From assembly GCA_035578155.1 (NCBI GenBank), contig JAPWDM010000003.1:25114416-25178415 (forward strand): a DNA stretch of 64,000 nucleotides. Reading direction: 5' to 3'. The number at the start of each line of letters is the position of its first letter. Position 1 is the first letter of the stretch. This document shows positions 1 through 64,000 of this stretch, piece after piece. The translations under genes were made by a program, and so were the position numbers. The stretch is from Brachynemurus nebulosus. Lineage: Eukaryota; Arthropoda; Insecta; Neuroptera; Myrmeleontidae. Below the pieces are notes generated by a model. The model had not been told where the DNA came from. It saw nothing but the letters and a program-made list of their open reading frames with translations, and ran no database searches.

Positions 1-200
1 TTAATAAAGAATCAACATTAACATTTTTATAAGTTTTATATTTTGTTTTATTACAACAAAATGTATGTAATTCTCTCAAGCGTAGCTATAAAATAGAAAC
101 CTTCAGACTACTATCAAGGCGTTCCATCACGTGGAAATGTCAGGAAAAAAAGGTTTTTTGGAGAATTTTTTTCTCCGTAACGAATAATAAAATAAGACTA

Positions 201-964
201 GCCGCGCATTAGCAATTTTTTTATCACGTTTAAAAGCAACTTTTAAATCACCGAGTATAAAACGTATTGTTTTGTATTAAACCCAGCGCACTGGTGATTT
301 TTAAATTGAGGCAACTAAAAAATTTCATCATGTTTTATTTTATGAGTGAGAGAACTGTTGCCGATAATAATGGAACATGCATGTTCAGATTAGTTGGAGC
401 GCACTTGTGAGTATTTAGTTGCTTATTACTATTTCTTATGACAAATTTTTATTTGTTTTTGTGAAATTGAATCATGGAGTTGAATGTTGAAGACTTTATT
501 AGTGAGATCGGGAACGACCAGCAATATATACATAATACAAAATTAACAATACTCTGATAAAAATTTAAAAAAAAAAATTATGGGTTGAATTAGGCATGTG
601 AAAAATTTGTTGAGAATTGAGATGAACTTACTATTGCAAATTATCAAAAATTTCGGAAAATAATTAAAAAATTTATTTTTATCTTCCCTTAAATTTTGAA
701 ATAATTTATAAAATTGACCGTTAAGAAGCCTCTGGCTCACTAATGGATGAATCCACAATCGTTTGCGTTTTTGTTTCTTTTTCCATAATTCGAGAGCGCA
801 AACACATGCAATGACTATGAAAACCATTTCTCTACTAAAATTGTATATTGGTTGTATAGAGCAACTATTTAATCAACTAGTGCGCGCTTGTAAAAAAGAA
901 AAAAAGCAACTTTTAAGTGATTAAACTATTCAGTTGCCTATTGTAAAAGTTGCTAGTGCGCGGC
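201..964. mobile_element. Non-autonomous inverted-repeat element (~764 bp)
   Basis: The two ends are inverted copies: the left begins GCCGCGCATTAGCAA and the reverse complement of the right begins GCCGCGCACTAGCAAC, and a second matching block (AAAAGCAACTTTTAA) lies just inside each end. The interior is AT-rich and has no recognisable coding sequence. I could not identify a target-site duplication, so the superfamily is open. Confidence 0.55.
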
Positions 965-2396
965 TGGCCTAAATATAAACGCGAACATAAGTCTAACGCT
1001 TACATTTTTTTACATCTTTGGCCAATTTTGATACGGAACACTAAAAAGCCTTAAACAAAATTTGTCGTGTCTGCTTCGATACGTGTCTGTGACGTTCAAT
1101 CTTTATAGATACGAATCAATATTAAAACGGCTAAGTTCTCAGTGGAAACCACCGCTGAAAACAATAAAAAGTTGCGAGCATAAGCGGAGAAGCCTTGATG
1201 ATAATCTCCCTCCGTGTTATCCTCTGCAATGATCCTGAATGTCTTCGGTACATTAGGGCACTGAAGATAATGTTAATTAACTCACTTCGTAAAAGAAGTC
1301 ACAAGGAAATAGATTAAAATGGTAGCACGACTTCGGTAAAATTTAGATCGGTACGATAGCTGTTTTTGGACGTCAAGAAAGATTTATAAAAAAAGAAAAA
1401 TTCACTTGGGTTAAGACTTAACAAAAACCGCTTAAAGACAGATAATGTATTGTATTCGGAAAGGATAATTTTTAAAAATAAGATACGTATTTAGATCTAG
1501 AACGAAATTTTCCGGAATTAGCGTTGTTGTCTGACTACTTTCTGGACCGCTTGTCTACGTTGATGTTTGTAAGTTCTAATATCAACAAATGTTAGAATCT
1601 TATTACCTTTAAAACTATTGAAACTTAGGAACTATACGTATACTTTTTTATCAAGTTATTAAAGCATTATTTCAATTTTCTTCAAATCAGTATTATTTTA
1701 TTTCTGACATATAAATTATAATTTATTAAATAAAAACGAAAAAAAAAATTGAAAAAAAAAAAAACAACAAAAGAACCCTCCATAAAAAAAGCGGAACGGA
1801 AATAATGTAGCAACACTTAAAGGAAATAAAGAAACAAAAAATATGATTTTCACATAAAAGTTTTCTACTATAAACTTTATACTTTATATTACAAAGTGAT
1901 AAAATTTAAAATTTTATGTTCAACTAAAAGAATTTTAGTATATTACCTTAACTCTACACTCTACACATAAACTATATTTGCATTTATTTAAATGTTTGCT
2001 TGTGAAGACCGTCATTCTAATATTTATCCATTTTGTTTTTTTTTTCTTTTTTCTTGTCGGTCTTTTGTTTTTTTTGCCACGTTTGCAAAAACTTTTATAT
2101 GGTTTGAATTGAGTGAACCAGATGGATATTTTGTCTTTTGGTCGTAATAACTAGATAGGCATTTTCATTCATATGTATTTTTCGATTACTCCTTTTCTAT
2201 CAGAGATATATCGATTCTTTTTGTTTTTCTTATTTAAGTAAATGTTATGTTTATTTTTGTATGGAAATTAGCAGCGACAACGTATAGGTAAAAACAAATA
2301 TGATAAAAACTGGATGACATGCAAAAATATTTTTTGTTGAAGACATAACAAAAAGATATATTCAAGTAGTTGTTATACCTGTACCTTTTTCGGTTG
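965..2396. other. No gene seen
   Basis: AT-rich sequence with A/T homopolymer runs near 1738-1764 and 2037-2075. The segment around 1075-1165 (GTGTCTGTGACGTTCAAT and following) resembles 23840-23935, which suggests an old dispersed repeat. No supported ORF. Confidence 0.4.
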
Positions 2397-3000
2397 ATTA
2401 CATACAGTGGCGTAGTGTGCCTGGCGGGGTCCTGTATCAAAATTAGTTGAGGGGCCCAAATGAAGGGTAAAGATTTCTCACAAAAGAAACAAAAATGCTT
2501 GCATTAAATTAAAATAAATATTTATTGAATATAAGTTGTCGCTTCCTCGTAGAAATTGAGCTAGCCAAACAATTCAAATTAAATATACACTTTTCTTGTC
2601 TTTTTTTCGGCAAATTGATTTATTAGATCATCTATAGCTGAAGACGGTTCCAGTTTTTCTAAAATTTCTTATAGGCAATAGTGACAAATCTGATAGCCGC
2701 TTCTGCCCCATCGAAGTCTCATTTTTGAAGTTACCCATGTTGCCAACCTTTGGGCGCACGCTTAACCCAGGGAAAAAAAGATTGCTTTTTTGACTTTTGT
2801 CATTTCTGAAGTGAAAACTCTATTATAGGCACGTATGACAGTTTTTTTTTATGTTTATTTTCCCGGGAGGCACGAGATTAAGTGACATTGTGGATAACAT
2901 TTTACTAATTTTGCTTACACACGTTAGGGGCCTCTGTAGCCAGGGGGCCTCGTATCATTGATACGGCTGATACAGCAGTAGCTACGCCCCTGATTACATA
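2397..3000. mobile_element. hAT-type MITE with 8-bp target duplication
   Basis: The element proper is 2405-2992 (588 bp). It begins CAGTGGCGTAG and ends CTACGCCCCTG, an imperfect terminal inverted repeat of the hAT style. It is flanked by perfect 8-bp direct repeats ATTACATA at 2397-2404 and 2993-3000, the duplication length expected of hAT transposases. GGGGCC-containing blocks recur near both ends. There is no transposase, so it would need to be mobilised in trans. Confidence 0.85.
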
Positions 3001-3930
3001 TCTGGGCACATGTTAGATACACAGAGCATACATACAAATGAAATTAAAAAACATCGAAGCATTTTGCGTTCCAGAATCACAATTTATGCAATTTATTTCC
3101 GAACTGTATCAAAATTTGTTACTATTCTAGAAACTATATTAGCTTTATCAATTAAGCTATTATTACCATTGTATCTACAGAAAGTTCTTTGGAAGACTGA
3201 ATATAAAAGAATATTACTTCGGCCCTACCGTTAACCGAAGTCCTGTTCAATAATTGTATTCACAGAATATTCAGAAACAAACTTCGTATTTCTATACTAA
3301 CTTTCTCAACGTGGACAAACGCACAACATGTTACAACATAAATCTCATATCAATGTATACGTGATATACGCTTGTGTGTGTGTCAACGTCACACTGTCTG
3401 TGGAAAGGGGGGACTCCACTGTATGTGTATGCCAGTGGTTCGGTACCTGCATATTACTATATAATGTATTCGCTTATTGTTGAAAGTGGTTGATAACAAT
3501 CGATCTTCACACCGCTAGAGTTGTGTGACTGACACACTTAAGCGGTATTGAACACACTCAGACACAGTGCTGTCCACAGTTTTTTACACATACGCTTAGG
3601 GCTTGATTGTATTCATCAAATTTATGTATTTAAAAATGTAACGAAGTCACAGAAATTCTATACCAAAGGTAATAAAGTTATAGCGCTTAGGTACCAAAAG
3701 TAGTACCCAATGTAAAAGCGGTTCTATAGCGGTTCTATACCAAAGGTGGTAAGATTACAACGGTTCTTTAATCAAAAGATTTACAAAATCGAACTAACGA
3801 ATATGCGTTTTATTATTAATAATTATTAATATTAATTTATTTTCTATATAAAATTTTTAAAATTTTTTGAGTATGTCAATACCAAAAATAAAAATTTACA
3901 TATTAAAAATATCATCAGCCAGACACTCAT
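3001..3930. other. No gene seen; GC-richer patch and degenerate short repeats
   Basis: Around 3360-3600 the base composition rises and there are many GTGTGT and CACAC motifs. At 3655-3770 phrases such as GGTTCTATACCAAAGGT recur imperfectly, like a decayed minisatellite. No coding region is supported. Confidence 0.35.
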
Positions 3931-4150
3931 GTACACTCTAAGAAAAAAGGGTCAAAAACGTGTAAAATAACTTAAATTTAGAGCAAAATTACTCCTCGCT
4001 CTGAAAATATGCACTATTATTTGTGTAATATGAAAAAATTGGTGTATTTTTATATAATTACTGTTTTTTTTTTTAATATTACACAAATAAAGGTGTAACC
4101 TTGGATTTTTACAACGTTTTTGGTTTATTTTTACACCACTAAATAGCAAA
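3931..4150. repeat. GTGTAA-motif repeat, left member of an inverted pair
   Basis: Begins GTACACTCTAAGAAAAAA and carries repeated GTGTAAAAT / TTACACC motifs up to about 4140. The same 18-bp start occurs in inverted orientation at 8299-8316, next to another GTGTAA-rich stretch. It may be a small foldback MITE (inner blocks CAAAAACGTGTA and ACAACGTTTTTG are roughly inverted) or one end of a larger composite. Confidence 0.4.
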
Positions 4151-4989
4151 ACCCATGCGCGCGCATATGATTTTATGTATTTTAAAATTATCTGTTAATG
4201 GATTGCTTGCTGTATTATTTATACGTACATAAGTAATATTCTTAAAGGTTAAAAGTTATGTTTTCAAATTAGCTGAATTAAACAAAAGTATTTTTTGATA
4301 ATATATATATTTAATGTAATTGTAACGTGTATGATAAATTAATCTTTAAATATGTTGCAAAAACAGTGTTATAGTGGTGTACTGGTGTTTTGTTTTCATA
4401 TGCATTGTCAAAATGGCTTCTGGAATAATGTGCAAAGAATACTGTAATATAAATTTGTTTGTTTCCAAAATGCTGTCCTGATGATACATTTAAAATATTT
4501 CAGGTAAGTTAATTTTTTTAATTTTGCTTCATACAAATAGTTATGTAATTTGATAAAAGTTTATTTTACAATTTGACTAATAATTTATTTTGGGGGGTTC
4601 TCAATTTCTGTGAAAATTAAAACATTATCTACAATTCAGATATCTTTCATTCAGATATGTCTAAAAAATTATATAATGCTTGTAAATTGGTAAAATCTGT
4701 AGTGATAAAAGGATTATACATATTTTTTTACTAAAATTTATTGACTTGGGAAACAAAATACCTACAACTATTTATCAAATTTTAATCAACAGAAACTCTA
4801 ATTAATGTAGGTATATAATATTTCGTTTTTTTGTCATCGAAGATGACGTATTAATATCGTTGTGTGATTGAATTGAACACGTGATTGAATAATTATAACA
4901 TTTAACAAACTACTACATTAGAGTTAACAAACAACTATAGAGTTAACAAAAAATCATAAATTAACACTTTCACTGAGATGCCCTTACTT
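4151..4989. other. No gene seen
   Basis: Plain AT-rich sequence with no ORF, terminal repeat or RNA gene that I can support. Confidence 0.4.
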
Positions 4990-5698
4990 ACAAGTAAACG
5001 TCCCGAGGCCGGACCTATCGATTTTGATGAAACTTAGATATGTTGTAGAACACTAAAAAATAAGCGACACGTATTTTTCTTTATCGGCGGAAAAACGGTT
5101 TGAAGGGGTGAAATCGCCCTCCAAAAATTGGGGTAAAATTTTTTTTTTTAAATATCTCGAAAACGGTAAGAGATAGAGCAAAAGCTTAAATTGGCGATAT
5201 TGCTCCTTTTTAAAGAGCTATCTATTGGTATGCAATTTGTTCAAATTGTGTCAACAGGGGTGGCTGGGGGTTAAAATTTAGGGGTTAATTTTGCAAGAAG
5301 GGGGTGAAAATTAAACAATATAAAAATTTTGTTTACAGATTTGAAATCTACGTCAAAAAATTTTTATATTGTTTAATTTTCACCCCCTTTTTGCAAAATT
5401 TACCCCTAAATTTTAACCCCCAGCCACCCCTGTTGACACAATTTGAACAAATTGTATACCAATAGATAGCTCTTTAAAAAAGAGCAATGTCGCCAATTTA
5501 AACTTTTGTTTTATCTCTTACCGTTTTCGAGATATTTAAAAAATTAAATTTTTACCCCAATTTTTGGATGGCGATTTCACGCCTTCAAACCGTTTTTCCG
5601 CCGATAAAGAAAAATACGTGTCGCTTATTTTTTAGTGTTCTATAATATATCTAAGTTTCATCAAAATCGATAGGTCCGGCCTCGAGATGTTTACTTGT
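4990..5698. mobile_element. Near-perfect palindromic (foldback) element
   Basis: The outer ends are inverted copies (ACAAGTAAACGTC at left; GATGTTTACTTGT at right), and arms of about 340 bp pair through to a loop near 5330-5355. Shared blocks include GGCCGGACCTATCGATTTTG, the AAACGGTTTGAAGG block, AAAACGGTAAGAGATA and CCAGCCACCCCTGTTG. No ORF. In block order the arms resemble those of the element at 47889-49753 (GATGAAACTT, then CGTATTTTT, then GGGGTGAAATC, then a gTAAAATTT block), so the two are probably distant relatives. Confidence 0.75.
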
Positions 5699-5918
5699 TA
5701 GTGCGTGTCAAGAACACGCACTTAACGAATTTTTTTTTTTTTTTTTTTTGCTTTACAGTAATATAAATTCATAACAGGTTTAAATTGAAACGACGTATGG
5801 AAATCGAGTTTTTTAAGTAATAATAACAATGGTAATAATAATAATGGAATTTAACGTTCGTTTTTTAGACAATGGTATGTAACGGACGTCACTCACATCA
5901 TTATTTCTCAACTTTATC

Positions 5919-7350
5919 ATGATGATATGGGCGGAGAACAAGAAAAGCGGTATAAAGATTTGGCAGGTGTCCGTCTACAACCGTCTTCTTAAGGACGATG
6001 TCGATATTCATCTGGAATTACGATGCGAAATAGCAGAAAACTTTCACCAGCATATAACCGGTTACGGAATTCAAACCCTCAGTCTACCAGTTCGGAAGTG
6101 CCAGTGCCTAAGCACGCCGGGTTACTTTGCTAGTGAGTTTTTTAATCAAAATTTTAATATCTGTACATTCATTAAAATAACCTAAAAGTAATTGTATAGC
6201 AAAAACGAAATTTTCTTAATTTTAAATTGCTGTGAAATAGTTATTGAAAAAAGAAAAAATAAATAAGCAAAAATGGTTATAAAATTAAGTAACCCTTATT
6301 TTCTGATTTGTTTAGAAATCGGAATTGGTGAAGACATCTGTGAAACCGTAGCATACATTTTCCTTGAAGTTCTAGTAATGGCAAGAGTCAGCAGAATATT
6401 GGGCGGAGGACAGGAAAAGCGGTATAAGGATTTGGTAGGTGTCTGTTTGCAACCATCTTTTTAAGGACGATATCGATATTCACCTGGATTTGCGATGGGA
6501 AATAGCAGAAAACTTTCACCAGCATATAACCGGTAACGGAATTCAAACCCTCAGTCTACCAGTTCGGAAGTGCCAGTGCCTAAGCACGCCGGGTTACTTT
6601 GCTGGTGAGTTTTTTAATCGAAAATCTAATATCTGTACATTCATTAAAATAACCTAAAAGTAATTGTGTAGCAAAAACGAAATTTTCTTAATTTTAAATT
6701 GCTGTGAAATATTTATTGAAAAAAGATAAATAAAATAAATAAACAAAAATGGTTATAAAATTAAGTAATCCTTATTTTTTGATTTGTTTAGAAAAAGGAA
6801 TTGGTGAAGACATATGTGAAACCGCAGCCTACATTTTCCCTGAAGTTCTAGTAATGGCAAGAGTCAGCAGAATATTGGGCGGAGGACAAGAAAAGCGGTA
6901 TAAGGATTTGGTAGGTGTCTGTTTGCAACCATCTTCTTGAGGATAATGTCGATATTCATCTGGAATTATGATGGGAAATCGCAGAAAACTTTCGCCAGCA
7001 TATAACCGGCTACGGAATTCAAACCCTCCGTCTACCAGTTCGGAAGTGCCAGTGCCCTAAGCACGCTGGGTCACTTTGCTGGTGAGTTTTTTAATCAAAA
7101 ATCTAATATCTGTACATTCATTAAAATAGCCTAGAAGTAATTTTGTAGCGAAAGCGAAATTTTCTTAATTTTAAATTGCTGTGAAATAGTTATTAAAAAA
7201 AGAAAAAAATAATAATCAAAAATGGTTATAAAATTAAGTAACCCTTATTTTCTGATTTGTTTAGAAACTGGAATTGGCGAAGACATCTATGAAAGCACAG
7301 CATGCATTTTCTGCGAAGTTCTAAGAATGGCAAGAGTCAGCAGAATATTG
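5919..7350 (+). repeat. Tandem ~475-bp unit, about three copies, exon/intron-like
   Basis: A unit of about 472-476 bp is repeated head to tail; the anchor AAAAGCGGTATAA lies at 5943, 6415 and 6891, and the array ends in a partial copy near 7350. Each unit joins a better-composed block to an AT-rich block. The AT-rich block opens with GTGAGTTTTTTAAT (donor-like) and closes with TTTTCTGATTTGTTTAGAAA (polypyrimidine tract plus AG acceptor-like). The block between reads open for 60-90 codons with recognisable peptides such as IAENFHQHITG and SLPVRKCQCLSTPG, but in different frames in different copies. I do not recognise the protein. The pattern looks like a duplicated internal exon of an unknown or decayed gene; a satellite-like array is the alternative. 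Confidence 0.6.
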
Positions 7351-7940
7351 TTTTTCTTATATTTAAGTATTGTTTAGTTAATTTTCTTAAACTATATTTT
7401 TGATATGATGTAACTACAATTTTAATCCATAAGTTTTTAATATTATCATTGTAATCTAATTACAATTAAATTTTTTATAAGATATTGCTTAAATAATTGT
7501 GTCTGCAAATCGTAAGCATTGTAAAAAAAAGTCATATCTCAAAATTTTGACCAGTTTAATTGGCAGTTACACTGCAAAATAAAGATTACCTATGTTCATG
7601 AAAGCAAGTAAACGTTCATAATAAAACTTTTATAATCTTACTTTTTTGGAGTGTTTATTTTAAAATTTACCAAAAAAATTATTATTTTATCATACGACAC
7701 ACTTATATAGAAATTTAGACATAATAAGCAAAATATTTAAGATCTTGAATCTTTTTGTATATAATTCCAAATTATTCTATACTTCATATTATTATAAATA
7801 TTTATGTAAAAAAACCATCAATAATCTTTTTTGATTCGTTATTTTCAATTAAGTTGAATCAGTTTATTTTTTTCAGCACAATTGAATCACTCATACTGAT
7901 TCAGTTGAATTGAATCAGAATGAGTGATTCAGTTGGATTA
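7351..7940. other. No gene seen; small GATTCA inverted repeat
   Basis: AT-rich. Near 7860-7930, TTGAATCACTCATACTGATTC and CAGAATGAGTGATTCAG form an imperfect inverted pair. Nothing else is recognisable. Confidence 0.35.
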
Positions 7941-8316
7941 ATATTACACTTTTCTGGGTGTAAACATTACTATATAAGTGTGTAAAATTACATTTTCAGG
8001 TGTACAGGCGTGGTTTAAAAATACATTAATATGATGTAATTTTACGTTTAACTGCGCACTATTGCGAACTGAATGTGTAAAATTACATCTTGTTGTGTAG
8101 TTAATACACAAATAAAACGTAATCTATTACACACCTGGACCGTAATTTTACGTACGACATGTGTAAAACTACACATATGAGTGAGTAATAATTACACCAT
8201 GATGGTGTAATTTTCACCTTCGTACATTACGGTTTGTAATGTTACTGTCATTATAGAAGGCATTTAATTGCCTCCTATAATAGTAGTAAAACGGTACATT
8301 TTTTTCTTAGAGTGTA
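7941..8316. repeat. GTGTAA-motif repeat, right member of an inverted pair
   Basis: Dense GTGTAAAATTAC / GTAATTTTAC motifs in both orientations between 7945 and 8245, then an inverted copy (TTTTTTCTTAGAGTGTAC) of the 3931-3948 terminal motif. It overlaps the 3' end of the reverse-transcriptase relic, so either a MITE was inserted there or the motif belongs to that element's tail. Confidence 0.4.
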
Positions 8317-10090
8317 CCGTATAGTCTGCTATTTTCAACAATGCATCTTTGACTTGCTTTCTAAAACCGTTCGATGATAAATTCTTCACATCTTCTGGTA
8401 ATTTATTATAAATAATAATACCTGTATAATTAATTGGTTGTTGTGACTTTCTTAATCTATGATATGGTATACAAAAATTGTCCTTATGTCTAGTATTATA
8501 CTTATGTACATTCGAGTGTGTACATAAAACTTGTTTATTTTTATGAACATATTGTAATATACTGTACACAAAGATACATGGCAATGTTAACATTTCTAAA
8601 TGTTTAAACAATTCTTTGGATGAATGTCTCGGTAGAACATGAGCAACACAACGCATCTTCTTTTGGATTTTAAATATTCTGTCCACAGTGTTTGACATAC
8701 CCCATAATGTTATGCCATAGGTAACCATACTGTAAAAATGGCTATAGTATATTGTTTTAAGTATATTTTGATCTACACTTTTAGACAGTCTCTGTATTTG
8801 GTAATAAACGCGATTTAATTTTTTTTGCCAAATAATCAATATGATCATTCCATCTCAATTCAGAATCAATTTTGATAACTAGAAACGTTACAGAAGAATT
8901 ATTATGATTATGTTTTTGGTTAAAGGTTATTGTGTGCGTTTTACTTTGGTTCATTTGTAAAAAATTGCTGAAAAACCAGTCATCAACTTGTTTAAGTATG
9001 TCATTTGTTTTTTCTACAAGCAACTCAGGATTTTTCGCAACTGTTAAGAAGCTTGTATCATCCGCAAAAAGACAAGTTAACTAGTTTGTTAGATTATTTG
9101 GGACGTCATTAACGTAAACAAGGAAAATAATCGGTCCCAGTATGGATCCCTGTGGTACACCATATTTTTGCGTTTGTAAACTAGAATTGACTCCGTTTAT
9201 GGTTACAAGTTGTTGTCTACCGTCTAAGTAAGATTGAAGTAGTTGTAAAGTGATGCTTCTAATACCATAGTAAGAAAGCTTCTGTAATAGCATTTGATGA
9301 TGTACGCAATCGAAAGCTTTGGTGAGATCCAGTAAAGTAACTGATGCTACGGTTTCTTCATCAATAGTATCAAAAAATTCTCCATAATATAAGATAATTC
9401 ATTCACTGCGGATCTATTTTCCCGGTATCCATACTAATTTTCTGAGAATAATTTATTTTTTCCATAAAAGCCACCAGTCTGTTCTTTAGTAAGCTTTCGT
9501 ATACTTTTGATAGTATTGGCAGTAAGACAATTGGTCGATAATTGTTCATGTCCGTTACTTTGCCTTTTTTAAATATAGGAATTACTTTTTCTGTTTTTGG
9601 TTCTTCAGGGAAATAGCCTTCCTTTATACATGTATTTATTACAAATGCTAAAGGTCTAGAAATAACCTCTTTAATACATTTTAAAATGTCAGTTCTGAAG
9701 CCAAAGACATCTGTACTTTTCGAATTTTTTAGTGCTTCAATGCAATTTTCTATTTCTTCAAAAGTCGTCGGTTTATAAATTGGATAAAAAATGAATTTGC
9801 CGGTGAATTCAGCTTAGTCAATAAATCAAAATTATTTTTATTTGTTTGTATGATAAATTTCTTGTTATATTGTCCTCTATATTTATGAAAAAATCATTTA
9901 AAATTTCTGGCGAAATATTATCAGGATACTGCTGATTTGTTTCTTTTCTTTTTTCCAATTCTATATTTATGACCTTCCAAATGGCTTTTGTTTTATTTAC
10001 GGCTTCTGAAACGTGTTGAGAATTTGCTTGCCTTTTTGCTAAATTAATAGCTCTAGTACCTACACTTTTTTTGGTAGTCTGATTTCAGAA
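8264..10090 (-). pseudogene. Non-LTR retrotransposon reverse transcriptase relic (Jockey/CR1-like)
   Basis: Minus-strand RT motifs appear in the expected order. NNYRPIVLLPILSKVYE is near 9540-9505; the LDLTKAFDCVHH block is near 9345-9300; VPQGSILGP and the FLVYVND block are near 9160-9100; FADD, the catalytic aspartate pair, is at 9069-9058. The C-terminal connection block lies at 8848-8264, with peptides RVYYQIQRLSKSVDQ and YGITLWG. The frame is broken by an in-frame TAG just before FADD (near 9080), a frameshift in a T-run near 8820 and at least one more near 9385-9400. Upstream sequence to about 10090 still reads as linker-like protein in pieces. The apurinic endonuclease domain is not seen, consistent with 5' truncation. 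The clade assignment is inferred from motif style, not from a search. Confidence 0.85.
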
Positions 10091-10883
10091 GCTTAATGTC
10101 TGGGTTATTTGTTAAGTTTGATCATAACGCGAGTTTATCAAGATTACAGTTGTAACTTTATAATATGTTTAATATTTATTTTACTTTTGAGCCAAAGTCT
10201 TCTACAATGTTATTAATTATTATATATTTTATTTCAATATGAATATTTTCATAGCTAACTATACCTCTTGACATATCAATTACCATTCATAAACTATTAC
10301 AGTCCATAAGGGTGGTCAATAAAGAAATGATCATCCAATTTGAAATTAATTGTCATTCGCACTAGTCGTATAATATAGACTTAGACTATCTGTGTATAGG
10401 GACAGATTTAGTATTTAGATTAATGTGTGGTCATCTAAATATACTACCTAACAACCAGCTCGCCAGGTTATTAAATTGCTTCTCAGTTGTTGAGGAATTT
10501 TACAATAAACAAATATAAGTCATATCCTTTAAGAAATGAAGATTTGGCTAGTACGCAAAGAATATACATACTTTCTAATATTACTTTATCTGTATTTGTT
10601 GATGGTATTTTAAAAATTTGAAGTCAAAGGAGGGGTACCGATAATACCTTGTTTTCGCCCCGTCCGGTCCCCTCCATGAATTTTTATATGTGCATTAGGT
10701 TTACAAGAAAGTAAATAGTAAGATGGAATAAATATTATGCCGGAATATTCTTATTTATCATTTATTTTGCTGTTGATCTTATTATTATAGGAAGGTTTTA
10801 TGAAAAGGCAAAATTATGAAATTAATTTACTTTTTTTGGATAATTCTAAAAGTCCCAACATTTTTAAACTTTACACTCCTTAT
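10091..10883. other. No gene seen
   Basis: AT-rich apart from a short GC-richer patch near 10620-10680. No ORF, repeat boundary or RNA gene is supported. Confidence 0.35.
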
Positions 10884-11237
10884 CTAGTCTTCATTCTCGT
10901 CACTCCAATATCCTTCAACATCTGCATCCATTAAAGATTTTTTGAAGTCGCACGGGACTCTTCGAATAGTATGATCCTGATATCTGTTGTAACTTAAGTA
11001 CCAGATTATGGAGGTAATATGAGCGCAACAACCAGCAAGTCTTGTCACCACTTTGCATTGACAGTACCAGGTTAATACAGTGGTGGAATTGTACTCTATC
11101 CAAAGAGAGTATATTTTGGAAGCTGTGTGTCTAGATTGAATTTTTATTCTCAAAATATCACTCGATTCTATATGTAAAAATATTTTATAAAGACCTTGGT
11201 CATCTATATAAAAGTGCGCAATTTCCATCTTAGTCAT
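10884..11237 (-). pseudogene. SWIM zinc-finger fragment, probably from a DNA transposon protein
   Basis: The 117-residue reading frame holds a clear SWIM-type zinc site: C59-x-C61 in the peptide TWYCQCK, then C71-x-H73 in AGCCAHITSIIWYLSY. The aromatic and hydrophobic stretch after the CxH is typical of SWIM domains. The C-terminus is acidic (DVEGYWSDENED). SWIM domains occur in MULE- and Zisupton-type transposases and in related proteins of repetitive gene families. No DDE-type catalytic core is visible around it, so I read it as the terminal fragment of a transposase-like gene. The start used (ATG at 11237) is simply the first Met in the frame; a splice from an upstream exon cannot be excluded. 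Confidence 0.6.
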
Positions 11238-12220
11238 TCCTGTACGCCGTCAAAAAAATAACGAACTGACATGTTCCAACAAGTTTGTGCCGTGGTGGGA
11301 CTTCAATAAAATTATTTTATGCATTTATATGATGATCAATTTTTTAATTGTAAAATCATTTTATTTGTGTTTACCTATGAGCGCAAAGTCGAAGCAAAGT
11401 AATTTTTAAATAAATTGTACAGTAACATGAGAACATTAAAATAACATAAAGAAGAAACTGCTTCCTCCATGTGCTCTATATAAAAAAAGTTTAAATCTTA
11501 TTGAAAATGTGTTATTTTAAACGAAAATCACAGTTAGACCAAAGTTTGGCGTCCCACAGATAATAACTATTTTTGTTTTTTTTTTCTTTTATATAGGTAC
11601 AGTATATTTTCTTGTCAAGCATACAGTCTACTTTCAAGATATATAAATAAAACATTAAATAGTAGACATTTTTTTCGTTATTTTGGGGCGGAAATAAAGC
11701 CTTATCGATACCCATCCTTTCTCATTTTTGTATCGAAAACATGGAAATTCATTTTGACAATATAATCTACGCAACTATTTTCTCAAGAAAATTTAGTCGG
11801 AAGGAAAGCTAACATCAAATAAACGTGAAAACAAACAAAAAACAACATAATTTTTTATTGTATAATTAACATAAAATAAATGGTAACATTAAAGCGTGTT
11901 TTGTTAAAATTTGATTACCTTTAATTAAATGCCATTGTTACATGTGCTACTAATACTGAACTTAACTGTAGGTGTATACAGAAACATTTTCCTATACAGT
12001 ATACGAAAACACAACTTGTAGTTTAATACTTTGACAAAGTTAATTTTACCTCCGCAATGAGGACATTTAGGTAAACAAAACGGAAAGAAATATAAAATTT
12101 AAATTACCTATTTAAAGTAAAGAAAAAGATCCGAAGCCCTATCTACCATTTTATTACCCCTGACGGAACGGACCAGGGACATATAGTCATTTGAAGTAAG
12201 AGGTGTGGCTATGTGTGTGT
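11238..12220. other. No gene seen
   Basis: AT-rich. A GC-richer patch at 12125-12185 has no recognisable content. Confidence 0.35.
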
Positions 12221-12644
12221 GTGTTTGTTAGTGATGAGCAAATACAAGACCAAGACCAAGACTTGGCAGTCATGGTCTTGGTCTTGCTAGAGCAGTTTGA
12301 GTCTTGGTCTTGCAAAATGCAGTCTTGGTCTTGGTCTTGGTACTGCTAAAAAATCTTGCACTTTCTTGCATTTTTTTATTAGCGAATTTTTCCCTTCTAA
12401 AATCAGAATTTTCTCTTTTTACGGTATTAATTATACTTTCAAACTATTTAAATAGTTTTGCAAGAGTCTTGCTTCTTTCTTGCTTTTGTCTTGGTCTTGC
12501 TCACTTGAGTCTTGGTATTGGTCTTCCAGCCATACTCATAGTCTTGATCTTGGTCTTGCTCTTGCTCTTGGTATACATAGTCTTGGTCTTGGTCTTGCAA
12601 AAAATGCAAGACCAAGATTAATTTTGCTCATCACTAGTGTTTGT
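12221..12644. mobile_element. hAT MITE filled with CTTGGT minisatellite
   Basis: The element at 12229-12636 begins TAGTGATGAGCAAA and ends with its inverse TTTGCTCATCACTA. Perfect 8-bp duplications GTGTTTGT lie at 12221-12228 and 12637-12644. The interior is dominated by imperfect CTTGGT / TCTTGG repeats, inverted to AAGACC at the outer left and outer right edges, so the whole element can fold back. The long open frames through the repeat are by-products of its composition. Confidence 0.85.
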
Positions 12645-13821
12645 ATATCAGCTACCATTTGTCTCTAAAACAGCTTAGCAAATTTTAATGCGATTTTTTC
12701 TATTTAAAAGCTGTTAATTCCGGAATAATTCCTAACCAGGTTTGATGGAAACTGGTTCAGCCGTTACTATACAGTCCGCGCGTCTATCCAGCAAACTTTC
12801 CCAAAGACCGGTAATATTTTTAACATGTTGAGGAAACACTATACCACATCAACAATTTCGTTATAAAGTATACACCTATAAGGTATACAAACATAGCTCA
12901 CACGTTTACAGAAATCATAACTACACTGGGAGTGTGTTACCCATGCTATTCTACCTGTTCGCGGTAGCAATACGCACATGTTTGACCACTGATTGCGATT
13001 GTTCTAGGCTACGGTTATTCTGGCTATATCATCGGACTGTAAAGTGTTAACCAGGTGATGAACACCAGTCTAATCGCTTTCCAGTCGACATAAGTTTACA
13101 AAGTTTTCTACACTTTTTCAGAATGTACTGGTATAGGGGATCGTAACTACGGAGATCATCTATAGTGTTGGTAACATTGATATTGAGAAAAATTTGTTTC
13201 AAGATTGATCGTCTTTAAATTTTAAACAAGAAAGTGTGGAAGCAAAATATCATTAATCATTATTATTTAGTTAATAAAAAATCATACGAAAAGTTTAGAA
13301 AATAGTACACAGCTTTATAACTTTTTAGAAATATCTGGTAGCAAAATTAAATTTATATAAAACACAAATAGCTATAAAATCTAAAATACAGTACCCTTAA
13401 ACAAATACACTGATTCCACAACATAATATTGGATACATCTAATTATTTACATATTTCTAATTTTACTTCCAAGTTTTCAATGGTACAATTATTCTTATCA
13501 ATGTGTACCTTTTTCAATTGTTATCAAGCAGAAAAAGGTATCAGACCATAATTCTTCTCTTTAATTGAACACGAGTACAAAATAAGAAAAATAAATGGTA
13601 TTTTAACTGAGAGAATTCAACTAAATGAAAAGAATTATTGCAAAAAACAAAAAATAATTGTAGAAAAGTAATGGAATTAATTAAACCAATAGTTTCCGAT
13701 GTAGCACTAAAAATAAACCAGCTTTTCTTTACTATTGCTTACAACTGCATACAAACAGTAAAATCTTTTCTACTTTAATTATGAAGAAATAGGAAAAAAG
13801 ACTACTAGAATAGGTATAATT

Positions 13822-13826
<5 letters not shown>
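12645..13826. other. No gene seen; possible retroelement tail
   Basis: The segment 12655-12790 contains GGAAACTGGTTCAGCCGTTA, wording common in the 3' regions of insect retroelements, but no ORF. The rest is AT-rich and unassigned. Confidence 0.3.

Positions 13827-13896
<70 letters not shown>
13827..13896. repeat. (TA)n microsatellite
   Basis: About 35 uninterrupted TA dinucleotides. Confidence 0.95.
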
Positions 13897-13897
<1 letters not shown>

Positions 13898-14328
13898 TAT
13901 GTTGGTTCCACCTTTTAATAGTTACCATTGCGCTTTAAGGTTTGCTCATATCTACAGACACTGAACGTTACAAACACGTATCATAGCAGACATAAGAAAT
14001 ATTGTAAATAATAAACAAATTTTTACTTTGCAAAATACCACTTTTATTTTTGAAACTGTGACAATATTGTTTCGAACCGTTAGTTCATTTTCAAACAGAA
14101 TAAAATTTATATTCAATACATGCGCTTATATACTAATTTTTATCTACCTATACTTATGAAGGGGAGTGGTATATGGTGTGGAAGTAGAAGGGGCGGGGGT
14201 AGTGGGAGAATCCGAAAAACAAGAAAAACAAGATTACATTACATGTGACAAATGCGAGCAAACACGTGACAAAAGGTTGAAATTGACAAACAAACAATAT
14301 TGCAGAAAATTCAATTTTAAAAGTTTAA
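13897..14328 (-). other. 3' flank of the Penelope-like element
   Basis: On the minus strand this follows the GIY-YIG ORF directly. It contains GAACTAACGGTTCGAAACAA near 14085-14065, a phrase style often found downstream of Penelope ORFs, and an AATAAAAGTGG stretch near 14045. The boundary of the element is not evident. Confidence 0.45.
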
Positions 14329-14886
14329 TTAAATTATAATATTGAAAATAAAGTTGAACTGTAGATATCGGTGTAGTAAAAGGTGATCGGAGTTATGTTT
14401 ATTTATTTCTATTGCTTCTAGGATTGTTAACTTCTGTCCTTTGTTTGCCTCATTTAGCACGGTAATTTCCCGTTCTGGTGTGTGTCCGGTGTCAATTAAA
14501 TGCCTCGCAAAAGCAGCGTCGGATTTCTTATTCCTATAGGATCTGAAATGCTCTGCTCTGCGGGTTTCAAAGTTTCTGCCAGTTTGACCGATGTAAAAAC
14601 TATTGCAGTCTTGGCAGTTTAAGTTGTAGATACCCGATTTTTTAAGTTTATCAATTTTTATTTTATTGTTATATATTAAGTTTCCTAGACTAAAGCCTGA
14701 TTTAAATGCTATATTTATGTTTGATTTTTCTAGATTTTTTTTAATTTTATCCGATATATTACCAAAATATGTTATAGTTTTAAAGTTAGTTTTTAGTTCT
14801 GGTTTAACGGAGGGGTAAATTTCTTTTAAAATTTGTTTAAATTCTTTAAACAAAGAAAAAAAAAGAGCTGTTTCTAAATTGAACAT
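14329..14886 (-). CDS. Penelope-like element C-terminal region with GIY-YIG endonuclease (5' truncated)
   Basis: The reading frame encodes 185 residues. GIY is at 85-87 and YIG at 98-100, followed by QTGRNFETRR carrying the conserved arginine, and a catalytic-type glutamate lies in LEAIEI (157 or 160). A CxxC at 91-94 together with H129 and H135 gives the CCHH arrangement known in Penelope-like endonuclease domains. Residues 1-80 match the linker that joins reverse transcriptase to endonuclease. The reverse transcriptase itself is absent: the frame opens at 14886, only about 90 bp from the next repeat, so this is a 5'-truncated retrocopy. The endonuclease normally nicks the target for reverse transcription; this copy cannot act alone. 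Confidence 0.85.
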   Translation of the reverse strand: MFNLETALFFSLFKEFKQILKEIYPSVKPELKTNFKTITYFGNISDKIKKNLEKSNINIAFKSGFSLGNLIYNNKIKIDKLKKSGIYNLNCQDCNSFYIGQTGRNFETRRAEHFRSYRNKKSDAAFARHLIDTGHTPEREITVLNEANKGQKLTILEAIEINKHNSDHLLLHRYLQFNFIFNIII

Positions 14887-15485
14887 TTTTATTCAAAATA
14901 TAATCTTTGAAAAATAAGAAAAAAAAATAACATCAATTAACCAGTACAAAGATTTTTATAAATTTTATGTAAAAAAAAACGCTGTGAGCAGCGGGGCCCC
15001 ATCACGGTAGTCGAATTTTCCCCTTCATCTTCGGTATTGAATGTCTACAAGCGAAATGTGATTGAAAGTCTACAACCGAATTGTCATTTTGTTGGTTTCA
15101 AAACTGGTGATGAGTGTTCGGCTGATCGAGGCTTTAAAAAAAGGTTTTAAGTATTTAAGGGCTGTATCTCAGTAAATTTCAATTTTGTGCCGAAAACAGG
15201 TAGCAGAAAAAAAGCCAACACAATTCGTACGAGGACATTCCTGCCCATGTTTATCCGCTAATTGCCTTTAGGTTTTAGTTTTAAATATTAAAAAAGGACC
15301 TTAAATAGTAAACTGGAAGGCCTTTATAAAGATATTTTTTCTTTCCAAAAAAATCCAAAATTTCTATTTTATAAATACTAAAAATCCAAAATTCCTAATT
15401 TATAAATAAACAGTGACTTTAATAACATTTTTAAATTACTTAATATGTATGTATTTCATTTGTCATAAAAGTAAGTTCACTTTTT

Positions 15486-15607
15486 AGTCGAATTTTCTCC
15501 GAAAAATTAGACTTATACAGTCTATACGATAAGAGCTGCGAGAGGCGAGAGTAGGGGCGCTATCCGTTTTCGGACCCGTAGAACACGAATATGTAGAAAA
15601 AAAAATG

Positions 15608-15702
<95 letters not shown>

Positions 15703-17205
15703 TATTTTCCCGCCACCTTTTAATTTGTGTAGGGCCCCCCTATGGAAGTTAAGAGATGAAATTTGGTAAATGGGGCTCATTTTCGAGGCACCTCATACTA
15801 TCAAAGTGGGGTCAAATTTTGGGCAAATTTTTTTTCTGACCCGACCTTTAAGGGGGTGGTGGGGGGCGGAAAAGCAATAAAACTTTTCCAAACCGGTTTT
15901 AAATAATGTTTCGGTCAATTATCTACAACATATCCAAAATTCAGCTTCCTAGGATGATTTGGTGGGAGTAGAGGGGGGAAAAACGATTTTCGCTGGATCT
16001 AACAGGCCCCCAGCCCCCCAGAATTAACGTACAGGGTTGAAATTTGGTGTGTTGATAAAGTTCGTACCTAGGTTGTGCTTTTTGGAAGTTTTAATATTTT
16101 ACCCCCACCCCCCTCATTTTTAAGCTACAATTTCATGCATTTTCGACGTTTTCGAAGTTTGTACCACTCGCACAGGTCACCCGAATAAACCTAGAGGGCT
16201 GAAATTTTGTATTCGGATTGAGTTAGTATCAAGGGGGTGCCTTTTGGGGGTCTCGACTTTTAACCCCTACCCCCACCATTTTTATACACAAAAGAACATG
16301 ATTTTTCTTGTTTTTTAACAGTTTCGTTCGGGTCAAAATCTCCCCAAATAAACCTAGAGGGCTGAAATTTGGTGTACAGGTTAAGCTAATAGCCAGACAC
16401 TGTTTTTTGGAGGTTTCAACTTTTAACCCTTACCCCCACGATTTTTACGCCAATATTTCCTTAATTTTTTGCTTGTTTTCTGACACGTCTAGAGACTCCA
16501 TAAGGAAACCTAGAGGGCTGAAATTTTGTACGTGTATTCAGTTAGTATCCAGCTAGTACCTTGTAGGGAGTCCGCATCACTTTTCCCCCCACTTCTCCCA
16601 TTTTTACATCGGAATTGAATGTTATTGTTAAATGTGTTTTAAAAGCATTATGTTTATTCTAAATACAAGTAGGCGAATAGTAATTTTAAAAAATTTAAAA
16701 AAAATTGAACTTGCTTTTATGACAAATGAAATACATACATATTAAGTAATTTAAAAATGTTATTAAAGTCACTGTTTATTTATAAATTAGGAATTTTGGA
16801 TTTTTAGTATTTATAAAATAGAAATTTTGGATTTTTTTGGAAAGAAAAAATATCTTTATAAAGGCCTTCCAGTTTACTATTTAAGGTCCTTTTTTAATTT
16901 TTAAAACTAAAACATAAAGGCAATTAGCGGATAAACATGGGCAGGAATGTCATCGTACGAATTGTGTTGGTTTTTTTTCTGCTACCTGTTTTCGGCACAA
17001 AATTGAAATTTACTGAGATACAGCCCTTAAATACTTAAAACCTTTTTTTAAAGCCTCGATCAGCCGAACACTCATCACCAGTTTTGAAACCAACAAAATG
17101 ACAATTCGGTTGTAGACTTTCAATCACATTTCGCTTGTAGACATTCAATACCGAAGATGAAGGGGAAAATTCGACTACCGTGATGGGGCTCCGCTGCTCA
17201 CGGCG
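15486..17205 (-). mobile_element. HINE-like element, copy B (first of a head-to-tail dimer)
   Basis: Full-length minus-orientation copy, 1,720 bp, starting AGTCGAATTTTCTCC and ending CTCACGGCG. It holds a (TA)n tract at 15612-15698 and the family's internal ~160-bp degenerate repeats around AAATTTCAGCCCTCTAGG (minus-strand reading). It is joined to copy C by a 6-T tract at 17206-17211. There is no coding capacity; open frames through the TA tract are spurious. Confidence 0.75.
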
Positions 17206-17211
17206 TTTTTT

Positions 17212-17333
17212 AGTCGAATTTTCTCCGAAAAATTAGACTTATACAGTCTATACGATAAGAGCTGCGAGAGGCGAGAGTAGGGGCGCTATCCGTTTTCGGA
17301 CCCGTAGAACACGAATATGTAGAAAAAAAAATG

Positions 17334-17402
<69 letters not shown>

Positions 17403-18900
17403 CCCGCTACCTTTTAATTTGTGTAGGGCCCCCCTATGGAAGTTAAGAGATGAAATTTGGTAAATGGGGCTCATTTTCGAGGCACCTCATACTATCAAAG
17501 TGGGGTCAAATTTTGGGCAAATTTTTTTTCTGACCCGACCTTTAAGGGGGTGGTGGGGGGCGGAAAAGCAATAAAACTTTTCCAAACCGGTTTTAAATAA
17601 TGTTTCGGTCAATTATCTACAACATATCCAAAATTCAGCTTCCTAGGATGATTTGGTGGGAGTAGAGGGGGGAAAAAACGATTTTCGCTGGATCTAACAG
17701 GCCCCCAGCCCCCCAGAATTAACGTACAGGGTTGAAATTTGGTGTGTTGATAAAGTTCGTACCTAGGTTGTGCTTTTTGGAAGTTTTAATATTTTACCCC
17801 CACCCCCCTCATTTTTAAGCTACAATTTCATGCATTTTCGACGTTTTCGAAGTTTGTACCACTCGCACAGGTCACCCGAATAAACCTAGAAGGCTGAAAT
17901 TTTGTATTCGGATTGAGTTAGTATCAAGGGGGTGCCTTTTGGGGGTCTCGACTTTTAACACCTACCCCCACCATTTTTATACCCAAAAGAACATGATTTT
18001 TCTTGTTTTTTAACAGTTTCGTTCGGGTCAAAATCTCCCCAAATAAACCTAGAGGGCTGAAATTTGGTGTACAGGTTAAGCTAATAGCCAGACACTGTTT
18101 TTTGGAGGTTTCAACTTTTAACCCTTACCCCCACGATTTTTACGCCAATATTTCCTTAATTTTTTGCTTGTTTTCTAACACGTCTAGAGACTCCATAAGG
18201 AAACCTAGAGGGCTGAAATTTTGTACGTGTATTCAGTTAGTATCCAGCTAGTACCTTGTAGGGAGTCCGCATCACTTTTCCCCCCACTTCTCCCATTTTT
18301 ACATCGGAATTGAATGTTATTGTTAAATGTGTTTTAAAAGCATTATGTTTATTCTAAATACAAGTAGGCGAATAGTAATTTTAAAAAATTTAAAAAAAAT
18401 TGAACTTGCTTTTATGACAAATGAAATACATACATATTAAGTAATTTAAAAATGTTATTAAAGTCACTGTTTATTTATAAATTAGGAATTTTGGATTTTT
18501 AGTATTTATAAAATAGAAATTTTGGATTTTTTTGGAAAGAAAAAATATCTTTATAAAGGCCTTCCAGTTTACTATTTAAGGTCCTTTTTTAATTTTTAAA
18601 ACTAAAACATAAAGGCAATTAGCGGATAAACATGGGCAGGAATGTCCTCGTACGAATTGTGTTGGCTTTTTTTCTGCTACCTGTTTTCGGCACAAAATTG
18701 AAATTTACTGAGATACAGCCCTTAAATACTTAAAACCTTTTTTTAAAGCCTCGATCAGCCGAACACTCATCACCAGTTTTGAAACCAACAAAATGACAAT
18801 TCGGTTGTAGACTTTCAATCACATTTCGCTTGTAGACATTCAATACCGAAGATGAAGGGGAAAATTCGACTACCGTGATGGGGCCCCGCTGCTCACGGCG
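17212..18900 (-). mobile_element. HINE-like element, copy C (second of a head-to-tail dimer)
   Basis: Full-length minus-orientation copy, 1,689 bp, very similar to copy B; the largest visible difference is a shorter (TA)n tract at 17338-17399. It ends GCTGCTCACGGCG and is followed by a T-run where the host copy resumes. Same terminal hairpins and internal repeats as copy B. Confidence 0.75.
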
Positions 18901-19899
18901 TTTTTTTTTTAAATTTTTTAAAATTACTATTCGCCTACTTGTATTTAGAATAAACATAATGCTTTTAAAACACATTTAACAATAGCATTCAATTCCGATG
19001 TAAAAATGGGAGAAGTGGGGGGAAAAGTGATGTGGACTCCGTACAAGGTACTAGCTGGATACTAACTGAATAAACGTACAAAATTTCAGCCCTCTAGGTT
19101 TCCTTATGGAGTCTCTAGACGTGTTAGAAAACAAGCAAAAAAATTAAGGAAATATTGGCGTAAAAATCGTGGGGGTAAGGGTTAAAAGTTGAAACCTCCA
19201 AAAAACAGTGTCTGGCTATTAGCTTAACCTGTACACCAAATTTCAGCCCTCTAGGTTTATTTGGGGAGATTTTGACCCGAACGAAACTGTTAAAAAACAA
19301 AAAAAATCATGTTCTTTTGGGTATAAAAATGATGGGGGTAGGGGTTAAAAGTCGAGACCCCCAAAAGGCACCCCCTTGATACTAACTCAATCCGAATACA
19401 AAATTTCAGCCCTCTAGGTTTATTCGGGTGACCTGTGCGAGTGGTACAAACTTCGAAAACGTCGAAAATGCATGAAATTGTAGCTTAAAAATGAGGGGGG
19501 TGGGGGTAAAATATTAAAACCTCCAAAAAACATAACCTAGGTACGAACTTTATCAACACACCAAATTTCAACCCTCTACGTTAATTCTGGAGGGCTGGGG
19601 GTCTGTTAGATCCAGCGAAAATCGTTTTTCCCCCCTCTACTCCCACCATATCATCCTAGGAAGCTGCATTTTGGATATGTTGTAGATAATTGACCGAAAC
19701 ATTATTTAAAACCGGTTTGGAAAAGTTTTATTGCTTTTCCGCCCCCCACCACCCCCTTAAAGGTCGGGTCAGAAAAAAAATTTGCCCAAAATTTGACCCC
19801 ACTTTGATAGTATGAGGTGCCTCGAAAATGAGCCCCATTTTCCAAATTTTATCTCTGAACTTCCATAGGGGGGCCCTACACAAATTAAAAGGTGGCGGG

Positions 19900-19970
<71 letters not shown>

Positions 19971-20092
19971 CATTTTTTTTTCTTCATATTCGTGTTCTAC
20001 GGGTCCGAAAACGGATAGCGCCCCTACTCTCGCCTCTCGCAGCTCTTATCGTATAGACTGTATAAGTCTAATTTTTCGGAGAAAATTCGACT

Positions 20093-20832
20093 AAAAATAG
20101 AAATGTCCTCATACGAGAAAATTAGTATAAGTATCACTAATGTTGCTATATTAACATAAGTACAGTTAGGGCCACGTATCTTGACAGATATACATATCTG
20201 AAAGTGCATTATGAGTCAGGGGCAAATACAGTTGAGAAGTATCCGCATTCAATCACACTGAAAGAAACACATAAATTCCAGGCATATTATTATTTTTTCA
20301 TTCCCATTTTTTTTTTATATTTATCACGTTTACTGCTAATATTTTTTTTCTGAGCACTGCCAAGATATGTGGTCTTAGCTATAGCGTAAAAGCCCGGTAC
20401 ACTATTTCTAGATGTGTAATTAAACTGACTTATAAAAATTGATAAATAAATTAAACACCCATTTTTTTTCTTAATAAGCATGAAAGAAAGTTTTATTTAT
20501 GTTTATATGTTTTAGTTTTGTTTATGTATATAATAATGTTTATGTTTATATGTTTATATGTTAAAAAGTTTTTTTTTCTTTATATGTGTTTAAAAAAATA
20601 CGACCCAAAAATTTTTATTTATCAATGTTTTTCTTTTACAAAATGTCGACATCTATATCCAAACAAAGAAATATTAATACTAGGAGTTGGAAACCGATAT
20701 ACAAACAAACGTGTAATATGAGTAATTTGACACATAGAGTGACATCTAGACGTCAATGTAGGAAACATAGAATGGTTTAAGCATCAGACGTAAATAAAGA
20801 ATCAAAATACTGTATTCAACAAAAATTGTTTA

Positions 20833-20836
<4 letters not shown>
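20093..20836. other. No gene seen
   Basis: AT-rich with T homopolymers. No supported feature. Confidence 0.35.
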
Positions 20837-20924
<88 letters not shown>

Positions 20925-21085
20925 CTCTAATTAAGTACGGAAACATTAAATGCGAGGTGAATTTAAATTGAAAAATAATCATTCTAAAATAATAGTTTTT
21001 GTTATCAGAGATTTCTTTCAGAAATAACTTCATTAATATATAAATGTCAAAACTGTTCGGACATAGGAGCTTTTACCCTATTAAT
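20837..21085. repeat. (AT)n tract joined to a partial MITE (GCTTTTAC family)
   Basis: (AT)n covers 20837-20922. The following sequence to about 21085 is a partial copy of the MITE at 36815-37066: shared blocks include ATTAAATGCGAGG, AATTTAAATTGAAAAA, AATGTCAAAACTGTTC and GGAGCTTTTAC. The left terminal repeat appears to be replaced by the microsatellite. Confidence 0.65.
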
Positions 21086-21888
21086 TAATAAAAAAATTGC
21101 GAAAAAATACATTTAACCACCTGGGTAATTCATGTATATATGAAATAAAATTAAGCAATTTTGTTTACAACAAAACAAAAAACGTTACATTTCGTACATT
21201 TAACTCGATTTTTGGTTGCTTTTGGCTTTGCAGCTTTCTCGTCGATGAGGAATGTAATGGTGAGCTATCTGCAATTGAAAATAACTCTTTATTGCATTGA
21301 ACCATCGGTATGTTTTTCATTCAAAGTACGTTGATACCTCATTGCAATAGTCAGTTGTCTTCAAATTCTGTTCTAAATCATCGTAAAATTTTATCGAAAT
21401 TTACCAAAAGGTATAAGAGTTATCAAAATTCCATCCTGTATACATATATAATGATTTGTTTACTCAAAAAATTCCTAATGTTTTTTTTTTTTTTATATCT
21501 GTGTGACCAATACATACACATTTTTCTTTCTCTCATTCGAATCAGCAGTGTATGTTTAATTTCAATTGTGCTCGAATGGACATATTTTTTAAAAAGATAT
21601 GTTATCCTTACTAAATAACAAAAATAAATTCAAAATTATCCTTAATTGTCAAATTCTTCAATGATATAATATTTATTCTACAGAATTGCCAAAAAAGCAC
21701 TTAAATAATTAAATTAATTTACTATTTATATTTTTTCACTTCCTGATTTTTAACATGGCCGTACGTACAACAAGATCAACATAAAAGAATAAACTTGGAT
21801 ATATTAAAAAATTTTGAATTTATACAACTGAACTTTAAAACAAATCAAAAAAATAAAAAATAAAGATTTGATATAATGAAAAAATAAA
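21086..21888. other. No gene seen
   Basis: AT-rich, with a T-run near 21480-21495. Short open frames have no recognisable content. Confidence 0.35.
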
Positions 21889-23386
21889 CGCCGTGAGCAG
21901 CGGGGCCCCATCACGGTAGTCGAATTTTCCCCTTCATCTTCGGTATTGAATGTCTACAAGCGAAATGTGATTGAAAGTCTACAACCGAATTGTCATTTTG
22001 TTGGTTTCAAAACTGGTGATGAGTGTTCGGCTGATCGAGGCTTTAAAAAAAGGTTTTAAGTATTTAAGGGCTGTATCTCAGTAAATTTCAATTTTGTGCC
22101 GAAAACAGGTAGCAGAAAAAAAGCCAACACAATTCGTACGAGGACATTCCTGCCCATGTTTATCCGCTAATTGCCTTTATGTTTTAGTTTTAAAAATTAA
22201 AAAAGGACCTTAAATAGTAAACTGGAAGGCCTTTATAAAGATATTTTTTCTTTCCAAAAAAATCCAAAATTTCTATTTTATAAATACTAAAAATCCAAAA
22301 TTCCTAATTTATAAATAAACAGTGACTTGAATAACATTTTTAAATTACTTAATATGTATGTATTTCATTTGTCATAAAAGTAAGTTCACTTTTTTTTAAA
22401 TTTTTTAAAATTACTATTCGCCTACTTGTATTTAGAATAAACATAATGCTTTTAAAACACATTTAACAATAGCATTCAATTCCGATGTAAAAATGGGAGA
22501 AGTGGGGGGAAAAGTGATGCGGACTCCCTACAAGGTACTAGCTGGATACTAACTGAATACACGTACAAAATTTCAGCCCTCTAGGTTTCCTTATGGAGTC
22601 TCTAGACGTGTTAGAAAACAAGCAAAAAAATTAAGGAAATATTGGCGTCAAAATCGTGAGGGTAAGGGTTAAGAGTTGAAACCTCCAAAAAACAGTGTCT
22701 GGCTATTAGCTTAACCTGTACACCAAATTTCAGCCCTCTAGGTTTATTTGGGGAGATTTTGACCCGAACGAAACTGTTAAAAAACAAGAAAAATCATGTT
22801 CTTTTGGGTATAAAGATGGTGGGGGTAGGGGTTAAAAGTCGAGACCCCCAAAAGGCACCCCCTTGATACTAACTCAATCCGAATACAAAATTTCAGCCCT
22901 CTAGGTTTATTCGGGTGACCTGTGCGAGTGGTACAAACTTCGAAAACGTCGAAAATGCATGAAATTGTAGCTTAAAAATGAGGTGGGTGGAGGTAAAATA
23001 TTAAAACCTCCAAAAAGCACAACCTAGGTACGAACTTTATCAACGCACCAAATTTCAACCCTCTACGTTAATTCTGGGGGGCTGGGGGCCTGTTAGATCC
23101 AGCGAAAATCATTTTTCCCCCCTCTACTCCCACCATATCATCCTAGGAAGCTGAATTTTGGATATGTTGTAGTTAATTGACCGAAACATTATTTAAAACC
23201 GGTTTGGAAAAGTTTTATTGCTTTTCCGCCCCCCACCACCCCCTTAAAGGTCGGGTCAGAAAAAAAATTTGCCCAAAATTTGACCCCACTTTGATAGTAT
23301 GAGGTGCCTCGAAAATGAGCCCCATTTACCAAATTTCATCTCTTAACTTCCATAGGGGGGCCCTACACAAATTAAAAGGTGGCGGG

Positions 23387-23443
<57 letters not shown>

Positions 23444-23566
23444 CATTTTTTTTTTCTACATATTCGTGTTCTACGGGTCCGAAAACGGATAGCGCCCCTA
23501 CTCTCGCCTCTCGCAGCTCTTATCGTATAGACTGTATAAGTCTAATTTTTCGGAGAAAATTCGACT
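21889..23566 (+). mobile_element. HINE-like element, copy E (intact single copy)
   Basis: Uninterrupted 1,678-bp copy and the best reference for the family. The 5' stem CCGTGA...TCACGG is at 21891-21916, a subterminal TAGTCGAATTTTC follows, and the 3' end is a terminal hairpin closing in TTCGACT. Internal degenerate repeats of ~160 bp have AAATTTCAGCCCTC-type anchors at about 22568, 22725, 22888, 23050 and 23331. (TA)n covers 23391-23438. It is flanked by A-rich tracts. No ORF is supported. Confidence 0.75.
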
Positions 23567-26500
23567 AAAAAATGTTCACGTAACTGGACAAAATAACGTG
23601 TCAGGACTTTACTACTTCTTTTTTTATTTAACGGTCCGGACTCAAGAGGTTAATCAAAAAAAGTTTGTGACAAGGAAGGAAGAAAATTTTCTTCCCCGTT
23701 CAATCACGGATAAATCTTCGCTTAAGTGACGAAAAATTGCCAGATTTCTCACAATTTTAATAATTCGCTGCTGATACATACTATACGCACACATAGCCAA
23801 TGCCATGGCCCGTGAGTATATTCTTGAAAATTTCGTGTTCGTCACGATACGAGTCTGTGACGATCAATATTTGTGAATATGAATGAACCTTTATAATCTA
23901 AATTTTGCTACAACCGCCAAAGTTGCGAACATAAATTTTGTAATTTATAACAAATAAACAAACAGTTTATTAGATAATGTCAGAATGTTTTGTATAACAA
24001 GCTTATAGCAGACTATGCATGTACATACCTATATCTATTATTACTTTTTAAATTTAATAAAATTATCTATTTATTTACTAGATTTCGCTTGGGGCTTTCC
24101 CGGTAAAATGATGATAAATATATAACACGATTACGAGAATAAGTCCCAGTAGAATATAACAGACCGATACATATACTATACCAGTGTTTCTCAACCACCA
24201 GTCCGCGGACTAGTATCGAGGTATTTAACAGGTCCGCAGAAAGATGTCTGAAGTTATTCATTACAATTTTTATTTTAAGTCAACCAATAAAAAATATATA
24301 TTTTAACATCGTCATTTTTAAAATTCCAAAAAATCGTTGTAAAACTCAGTGTTAGACTTATGATTTTTGCGGTCCCATTTATACACCTGTCTACACCTAA
24401 CTGTTGAATTTATTAGAATGTTTTACTTCTAATCAAGGCAATGCTTTGTCTTTTCACATGTGTGCAACTATTACATCAGTTTTGTCTACTAAGCCTATAT
24501 TTAGGCCTCTAAATTATTATGTTTATTAAATCATAATAATGAGCTTTACTGTGAGTTGATTTATAGATAATATTAAAGTTTTCCCCGTAAGGATGCACAG
24601 ATACAGGTTTCCTTTAAGGACCCACATATATTGTTGGTCCTTAAAGGAAAAAAAGTTATTACTTTGTATTACGATTATAAAAAGATCTTGTGTCGTGTTA
24701 AATTTCACTTTTAAATAAATTTAATTTTTTCTCAATTTAGAATTTTTTCGTTGCAGAATCCCTTTGAGCTGGTCTACATACTAGGAAATTCGGTGATGAT
24801 ATTCTCGGGTGATTAAAAAAATTTTATTCTCAGTAGGAACTATAATATAGTATTTGAAATATTTAGTTAAAATATTTCAGTTACTGTGTACCGTGTATTT
24901 TTCTGTGAAAAATGAGTTTCTAATTTTGCATGGAAAATCTATGAAACTGCTAACATTCGACTTTTTACGACTTAATTGAGTTTAATGGTGTTTTGAGTAG
25001 TTTACCAGTAAAAATTGCCTAAATTAGAAGAATTCGTACTAATAAATTCAATAATATTTTAGAAATTTGCAAACTGAAATTTAAATATTGATCTTGTCCG
25101 CCCAAAAGAATTCACTGAAAAAAGTTTGAGAAACGTTACATTATACTAATAATTGTATACCCGTGTAATCTTATTTTAAATTGTAATTACTAATATTTCT
25201 CGGAAATATTTTTAATTAATTTTGAATCCTTCGAGTAAAAATTTCATCAAAGGTTGTTCAGCAAACCAAAACGACTAATTTCTCTTCATTTTTAATGTAC
25301 CTGATAGCTTGCACATTGTTTCAGAGATTTTACTGTTTTAGTTAAAAATAAACAATCAACTACCTATAGCTGTTCTAAATTCAATTAAGAAAAATCGAGA
25401 AATGAAAGAAAAGAGTTACGTAAGTTATTTACTCGTTAAATTAAGATAAAAGTTTACCTCTATTGTTTTGTTGAAATTGTTGTCTAGTACAGTGCTTAAA
25501 CTCAATTATTTATTTTTTTATTTTTATTTTTAGATGAAAACTTTATAGTTTTCATGTTATCAAATAATCTTGGACTGAAGGAAAGCCAATTATCTGTCAC
25601 AGACTTTAGATTAGTGATTGTTTTTCGAAAAAAAAAATTCACTGTTACGATAGAAATTATCACTGAAATGCTGACGTTAAAGTAAATAATTAATTTTTCT
25701 GTCAAAATGTTTTCTAGTATAAAAAGAAACTACAAAAATAAAACTTAGTTGTTGTAAGTAACTTGAAGTAATACAATATTTTCAAATAAAATTCTGAAAA
25801 TCTAAATCAAAAACATGTACTATATATAGGTACTTAAAAAAAATTATGATTAAAAAATTTAATTTGAAAATAATACCATAAAAATGTTTCTCAAAATAAA
25901 TATTACCGTTTATTCCTTGTGTTTTTTTGGTAAACACATTTAGAAGATAAATATTGTTGGAAAACTTTTTACACACTGCGAATGGAAAGCGACACATAGC
26001 TTCCTCGTACTCTTAACAGTCCAATTTGAACTTTTATCCAATCTTTAGGGTGATTTTGTGATTGCTTAAAATAAGAATAATTTTAAGACAAGGATAGGAT
26101 GAACTGCCTCTTTTAACTTTTTCTAATCAGCTATATAACTATGGAAATTACTGCGTAGATTTAGTTTCTTTAATATCAAATCAATCAGTAGAAAAAAGTT
26201 AAATAAATCAATAAATTATTAGACGTTCTAAACTGTCCAATACTGTCCAGTAAGTACATTTAAAGTAAACAATTTCCTATTAAATAATGAGACATGTTGC
26301 CCCATTCACATTATATTTAATTTAAACTTAACTACAGAGGCAGCGCAAGACTAAAATGGAAATTATGCAAAATGACTTTTGCGAGGCCCTCTTTTATTTT
26401 CAAAAATTTTTTCCTAAATTTGTTTTGCGAGGTTTTTTTTTCTGAATTTTTTAATGAATTTTTCTGAAATGTAAAACAAAACTTTTTTAACTACTCAACA

Positions 26501-28145
26501 ACTTATCATGTTCTACCAGCTTTCTTGCATAAGCGAGGTCCCAAAGGGCGCAGGCGCGAGGGTCAGTGCGATCGCAAACTTCGCCCACCCTTTGCAGCGC
26601 CACTACCCAACTATGTAAACTTTTAATATACAATGTGTGTAATACCTAATTTTGATATTTTACGAGCAGTCAAGAAGAAGCATACTTTTATGTCCGGAAG
26701 GTAATGTGTTAATGGCTGAAAACTTGTATTGATCAAAAATTTAAAAATATTGCAAACACCACGAAGCAATCTGTATATTTTACATAAAGTTTATACCATA
26801 TAAAAACAAAAAAGCTTTTAAATACATTTGGTACTTTTGTAAGTTAAGTTTTTTACACTAAAAATAACATTATTTTACATAAAATGTTAAAGAGTATAGT
26901 GTGGTTTTTGCTGGTTTTAGATTTTATAAAATATATGTACCTATGTACCTACGGATATGTATTCAGTATTGTATAGGTATTTTCCTCGTTATTGCATTTT
27001 CATCATTCAGATCCTATTTCCATTCTATTTTCCCTGTTTCTCTTACTTCCAAGGTAGTATGCTTATACATGCTGTTACATTTACAGGACATTATATAATT
27101 TTATTTCATCTTCAGATATCGTTGTTGACAAGGTAAACTGACCAAATGGTGAAACGATTTTTTTATAACACTGTGACCCCTTTATTTGAATAATAATAAT
27201 TAATTAGACAACATTCTGAACAGATAAGGCTATGATTTGGCTTGCTATTTTAGTCTTGATTTCAGGGCTAGATTTGCTTTTGCGAGGCCACGGGACACTT
27301 CGCCATTATGGAGATTCAGTATAAGGAGATCAAACTAAAGAAGTAATTTTTCGATAACTTTCCACTCAAGGACTGTCGGAGTCAAAATTTTCTCTAGAGA
27401 TGGAAGGCAATCGAACGCCATCACTTGATATGAAGTTATAATAATTATATAATTTATAGTTCTTGAAGATCTCAGTATTTTCTTGCTTCTTCTAAATTAT
27501 TGACTATTTACATTGTGCATCTCTGATTATTTTCATGACGCTCATCAAAGAATTTATAAAAAAAGGAATATTCGATACAATAATTTTACAAAAAGAGAAA
27601 TTAGCCGCCAGTTATCGATGCACAAAATCGTATTATAATTTCGCTGGTATATGTTTACTGTAATCATCCCAATGCGTTAGGTTGTAAGAAATTAACTGCT
27701 TACTGCTTCAGGGATTAATTGTTTATTTATGTTGTATAGTTTTAGTTGTGGAAACCACGGTTGATATTCAGTAGAGTTAAGGCCGGATTTACCTTAAGTA
27801 TTGTCCTAGGGCTTCATGATAAATGTCGCTCCTGGGAAAATATCACATCAAAAACAATTACATTTTTTAACAATTTTTTACTTATTATTTTACAGGAGAG
27901 TTTTGTATTTTTTCGAATAAATTTGAGTTTACCTAACGAAAATTTGTTGCCTATAGCAATTTAACGAGGAGAACTGTCAACTTATAAAACGCGACAGTGA
28001 AGCTGAAGCGTTTTTGGGTTGACAATTCTACGAGTCAAATTGCTTTTAGACCAGAAATTTGAATTGTATAAAACACAAATTTATTCAGAAATAATATAAA
28101 ACTCGAGTGTAATACTGTAAAAAAATTTAAGGAATAAAACATAGT
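23567..28145. other. No gene seen over 4.6 kb
   Basis: AT-rich. The patch at 23840-23935 resembles 1075-1165. GC-richer patches at 26335-26610 and 27265-27310 both contain TTTTGCGAGGCC; the first has loosely inverted ends (AGAGGCAGCGCAAG and TTTGCAGCGCCACT) and may be a decayed transposon. No ORF over about 75 codons and no RNA gene is seen. It could be intron or intergenic sequence. Confidence 0.35.
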
Positions 28146-28540
28146 AGGGTAAAAGCCTGTATATTATTCAAAAACTCTAAAAAAAAGTTAAGGTAATAAA
28201 ATTTTGAAAAAAATATGATTGTTTAAAAAAAATGACAAAGATAAAAAAGAGCTTGTACAGTGACAGTTCAATTTACTTATCTCTCTCACACAAAGATATG
28301 TCAAACTAAGTCGGATTTACGTAGCTAAAAGAAACTTCATAATTTAAAAAGTTAAATTTGAAAGTATATACGTTTACAATTTTTTTAGAGTTGTCGAATA
28401 ATACGCGAACGCGATTCAATACTCTACAGTTTTAATAATTTATATATTTATGAAGTTATTTCTGAAAAAAATCGATAAATATCAAAACTGTTCGAGTATT
28501 GAATCGCGTTTGAGTACAGGAGCTTTTACGTTATAATTTA
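28146..28540. repeat. Foldback repeat of the GCTTTTAC MITE type
   Basis: CGCGATTCAATACTC near 28413 pairs with GAGTATTGAATCGCG near 28494, and AAACTGT blocks inside also pair. The right end (AGGAGCTTTTACGTTA) matches the MITE at 36815-37066. A second inverted pair (ATTATTCAAAAACTCT at 28159 and AGAGTTGTCGAATAAT at 28388) spans the left part. Confidence 0.55.
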
Positions 28541-28896
28541 TTAATATTATTATTTAATACATTGTTACTATGATTTTGAAATCAATTAAATTTATCAATA
28601 CGAATTTTTATTTCGTTTTTGTCGTGTTTACCTACAGTGAAACAACCAATGAAATGTTTTGTATCATTTTTTTCGCTGTAAAAACCTGTCTTAACTTTTT
28701 TCCATGGTAAAAGTAAAAAAACTACAATATTCATATGGGATTTGATACACATGAGTTAAATTGTCTTTAAAAAAATAAGTGTTGAGCAAAGAAACTAGCC
28801 CTTAGTGTTAATCCAACACTGAACGCATAGTTATTCATAAAGAATCGAAACTGTTTTACACATTTCAAAGCTCGAATTAAAATTTGTAAATTGCAT
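28541..28896. other. No gene seen
   Basis: AT-rich; nothing recognisable. Confidence 0.35.
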
Positions 28897-30260
28897 AGTA
28901 GGGTGTTTCATTTTTCAAAGATGTGGTTTTCATATGACTGCTTACGTCCCGAGTCTCAGTGATGTAAAGACATATATGCCAAATTTCAAGAAAATTGGAT
29001 AATATTTAGGGGTTGCACACATTAATCACTTTTTTCTCTAACTAATGAAATTACTAATATTGCAGTACTTTGTACTAATGGAATTCTCATGTACTAATAT
29101 ATAAATAATATTGAAAGGAGTGTCTGAGAAGTGTGCTGTAGCATAGAATCAAGTGGTCCTAACTTTTGGGAAGTTCCAAAATCTGTGGGCTTCATTTGAC
29201 AAGGAGTCATCTACGACAATACTGGATGAGAAAAATCGCATTCAAGGTTTTCTAGAAGAATAACAAGTCGAAATGTTTAACTACATTTAAAATTTCTTAA
29301 AAAATGGAAGTTATCCAAAAGAAGACTACAAAAAATTATTACAATTCTCACTCCTGTGCCTCGTGACTAGTCTAAAAACGACTTCAGTTTCAGGATCCCA
29401 GTGGCTCTACATCAAACTTGGTGAATGGTAAAGGCTAACTATGCACTTAAAATTGTCCTCTTCACTAAACTTCATTCAATTTCCAAAAAGCTGAATATTC
29501 TTTCATGATAATTAACCCTTTCGCGACGTGCTGTTAAGTATGCCCATAAGACGGGCAGATTTCGAGGTTTACGGAATCGTACGGTCTTCTAAAGTACAAT
29601 ATAAATTTGGAAATTATATACTTGTAAAAAAAAAACTTTTTGAAAAAAAAACTTCTTTATTATAAGTCGGATAAATACGGTTTTCGACTATTTGTCACAT
29701 TTTTTTATCACGGGAATATACGGTCTTCGGCGCGAAAAGGTTAAAGGAATGAAACGTGTTTCACATTTTGTCAGCTTCATATAAGTTCACTTTGGGCACG
29801 AGGTAATTGTGAGTTGATGGGCTCCAAATAATGATTTGGATACGCTAGTTTCTGAGCACTTACTCAGATGTAGATATTAATAAGTGCTCTCATATTTCCT
29901 AATCATCTAAAGCATCTTTCGTATTTGCTAGAAACAAACGTAAGGTTGTCTTTTGGATTTATTGGACCGACTTTTTACTCAGACTGATAAGTAAAATATT
30001 AGAAACCAAACCTACAAAGAAAAAGGAAATGAAACTATTAGAGCATGTGAGGGTCTAATCGGCCAGGGACGAACAAGAAAAACAATTCTTTACAATACAT
30101 TTACAAAACTGATCAACGTGTGCAACCTCTAAATATTAGCCAATCTTCTTGAAATTTAGTATATATATTTTGCTTTAGATCACTGAGACTCGGGGCATAA
30201 GCAAAGTCTGCAAAAATTTTACATTTTATTTTTTTTCCTTACAAAATGAAACACCCTACT
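28897..30260. mobile_element. DNA-transposon-like element with ~150-bp TIRs (decayed)
   Basis: The left end AGTAGGGTGTTTCATTTT pairs with the right end AAAATGAAACACCCTACT. Pairing continues for about 150 bp, including GACTGCTTACGTCCCGAGTC with its decayed partner, and TTAGGGGTTGCACAC with GTGTGCAACCTCTAAA. The interior of about 1.05 kb has mixed composition suggestive of former coding sequence, but I find no intact transposase frame. No clear target duplication. Confidence 0.65.
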
Positions 30261-32287
30261 GCACAGTATCGTTTTATCATAATTCATAAGTTTAAAAGGT
30301 TCACTGTTTGTTTCTTACTTAACTGTTGTACAGTTTACCCTATATTTCAACTTATAAATTGATTAAGAAATGTTAATTTTCAATCAATTGAAATTTTAAT
30401 TATACAAAGTGATATTGTGCGTTAAAATGTAGAATTATCAAAAGTCCTATAATACGTTTTATCTTTACTACCTACGTCGGAAATTTATATAAAATCATTT
30501 TCTATATTTGAGGTACATGTAAAAAGAACATCAACAATACGGAAGTAATTCTATAGAGAAATTTTTAGTGACATTGTAGGCTCCCAAGTTAGCTACGATG
30601 TGTTGATATAGAGTGACCTGGAGTCCCTAAGCAAAGAAAAATTCAAGCGTCTCTCGTGGATACCGTGTCTGCTTGTCCACGTGGTCCTTTAACGTATGTG
30701 TTATACTTTTGGAGTAGAATTAGTTAAAAACTCGACATTTTTCAATAAAACGATCGTTTTGAAAAATTATTTTCGATGGAGACGTCATATGAATTAGTAG
30801 ACGGATAATAAAAGTAAACCAAAGATTAGCGAAGCTGGGGAAAAACGGGAAAACTTGAGCTTTTGGACAAAAGTTGCTAATGTAAGAAATGTGAGTTACA
30901 GAAAACCAAAAAAAAAAAAAAAAATAATAATAATTAATTCACCCAGTCATTTCGCTTTTTCAAGGTATTACAACTTGTACGCAATTAAAATCCCTTGAAA
31001 CACATAATTAAGCGTTGAAAAAGTTAATATAAAAGAATCGTGCTTTATCGAAAGCTAGCCTACATTAAGAAAATACATCAATTTAGGTACATCTGAATGG
31101 ATGCTTTTTTCCTTATTTATTTATTTTTTAAATTTAGGATAGCATTCGATAAAACATCAATCTTTTGCATTAACTTTTTCAACTCTTAATTGTGTTTCTA
31201 GGAATTTTTTTCTTGAAACTTTTTTTTCCAATCCCGGGAAAAAATTATATCCATCACCTCAAAAAATTCCCTTGCAGGCAACCCTTAATTCTACATCCTT
31301 AATTTCGTACATTCTCTAACAAAAAAAACTACTTCCACATAACAAATTAAATATTAAAATTACACCATACAATATTTTTATAGCCCGCTACGCGTGATAT
31401 TTTATTTCATAGTTAATAAATTTTTATGGAAAAAAAGGTCAAAAGCATAACGTATACGCCAACAAATAATATTTTATATTACAGCTATAAAAATTATTTT
31501 TAGAAAAGGGACAACGTAATTCAGACGCCGGTCGACCGTTGCTGACGCTAAAAGTACCGCAACAAATTAAGGTTTATTTAATTATTTTTATTTTTAAATT
31601 TTGTTAGTAAGTATTTCACTTGTTGTTTATATATTTTTTCATAAATTAATTTTGCCGTTCGACTTAATTTAATGTGACGTACCTATTACACTTTTTGAAG
31701 TTTTAATTTAAAAATTTATTTTTGTTAATCGTAGATTACTACAATGATTTTTTACTATAATCTTAGTGGAAAGAAGGCTTTTGCGCTCTGCGAAGGTAGC
31801 GCAAAATATGTATTTGCCGAGGACTCTAGTTGCCGATCAACAAAGTAATACTTTTCGCTTTAAAGCGGAAAAGTAATACTCTATCGCACGCTCAACATAT
31901 ATTTAATTAGTAATTACAAATCGGGTAGGCGTTGTTTATATTTTCTATGGAAACAAATAAACAGATTCTAAAATAATTATTTTTATGGTAATCAAGTAAA
32001 ATATTAATTTTTATAATTTCAAAATAACTACAAAATATTAATTAAAAATAATAAATAACTATAATTAATAAATAATAAAAATAAAAAATTTAAAAAATTC
32101 TATACATATATGATGGAAATATATAATAGTGACAGTGATTTCTCAAGTACACCTCCAGATATTTCTAAAGATGCAAAGATTATAACATTAAAGTAAATAT
32201 TAACGTCCATTATTATTTTTTCAAGTATCTTTTAAATAAAAAATATACATTTTATAAGACTGTAGAATAAAATTTTGTGTGTAATTC
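30261..32287. other. No gene seen
   Basis: AT-rich, with an A-run near 30908-30923 and a small inverted pair near 31845-31885 (GTAATACTTTTCGCTT / AAGCGGAAAAGTAATAC). No coding sequence is supported. Confidence 0.35.
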
Positions 32288-32390
32288 GAGCACAAAATGA
32301 CATTGCCGCTCTCATGAGAAAAACGCGCTCCGCCTGACGGTGTCGCGCGTCAACATTCTCAATCGAGCGGCAATGTACCATTTTGCGCTC
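32288..32390. repeat. 103-bp GC-rich foldback
   Basis: The left arm starts GAGCACAAAATGACATTGCC and pairs with GGCAATGTACCATTTTGC plus GCTC at the right end, leaving a GC-rich loop (CGCGCTCCGCCTGACGG...) in an otherwise AT-rich region. No function can be assigned. Confidence 0.6.
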
Positions 32391-32445
32391 TTAATACACA
32401 AATAACACTATATTGCGAATTATTTACTATATTTTGTTTATTGTG

Positions 32446-32496
32446 TTTAGCATATGAATCTGTTCTGCAAAACAGAGAAGGAAATATAGTGTTCAT

Positions 32497-32552
<56 letters not shown>

Positions 32553-32636
32553 CTTTTTATTTTGTTTGGAATATGAACACCTGGAATGAACACCATATTT
32601 CCTTCTCTGTTTTGCAGAACAGATTCATATGCTAAA
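32446..32636. repeat. 51-bp inverted repeat around an (AT)n loop
   Basis: Arms 32446-32496 and 32586-32636 are inverted copies with a single mismatch; the core is CTGTTCTGCAAAACAGAG and its inverse. The 89-bp loop holds (AT)n at 32499-32551, then a repeat of the phrase ATGAACACC. A transcript would form one long, almost perfect stem. Confidence 0.85.
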
Positions 32637-32935
32637 CAGATTAAACAAAATATACACAGGATATTCAAAGAAAAATTGAATTGTATCGGTAACAAACGAC
32701 AGAAAGACAAGGTCACAACTAGTACTGAAGATGCATACAAGAAACTCTTCGGATCCTCTTTTAAATTCACCCTTTGTAGTACTCCACGGTTAATAAGGTA
32801 ATGACTAAATGCAAGTATAAAATGAAAATATGTCTCTATTATCCAATCAGGTTAACGGTTTAACCATAATTTTTAACAAAAATTTACTGTGCGAACTCAT
32901 TTAAAATTTAAGTAAAAAGGAATAAAAATTTCAAG

Positions 32936-34160
32936 TAGGGTTGACTGGGATAGTTGTGAATTGGGGCAATTGTGAACGGCGCCTATAATTTCTAAAATAA
33001 CATTAATATTGTTAAAAATCAAATCTTAGTATGTTTTTCCCAGTACTAGTATCTTTTTTTTTATTTTGAAAAAACCCTTGCTAACTTTTATGTATCTTAC
33101 TTTGACCAATCCTCAAAAAAAAATTTTTTTAAATACATTTTCTTTTTTTAAAAGATAAGAAATGATTAAAAGTACTTCTAAAGAAGTGGTCTAAACCCTG
33201 AGAGGGTTCCTTATTAATTGCTAAAGAAATTGGACAATTTATTACCAATTCACAATTATCCCATGATTTTAAAATTCTGGGGTAATTGTGAACGTCATTC
33301 ACAAATTCGATCAAAAATTTGGGTAGTGTTCTTTTCCTTTTCAGAGTTGAAAATGTTGATGAAGATACTGGTGACATTATTGTAAAAGTTTCCGTTGTAC
33401 AAACAATACAAAAAGAAAACAATTGTGTAAAGAGCGATGTTTTGTGTATCAATCTACGAATTCATTACTGTGCTCCTTTATCCAATAACAACTTACAAAA
33501 ACAGAAAAATTACTTGTTTTCAATGTCTCTGTGAGTGTCCAAGGGCAGTAGGATTAATACAAAACCACTTTTTTTTTCATTTATAGTATTAAATGTATTA
33601 CCTTAAAAAAGTCTCATTTTCCTAGTTTTTGTGTGAAAATATTGTAATTTTTTTATTTTTTATTTAATAAAATGACAAAATAGCATCAAAATATTATCTT
33701 TAGTTTGTAAAAAATTTGTTCCTACAATTTTTGTTATTTTTATTTAACCTTGATTTTTGGTACAAATTTGAGGTATGGATAACTTGCATTAAACAAAGAG
33801 AAATTGTGACCGCTAAAGTATGATGAAAAATTTGAAAGTGGGATAAATGTGAAGAATTTAAGTTGGGTTTTACTCTGGTGTGCTTCACTTCTCTTGTAAT
33901 CCATTCTAAATAATTTTTCTGATGGCATTCACTTTTACCCAAAAATTCATAAGATTTGCAAAACCGCACCGGGGAAATGTGAATGTCTTATAAAATTTTT
34001 GTTTTTCATACGAATTTGCTCAAAATTTGTATGGTGCATCCTGAATAATGTAGAATTAAAAATAAAGCAACCAATGTGATATATAAATTAAAAAATACTT
34101 AAAACAACGCTTTTATCTCAGTTCATGAAAATCCATTCACAATTACCCCGGTCAACCCTA
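32936..34160. mobile_element. TA-flanked DNA transposon relic (Tc1/mariner/pogo-like)
   Basis: Ends GGGTTGACTGGGATAGTTG and CAATTACCCCGGTCAACCC are inverted and each is flanked by TA (32936-32937 and 34159-34160), the duplication of the Tc1/mariner/pogo superfamily. Further GGGGTAATTGTGAAC-like blocks recur inside near 33250-33310. The interior (about 33340-33530, plus strand) retains a peptide, VENVDEDTGDIIVKVS, in the style of the C-terminus of pogo-like transposases, but no DDE core is readable. Superfamily is inferred. Confidence 0.65.
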
Positions 34161-36814
34161 CCTACCTACTATTTATTTATTAAATGCTGGTTTCTCTGTG
34201 AAAACCAAGATTGAACATGAAAATTATATACATATAAGTAAAATATATAAATGCTGCATAACATGTCAATAGACATCAAGTACGAATACGCGGGATGGTC
34301 ACTGGAATCATGACTTCCCTCCTTCTGAACAGAGACCATATTATATTATGTTATTGTTATTGTAATTTACCTGATGATATCATTATATGATAGAATGGCG
34401 AAACTAGAAACAAATTATAGGTTTTTGAAATCGTTCTTCTCATTATCGAAATTAGGCACGTAGAACCGCGGAAAACGGACTTTTGTCGAATCAGTTACAT
34501 TTTATAAAAGGAATTGAATCATGTTAATAGTGATAATGAGAAGCTTTGAACACTCAAGTTGCCCAAATTAAACCAATCTCCTAATTCTAAATACTTCAAT
34601 AAAACTTGCTTCGAGAAGAAGGGAATCTTTTTAACTTGGTGACGTCATCAAGTTTACTGAATTTTACTAAAACTTTCTAAGTTGTTCTTTTTTTTTAATG
34701 TTAGGATTCTCTTACAATTTAAAATGTTAAAAAATCATTTTGAAGTCTTTTAAAAAATTTGACCCCCTCCTAACTTTAGAGCTGGACCCGCACGTGGTAG
34801 ACACCACTGATACTTCAAAAAAATTTCATTCAAAAATTTGAGAAATTCAGCCGGTGGGCCATGGTTTTTGGAGACCCCTCCAAAAAAGTGTCCCCGCAGT
34901 AGTGAAGAATAACTCATGATAACTTTATCGGAAACTAAAAAAAAAACCAAACTTTTCTGTTAGTAGATAAGTACAAGTAACTGAAGGAAGGACTTTAAGA
35001 GAGATTAAAATTAGAATTTTTGACTTATGAGTTGTTTGTATGTACCTGTACAAAATAGTTTAATTTTTGGTACCATTTTCACTACGTTAAGCCTTGTAAA
35101 ATTAGTTGGAATCGAAGACGCATACCTGCGTTCAATCACTAGTCAATGCTATTTTGAAAAAAATGTACAAAATTTAGTTTTTGAAAAATCGTATATACCG
35201 ACTTCAAAAACAGTGTTTTGAAAAGAATGTGATTAAAGTTTTAAGTAGAGACTAGTCTTTCTCAACGAGAAAAATTCCTAAAGGCTCTCTCTCCTAGACT
35301 TTTACTCCGATTGACTTAGAACTTTGGGAAAATTTTCTAGCCATATTGTACTACTAGATAATAAAATTTTAGAAAATGGGTTTACTGAAATTTTTAAACC
35401 CACATAACCCCTTTATCATAGCCCTCTATTTCCCAGTAACTGAATAACTCATTCGAATTAACGGACCCTGAATCTATTATTTTTTACGAAATTCACGTGC
35501 TTATTAGTTAAATATTAGTTAAATATAAAAATTCTGACGAATTTCCCAAAAGCTTTTTTTAGATTTAAAACTACTAAAATCATAAAACGTAAAATATTTG
35601 AATTAAATTATATTCAAAATTTCGTTATATATTTGTATTAGGTTTTTCTGCAAATTCTGTATAATAAGAAAGAAAATTGGATAAAATATGCAAATAGTCC
35701 CTAAGTATTTGCTTTTTCCAATTTAAGTAAAATTTCATATTAGTACTTTCATTCTCTTTTATAAATCATATATACACAATCTGGAAAATCCATCTATTTT
35801 CCTGGTTATTTAACTTACGGGTATTTTCATAGAATGTAGTAGATAGATATAGGGTAATAGGAAACAAAAAATTCAATTATGCCTGGTAAACAAAATAAAA
35901 TTGGTGCTTTACAAGTTTTTAAAATTGAAGATTTACATTGCTAAAACTTTCGTCTGATAATATTATTCCAAAATGTTCTTACAGGTACAATATGTAACAT
36001 TTTCGATAGCTTCACAATGTAAATATACCAACCTAAGTTGAAAAATCCTTGAATATTCAAGAACATAGAATAAATTCAAACCTCTTTAGTGTGACGCTAC
36101 ATATTCACAGAAATTTGCTACTAAATTCCTGATGCAATTTGAAAGCAACAGGATCATTTTAATTTTGCTTCCTTGCTGCCAAAACTGCCAAAGTAGCGAA
36201 AGCATTGTAATCACTATTGAGATGTGAAAATATTTTCCCTCTAAAATGTAATTTGGAGGGAATTTCACGTGCATTTTACGTTTAGGTTTCTCAAAGTTTT
36301 TATTTTTTAAAAATAGTAAAAATTAAAATTTCCAATATTCGTAGTCTCTACCATAAAACAACATGTATTGAAGGTACATACCAAATTCGAAGTTGATTGG
36401 ATAAATCGATCTCAAGATATCACGTCGACCAGCTTGAATAATGTTGTTTTAAAGTATAATGCCTAATACCGGAACCTACCGTATTAAGAGGGCTATAATT
36501 TTGTAAACTTTCAAATTTATTTTTGAGGACACAAGGAAAAAAAATTAAAATATTAAAAAATTTTGGACTAGAATACTGCTTTAACATACCTAAAATCTTA
36601 TAAAATGAGTAGGAATAGGACATACTATATCAAGCATATTTTATCCAATGATTCGTAAAATTGGACTTAATTTAAAATTATGAAAATATTCCTAATATTT
36701 TTTGTTTTATTTACTTAGAGTTGAAATAAATTTACTCTAACTAAACAATAAGCTTATCCAGTATGTTTACTTATGTAAGTATATATTTTTATGGTTTTAA
36801 TTTTCATATTTGAT
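34161..36814. other. No gene seen over 2.6 kb
   Basis: AT-rich. At 34755-34900 a patch (GACCCCCTCC, GGAGACCCCTCCAAAAAAG) is reminiscent of degraded retroelement sequence. No supported ORF. Confidence 0.35.
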
Positions 36815-37066
36815 GTATAACGTAAAAGCCCCCATTATGGAACGGTATCTAATACTGGAACAGTTTTGACATTTACATATTGAAGTTATTTATTTCTGAA
36901 AGAAGCGTCTAATAACAAAAATTATTATTAATAGCATGATTGTTTTTCAATTTAAATTATCCTCGCATTTAATGTTTCTTTACTTAATTAAAGAAATAAA
37001 TATGTAAATGTCAAAACTGTTCCAGTATTAGATACCGTTCCATAATGGGGGCTTTTACGTTACACA
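36815..37066. mobile_element. MITE with ~67-bp TIRs (GCTTTTAC family reference copy)
   Basis: The left end TGTATAACGTAAAAGCCCCC and the inverse of the right end TGTGTAACGTAAAAGCCCCC match almost perfectly, and the match continues about 47 bp further inward. Total length is 252 bp with no coding capacity. Related copies lie at 20837-21085 and 28146-28540. Confidence 0.85.
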
Positions 37067-37105
37067 GTAAAATATTTTTTTATCGAAAATAAGAATAAAT
37101 GAATT

Positions 37106-37137
<32 letters not shown>

Positions 37138-37264
37138 CGAACATACGTCTTGGTACACTTAGATTCAAAAATGTCGCGAAATTAATATGATATTCCGATT
37201 GGAAAGCATTGTAGGGATAATGGTCAAATTAACCGAAACATGTCACACAATTTTAAAATGAACA

Positions 37265-37730
37265 CGGAGAGAAAAAATATCGAATATTTAGTGTGTAGCA
37301 CAGGGTCGGATTAACCCTGAGTCCGCCCCTAGGCACCTTGAAAAATGCTGCCTCTACATTTTGTTTGAAAAAAGGGAAAAGGAAAAAAAAGAGTGACGAG
37401 TAAATCACTAATTTTTCCGCCCTTTTTAAAAATTTGCCGCTCCTATTCCCTACCTTTTTTACAAACTTTCTCTTAAAAAAATAAATGACGAGCAAAAAAT
37501 TTGCCGCCCCTGCTAAGCTGGCCCTGTGTAGCTCATTCAAGTGATTCTAAAATTATTGTTGACTTTCACAGTAAAGATTAGAATGCCAGTACTAAAAAAA
37601 GAATTATTTATTTAATTATTAGTACTGGCCCTCTAATCTTTACTATGCAAGTCAACAATAATGTTAGAATATTTGGTCTGTGATCACTTTAGTGGGCTAC
37701 ACACTAAATATTCGATATTTTTTCTCTCCG
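37265..37730. mobile_element. Palindromic MITE interrupted by a hAT insertion
   Basis: The ends CGGAGAGAAAAAATATCG and its inverse are perfect, extending through AATATTTAGTGTGTAGC. After skipping the insertion at 37301-37534 the arms keep pairing (TTATTGTTGACTTTCACAG with its inverse) to a loop near 37598-37622. Confidence 0.8.
37301..37526. mobile_element. Small hAT-like MITE nested in the palindromic MITE
   Basis: It begins CAGGGTCGGATTAACC and ends AAGCTGGCCCTG, hAT-style ends. TGTAGCAC (37294-37301) and TGTAGCTC (37527-37534) form a 7-of-8 duplication offset by one base, probably blurred by mutation. The interior has GCCGCCCCT blocks. It interrupts one arm of the surrounding MITE, so it arrived later. 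Confidence 0.65.
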
Positions 37731-38849
37731 TAAAATAAGTATTATTTCAAACTAGATTTTTGTAAAAGTTATATTTTATCAAGTATGTCAGTCGATCATT
37801 CGGACAAGTACGTTTAAATACTAGATGTGAATGTTTACCACAGAGCAAGCATCCTTATTTAATCATAAAACCAAAAAAATTGGACCTTCTGTAAAAACAG
37901 CCTCAAAATACATTGTGAAAATAATTAGTATTTTTGAAAATATAGAAAATTACAGAACATGGGATATATATAATATAGAAAGATAAGTAAAGTCAGACTT
38001 GATTGGTTCTAGATTGTAACATTTTTATGGGTGACATCAGAAAAAAATGATTATATTTAAAAATTTATTCTCAAGACGTTTTTGGTTTGAAAATTTTGCA
38101 ATCAAGATTCAAAAATAATACTACCGGTGAATTTTTTATAAACGAAAAAGTTACATTTTTAAGGTTTCTACAATTTTATTAAATTTTTGCTTCGCGTAGG
38201 TACTAGGTAGGTACATAGTGGTTATATGTGACTCTTATATAAAAGGGCTAGTAGCCCTATATTTAAAATCTATAGAAAAATCTATAACTAAATAAAGTAC
38301 TACCTACCTATTTTCAATGAAATGTGTGAATCTGTTTATATTCACAATTATTCGCGTATTTTTAGAGGCAAAATTCGTTAAAAAGTTTGAAAATTCTTCA
38401 TCTTACTGCGTAGATATCAATTAATTAAAAATATTATTTTGTATATTTAGCTTTGACTGTATATGGGTAGTTATACAAAAAGGGGTAGGGGGGACTGTAT
38501 ATGGGTAGTTAAAGAAAATGGACTTAATTCGGGCCCGACATTTTTTTCATGCATAAGCTTTGGCAAGTAGTTTTATTTCAAGTTGATGACATTTTTCACA
38601 CTATTTCAAAGTGGCCAGTCAAAAAATTAAAAATTATAAATTTTATAGCCATTATAAAAAAAGAGACATCCAGGTAAGTGAAAAAATGAGTAAAAAACTA
38701 AAATTAACACAAGAGAATTTCTTATATTCATTTTTATTATTAAGCACAATTTATTAAACTATATTAAACAATTTATTAATTTTTATTATTAAATTTTTAA
38801 TTATTACACAATTTATTATTTATTTAATATATATTATATATTATATTAG

Positions 38850-38851
<2 letters not shown>
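37731..38851. other. No gene seen
   Basis: AT-rich. A short direct repeat GACTGTATATGGGTAGTTA occurs at about 38456 and 38494. No coding content. Confidence 0.4.

Positions 38852-38907
<56 letters not shown>
38852..38907. repeat. (AT)n microsatellite
   Basis: About 28 AT dinucleotides within a wider TATA-rich region. Confidence 0.95.
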
Positions 38908-38910
<3 letters not shown>

Positions 38911-41900
38911 TAGTTATATAGTGTACCTATATATGTATTAAAAAAAAAAACTTTTAAAAAAATTTAAAAAAAAAAAATTTTAAAAATAACTAAATAAATA
39001 AAAAAAATTGCGAATTCATTATTTATTAGAAAATATTTGAAGTCATTTACGACAGTTTAATACATATTATATATTATATTAGTAGTATATGTGTCAGTAG
39101 TTATATTAATTATATTGTATACGGAGTAAAATATACGGAGTCATTTATTACAGTATTCTAATGACATTTACCTAATTTATTTACATTATTTAAGATTAAT
39201 CCCGTTTTTTGTATCTGCCAGGAGACTAAGACCAGGCGACTGAGAATTCTTCAATATTCTTTAAAAATTGGCTAAATAACGTTTTTTTTTAAAAAAAAAT
39301 AAAGACACGTCCGCTGACCAGGTTACTGAAAAATTGACTGGACCGAGTACGATCTCTCTTACAATGTTAACTGAATTAATTGATTCAAAAATTATTTATA
39401 CTTACAATAAAAAATTACGAATATTATAGATTACTAATGCAGTGTAATTTTTTTTTATACATTCAGAAAAAATAATTATTTAGTCTGCTATGTTTTACTT
39501 TGGAGAGGCGACATGCCAAGAGACTGAGAATTTTACATTTTAAGTGTATTTTTTATAAAAAATCTATGATATTTCGAAACCGGGTTATTTTGAGTGACAA
39601 GTTAGACGCAGTAATAGTTTTTCAGAATATTAATATAGAAAATGAGTTGGGCCGTCAAAAATTCCCTCGTTTGTAGAACTACCCTGAGTAATAGTATTAT
39701 TACTCAGGGTCGCGGTGACCATTATACGAAGTAGGCGTAAATTAATGTTAAAACTTTTTTAAGAGTAGGTACTAAAGCGTATAAGTTCTTTGAATCCCGT
39801 GACACAGAGTATGGTCGGATGGTTACAACTTCGTGGTAAAACACTACAAAAATCAAAGGATTGGATTTTAAAAGTTCTTAAGAAGAAAACACTTATTTTC
39901 TTGCGCCCATATTTTTCCTTATTGCACCCTTCATTGTCATGCACTCCGGAAAAATTGCTGCATCTGCTCCATTGTAGTTACGCTTCTGCTAAAATGTAAA
40001 CGGATAAATACCAAATTTGATAGCGTCTAAATAAATTGTAATTTTGAAAGGAATAGCAAACCATACATTGAAAAAAATTTCCATATAGACACGCTTTTCT
40101 TTAGTAAAAAATTTATATAAGAAATTAAAGATCCTTTGCAAGAAAAGAACTTCGTACTTAAAATCATTTGTTTATCATTTTCTGCGTCTCTAGTTCCCAC
40201 CATCAAATTTCAACCGATAGATTTAATAAATATTTATCTCTGCAATTCACAATATTTCAAAATCTGTAGATTCGTTCAAGCCCTTATTACAATTAGATTC
40301 AAGAAAAATATTATCTTTAATACAACATTCAACTTTCATAACTACCTACTTTACACGCTTTTTCCATGTTTTCAAAAATATATTTTAAAAAGAATTCTAT
40401 ATTCATAATTTATTTTACAAAAGGTTCACTTAATTTAAAAATATGGAAACGGTTTTTTTTTTCTTAGGCAAAAATTATGAATTTTTATATTGCAACCATA
40501 AATAAAAATAAAATTTATCGTACCACCATCCTTTTCGTTATAGTGACTTGTGAAAAAGAAATTTTATTATTTTTTATGAGACAGAAATGAATCTTTTCGC
40601 TACTGTTGTCAAAACATTAAAATTTATGAGCACGGTCTCCTATATAATTTATTTTGTTGATATCAAGTAAAATTAGTAAAAATAAGAAAATACAAATTCA
40701 GAATTATTGATAACTTTTCTGAAATTCTATTTAAAAAAAAATACAGTTATGAACAAAATATTGAAATTCTATCATTTTTTATTATTATTTTATGTATAAA
40801 CTAGTAGTAGGTATTCCACAGCTTCACTCGCATAAACTTATGTGAACTGTCGGTCTTTTAAAAACCAATTTTTCAAAATTGTGTACACTTTAGTGTACAA
40901 ATTCATATTTCAATAGCATATCTAATTTTTAAACTCTGGCACCTTTCCACAAATACTGTTGATATTGGTAGCCATAATACTTATTATTTATTTTGCCGTA
41001 CATATTTTGGACTCTTTCTGTGACACCAGGGCTCTGGGAAATAATTTTAACTTCACTTTTGGGGGTCTCAACATCATGGGAGACTTGGCATCTATACTAT
41101 TCGCAGGATATCAATAGTTTTTTCATGCAAAATTTAATCTAATCGTTTATTTTGGGTTCTGTTGGGAGCTCTGGGACCTTGGGATACAAATTTGCTATCC
41201 TATTCTATGGTTATTCTATTCTATGAATAAATTTTTGAAATGTGCTGGATCAGTTTAAACTAACAAGCTAATGCACTAAGAAACTGGGAAACTCACAAGT
41301 ATTACTTCTTTATTATATTGATCTAATAATATTTTTAGTACCTATAACAACCCTTTATCTCGTAACATGTTTATCGTACGAGCAAATAAATTATTATTTT
41401 TCAAAATGTTACTTTTGTAAGGTTGACATTCAACTCTACATCAAGGCTTGCATATAGGTAGGTATGTATTTAATCTGGAAATGATTTTTGTAGGTATCTC
41501 TCGCTTACACATTATCTATATACGAGTATTATAATATAACGTAAGATTAAAAAAAATTAGTAAATAGATAGAACTTTTAAACATCCGAAAATTGTTTCTG
41601 ACACCCGTCCACGTGTCTAATATATGCCTGTTATAATTTAGAAAAAATAAAAAATATGCACCTAACATTCCATTCAAGAGACATTGTCAAATATAATACT
41701 TATATTTTATTCTTCTTGCTAAAAAATATTACTAATCAAATTTAGGACAAAATGTATCTCTATTCAATTTTATGAATGATTTTTTCTGCTCCTGCTGAAA
41801 TATGCTTTTGTCTCATTGAAGACTAAATAGAACATATCTAATATCCGGGTGTCCGGGTCGGATGTATACATACGATTTACATGTTAATTGAAACATTGGA

Positions 41901-44481
41901 TTCCCATAAGGACTAAGTTATGTCACAAGAGTGCCCTGGATAAACGTATTCATATTTTGTAAATTTTCTTTTATAAATTTTTTTTTTCACCAAATATTTG
42001 CACTATTTCTTCAACAGAGTATTCTTTCCGTATTTTTATTATTTTAATATTTATTTCCAAAAAAAAAATTAAAAGATGCCTTTTGAATTTACTTAAAATG
42101 ACATAAATATTTATCTGAAAATATGAATTGCTTGAAGATTGCGACGTTCATTTCTTTATTTTATTTCATTATTACTGTTAAAGCGATATTAACAGTAGTT
42201 GCCGTAGTTACGGTAGTTACAATATTAAATTATACCTCTTTTCAGATAAAATTGATCATGACTTTTCGTTAAAAAATTAAATAATTCTTATATTCGAAAC
42301 AAATCGATCTTCTATTCTTTTCTAAAAATAAACTGCAAATTTAAAATTTACATAAATGCAATAATAAAAGAGATAAAGCCAAGAAAACGGAAATTATTTA
42401 AATTCAAAGTTACGAAGCATGGTTAAATTTAACTGAAATAGACCATAGTATTATTAGCTTGTTCAAAGCACTCTTGTGACATAACTTTTTCCTTATTGTG
42501 TCCATAACCGTCATTGTAATTACCCGAAATAAAATTTAATTTTCTGCAGGTTAGTGAATTAAACGCAAAGAAACTTGAAATAATTATAAGGAAAGATTAT
42601 TTTTAAAATATTTTTTCATAAAATGGTTAGCTATGTCGTGAAAAATTTCAAAGATAATTCAAGAAATAAGCAAAATTTAACATTTCATAAGTTTATATAT
42701 AAATATTTCAAAATTTTATTTAGTAATATATAACAATTATATCATTAAAAATAAATTACAAAATATGAGAATATTTTACTTTGTCAATTTTCACTATGAA
42801 TAAAATTTATCTTTTGCTAGCTAGCTTTCGAGCAGTTAACTCATCATCAGGTTTAACTTGAATGAGGATACAATTATGAAACACTCCCTTTTTTATTGTA
42901 AGTTAGATGATGTCTATTTAACAAGTTCTTATTTGGCAGAAATACTCGGTATACATTTTAAATTAAGTAATATCCATCATACAACACTTTCATTACTCAA
43001 TCGGATGTAGACTAATCAGAAAATCTCACTTGTGAAATATTCAAATAATTTATAACAGAAGAGATTAGCCCTAAAATAAAGTAATATTCGGAATGATTAA
43101 TACTGAAAACAAGATGGATGTGATCTGTCTGTTAGATGAGAGAAAACATACATATAATATGTAATATGATATAAAATGTCTGTCTATTGTTTTGTATGAG
43201 TAATAAAAAAGTGTATAAATATGTAAACACAAAAGTTCAATTTTTGGACATGTCTATTTTGTGAGATGTTATTTTTGTCAAAGAGGTTTTTGTATTAATA
43301 GCTTATGCACACAAAAATATTGTAACTTTTCACTGAAAAATCGTAGAAACAAGATTATTCAAAAATACTAATTTTTGCAAAAAAAAAAAAATTGAATTTT
43401 GCTGAAAAAATCTTAACTTAGTTATTTATAAAAAAAATTATATATTAGCCTAAACTTCTGTACCTTTCCCGCCTAGACAGTCTATCTTAGAAGTTGCCAG
43501 AAGAATTTCAAGTCAATCATATGGAAATTGCAGGAGTTATCTTTCGCATCGTTTTGGGAAACGTAGTTTCGAGGAAAACGCGTGTAAAATGTTTATTGTA
43601 ATGTGTATCAGAATACGTATATCCATACAATAGATGGAGTACCGATTATCTTTTTTGAAGCAAATCGCCACATTGGTTAACACCACGTTAACACCTGTTC
43701 CATAACCTATATAAAGTATCAGTGGTAATAAATATTTTTTAATTTGTATACGATTTTTGTTGTAATTTGAGACTATTTAGGTATTAGTAAATATTCAAAC
43801 AATATTTATAACAAAAAATATAACATCACTAAATATAAAAAAAATTTTAAATCGAACCTTGTTTAACCGCCATATTTGTAAAACACTTTAACCCTTTTTT
43901 GGCTTCATTTTGGCCCTATATCATTCAATACTCAAAGGTTTATACTTACCGTGAACGTCATCTGTGGGTTATTTATGAAATATAACTAACGTGTAATGAA
44001 AGAAAATGATCGACCAAGCTGCGAGATTCCAAAATATTACGTGCAGTAGAGTGGCATCGTTGAACTCTTTTAAGCGTTCGAAGTCGTTTCAGAAATCTTT
44101 AAAATATTTCCAGAGTTATAATTGCTTTTAAATGTTACTCTAAAAATATTAATATTGTTAATGCATCATTTAAAACAAATTACAAAAAACAAATTTTTTC
44201 CAAAGTGATTTAACACCTTAAAGAAAAACAAAAAAATGAAAAAAAAGAAAAAGGTATATCCTACGCCGTAAAAACGTTTAAATAGTAAAATAAATAAAGT
44301 AAAATAAAGTAAGAAATGTATGTTATTTTCCATTTAAATTTCAATCGCTTTACGGCACGAGTTAACATTATCTGATTTCCTCCAGCTTATGTATAAATTT
44401 TTTTCTATAACTTTTCTTGGGTTGATAGTAGAAAAATTTTGACATTACCGAAATATGAGGCACCTAATACATGTATTACAA

Positions 44482-44483
<2 letters not shown>
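38908..44483. other. No gene seen over 5.6 kb
   Basis: AT-rich throughout. A single-copy look: no long terminal repeats, no clear tandem array. Reading frames of 60-90 codons (for example near 39790-39999 and 40136-40408) have no recognisable domain, and their composition matches the background. The stretch could be intron or intergenic sequence. Confidence 0.35.

Positions 44484-44555
<72 letters not shown>
44484..44555. repeat. (AT)n microsatellite
   Basis: About 36 AT dinucleotides. Confidence 0.95.
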
Positions 44556-44559
<4 letters not shown>

Positions 44560-44809
44560 TGCCTTATTTTATCCAAAATTTGCTCATATGACAGAATAAG
44601 CAAATAAGTTTTGATTCCCTTGTCACAGAATTCTTCCCAAAATACATTCATTTAGTTGAAAAATTTCTTTACTATCTACTTACTGAAAGATAATTTAGTT
44701 GGAAAATCAAATCTTAATCAAAACTTAATTCTGTTTTGAATTTTGGCTTAACATTACCCTAGAATAAATATTTTTAGATTAAAATTTGCTATACCTTAAA
44801 TAAAAAAAA

Positions 44810-46298
44810 ACGCCGTGAGTAGCGGAGCCCCATCACGGAAGTCGAATTTTTCCTTTCATCTTCGGTATTGAGTGTCTACAAGCGAAATATAATTGAAAGT
44901 CCACAAGCGATTTGTAATTTTGGTGGTTTCAAAACTGATGATGAGTGTCCGGTTGATCGGGGCTTTAAAAAAAGGTTTTTAAGGGCTGAATCTCAATAAA
45001 TTTCAATTTTGTGCCGATAGCAGTTAACAGGGAAAAAGCCAACACAATTCGTACGAGGGCATTTCTATCCATGCTTATCCGCCAATTGCCTTTGTGTTTT
45101 ATTTTTAAATATTAAAAAAGGAACTTAAATAGTAAACTGGAAGGCTTTTATGAAGATATTTTTTCTTTCCAAAAAAATCCAAAATTTCTATTTTATAAAT
45201 AATAAAAATCCAAAATTCCTAATTTATAAATAAACAGTGACTTTAATAACATTTTCAAATTACTTAATATGTATGTATTTCATTTGTTAAAAAATTGTAT
45301 TCACTTTTTTTTAAATTTTTTTAAATTACTATTCGCCTACTTGTATTCAGAATAAAAGTAATGCATTTAAAACACATTTAACAATAGCATTCAATTCCGA
45401 TGTAAAAATGGAAGAAGTGGGGGGAAAAGTAACGTGGACTCCCTAAAAGGTACTAGCTGGATACTAACTGAATACACGTACAAAATTTCAGCCCTCTAGG
45501 TTTCCTTAGAGAGTCTCTAGACGTGTTAGAAAACAAGCAAAAAAATTAAGGAAATATTGGCGTAAAAATCGTGGGGGTAAGGGTTAAAAGTTGAAACCCC
45601 CAAAAAACAGTGTCTGGCTATTAGCTTAATCTGTACACAAAATTTCAGCCCTCTAGGTTTATTTGGGGAGATTTTGACCCGAACGAAACTGTTAAAATAC
45701 AAGAAAAATCATGTTCTTTTGGGTATAAAAATGGTGGCGGTAGGGTTTGAAAGTCGAGACTCCCAAAAGGCACCCCCTTGATACTAACTCAATCCGAATA
45801 CAAAATTTCAGCCCTCTAGGTTTATTTGGGTGACCTGTGCGAGTGGTACAAACTTCGAAAACGTCGAAAATGCATGAAATTGTAGCTTAAAAATGAGGGG
45901 GGTGGGGGTAAAATATTAAAACCTCCAAAAAGCACAACCTAGGTACGAACTTTATCAACACACCAAACTTCAACCCTCTACGTTAATTCTGGGGGGCTGG
46001 GGGCCTGTTAGATCCAGCGAAAATCGTTTTTCCCCCCTCTACTCCCGCCAAATCATCCTAGGAAGCCGAATTTTGGATATGTTGTAGATAATTGACCGAA
46101 ACATTATTTCCAACCGGTTTGGAAAAGTTTATTGCTTTCCGCCCCCCACCACCCCCTTAAAAGTTGGGTCGGATCAAAAATTTTCCCAAAATTTGACCCC
46201 ACTTTGATAGTATGGGGTGCCTCAAAAATGAGCCCCATTTACCAAATTTCATCTCTTAACTTCCATAGGGGGGCCCTACACAAATTAAAAGGTGGCGG

Positions 46299-46342
<44 letters not shown>

Positions 46343-46465
46343 CATTTTTTTTTTACATATTCGTGTTCTACGGGTCCGAAAACGGATAGCGCCCCTACTC
46401 TCGCCTCTCGCCGTTCTTGTCGTATAGACTGTATAAGTCTAATTTTTTCAAGGAAAAATTCGACT
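44810..46465 (+). mobile_element. HINE-like element, copy F (older, diverged)
   Basis: Full-length 1,656-bp plus-orientation copy with the same start (CGCCGTGAGTAGCGGAGCCC) and end (AAAAATTCGACT) but many more substitutions than copies B-E. (TA)n at 46300-46338 is the shortest of the family here. No coding capacity. Confidence 0.75.
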
Positions 46466-47888
46466 AATAAGTATTCAGAAGGTCATGTTTTTTCTAAGAA
46501 CTAAATCACAACAAGTCATTATAAAATAAGAGTATATAAATTAACAGGGTACTAAGTTGTAACTTTTAAGTTGGGTAGATAAACTTTGCTTTTAATATTA
46601 TCTGCGTTAAATTAATTTTGCCTTAGGTATGCTATTACTCTTTTCCATTGTTGAAAAGGTTTTGAAATAATTATGTAATAAAAGTCCATACGGCTATACT
46701 CCAGGGTCACAATTTAAAATATTTTCCATCATATAATAACGTTTAAAAAAGACATTATTCCTCCGACAATACGTAACAGGAACGACAAAAAAAATTTTAA
46801 CGTCTAGTTTTTGATTGAAACAAGAATAACTACGCAATATATGCAATGTTGTTGTTAAAATCATTCTCTTACCTTTTCTTTCTTGCCTTTTTTTTTCTAG
46901 AAAAAACAATTCACTTCATCGTATTAATGTAAATTTAATGTTTTTCGTTTTGCCTTTTTTTTTGAAAAATAACACAATAGAATTTAAATTACATATATCC
47001 CCTCAGTATTCCGGGTGACATTAAACGTTCACTTCAGTATATTAGTGCAGTTGGGCGCTACAGGGAAAATCTCACATTATTATTCAAAATTACCCACAAC
47101 AAAACGATGAATAAATTAGGAGCCGAAACGATTTTGTGTATCGTGTTCCGATATTTAAAATTTTCTGTAAAAGGAAATACTTATATGTGTGACATGAAAA
47201 AGGAACTGATAAAAAGAAATATTCGAGAGATAATTACATTTTGTTTCCTATTTTTCAGTTGGAGGAATCACAAATAAAGTAGATAATAAAAGATATTTTT
47301 AGAATAATATGCTTCAACTAACATGCTAAGCGAACTTTATAATCACTGGGCCAGTTACGTATTTAGGGATCTACACACACAAAATACTATTTTATTCAAA
47401 TTTGACTTAAATTTTATTCAAAACCTTTCATACGTGAAATTTGTCGGAATCTCAAAACTTCCGCAGATTATAAAGTGATTCTTAGGAAAGCAATTAATTT
47501 GCTTTTTTACTGAGCTTTTTTGCTTGTTTCACTCTTTTAACTAACAATAAGTGAAATATTCTAGGAAACGTAAAGGTTAAATGTTAGTTGTGTTTATATG
47601 TGTTGTGCATATTATGTTACACTCAAAAAAAAAAAAAAAAAAACGCTCATTGAGCCAAATGAAATAAGGTGTGTTGCTCTATCTCCTTCGTCGATTCAAA
47701 ATTGCAGAATACTTAAACGTTTTTTTAACTTATCATAATTGTCCGATACGATAAGTCTCGCTGGACAACTGAACAATTGTACGACTCGTGAGAAAAACAC
47801 CTTCATCTATTAAACTCTCTTGTAGAGGGAAGAAAAGACGCAAAATTTGAAATTTTATATTGAAAAATAATTTTTTTGTTGAAATAAA
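46466..47888. other. No gene seen
   Basis: AT-rich; an A-run near 47626-47643. No feature is supported. Confidence 0.35.
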
Positions 47889-48616
47889 ATTTTTGATGAA
47901 ACTTGATATATATGTATTACAAGCAAAAATAACAGACTCGTATTTTTTTTATCACCGTCGCCATTTAAGGGGTGAAATCACCCCTTAAAATTAGGGAAAA
48001 ATTTTAATTTTTCTTGATAACTTGAAAACGACGGCAGATAGAAAAAAAACTTTAAATTGACAAAACACTTTATTTTTAGAGGGCTTTCTATTGACGTGTA
48101 TAAATTCAGGGTCGAAGCTACTGGCGGGGCTGTAAAGCTAAAATTGAGGGTAAATTTTGAAATAGGGTGGATATGCTTTAGTATATTGAAATTTGAATAG
48201 CATATATGAAAACTGTATGAAAAATTCTAGTTTACCTGTTTTTGCTTAAAGTTGTAATTTAAAGTCTAAAATCTCAAAATTGGACAGCTAATTTGAGATG
48301 TCAATCGTAATTTTACTATCAGAAAAATAAAAATATTTCTATAAGGTTTTCAACAAATGAATTGTCTTATAATTAATAACTGGCTAAAATATATTAAATT
48401 ACACTTAACTTATACTTTAAATTTAATATAAGTAATATTAAAATTTGATTTTGTTAAGTCATGCGAGAATATTATTACATATAAAGAAAACAATTTTATA
48501 AAATACTTCTTTTTTATCAAATAATGAAGATAGGAAAATTTATTCTATGAAAGAAATTTGAAAATTTTCTTTATTAATAGGTACTTGATTCGTGAAGTGG
48601 TCAATGCCCAGCTTTT

Positions 48617-48948
48617 ATGAGAAATATCATTCCTGAAGATAAAGAAGTAAAAATATTAAGCATACCGCCAAAAACAACAGATAGTGATATTGATCTACAT
48701 AAAATACAGTTCCTAGCACATAATCAGTTCTCATCACCCCGCTTTAGAGATACATTTAAATACGCCTGGTACAAGAGCGGATACATAGAACAAAGACCAG
48801 ATTACTTCGTTAATCCCGTCGAATATATTTTTTTTAAAACCAGTGTAGATACTCAACCGAAATGTCATATTTCGGTTGGTGTCAAAAATGTCTTTGTTTA
48901 GAACACTTTTTTGAACAGTATCATCATTGTGAAGATCAAAAGCCATAG
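48617..48948 (+). pseudogene. Small zinc-binding protein of a DNA element, frameshifted
   Basis: The first frame (48617-48901) opens with ATG and reads MRNIIPEDKEVKILSIPPK followed by KYAWYKSGYIEQRPDYF and NPVEYIFF, then loses sense near 48855. In the next frame the sequence continues as WCQKCLCLEHFFEQYHHC up to a stop at 48946-48948. That gives a CxxCxC...H...HxC pattern that looks like the end of a zinc-binding module. I have seen this protein type associated with insect repetitive elements but cannot name the family with certainty. A +1/-1 indel near 48850-48880 disables it. Its position between the long inverted arms suggests that it is the element's own gene. Confidence 0.55.
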
Positions 48949-49082
48949 AATAATATACGCCTTATTTTATTATTGTAAACTTTTTTAAAGATATTAAACC
49001 TTTTATAATTTTTCTTACATTCATGCTAAATTAGAACAAATTTCCTTATCCTCATTATTTGACAATAAAAAAGTATTTTATA

Positions 49083-49168
49083 AACTAACTATATGGAATA
49101 ATTTTTTTTAAACTAACTATATGGAAAAAGTTTTTTCTACAACTAACTATATGGAATAATTTTTTTGC
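49083..49168 (+). repeat. Three ~29-bp tandem repeats
   Basis: AACTAACTATATGGA occurs at 49083, 49111 and 49141, each followed by a T-rich stretch, just outside the right arm of the surrounding element. Confidence 0.8.
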
Positions 49169-49753
49169 TTGGCTTAACAAAATCAAATTTTAATATTACT
49201 TGTATTTATATAAGAAGTTTTAGTCAGACATCAACAAGTATTATTCGATTCTATATTTTAGCCAGTTATTATACAAGACAAATCACTTGCTGAAAACCTT
49301 ATAGAAATATTATTATTGTGCTAATTATCAGTAAAATTACGATTCACATCTCAAATTACCTGTCCAGTTTTGAGAATTTAGTCTTTAAATTACAACATTG
49401 AGCAAAAACAGGTAAACTAGTATTTTTCATGCAGTTATCATATATATGCTATTCAAATTTTAATATACTAAAGCATATCCACCCTATTTCAAAATTTACC
49501 CCTAATTTTATCTGAACAGCCCCTCCAGTAGGTCCAACCCTGAATTTATACACATCAATAGAAAAATCTCTAAAAAGAAAGTGTTTTGTCAGTTTAATTT
49601 TTTTTCTATCTGCGTCGTTTTGAAGTTATCAAGCAAAATTTACCCTAATTTTGAGGGGTGATTTCACCCCTTAAATGGCAAAGGTGGCAGATAAAAAAAA
49701 ATACGGGTCTGTTATTTTTGCTTGTACTACACATATACCACGTTTCATCAAAA

Positions 49754-50752
49754 TTGCGAATTGGCAGTTTAAAACCTTTCCTTGTTAAACTGTAATATTT
49801 TTTAAATTCAATGTGTTTAATACAAATTAAGAGAAAAAAAAATTATAAAAGAATTTCAGTGAATTAAATTAACCTTGACTTTTTTCAGTTTTCGCCCTTT
49901 ATCAGGTCAACGGCTAAGTTTAAATTAAAAGAAATTCAACTTTAGATTCGTGGTCATAGCGTTGAAAAATACAAAAAACTTACATTCTCGACGCATACAA
50001 CATTGTTTACAGATACCATTTGCAATAGTTGTCCCCAGCATCAAGAGTTCGTTAAAAAATAGTAAAATTGTGATAAGTTTCAACTATTTTCCTAGTTTCA
50101 AAATAAAACTGTCCCCAAGGTATTTTCTGAAACGATTTACTTTAATTGCATACTCTGTAATACCCACATGAGAGCTACATATTTTATTTTTACCAATATT
50201 TTATAACCTCAGAAAATCAAAAAGTTACATATTACCAACCTCAATGAGAGCAATGGGAAATACCACCGATATATGTATATTATATATAGGTACTCTAATA
50301 TTTATTAAAAACCATTGCAACCTACGCTTGTCCCGTGTGGATTTTAAATGGAATTTTACCGACCTATTTATATAATAAATAATTCATATGACACATTCAA
50401 TATTTAAAAAGCTTTTTAATGACGTAATATACACATTATACATACGTATAATACATTAAAAAAATATAGGAAAAACAATCACTGAATAAAAATTGGAAAC
50501 TCATATTCTTTTTTTTCAAAATAAGGGCGATTCCACGAAGGTAGGAGATACCTACTTTTAACAAATACTGTCACTTCATAATATTCCAATCTTATTATGG
50601 TAGAGTTATATTATTCTCGCTGAGACTACAGTAAACGTCTGAAGATACTTTTTATCTTTATACTATGTACACTAGCAGATTCGGCAAGCAATGTTCTTTT
50701 TTCCGGTAGGTGGAGTGATAGTGGCACAAAACCAATATACCATGTGAGTTTT
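49754..50752. other. No gene seen
   Basis: AT-rich; nothing recognisable. Confidence 0.35.
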
Positions 50753-51191
50753 TTGAGAGTTGCCATTTCTATTACAACCAAATTTTTATGATAGAATTAG
50801 TACTGGAAAAGGTTCTTTTCTTGGATGTAATGAAATTGTAACCAAGAAAACACTATCGGTTGAAGTAGCCTCAAGTCCATATGCATATTTTTACCGCCTA
50901 ACTGATAAATTTAAGAAATATTAAAAAATTAAATTTGGGTAAAAAAATTTTGTTTGCTCATTTATGTTGTTAATTAATGCATTAGATCAGTTTTATCGAA
51001 AAATTAATATATAGTCTCATTTAAATATCTATAAGTTTGTATCATAGCTCGAATATCATAAGAGCTATAAAGCTTCTGACTATAGCAATCGGTTGCCCCG
51101 GTCGATATCTACAACTGTTATTTAAACAATTTTTCGATTAAATCAACGGTTTGGCTGTAATAAAAACGGCAACTCTCGAAAAACTCACACA
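50753..51191. repeat. Inverted-repeat element (~440 bp)
   Basis: TGTGAGTTTTTTGAGAGTTG at 50753 pairs with CAACTCTCGAAAAACTCACA ending at 51189, followed inward by further pairing (CTATTACAACCAAA with TTTGGCTGTAATA). The interior is AT-rich and non-coding. Probably a MITE; no duplication found. Confidence 0.55.
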
Positions 51192-51949
51192 GAATATATT
51201 GTGAATTTTTACAATTTTTTTTTTAAACTGGCATAGGAGGTAGCTTGAAGCGTAAACAATATTTGCCATTCTCTTGTCTGATTATACCATAGTTACAAAA
51301 AATAACCGGTCGTAAGACTTTACTTACTTTCCTAGAAACGTAAGTAATTGCTACCGTCAATTATTAAAAAATAAATTTTGCTATCGAAATTTTTTTTATA
51401 TATTCCTCTATTCGTTTTCTAAAAAATTGAATTTTTGATAAATTTGATTACTTTTTTTTTCAATTTATTCATTTTTTTGGTTGAAAAAAATAACTTACTC
51501 ATACTCGTATACTTACTCATACTCAACCCATAAATTTATTTTTGTGGACATGGATGCTCAAGAATCCGAGGCTGAAAGCTGAACTGCATCCGAAACCATA
51601 AAAATAACACTTAAGTATGGTTCCCGTTAAGTAAGTACTATTTCATCCACACTGAAAAATTTTGTTATCACAAACTAAAAATTGCTAGATTTTTTATTGA
51701 AATAGTTATGTGTATTTGGTTGTCGTAAGTAAAATGTAATGCTTTTAATGACTACAGAAATTGTTAGAATAACAAGTAATTGATTTTTAAAGGGAAAATT
51801 CTAAGAAATTCTATTAAAAACATTATACAGCTACAATTACAACTGAATATATTTATGTGATGCCGTATACTACACAAAAAAGTTTTATTCGTTTTTCGGT
51901 TGTGATAACTAATAATTTTAATAACTAATAATTTTTTTTAATTTTAATA
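51192..51949. other. No gene seen
   Basis: AT-rich; nothing recognisable. Confidence 0.35.
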
Positions 51950-52466
51950 AGGTAAGAGCACCAGTGGCCGTCATGTTAAGACATGAGTAGGACTTTACAT
52001 TAAATTCAGGAATAATAACCGTCACTATGACGGTTACTGGAAAATGCTCGTATTTTACATATGTACTAGTAGCCACTATCAAAATAATAAATTTCTGTTA
52101 GGTGTTCTGGTCTAAAAACTATTTTTTAACAAAATTTAATTCATAATAAACCTCAAAAAACAAAAAAATATAACCAATTATACGTTAAACCAAAATTACA
52201 GTAAAATTAAATTGGTGCTTACCTTAGCTAAAACTTAAGAGTTTTAGTTAATATATGCAAATTTTACAAACACTAACTTTCAAATGAGTCATTATTATAT
52301 CTAATGCTAACAGAATGCTATCATAAAAATGGAATAACGGTTGGGCATACTTACCAGAACGTGTAGCAGGAAACGCAAAAGATTGCTTGCTTAGTGTCTT
52401 AATATTTATCATTTTACTGAAACTTGACGGCTATTGGGTCAATGACAGCTACTCGTGCTCTTACCT
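51950..52466. mobile_element. TA-flanked MITE (Tc1/mariner-type) abutting the giant palindrome
   Basis: The left end AGGTAAGAGCACCAGTGGCC pairs with the inverse of the right end, AGGTAAGAGCACGAGTAGCT (25-bp repeat, about three mismatches). TA flanks it at 51948-51949 and 52467-52468. At 517 bp it has no ORF. The giant palindrome was inserted across its right boundary, duplicating CCTTAA of which CCT is the MITE's own end. Confidence 0.75.
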
Positions 52467-52469
52467 TAA
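52464..52469. repeat. Target-site duplication CCTTAA (left)
   Basis: Direct copy of 62995-63000, immediately outside the inverted ends of the 10.5-kb palindrome. Six bp is the length made by Polinton/Maverick integration. Confidence 0.8.
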
Positions 52470-52599
52470 AGTAGTAGGAATATGGGCATTCGGAGCCCAC
52501 CTTCCCACCTGCCGACTTTTTGAGCGACCTCGGCAGGAGGCAAAACTACCGAGGCGGTTCTAGAAGCCTCCGGCGGTGGGTGGAGCAAAAATTTGGTCT

Positions 52600-52720
52600 C
52601 CAACCTAACGATATCTAGTGAAATTTTTTTCTAACCTAACAGAACCCTTGACCTAACCTAACGAAACCTAAGCGAACTTAGCTTAACCTAACAAAAGTTT
52701 TTTTCTAACCTAAGAACTGA
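52600..52720. repeat. CCTAA-rich subterminal tract (left; mirrored at 62744-62864)
   Basis: Repeated AACCTAAC / CCTAACCTAACG motifs separated by other bases. CCTAA is the complement of the insect telomere unit TTAGG, but here it is irregular and never more than two units in a row. Confidence 0.6.
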
Positions 52721-52733
52721 AAAATTCCCTAAC

Positions 52734-52850
52734 AGATGGCGCAGCCACCTTCGAGCCCTGTGAATTCGCTACTAGATGGCGCAGCCACCTTCGAGCCTGT
52801 GAATTCGCTACTAGATGGCGTTGCTAGTCTGGATTCCTGTGTGTAAGTTT
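52734..52850. repeat. ~40-bp subterminal direct repeats (left arm)
   Basis: AGATGGCGCAGCCACC opens units at 52734 and 52774, with a diverged third unit (AGATGGCGTTGC) at 52813; CTGTGAATTCGCTACT closes the first two. Such subterminal repeats are often binding sites for an element's own proteins; that role is inference. Confidence 0.8.
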
Positions 52851-52929
52851 GAAAAATTGTCAATAGATTGCATCGAAAACCTTTTTGATAGTTAAACTTA
52901 CCATTAAAAGATGGCCTTGCTTTCATAAT

Positions 52930-53210
52930 TTTATAATATTTTTATCTGAAAACAGGCTTAAACTGTCAGCTGACGTCACTAAAGGTAAACTGATATCAAA
53001 TAGCGAAGATTTCTCTCTAATATGCAAAAATGAATTTTATCATATGATTGTATATTTTTATCTGAAAACAGGTTTAAACTTGTATAAATTGCCAGCTGAC
53101 GTCACTAAAGGTAAACTGATATCAAATAGCGAAGATTTCTGTCTAATATGCGAAAATGAAGCAGCAGGTTTTAACCTGTATGGCTACATAAAGTGTGACA
53201 GCTGACGTCA
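52930..53210 (+). promoter_or_regulatory. Three CRE-containing direct repeats upstream of the 129-aa gene (left arm)
   Basis: The full palindromic cAMP-response element TGACGTCA occurs at 52971-52978, 53097-53104 and 53203-53210, each time inside CAGCTGACGTCAC (an E-box CAGCTG overlaps it). The first two sit in a ~120-bp direct repeat that also contains CTAAAGGTAAACTGATATC. The last CRE is 19 bp upstream of the TATA box. A 106-codon open frame runs through the repeats but is probably fortuitous. Confidence 0.75.
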
Positions 53211-53228
53211 CCATACTATTTTTTCTGC

Positions 53229-53260
53229 TATAAAAAGGACGCGACAGAATTTCATCAGTT
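53229..53260 (+). promoter_or_regulatory. Core promoter of the 129-aa gene (left arm)
   Basis: TATAAAA at 53229-53235 and an arthropod-type initiator TCAGTT at 53255-53260 (predicted +1 A at 53257), 28 bp apart. The leader to the ATG would be about 97 nt. Confidence 0.75.
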
Positions 53261-53353
53261 ACAATTTTGTTCGAAACTTTAGTGAAAAAAACATTAAACC
53301 TTATTGTTGTGAATTTTCAATTGTTGTGTGTTAAGAGTTAATTGTTGCCAACA

Positions 53354-53743
53354 ATGGAATCCATTACTGCTGGTGCTTCATCTGGAAACAGAGACTTAAT
53401 TCAAAAAATGGCTGGAAATTTTGTGGATGAATTGAATCATCTTGGCGCTGTTAAACGATGGATTAAACTTTCTGATATGGAAATTGGAAAAGTATATAAA
53501 ATAATGGGAGCCAGTCAACTACCATCGAAATTCGATTCATCGAAAATGAAGACAATATTGGAATTGGAAATTGGATACATTTCGTTACCAGCGAGATTTG
53601 ACAATTTGAGCGAGCAGATGCTGGCATGGTTGCAAAGCAATCCAAAACTTGGTATTATGAATAATGGACCCATTGGACTAACTCATAAATTGCAATTTAA
53701 AACGTTGGATCTTCTTGAAATCGTGGAGGATGCTGAATGGTGA
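53354..53743 (+). CDS. 129-aa protein of unknown function, possible OB-fold-like (left arm)
   Basis: I start it at ATG 53354 (context ACAATGG, a good Kozak match). The frame can be read four codons upstream from a TTG, but that is not a likely start. A charged N-terminal helix-like part (residues 10-35) leads to WIKLSDMEIGKVYKI (36-50), a block containing LELEIGYISLPARF (69-82) and a C-terminal block with NNGPIGLTHKLQF (103-115), ending EIVEDAEW. The alternating beta-strand-like segments around SLPARF and GPIG..H.LQF recall small proteins found in insect Polinton-type repeats that I take to be OB-fold-like single-strand DNA binders. That is inference; no catalytic motif is visible. No signal peptide or membrane segment. 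Followed by AATAAA at 53834. Identical in the right arm. Confidence 0.8.
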   Translation: MESITAGASSGNRDLIQKMAGNFVDELNHLGAVKRWIKLSDMEIGKVYKIMGASQLPSKFDSSKMKTILELEIGYISLPARFDNLSEQMLAWLQSNPKLGIMNNGPIGLTHKLQFKTLDLLEIVEDAEW

Positions 53744-53833
53744 ATTTTGTAATTTATTCTCTTCAAAATGTATTATTTAATTGTACTATGTATTTTAAAA
53801 ATTTCAATATTGTATCAATTTTTATATATATTT

Positions 53834-53839
53834 AATAAA
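53834..53839 (+). terminator. Poly-A signal AATAAA for the 129-aa gene (left arm)
   Basis: AATAAA 91 bp after the stop codon, followed by a long A/C-rich run (53840-53900). Mirrored at 61625-61630. Confidence 0.6.
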
Positions 53840-56053
53840 AAAAATTATAAAAAAAACAAAAAAACAAAAAAAAAAAAAACAAAACAAAAAAACAAAAAAA
53901 AATTTCGATTTTTTTTCAATACCCATCGCTAGACATTGATTTATATTCTAGTTTTGATTATGCCAGATTAATAAATAAACATTATTTGGTGTTTAATAAA
54001 AAATTTAAAAAATCGATTTTTCAATTCAGGTCTCGTCTCTAAATCACAATTTTTGAACTAAGTATAAATCAATAATACATATGAGTAATATTTGATATGC
54101 ATCGTATTATTAGGTTTTATGGTGAATAATTATAAAACAAAAAAAGATTTAATATCCCCTGAAAACGAAAAATTTAATTTTTCACATGCTTAATAAAAAT
54201 TATTTTTCAAGTTTAATAAAAATTATTCTTTATAAAATTGTCTATCAAATATTAGCCTTGCACATACATATAAGAAATGCTGATTTGCTAAAATATAAAT
54301 CTTGGAATGTGGATACATAATGTTATAAAAGTCCAATACGTTCATACATATGTATATATGAATATTACATTGTAATACAGGTATTCGCTATATCTATATG
54401 AATCGTGTTTAAAAGCCAAATTTATTTTCCTGAATTTTTTAAAATATATATATAGTAATATAATATTTCGCATATATACAGTACTCTGTTAAAAGTACGG
54501 GTTTCTACACCGTAAAAACATATATTTTACAATATCAATATATTGTAAAAAATCATATTTCTTAATATTTTTAAAACTGAATATGTAATATCAAGAATTT
54601 AAAACAGTTTTGAAACATTAATTTCTCCTCATAATATTTTTTTAGTCTTAAATTAATAGCACAATGTTCCATATATTTTAAGAAAATTTTTCTTTTAATA
54701 TTTTATAACTTATCTAAAAAATTTATAGCTATTTTTTATCCAAAAATTTATTACTTGCTATTGTTAAAAAATTAGTTAAATATATCTATAGGTATTAAGT
54801 GACCCCTAGTTTTGTGAAAGACGGTAGTAAGAGCAATTCATCTTAAATACGAAATTATTTTATCAATGCTAAATAAGCGTTTTTTTTCTCATATTATCAT
54901 ACTCCAATATATTGTATATTATTATAATTTATAAAAATGTGTTTTATTTATTAAAAAATTTAGCAAAATTTTAAATAATATCACGTCAAAATAATATTCA
55001 GAAGTCAATAAAAGACAATAGCAGTAAATTTATTAAGATAACTATAAATAAATATTAATCTAATGTTGAAATATTTATTAACAAATAGTACTGCTTAGTA
55101 GAAAATTAGGTACCTATTGTTTTGTTTTCAAATTTACCTTTTTGCAATTAAAGAAAATTTTAGTAACTATCGATACCTATATAAAACGATACCCATAAAA
55201 GACAAGCATGCTCTGATCTCAACAATTTTTTCCCATGTTAAATTTGTATGTTCTTACTTCGCTGAAACTTATTATGTTTATATATTCCCCCAATATTTTC
55301 TACCATAAACAATAGTTATAGCAAGCTAGGTAGGTATTGAATAAGTATTTTTTGTTTGTTAATTTATTGATGATAGAGAAAAAAAATTTATGATTTTATA
55401 GACAGTGAAATACATTTAAACTATTTTTTGCAGTTTAATTTTGTAAAAACACCTAAAAATTATCAGTCACAGACAAATATTTCTAAGCAAACGAATTGAA
55501 AATGTAGTTTTATATCATAAGAATAAATGCGTATATATAGGGTGGACAGTAAATAACTCTCATAATTTTTAAAGAGCGGATGAAAACTTTAATTTTGGAT
55601 TACGAAATTTTATTTTTTTTCCGGAGTTAAGCTGCATTCAATTAATTAACCCTTTCCTGCACAGCAGTTTTAGATCATTACTGTGCAAACGATACTTCAA
55701 ATTAGCAAATCATTAATAACATGGGTAAATACTTATTAGCAAGAATTACATAGCTTACACATATGTTCTATCGCACCAGAATGTTAATAGGACAATGCGA
55801 TTTAATTGCCTATATTCAGGAGCAAGCAAAAACATTACCTATTTTAATAACTTAGAAAATACACATTACATAGTTCGTTGTAAGAACAATCATTTCGGTG
55901 ATCTTTTTTTTTTTAACGAATTACTAAATTTGCTTAAGGACTATGGTATGTAAGAAATAACAACACTCACATAATTTTAAAATAATTAACATATAGCTAT
56001 TGGAAAAGTTACAAAGATTTTTTTAACAACTTATTAAATGCTGATAGCTTATT
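53840..56053. other. Intergenic spacer of the left arm (2.2 kb)
   Basis: AT-rich sequence between the two convergent genes. A 63-codon frame at 55117-55308 has no recognisable content. ACCGTAAAAACATATATTTTACAATATC near 54510-54540 is locally self-complementary. Nothing else is identified. Confidence 0.45.
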
Positions 56054-57187
56054 TTAATATCTCCTATAGGGCCTTAAGTATAACCCTTCACCCGAAATTT
56101 TTTCATCACCATCGCTGGCGACTGTATTCTCGTCATCATCAGCTTCTCCTTCGCTCGCAGTATCTTCGCTATCGCTAGTAGATGTTTTTTCATCATCATT
56201 GAATACATATTTTAACACTGGTTCAATAATATCATGCTTTTCCAATTCCCTGGTTATTGAGATAATCCGCTTTCCAATGTCACTTTCCTTTAAATTATTA
56301 AAATGGCTTCGTTTTTTCTCGTTTTCGATATAATCCGCGAAGCTGGGATTTATAATATGACTCCTTTCCATTAAATTGCACACAGTATTAACCATTTCTT
56401 CTCCAATTTGCGTCTGAGTCGCTAAACTTCTTAGTTCATCAACTAAATGGTTCGGGTCATCAAAATATTCTTCTCCATCAACAGGTTTCGAATGGTCATT
56501 ATGAAGGTTAGTATTTTCATCATCATATTTGAAACGTTTAGCTTCTCCATTTATTGAATTAGATGTTGAAGGTTGGTCCTTTTCTTCCGAATTTTTATCT
56601 TCTTGTTCTTCATCCTTTGCGCATGCGTTCTGAAGCTCTTTGACCATTAATATGTCTAGAGCAGTTTGTAAGAGACCAGCTATCTTTGGAGTAAAACTTG
56701 TTTCTTTGTAGTTATCAGGCGATGGTAAATGCTTTTGTTCATCAGATCGATTATCTTCGACATTTACCGATTGTAGAATATTATGCGAGTTTTTTAAAGC
56801 GTGGAATTTACTTCTGATTGCTTCTGCTGCAGCCATCATACTTTCATCAAAAGTATTCAAGTTTCTTTTAGATAGCTCTGTATCATTTTCGTGTTGATTT
56901 TGAAATACTGGTGCTTTATCTTCCTTTTCTTCATTTCTTGCTTCAAAACTATATTCGGTTTCATTATCATCATTTTCATCATTAGATTTTGACGATTCAC
57001 TTTGTCTCCTGTTCTCCGCGCTGTTCACTTGTGTCCCATTATTTACCGTGGTATATTCAAACTGATTATTTGCGATCTGGTCATTATTGTTTGTTTCATG
57101 TTCCTGAGTATGCACTCTTCTTTTCATATGACGTAAAAGAGAACTTCTCCGCGAAAATGTCTTGTCACAACGTATACAGTTAAACAT
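56054..57187 (-). CDS. C2H2 zinc-finger protein with acidic tail, 377 aa (left arm)
   Basis: A single C2H2 finger sits at the very N-terminus: C4, C7, H20, H26 in FNCIRCDKTFSRRSSLLRH followed by MKRRVH, with a basic linker. Residues 35-100 are polar, acidic and rich in N, E and S. A helical segment lies at 104-138 (AAAEAIRSKFHALK) and another at 166-190; a short basic cluster EAKRFK is at 215-220. A second helical part at 244-330 includes SLATQTQIGEEMVNTVCNLM, followed by a Ser/Asp/Glu-rich acidic tail (332-363) and a terminal RPYRRY. The layout suggests a DNA-binding transcription or replication factor of the element, perhaps acting on its own repeats; this is inferred. Differs from the right-arm copy at residue 52 (T here) and 172 (L here). 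Confidence 0.85.
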   Translation of the reverse strand: MFNCIRCDKTFSRRSSLLRHMKRRVHTQEHETNNNDQIANNQFEYTTVNNGTQVNSAENRRQSESSKSNDENDDNETEYSFEARNEEKEDKAPVFQNQHENDTELSKRNLNTFDESMMAAAEAIRSKFHALKNSHNILQSVNVEDNRSDEQKHLPSPDNYKETSFTPKIAGLLQTALDILMVKELQNACAKDEEQEDKNSEEKDQPSTSNSINGEAKRFKYDDENTNLHNDHSKPVDGEEYFDDPNHLVDELRSLATQTQIGEEMVNTVCNLMERSHIINPSFADYIENEKKRSHFNNLKESDIGKRIISITRELEKHDIIEPVLKYVFNDDEKTSTSDSEDTASEGEADDDENTVASDGDEKISGEGLYLRPYRRY

Positions 57188-57223
57188 TTTGATAGATGTG
57201 AAGAGTTCGATTTATAACATAAC

Positions 57224-57258
57224 ACTGATTAGTTTTTATATCGACATGATCTTATATA
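57224..57258 (-). promoter_or_regulatory. Core promoter of the zinc-finger gene (left arm)
   Basis: On the minus strand TATATAA (57258-57252) and TCAGT (57228-57224), about 31 bp from TATA to the predicted +1 A. The leader to the ATG is about 39 nt. Mirror of 58206-58240. Confidence 0.75.
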
Positions 57259-57284
57259 GTACAACCAGAGCAGAATTGACGTAA

Positions 57285-58179
57285 TGACACCAAAATGCAC
57301 CAAAGGTGCACCAAATGACACCAAACTGCACCAAAGGTGCACCAAATGACACTAAACTGCACCAAATGACACCAAACTGCACCAAAGGTACACCAAATGA
57401 CACCAAACTGCACCAAAGGTGCACCAAATGACACCAAACTGCACCAAAGGTGCACCAAATGACACCAAACTGCACCAAAGGTGCACCAAATGACACCAAA
57501 CTGCACCAAATGACACCAAAATGCATCAAAGGTGCACCAAATGACACCAAACTGCACCAAAGGTGCACCAAATGACACCAAACTGCACCAAAGGTGCACC
57601 AAATGACACCAAACTGCACCAAAGTTGCACCAAATGACACCAAACTGCACCAAAGGTGCACCAAATGACACCAAACTGCACCAAATGACACCAAACTGCA
57701 CCAAATGACACCAAAATGCACCTTTGGAGCAGTTTGGTGTCATTTGGTGCAACTTTGGTGCAGTTTGGTGTCATTTGGTGCACCTTTGGTGCATTTTGGT
57801 GTCATTTGGTGCAGTTTGGTGTCATTTGGTGCACCTTTGGTGCAGTTTGGTGTCATTTGGTGCAACTTTGGTGCAGTTTGGTGTCATTTGGTGCACCTTT
57901 GGTGCAGTTTGGTGTCATTTGGTGCACCTTTGGTGCAGTTTGGTGTCATTTGGTGCACCTTTGGTGCATTTTGGTGTCATTTGGTGCAGTTTGGTGTCAT
58001 TTGGTGCACCTTTGGTGCAGTTTGGTGTCATTTGGTGCACCTTTGGTGCAGTTTGGTGTCATCTGGTGCACCTTTGGTGCAGTTTGGTGTCATTTGGTGC
58101 ACCTTTGGTGCAGTTTGGTGTCATTTGGTGCAGTTTGGTGTCATTTGGTGCACCTTTGGTGCAGTTTGGTGTCATTACT
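57285..58179. repeat. Central 31-bp tandem array with orientation switch
   Basis: The unit is 31 bp made of three ~10-bp modules: ACCAAATGAC, ACCAAACTGC and ACCAAAGGTGC. The left half carries this strand, the right half (from about 57721) its complement. Each full unit contains the self-complementary 8-mer GGTGCACC. Some units lack the third module, and variants such as AAAGTTGC sit at different positions in the two halves. Because no stop triplet occurs and 31 is not a multiple of 3, all three outward frames are open for 85-176 codons; these are not taken as genes. The array lies between two divergent promoters and probably serves as a shared upstream or replication region (inferred). Confidence 0.9.
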
Positions 58180-58205
58180 TTACGTCAATTCTGCTCTGGT
58201 TGTAC

Positions 58206-58240
58206 TATATAAGATCATGTCGATATAAAAACTAATCAGT
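58206..58240 (+). promoter_or_regulatory. Core promoter of the zinc-finger gene (right arm)
   Basis: TATATAA at 58206-58212 and TCAGT at 58236-58240 (predicted +1 A at 58238), immediately outside the tandem array; leader of about 39 nt to the ATG at 58277. Confidence 0.75.
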
Positions 58241-58276
58241 GTTATGTTATAAATCGAACTCTTCACATCTATCAAA

Positions 58277-59410
58277 ATGTTTAACTGTATACGTTGTGAC
58301 AAGACATTTTCGCGGAGAAGTTCTCTTTTACGTCATATGAAAAGAAGAGTGCATACTCAGGAACATGAAACAAACAATAATGACCAGATCGCAAATAATC
58401 AGTTTGAATATACCACGGTAAATAATGGGATACAAGTGAACAGCGCGGAGAACAGGAGACAAAGTGAATCGTCAAAATCTAATGATGAAAATGATGATAA
58501 TGAAACCGAATATAGTTTTGAAGCAAGAAATGAAGAAAAGGAAGATAAAGCACCAGTATTTCAAAATCAACACGAAAATGATACAGAGCTATCTAAAAGA
58601 AACTTGAATACTTTTGATGAAAGTATGATGGCTGCAGCAGAAGCAATCAGAAGTAAATTCCACGCTTTAAAAAACTCGCATAATATTCTACAATCGGTAA
58701 ATGTCGAAGATAATCGATCTGATGAACAAAAGCATTTACCATCGCCTGATAACTACAAAGAAACAAGTTTTACTCCAAAGATAGCTGGTTTCTTACAAAC
58801 TGCTCTAGACATATTAATGGTCAAAGAGCTTCAGAACGCATGCGCAAAGGATGAAGAACAAGAAGATAAAAATTCGGAAGAAAAGGACCAACCTTCAACA
58901 TCTAATTCAATAAATGGAGAAGCTAAACGTTTCAAATATGATGATGAAAATACTAACCTTCATAATGACCATTCGAAACCTGTTGATGGAGAAGAATATT
59001 TTGATGACCCGAACCATTTAGTTGATGAACTAAGAAGTTTAGCGACTCAGACGCAAATTGGAGAAGAAATGGTTAATACTGTGTGCAATTTAATGGAAAG
59101 GAGTCATATTATAAATCCCAGCTTCGCGGATTATATCGAAAACGAGAAAAAACGAAGCCATTTTAATAATTTAAAGGAAAGTGACATTGGAAAGCGGATT
59201 ATCTCAATAACCAGGGAATTGGAAAAGCATGATATTATTGAACCAGTGTTAAAATATGTATTCAATGATGATGAAAAAACATCTACTAGCGATAGCGAAG
59301 ATACTGCGAGCGAAGGAGAAGCTGATGATGACGAGAATACAGTCGCCAGCGATGGTGATGAAAAAATTTCGGGTGAAGGGTTATACTTAAGGCCCTATAG
59401 GAGATATTAA
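58277..59410 (+). CDS. C2H2 zinc-finger protein with acidic tail, 377 aa (right arm)
   Basis: Mirror copy of the left-arm gene, transcribed away from the centre: same N-terminal C2H2 finger (C4, C7, H20, H26), same helical middle and same acidic tail. Only residues 52 (I here, T in the left copy) and 172 (F here, L in the left copy) differ over 377 positions. Both frames are intact. No AATAAA is evident soon after the stop; the nearest is about 435 bp downstream, so the transcript end is unclear. Confidence 0.85.
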   Translation: MFNCIRCDKTFSRRSSLLRHMKRRVHTQEHETNNNDQIANNQFEYTTVNNGIQVNSAENRRQSESSKSNDENDDNETEYSFEARNEEKEDKAPVFQNQHENDTELSKRNLNTFDESMMAAAEAIRSKFHALKNSHNILQSVNVEDNRSDEQKHLPSPDNYKETSFTPKIAGFLQTALDILMVKELQNACAKDEEQEDKNSEEKDQPSTSNSINGEAKRFKYDDENTNLHNDHSKPVDGEEYFDDPNHLVDELRSLATQTQIGEEMVNTVCNLMERSHIINPSFADYIENEKKRSHFNNLKESDIGKRIISITRELEKHDIIEPVLKYVFNDDEKTSTSDSEDTASEGEADDDENTVASDGDEKISGEGLYLRPYRRY

Positions 59411-61624
59411 AATAAGCTATCAGCATTTAATAAGTTGTTAAAAAAATCTTTGTAACTTTTCCAATAGCTATATGTTAATTATTTTAAAATTATGTGAGTG
59501 TTGTTATTTCTTACATACCATAGTCCTTAAGCAAATTTAGTAATTCGTTAAAAAAAAAAAGATCACCGAAATGATTGTTCTTACAACGAACTATGTAATG
59601 TGTATTTTCTAAGTTATTAAAATAGGTAATGTTTTTGCTTGCTCCTGAATATAGGCAATTAAATCGCATTGTCCTATTAACATTCTGGTGCGATAGAACA
59701 TATGTGTAAGCTATGTAATTCTTGCTAATAAGTATTTACCCATGTTATTAATGATTTGCTAATTTGAAGTATCGTTTGCACAGTAATGATCTAAAACTGC
59801 TGTGCAGGAAAGGGTTAATTAATTGAATGCAGCTTAACTCCGGAAAAAAAATAAAATTTCGTAATCCAAAATTAAAGTTTTCATCCGCTCTTTAAAAATT
59901 ATGAGAGTTATTTACTGTCCACCCTATATATACGCATTTATTCTTATGATATAAAACTACATTTTCAATTCGTTTGCTTAGAAATATTTGTCTGTGACTG
60001 ATAATTTTTAGGTGTTTTTACAAAATTAAACTGCAAAAAATAGTTTAAATGTATTTCACTGTCTATAAAATCATAAATTTTTTTTCTCTATCATCAATAA
60101 ATTAACAAACAAAAAATACTTATTCAATACCTACCTAGCTTGCTATAACTATTGTTTATGGTAGAAAATATTGGGGGAATATATAAACATAATAAGTTTC
60201 AGCGAAGTAAGAACATACAAATTTAACATGGGAAAAAATTGTTGAGATCAGAGCATGCTTGTCTTTTATGGGTATCGTTTTATATAGGTATCGATAGTTA
60301 CTAAAATTTTCTTTAATTGCAAAAAGGTAAATTTGAAAACAAAACAATAGGTACCTAATTTTCTACTAAGCAGTACTATTTGTTAATAAATATTTCAACA
60401 TTAGATTAATATTTATTTATAGTTATCTTAATAAATTTACTGCTATTGTCTTTTATTGACTTCTGAATATTATTTTGACGTGATATTATTTAAAATTTTG
60501 CTAAATTTTTTAATAAATAAAACACATTTTTATAAATTATAATAATATACAATATATTGGAGTATGATAATATGAGAAAAAAAACGCTTATTTAGCATTG
60601 ATAAAATAATTTCGTATTTAAGATGAATTGCTCTTACTACCGTCTTTCACAAAACTAGGGGTCACTTAATACCTATAGATATATTTAACTAATTTTTTAA
60701 CAATAGCAAGTAATAAATTTTTGGATAAAAAATAGCTATAAATTTTTTAGATAAGTTATAAAATATTAAAAGAAAAATTTTCTTAAAATATATGGAACAT
60801 TGTGCTATTAATTTAAGACTAAAAAAATATTATGAGGAGAAATTAATGTTTCAAAACTGTTTTAAATTCTTGATATTACATATTCAGTTTTAAAAATATT
60901 AAGAAATATGATTTTTTACAATATATTGATATTGTAAAATATATGTTTTTACGGTGTAGAAACCCGTACTTTTAACAGAGTACTGTATATATGCGAAATA
61001 TTATATTACTATATATATATTTTAAAAAATTCAGGAAAATAAATTTGGCTTTTAAACACGATTCATATAGATATAGCGAATACCTGTATTACAATGTAAT
61101 ATTCATATATACATATGTATGAACGTATTGGACTTTTATAACATTATGTATCCACATTCCAAGATTTATATTTTAGCAAATCAGCATTTCTTATATGTAT
61201 GTGCAAGGCTAATATTTGATAGACAATTTTATAAAGAATAATTTTTATTAAACTTGAAAAATAATTTTTATTAAGCATGTGAAAAATTAAATTTTTCGTT
61301 TTCAGGGGATATTAAATCTTTTTTTGTTTTATAATTATTCACCATAAAACCTAATAATACGATGCATATCAAATATTACTCATATGTATTATTGATTTAT
61401 ACTTAGTTCAAAAATTGTGATTTAGAGACGAGACCTGAATTGAAAAATCGATTTTTTAAATTTTTTATTAAACACCAAATAATGTTTATTTATTAATCTG
61501 GCATAATCAAAACTAGAATATAAATCAATGTCTAGCGATGGGTATTGAAAAAAAATCGAAATTTTTTTTTGTTTTTTTGTTTTGTTTTTTTTTTTTTTGT
61601 TTTTTTGTTTTTTTTATAATTTTT
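59411..61624. other. Intergenic spacer of the right arm (2.2 kb)
   Basis: Inverted copy of 53840-56053; AT-rich and without a recognisable gene. Confidence 0.45.
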
Positions 61625-61720
61625 TTTATTAAATATATATAAAAATTGATACAATATTGAAATTTTTAAAATACATAGTACAATTAAATAATACATTTTG
61701 AAGAGAATAAATTACAAAAT

Positions 61721-62110
61721 TCACCATTCAGCATCCTCCACGATTTCAAGAAGATCCAACGTTTTAAATTGCAATTTATGAGTTAGTCCAATGGGTCCAT
61801 TATTCATAATACCAAGTTTTGGATTGCTTTGCAACCATGCCAGCATCTGCTCGCTCAAATTGTCAAATCTCGCTGGTAACGAAATGTATCCAATTTCCAA
61901 TTCCAATATTGTCTTCATTTTCGATGAATCGAATTTCGATGGTAGTTGACTGGCTCCCATTATTTTATATACTTTTCCAATTTCCATATCAGAAAGTTTA
62001 ATCCATCGTTTAACAGCGCCAAGATGATTCAATTCATCCACAAAATTTCCAGCCATTTTTTGAATTAAGTCTCTGTTTCCAGATGAAGCACCAGCAGTAA
62101 TGGATTCCAT
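61721..62110 (-). CDS. 129-aa protein of unknown function, possible OB-fold-like (right arm)
   Basis: Mirror copy of the left-arm gene with the same protein sequence. ATG at 62110, stop at 61723-61721, then a poly-A signal on the minus strand at 61630-61625. It faces the right-arm zinc-finger gene (convergent). Identity of the two copies with no frame damage suggests recent duplication, copy correction or continuing selection. Function is as uncertain as for the left copy. Confidence 0.8.
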   Translation of the reverse strand: MESITAGASSGNRDLIQKMAGNFVDELNHLGAVKRWIKLSDMEIGKVYKIMGASQLPSKFDSSKMKTILELEIGYISLPARFDNLSEQMLAWLQSNPKLGIMNNGPIGLTHKLQFKTLDLLEIVEDAEW

Positions 62111-62203
62111 TGTTGGCAACAATTAACTCTTAACACACAACAATTGAAAATTCACAACAATAAGGTTTAATGTTTTTTTCACTAAAGTTTCGAACAAAAT
62201 TGT

Positions 62204-62235
62204 AACTGATGAAATTCTGTCGCGTCCTTTTTATA
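62204..62235 (-). promoter_or_regulatory. Core promoter of the 129-aa gene (right arm)
   Basis: Minus-strand TATAAAA at 62235-62229 and initiator TCAGTT at 62209-62204; mirror of 53229-53260. Confidence 0.75.
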
Positions 62236-62253
62236 GCAGAAAAAATAGTATGG

Positions 62254-62534
62254 TGACGTCAGCTGTCACACTTTATGTAGCCATACAGGTTAAAACCTGC
62301 TGCTTCATTTTCGCATATTAGACAGAAATCTTCGCTATTTGATATCAGTTTACCTTTAGTGACGTCAGCTGGCAATTTATACAAGTTTAAACCTGTTTTC
62401 AGATAAAAATATACAATCATATGATAAAATTCATTTTTGCATATTAGAGAGAAATCTTCGCTATTTGATATCAGTTTACCTTTAGTGACGTCAGCTGACA
62501 GTTTAAGCCTGTTTTCAGATAAAAATATTATAAA
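62254..62534 (-). promoter_or_regulatory. Three CRE-containing direct repeats (right arm)
   Basis: TGACGTCA at 62254-62261, 62360-62367 and 62486-62493; mirror of the left-arm control region. Confidence 0.75.
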
Positions 62535-62613
62535 ATTATGAAAGCAAGGCCATCTTTTAATGGTAAGTTTAACTATCAAAAAGGTTTTCGATGCAATCTA
62601 TTGACAATTTTTC

Positions 62614-62730
62614 AAACTTACACACAGGAATCCAGACTAGCAACGCCATCTAGTAGCGAATTCACAGGCTCGAAGGTGGCTGCGCCATCTAGTAGCAAAT
62701 TCACAGGGCTCGAAGGTGGCTGCGCCATCT
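62614..62730. repeat. ~40-bp subterminal direct repeats (right arm)
   Basis: Inverted copy of 52734-52850, with at least one substitution (GCAAATTC here, where the left arm reads as GCGAATTC). Confidence 0.75.
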
Positions 62731-62994
62731 GTTAGGGAATTTTTCAGTTCTTAGGTTAGAAAAAAACTTTTGTTAGGTTAAGCTAAGTTCGCTTAGGTTT
62801 CGTTAGGTTAGGTCAAGGGTTCTGTTAGGTTAGAAAAAAATTTCACTAGATATCGTTAGGTTGGAGACCAAATTTTTGCTCCACCCACCGCCGGAGGCTT
62901 CTAGAACCGCCTCGGTAGTTTTGCCTCCTGCCGAGGTCGCTCAAAAAGTCGGCAGGTGGGAAGGTGGGCTCCGAATGCCCATATTCCTACTACT

Positions 62995-63000
62995 CCTTAA
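62995..63000. repeat. Target-site duplication CCTTAA (right)
   Basis: Direct copy of 52464-52469, directly after the right terminus CCTACTACT. Confidence 0.8.
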
Positions 63001-63319
63001 ACCGAACTAAAAGTCTGACAGTATCACATGTTCATTTACATTGTACAATATATAATATTACATTTTTGAATTACTTACGTTAATACTGAAAACCAATATT
63101 TTCTACGTTAAATCAACATTTCCACTAAAAAAAATACTTAATTTATAATATATGTCGGTATACTTATAAATTATTTATAACCCTTCTCTTTTTTTGTAAA
63201 TGTCGTATCCTCGTTAACTGTCACATTTCGAACGAAAAAAGAAATACCCCTGTCGCAGCATCTGCATAACATAGTGAATTTCGAAATATTGGGCACTGGC
63301 GGATCTCATCTAAGACTTG

Positions 63320-64000
63320 TATCCATTTCAAATAATTCAGCTTTCTAAGAGTGAAAGATTTACAAAATCAGTTGAGTAGTTAATTTTTGGCGCTTTTTCG
63401 CAAAAGATGCTTGGCGCATATACCCATCTAAACTAATTTAGCTTTCTAAAAGTAAAAGAATTTTCAAAATCGGCTAGGTAATTTATTTTTGGTATATTTG
63501 GGACCCAAGACTCCGAACGGACTTTGTACAGCATAGTGCTATCCACCTAAAATAAGTTAGTTCTCTAGCAATGAGAAAATATTGAGAATCGGTTCGGTAG
63601 CTTATTTCTATCCTATATAATATAGGATATTTTATCTCTCTAACAGTAAAACTATTTTTAAAACCCGTTGTGTAGTTTTCTATGCCGCATTTGCATCCAC
63701 AGGACAGTTGTGAATCTCAGATAACATACTGTACTTATCTAAAATAGTTTACCTCTGCAATAGTGAAAAAATTTTCACAATCGGTCAGTTATTTTATTTT
63801 TGACACTTCTGGGTCCCATGGACTTTGACGGACATTACATAACGTAATCTATAACTATCTAAAATAGTTTAGCTCTCTAACAGCGAAAAAATTTTCAAAA
63901 TCGGTCGCTTATTTTATTTTTGACTTCTAGATCCAATGGACCTTAGCGGACCTTGCATGAGGTAATCTATATCTTTCTAAAATAGTTTAGCTCTCTAACA
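63320..64000. repeat. Degenerate ~119-bp tandem repeat running off the window
   Basis: The phrase AAAATAGTTTAGCTCTCTAA and variants recurs at about 63330, 63430, 63549, (63630, truncated), 63741, 63861 and 63979, each followed by a GAAAAAATTTTCAAAATCGG-like block and a T-rich stretch. Spacing is 118-120 bp in the better copies. No ORF. Confidence 0.75.

Follow-up and report, generated by a model that had tools for sequence, protein, structure and literature searches.

A stretch of DNA that reads as its own mirror image over ∼10.5 kb raises the question of what kind of element it is, and of how its two halves have stayed alike. The stretch lies in a sequence of 64,000 nucleotides from Brachynemurus nebulosus (contig JAPWDM010000003.1), here called the window. 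Positions below are those of the window unless another source is named.

A mirror-image element with two genes per arm

The palindrome occupies positions 52470–62994 and consists almost entirely of inverted repeat, with arms of ∼4.8 kb and ends of the form (AGT)2...(ACT)2 (Table 1). The first-pass annotation had described a mirrored element with CCTTAA on both sides, and its coordinates proved exact for the element and for both duplications. From 52470 to 57285 the sequence mirrors base by base with one coordinate sum, 115464, without indels and with four mismatches (at 52767, 56674, 57033 and 57285, the last being at the edge of the central array). The flanking DNA just beyond the element is not mirrored and is unrelated between left and right. 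Self-alignment of the whole element gave 99.1% over 10,553 columns, so that chance cannot account for the palindrome, and the mirror-image element of 10.5 kb is genuine. The statement that no net indel separates the two sides is true of the arms only, with their single sum; it fails at the centre because the two inverted halves of the array, built of units of ∼31 bp, differ in length and layout.

Table 1. Positions of the features of the palindromic element and of the complete Polinton found in the same assembly
Feature	Position	Strand	Remarks
Target-site duplication CCTTAA, left	52464..52469	.	perfect match to right copy
Left arm	52470..57282	+	start = AGTAGTAGG, a short Maverick-type terminal repeat
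40-bp subterminal tandem repeat, 2.5 copies	52723..52820	+	
Three TGACGTCA sites (52971, 53097, 53203)	52971..53210	.	upstream of small gene
Promoter-like TATAAAA, ATCAGT 25 bases on	53229..53260	+	upstream of small gene; segment also in autonomous Polinton
Small gene, 129 aa	53354..53743	+	ATG at 53354; homologue in left end of autonomous Polinton
ZnF gene, 377 aa, left arm	56054..57187	-	N-terminal C2H2, C-terminus SGEGLYLRPYRRY
Central inverted tandem array	57283..58176	.	TGACACCAAACTGCACC... type units; left ∼440 bp, right ∼454 bp; not mirror-perfect
Right arm	58177..62994	-	mirror of left: 3 substitutions, 0 indels in 4,780 aligned positions
Promoter-like TATATAAG, ATCAGT 29 bases on	58206..58240	+	upstream of ZnF gene
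ZnF gene, copy in right arm	58277..59410	+	2 amino-acid differences
Small gene, copy in right arm	61721..62110	-	
Target-site duplication CCTTAA, right	62995..63000	.	
C1c, complete Polinton	G000:C1:121463582-121481545		17,964 bp; duplication CTCGAG

Both arms carry the two genes that had been annotated, the gene for the 129-aa protein reading inwards and that for the 377-aa protein (the ZnF gene) reading outwards from the centre. A 133-aa version of the small gene with a TTG start is the same frame as the 129-aa version. Both genes are preceded by a TATA motif and by ATCAGT, 25–29 bp apart, the latter of which we take to resemble the arthropod initiator. The only other frames of the element are those of the array and one repeat-derived frame of 106 aa. 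The absence of Polinton core genes was likewise borne out, the list of open reading frames and the family search revealing no PolB, integrase, ATPase or protease in the element. No capsid gene was found among its reading frames or in the family search of both proteins, and no cut-and-paste transposase, P-type or other, among its reading frames. The 129-aa protein matched no family in Pfam or PHROGs, and its structure prediction, folded alone, was unusable (pLDDT 40.7). Sequence searches of the PDB gave one chance-level row (E 1.7) and otherwise nothing, the Rfam search gave nothing, and scans of IMG/VR with both proteins and with the capsid, integrase and a PolB piece of the Polinton described below gave no relative.

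Relatives of the element and a complete Polinton

We searched the host assembly (960 Mb, 138 contigs) with positions 52464–52864, that is, the duplication and the first 395 bp of the element. The best 40 of 2,533 candidates were scored and correspond to 23 loci by hand count; copies with the same terminal bases thus exist elsewhere in the assembly. Perfect 6-bp duplications flank 21 of the 23, which are independent insertions with 21 different duplicated sequences and include the complete Polinton; seven of the duplications were read by eye from the flanking sequence. One of the two remaining loci, C84b, is a segmental duplicate of C84a whose left end is altered; the other, C1e, adjoins another copy of the family. 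Most loci are palindromic: 15 have arms of at least 4 kb, with one arm interrupted by an insertion in C86 and in C84d, and four (C2, C95, C45b and C1d) have shorter arms. C90 carries a gene called cl2 in place of the small gene in both arms. C1b and C1e have palindromic interiors and unlike end genes, with cl2 in one arm and the small gene in the other. C52 is nearly monomeric, with an inverted repeat of only 215 bp, and C1c is a complete Polinton of ∼18 kb. Further copies, palindromic structure with 6-bp duplications and an autonomous relative with matching ends had all been proposed as checks, and all three were found.

Near-perfect palindromes are a classic artefact of assembly fold-back. 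For the present element this origin is scarcely credible, given the distinct flanks and perfect duplications at the window and 20 further loci, the differences between arms, the asymmetric arrays, and capsid-gene palindromes with duplications of their own (see below).

The right end of C1c (L040:1–9946) matches positions 1–588 of the arm of the palindromic element at 95%, and its left end (L043:1983–10000) matches positions 22–1712 in blocks of 80–98%. The window element thus shares its ends with an autonomous Polinton of the same genome, as would a satellite. The two ends of C1c are themselves unlike, matching in patches of 80–98%; homogenisation of ends is therefore not general. C1c encodes a PolB (PF03175, 2.3e-29 on a 645-aa piece, with no report for longer pieces), an integrase (rve and chromo, 1.1e-13), and a Pox_A32-like ATPase (4.5e-07). 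Its protease is Ulp1-like (PF02902, 0.0017, which falls short of the cut-off), and it further encodes a PLA2 protein (1.3e-14) and, as major capsid protein, one of the DJR type (PF21738, 7.5e-121). A 232-aa reading frame without a Pfam match is ‘penton’ by position only, and the right end holds the 170-aa gene cl2. The left end holds the small gene, with 97% amino-acid identity to that of the window (dS 0.153, dN 0.013; 11 synonymous and 4 nonsynonymous changes in 129 codons). We therefore count the small gene among those of the Polinton. Among 68 scored PolB copies (the best of 1,721 candidates), 66 have no stop in the matched piece and 46 have a scored capsid gene 8–13 kb downstream; none of the 68 has another scored PolB at a distance of 20 kb or less.

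FB, Galileo and other foldback elements also have very long inverted repeats with tandem repeats inside, and an ordinary cut-and-paste transposon of this type, unrelated to Polintons, would resemble the window element in both respects. Against this stand the ends, the 6-bp duplication and the constrained gene held in common with a complete Polinton of the same genome, which make such an origin very unlikely. FB and Galileo have, to our knowledge, other transposase families and duplication lengths, and we know of no link between them and a protein-primed helper.

On the 377-aa protein, Pfam detected only a C2H2 finger, below the cut-off, and PHROGs only the finger, matching a family of unknown function. 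Residues 1–24 are 46% alike to residues 19–42 of PolB, and the tail SGEGLYLRPYRR matches SGTGLYLKPYRR of the PLA2 protein at 10 of 12 positions. Two further stretches are collinear with the Polinton protein cl23; these were picked after a first comparison, and their scores were reached by 1 and 14 of 1,000 shuffles. The simplest reading is that the ZnF gene looks like a chimera of Polinton proteins. It is under weak constraint: dN/dS was 0.44–0.55 across five comparisons of divergent copies, and 3–8 nonsynonymous against 0–1 synonymous changes separate close copies from that of the window. The 109 scored copies (the best of 3,412 candidates, with saturated scores) lie at 71 loci and form 38 divergent pairs with a median spacing near 2.3 kb; a single convergent pair has a spacing of 14.4 kb.

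Palindromes were also found among capsid genes, of which 103 copies were scored (the best of 1,778 candidates) at 85 loci. Neighbouring capsid genes lie 5–12 kb apart at 18 loci and are divergent at every one, with no scored PolB within 16 kb of any of the 36 paired genes. In C58cap, the one capsid palindrome read through, the arms are 4.48 kb long and 99.78% alike, and both of them contain frames for cl2, capsid (MCP), penton and protease. We sought ends at 11 pairs, using a script that chose the best-matching pair of AGTAGT-like sites. The duplication was perfect at seven pairs and mismatched at one, and no end lay within the fetched stretch at three. In C99 and C136, two of the seven with perfect duplications, the arms differ within the 150–162 bp compared. 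Head-to-head duplication of one genome end is thus present both in the small-gene/ZnF palindromes and in C58cap. The suggestion of a class of palindromic two-gene satellites stands in so far as there is a palindromic family, and needs refinement: the small gene is the Polinton's own, the large gene is chimera-like, and there are palindromes of capsid genes.

Like arms and unlike arrays

Variants within the arms were compared in 12 full-arm copies, with three repeat stretches of the arm masked; C84b was omitted as a duplicate of C84a, and so were copies with shorter arms, with asymmetric ends or of the cl2 type. Variants private to one copy were two-armed in 54 cases and one-armed in 32, and variants common to at least two copies were two-armed in 18 of 18. 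In a tree, the left and right arms of a copy were sisters in 11 of the 12. The exception was C84a, with 11 one-arm variants. The number of differences between arms was 0–8 in 14 of 17 measured copies and 11 in each of C84a and its duplicate; C45b has 13 substitutions in 1,369 arm positions, yet its terminal 35 bp are identical at both ends.

The terminal 35 bp are variable between elements, and both ends were alike in 12 of the 16 elements compared, apparent mismatches in C84c, C79a and C58 being one-base offsets of identical ends. Unlike ends were seen in the complete Polinton and in C1b, C1e and C84d, the last three having arm divergences of 0.92%, 0.40% and 0.12%, respectively. The arms of C1b and C1e are of different descent. 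An association of unlike ends with unlike arms is clear in these two only and marginal in C84d, where a 2.5-kb stretch has three substitutions between the arms and 2–3 to the nearest other copy. Over the same stretch C122 and C84a, which are end-symmetric or whose ends were not compared, likewise match other copies more closely, with a tie for C45a.

The central arrays are not homogenised. The median similarity of left and right arrays within a copy was 0.934 (9 copies), against 0.933 between copies (144 comparisons), and in C79a, C79b and C11 the array is one-sided. Because the two halves of an array do not mirror each other perfectly, we set aside the simple view that every palindrome arose as a new and perfect snap-back. 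The site at which the strands switch could be read in 11 copies, which have nine different sequences: one is common to the window element, C67 and C1a, and the other eight copies each differ. Despite their common switch sequence, the first three have two-arm differences elsewhere, and palindromes are therefore inherited as such at least sometimes. The identity of the arms thus looks to be maintained by homogenisation rather than created by a fresh snap-back every time. An earlier proposal of a snap-back or head-to-head dimer integrated by a trans-acting integrase is largely supported by the shared ends, the palindromic family and the presence of a helper.

We also weighed the palindromes as dead-end by-products, that is, one-off snap-back genomes fresh from the helper that never propagate as palindromes. 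The variety of switch sequences would fit this, as would the several kinds of palindrome (small gene with ZnF, cl2 with ZnF, capsid genes). It sits badly with the three copies that share a switch sequence and differ elsewhere in both arms, and with arrays that differ within a copy where arms do not. Moreover, no scored PolB lies within 20 kb of any of the 109 scored ZnF genes (the best 109 of 3,412 candidates), and the satellites therefore could not have arisen afresh from the complete elements scored. We regard a dead-end origin as unlikely. C1d was considered as a plain snap-back of the right end of C1c. This was rejected; C1d is a recombinant, because its loop contains array and ZnF-tail sequence that is missing from C1c.

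The reading that we prefer, with a probability of roughly 0.7, is that the element is a Polinton satellite that is replicated and integrated in trans, was born by strand switching in the array, and has its arms equalised through a single-stranded hairpin. Its main rival retains mobilisation by a Polinton and has the arms equalised after insertion by chromosomal gene conversion in place of a replication hairpin. Gene conversion equalises the arms of the large palindromes of mammalian Y chromosomes. It would yield arm identity within copies and divergence between them, would likewise spare the arrays and the unlike ends, and could account for C45b and C84a as copies awaiting conversion. It is harder to reconcile with shared variants that are without exception two-armed and with terminal variants that, in most elements, are present in both arms as far as the final bases, and the small number of arm differences in most copies would demand fast conversion. 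We consider it a possible explanation, albeit on the improbable side.

A proposed satellite with a hairpin stage and its relation to known systems

The current view of Polintons is that they replicate as linear DNA primed by protein, and perhaps as viruses. Under the satellite reading, the palindrome would contribute a Polinton end in two identical copies, together with a Polinton gene and a chimeric one, and the helper would supply the protein-primed polymerase, the integrase and probably capsids; mobilisation in trans is suggested by the anatomy of the copies. First, a nascent or displaced strand bearing a Polinton end and the ZnF module would switch strands in the inverted-repeat-rich satellite array, or two such molecules would join head to head at that place; either event would yield a palindrome whose two ends carry one and the same origin. 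We infer this step because different centres and two heterodimers were seen. Second, the polymerase would start with a jump back at the (AGT)2 ends, and the displaced single strand would fold into a hairpin with the arms paired as the stem and the array unpaired as the loop. Mismatches in the stem would be repaired before or during re-synthesis, making the arms identical, and the loop would be left alone; both the hairpin and its repair are proposed because the arms are homogenised and the arrays are not. Third, the linear DNA would be inserted with the 6-bp duplications observed, presumably by the Polinton integrase. Finally, and speculatively, the satellite may be brought into the replication or packaging of the helper by the ZnF protein, whose PolB-like finger at the N-terminus and GLYLxPYRR tail, similar to one in the helper's PLA2 protein, prompt the idea.

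Taken together, the data suggest a Polinton that spawns self-folding partners resembling defective interfering genomes. A bolder and rather doubtful extension is that the Polinton is in effect multipartite, comprising an 18-kb full element and two lasting classes of palindromic segments of roughly 10 kb (one with the small gene and ZnF as a packaging or recruitment adaptor, the other with capsid genes), which would be replicated as hairpins that fold by themselves and be co-packaged, amounting to a segmented virus-transposon with palindromic parts. Satellites that are palindromic and have equalised arms resemble genomic traces of protein-primed replication with a single-stranded folding stage, and they point to a helper of which many copies are open. 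They lend themselves to asking whether the Polintons of animals still replicate, are packaged and suffer parasites, and head-to-head copies of one end provide a simple search rule for such satellites elsewhere. No paper on palindromic Polinton satellites by title was found among the matches listed in the open-access literature.

Invertron-type linear plasmids offer one parallel. They replicate from terminal proteins, integrate with long inverted repeats, and have had panhandle or racquet intermediates invoked to explain inverted repeats; there, however, it is the flanking organelle DNA that is inverted rather than the element, in another replicon and another host compartment (PMC1864894). Closer are the Polintons or Mavericks (adintovirus-like), for which a study of vertebrate Mavericks gives (AGT)2...(ACT)2 ends, perfect 6-bp duplications and the idea of jumping back (PMC8097293). 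The window element further shares subterminal sequence and the small gene with the complete copy in this genome. It differs from such elements in having no PolB, integrase, ATPase, protease or capsid gene and in being nearly all inverted repeat. Derivatives of adenoviruses and of linear killer plasmids include palindromic defective genomes, in which two copies of one end of a protein-primed linear DNA are joined head to head and depend on a helper. Compared with these, the present elements are chromosomal, occur in many copies, carry a chimeric gene of their own and apparently form a lasting lineage.

Polinton polymerase genes

The host genome holds a large set of genes for the Polinton protein-primed polymerase (PolB). 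In the 68 scored copies (of 1,721 candidates), these are near-identical (96–100% at the amino-acid level) and mostly open. This points to recent Polinton activity.

Palindromic satellite loci and a second central array

The loci C84a and C84b (L019–L022) are a single palindromic insertion within a segmental duplication; they have a common right flank, and there are 0 differences between their left arms. The satellite C52 is near-monomeric and may be either a deletion product or an ancestral form. In cl2-type and capsid palindromes, either the centre or the loop contains a second array type, whose translated frame reads KESLPK/SHSQK.

Features of the window and of the satellite loci
Feature	Location	Details
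GIY-YIG ORF and adjoining 1.7-kb repeat cluster	window 14329-14886 (-), 14954-23578, 44799-46477	PF01541, 9.2e-06
Tandem repeat	window 5928-7350	472-bp unit, x3
Inverted repeat pair	window 47891-48483 / 49148-49753	84% identity, spacing ~0.7 kb
Tandem repeat	window 63736-64000	118-bp, extends up to window end
C52, near-monomeric satellite	L037:4578-9400	terminal inverted repeat 215 bp; duplication AACATA
Second array type	L052 and L053 centre; L031/L032, L039, L041	~16-bp unit

The GIY-YIG reading frame and its repeats

The 1.7-kb repeats clustered next to the GIY-YIG ORF are found in both direct and inverted orientation, and the cluster includes long (AT)n runs. The ORF itself we take to be Penelope-like.
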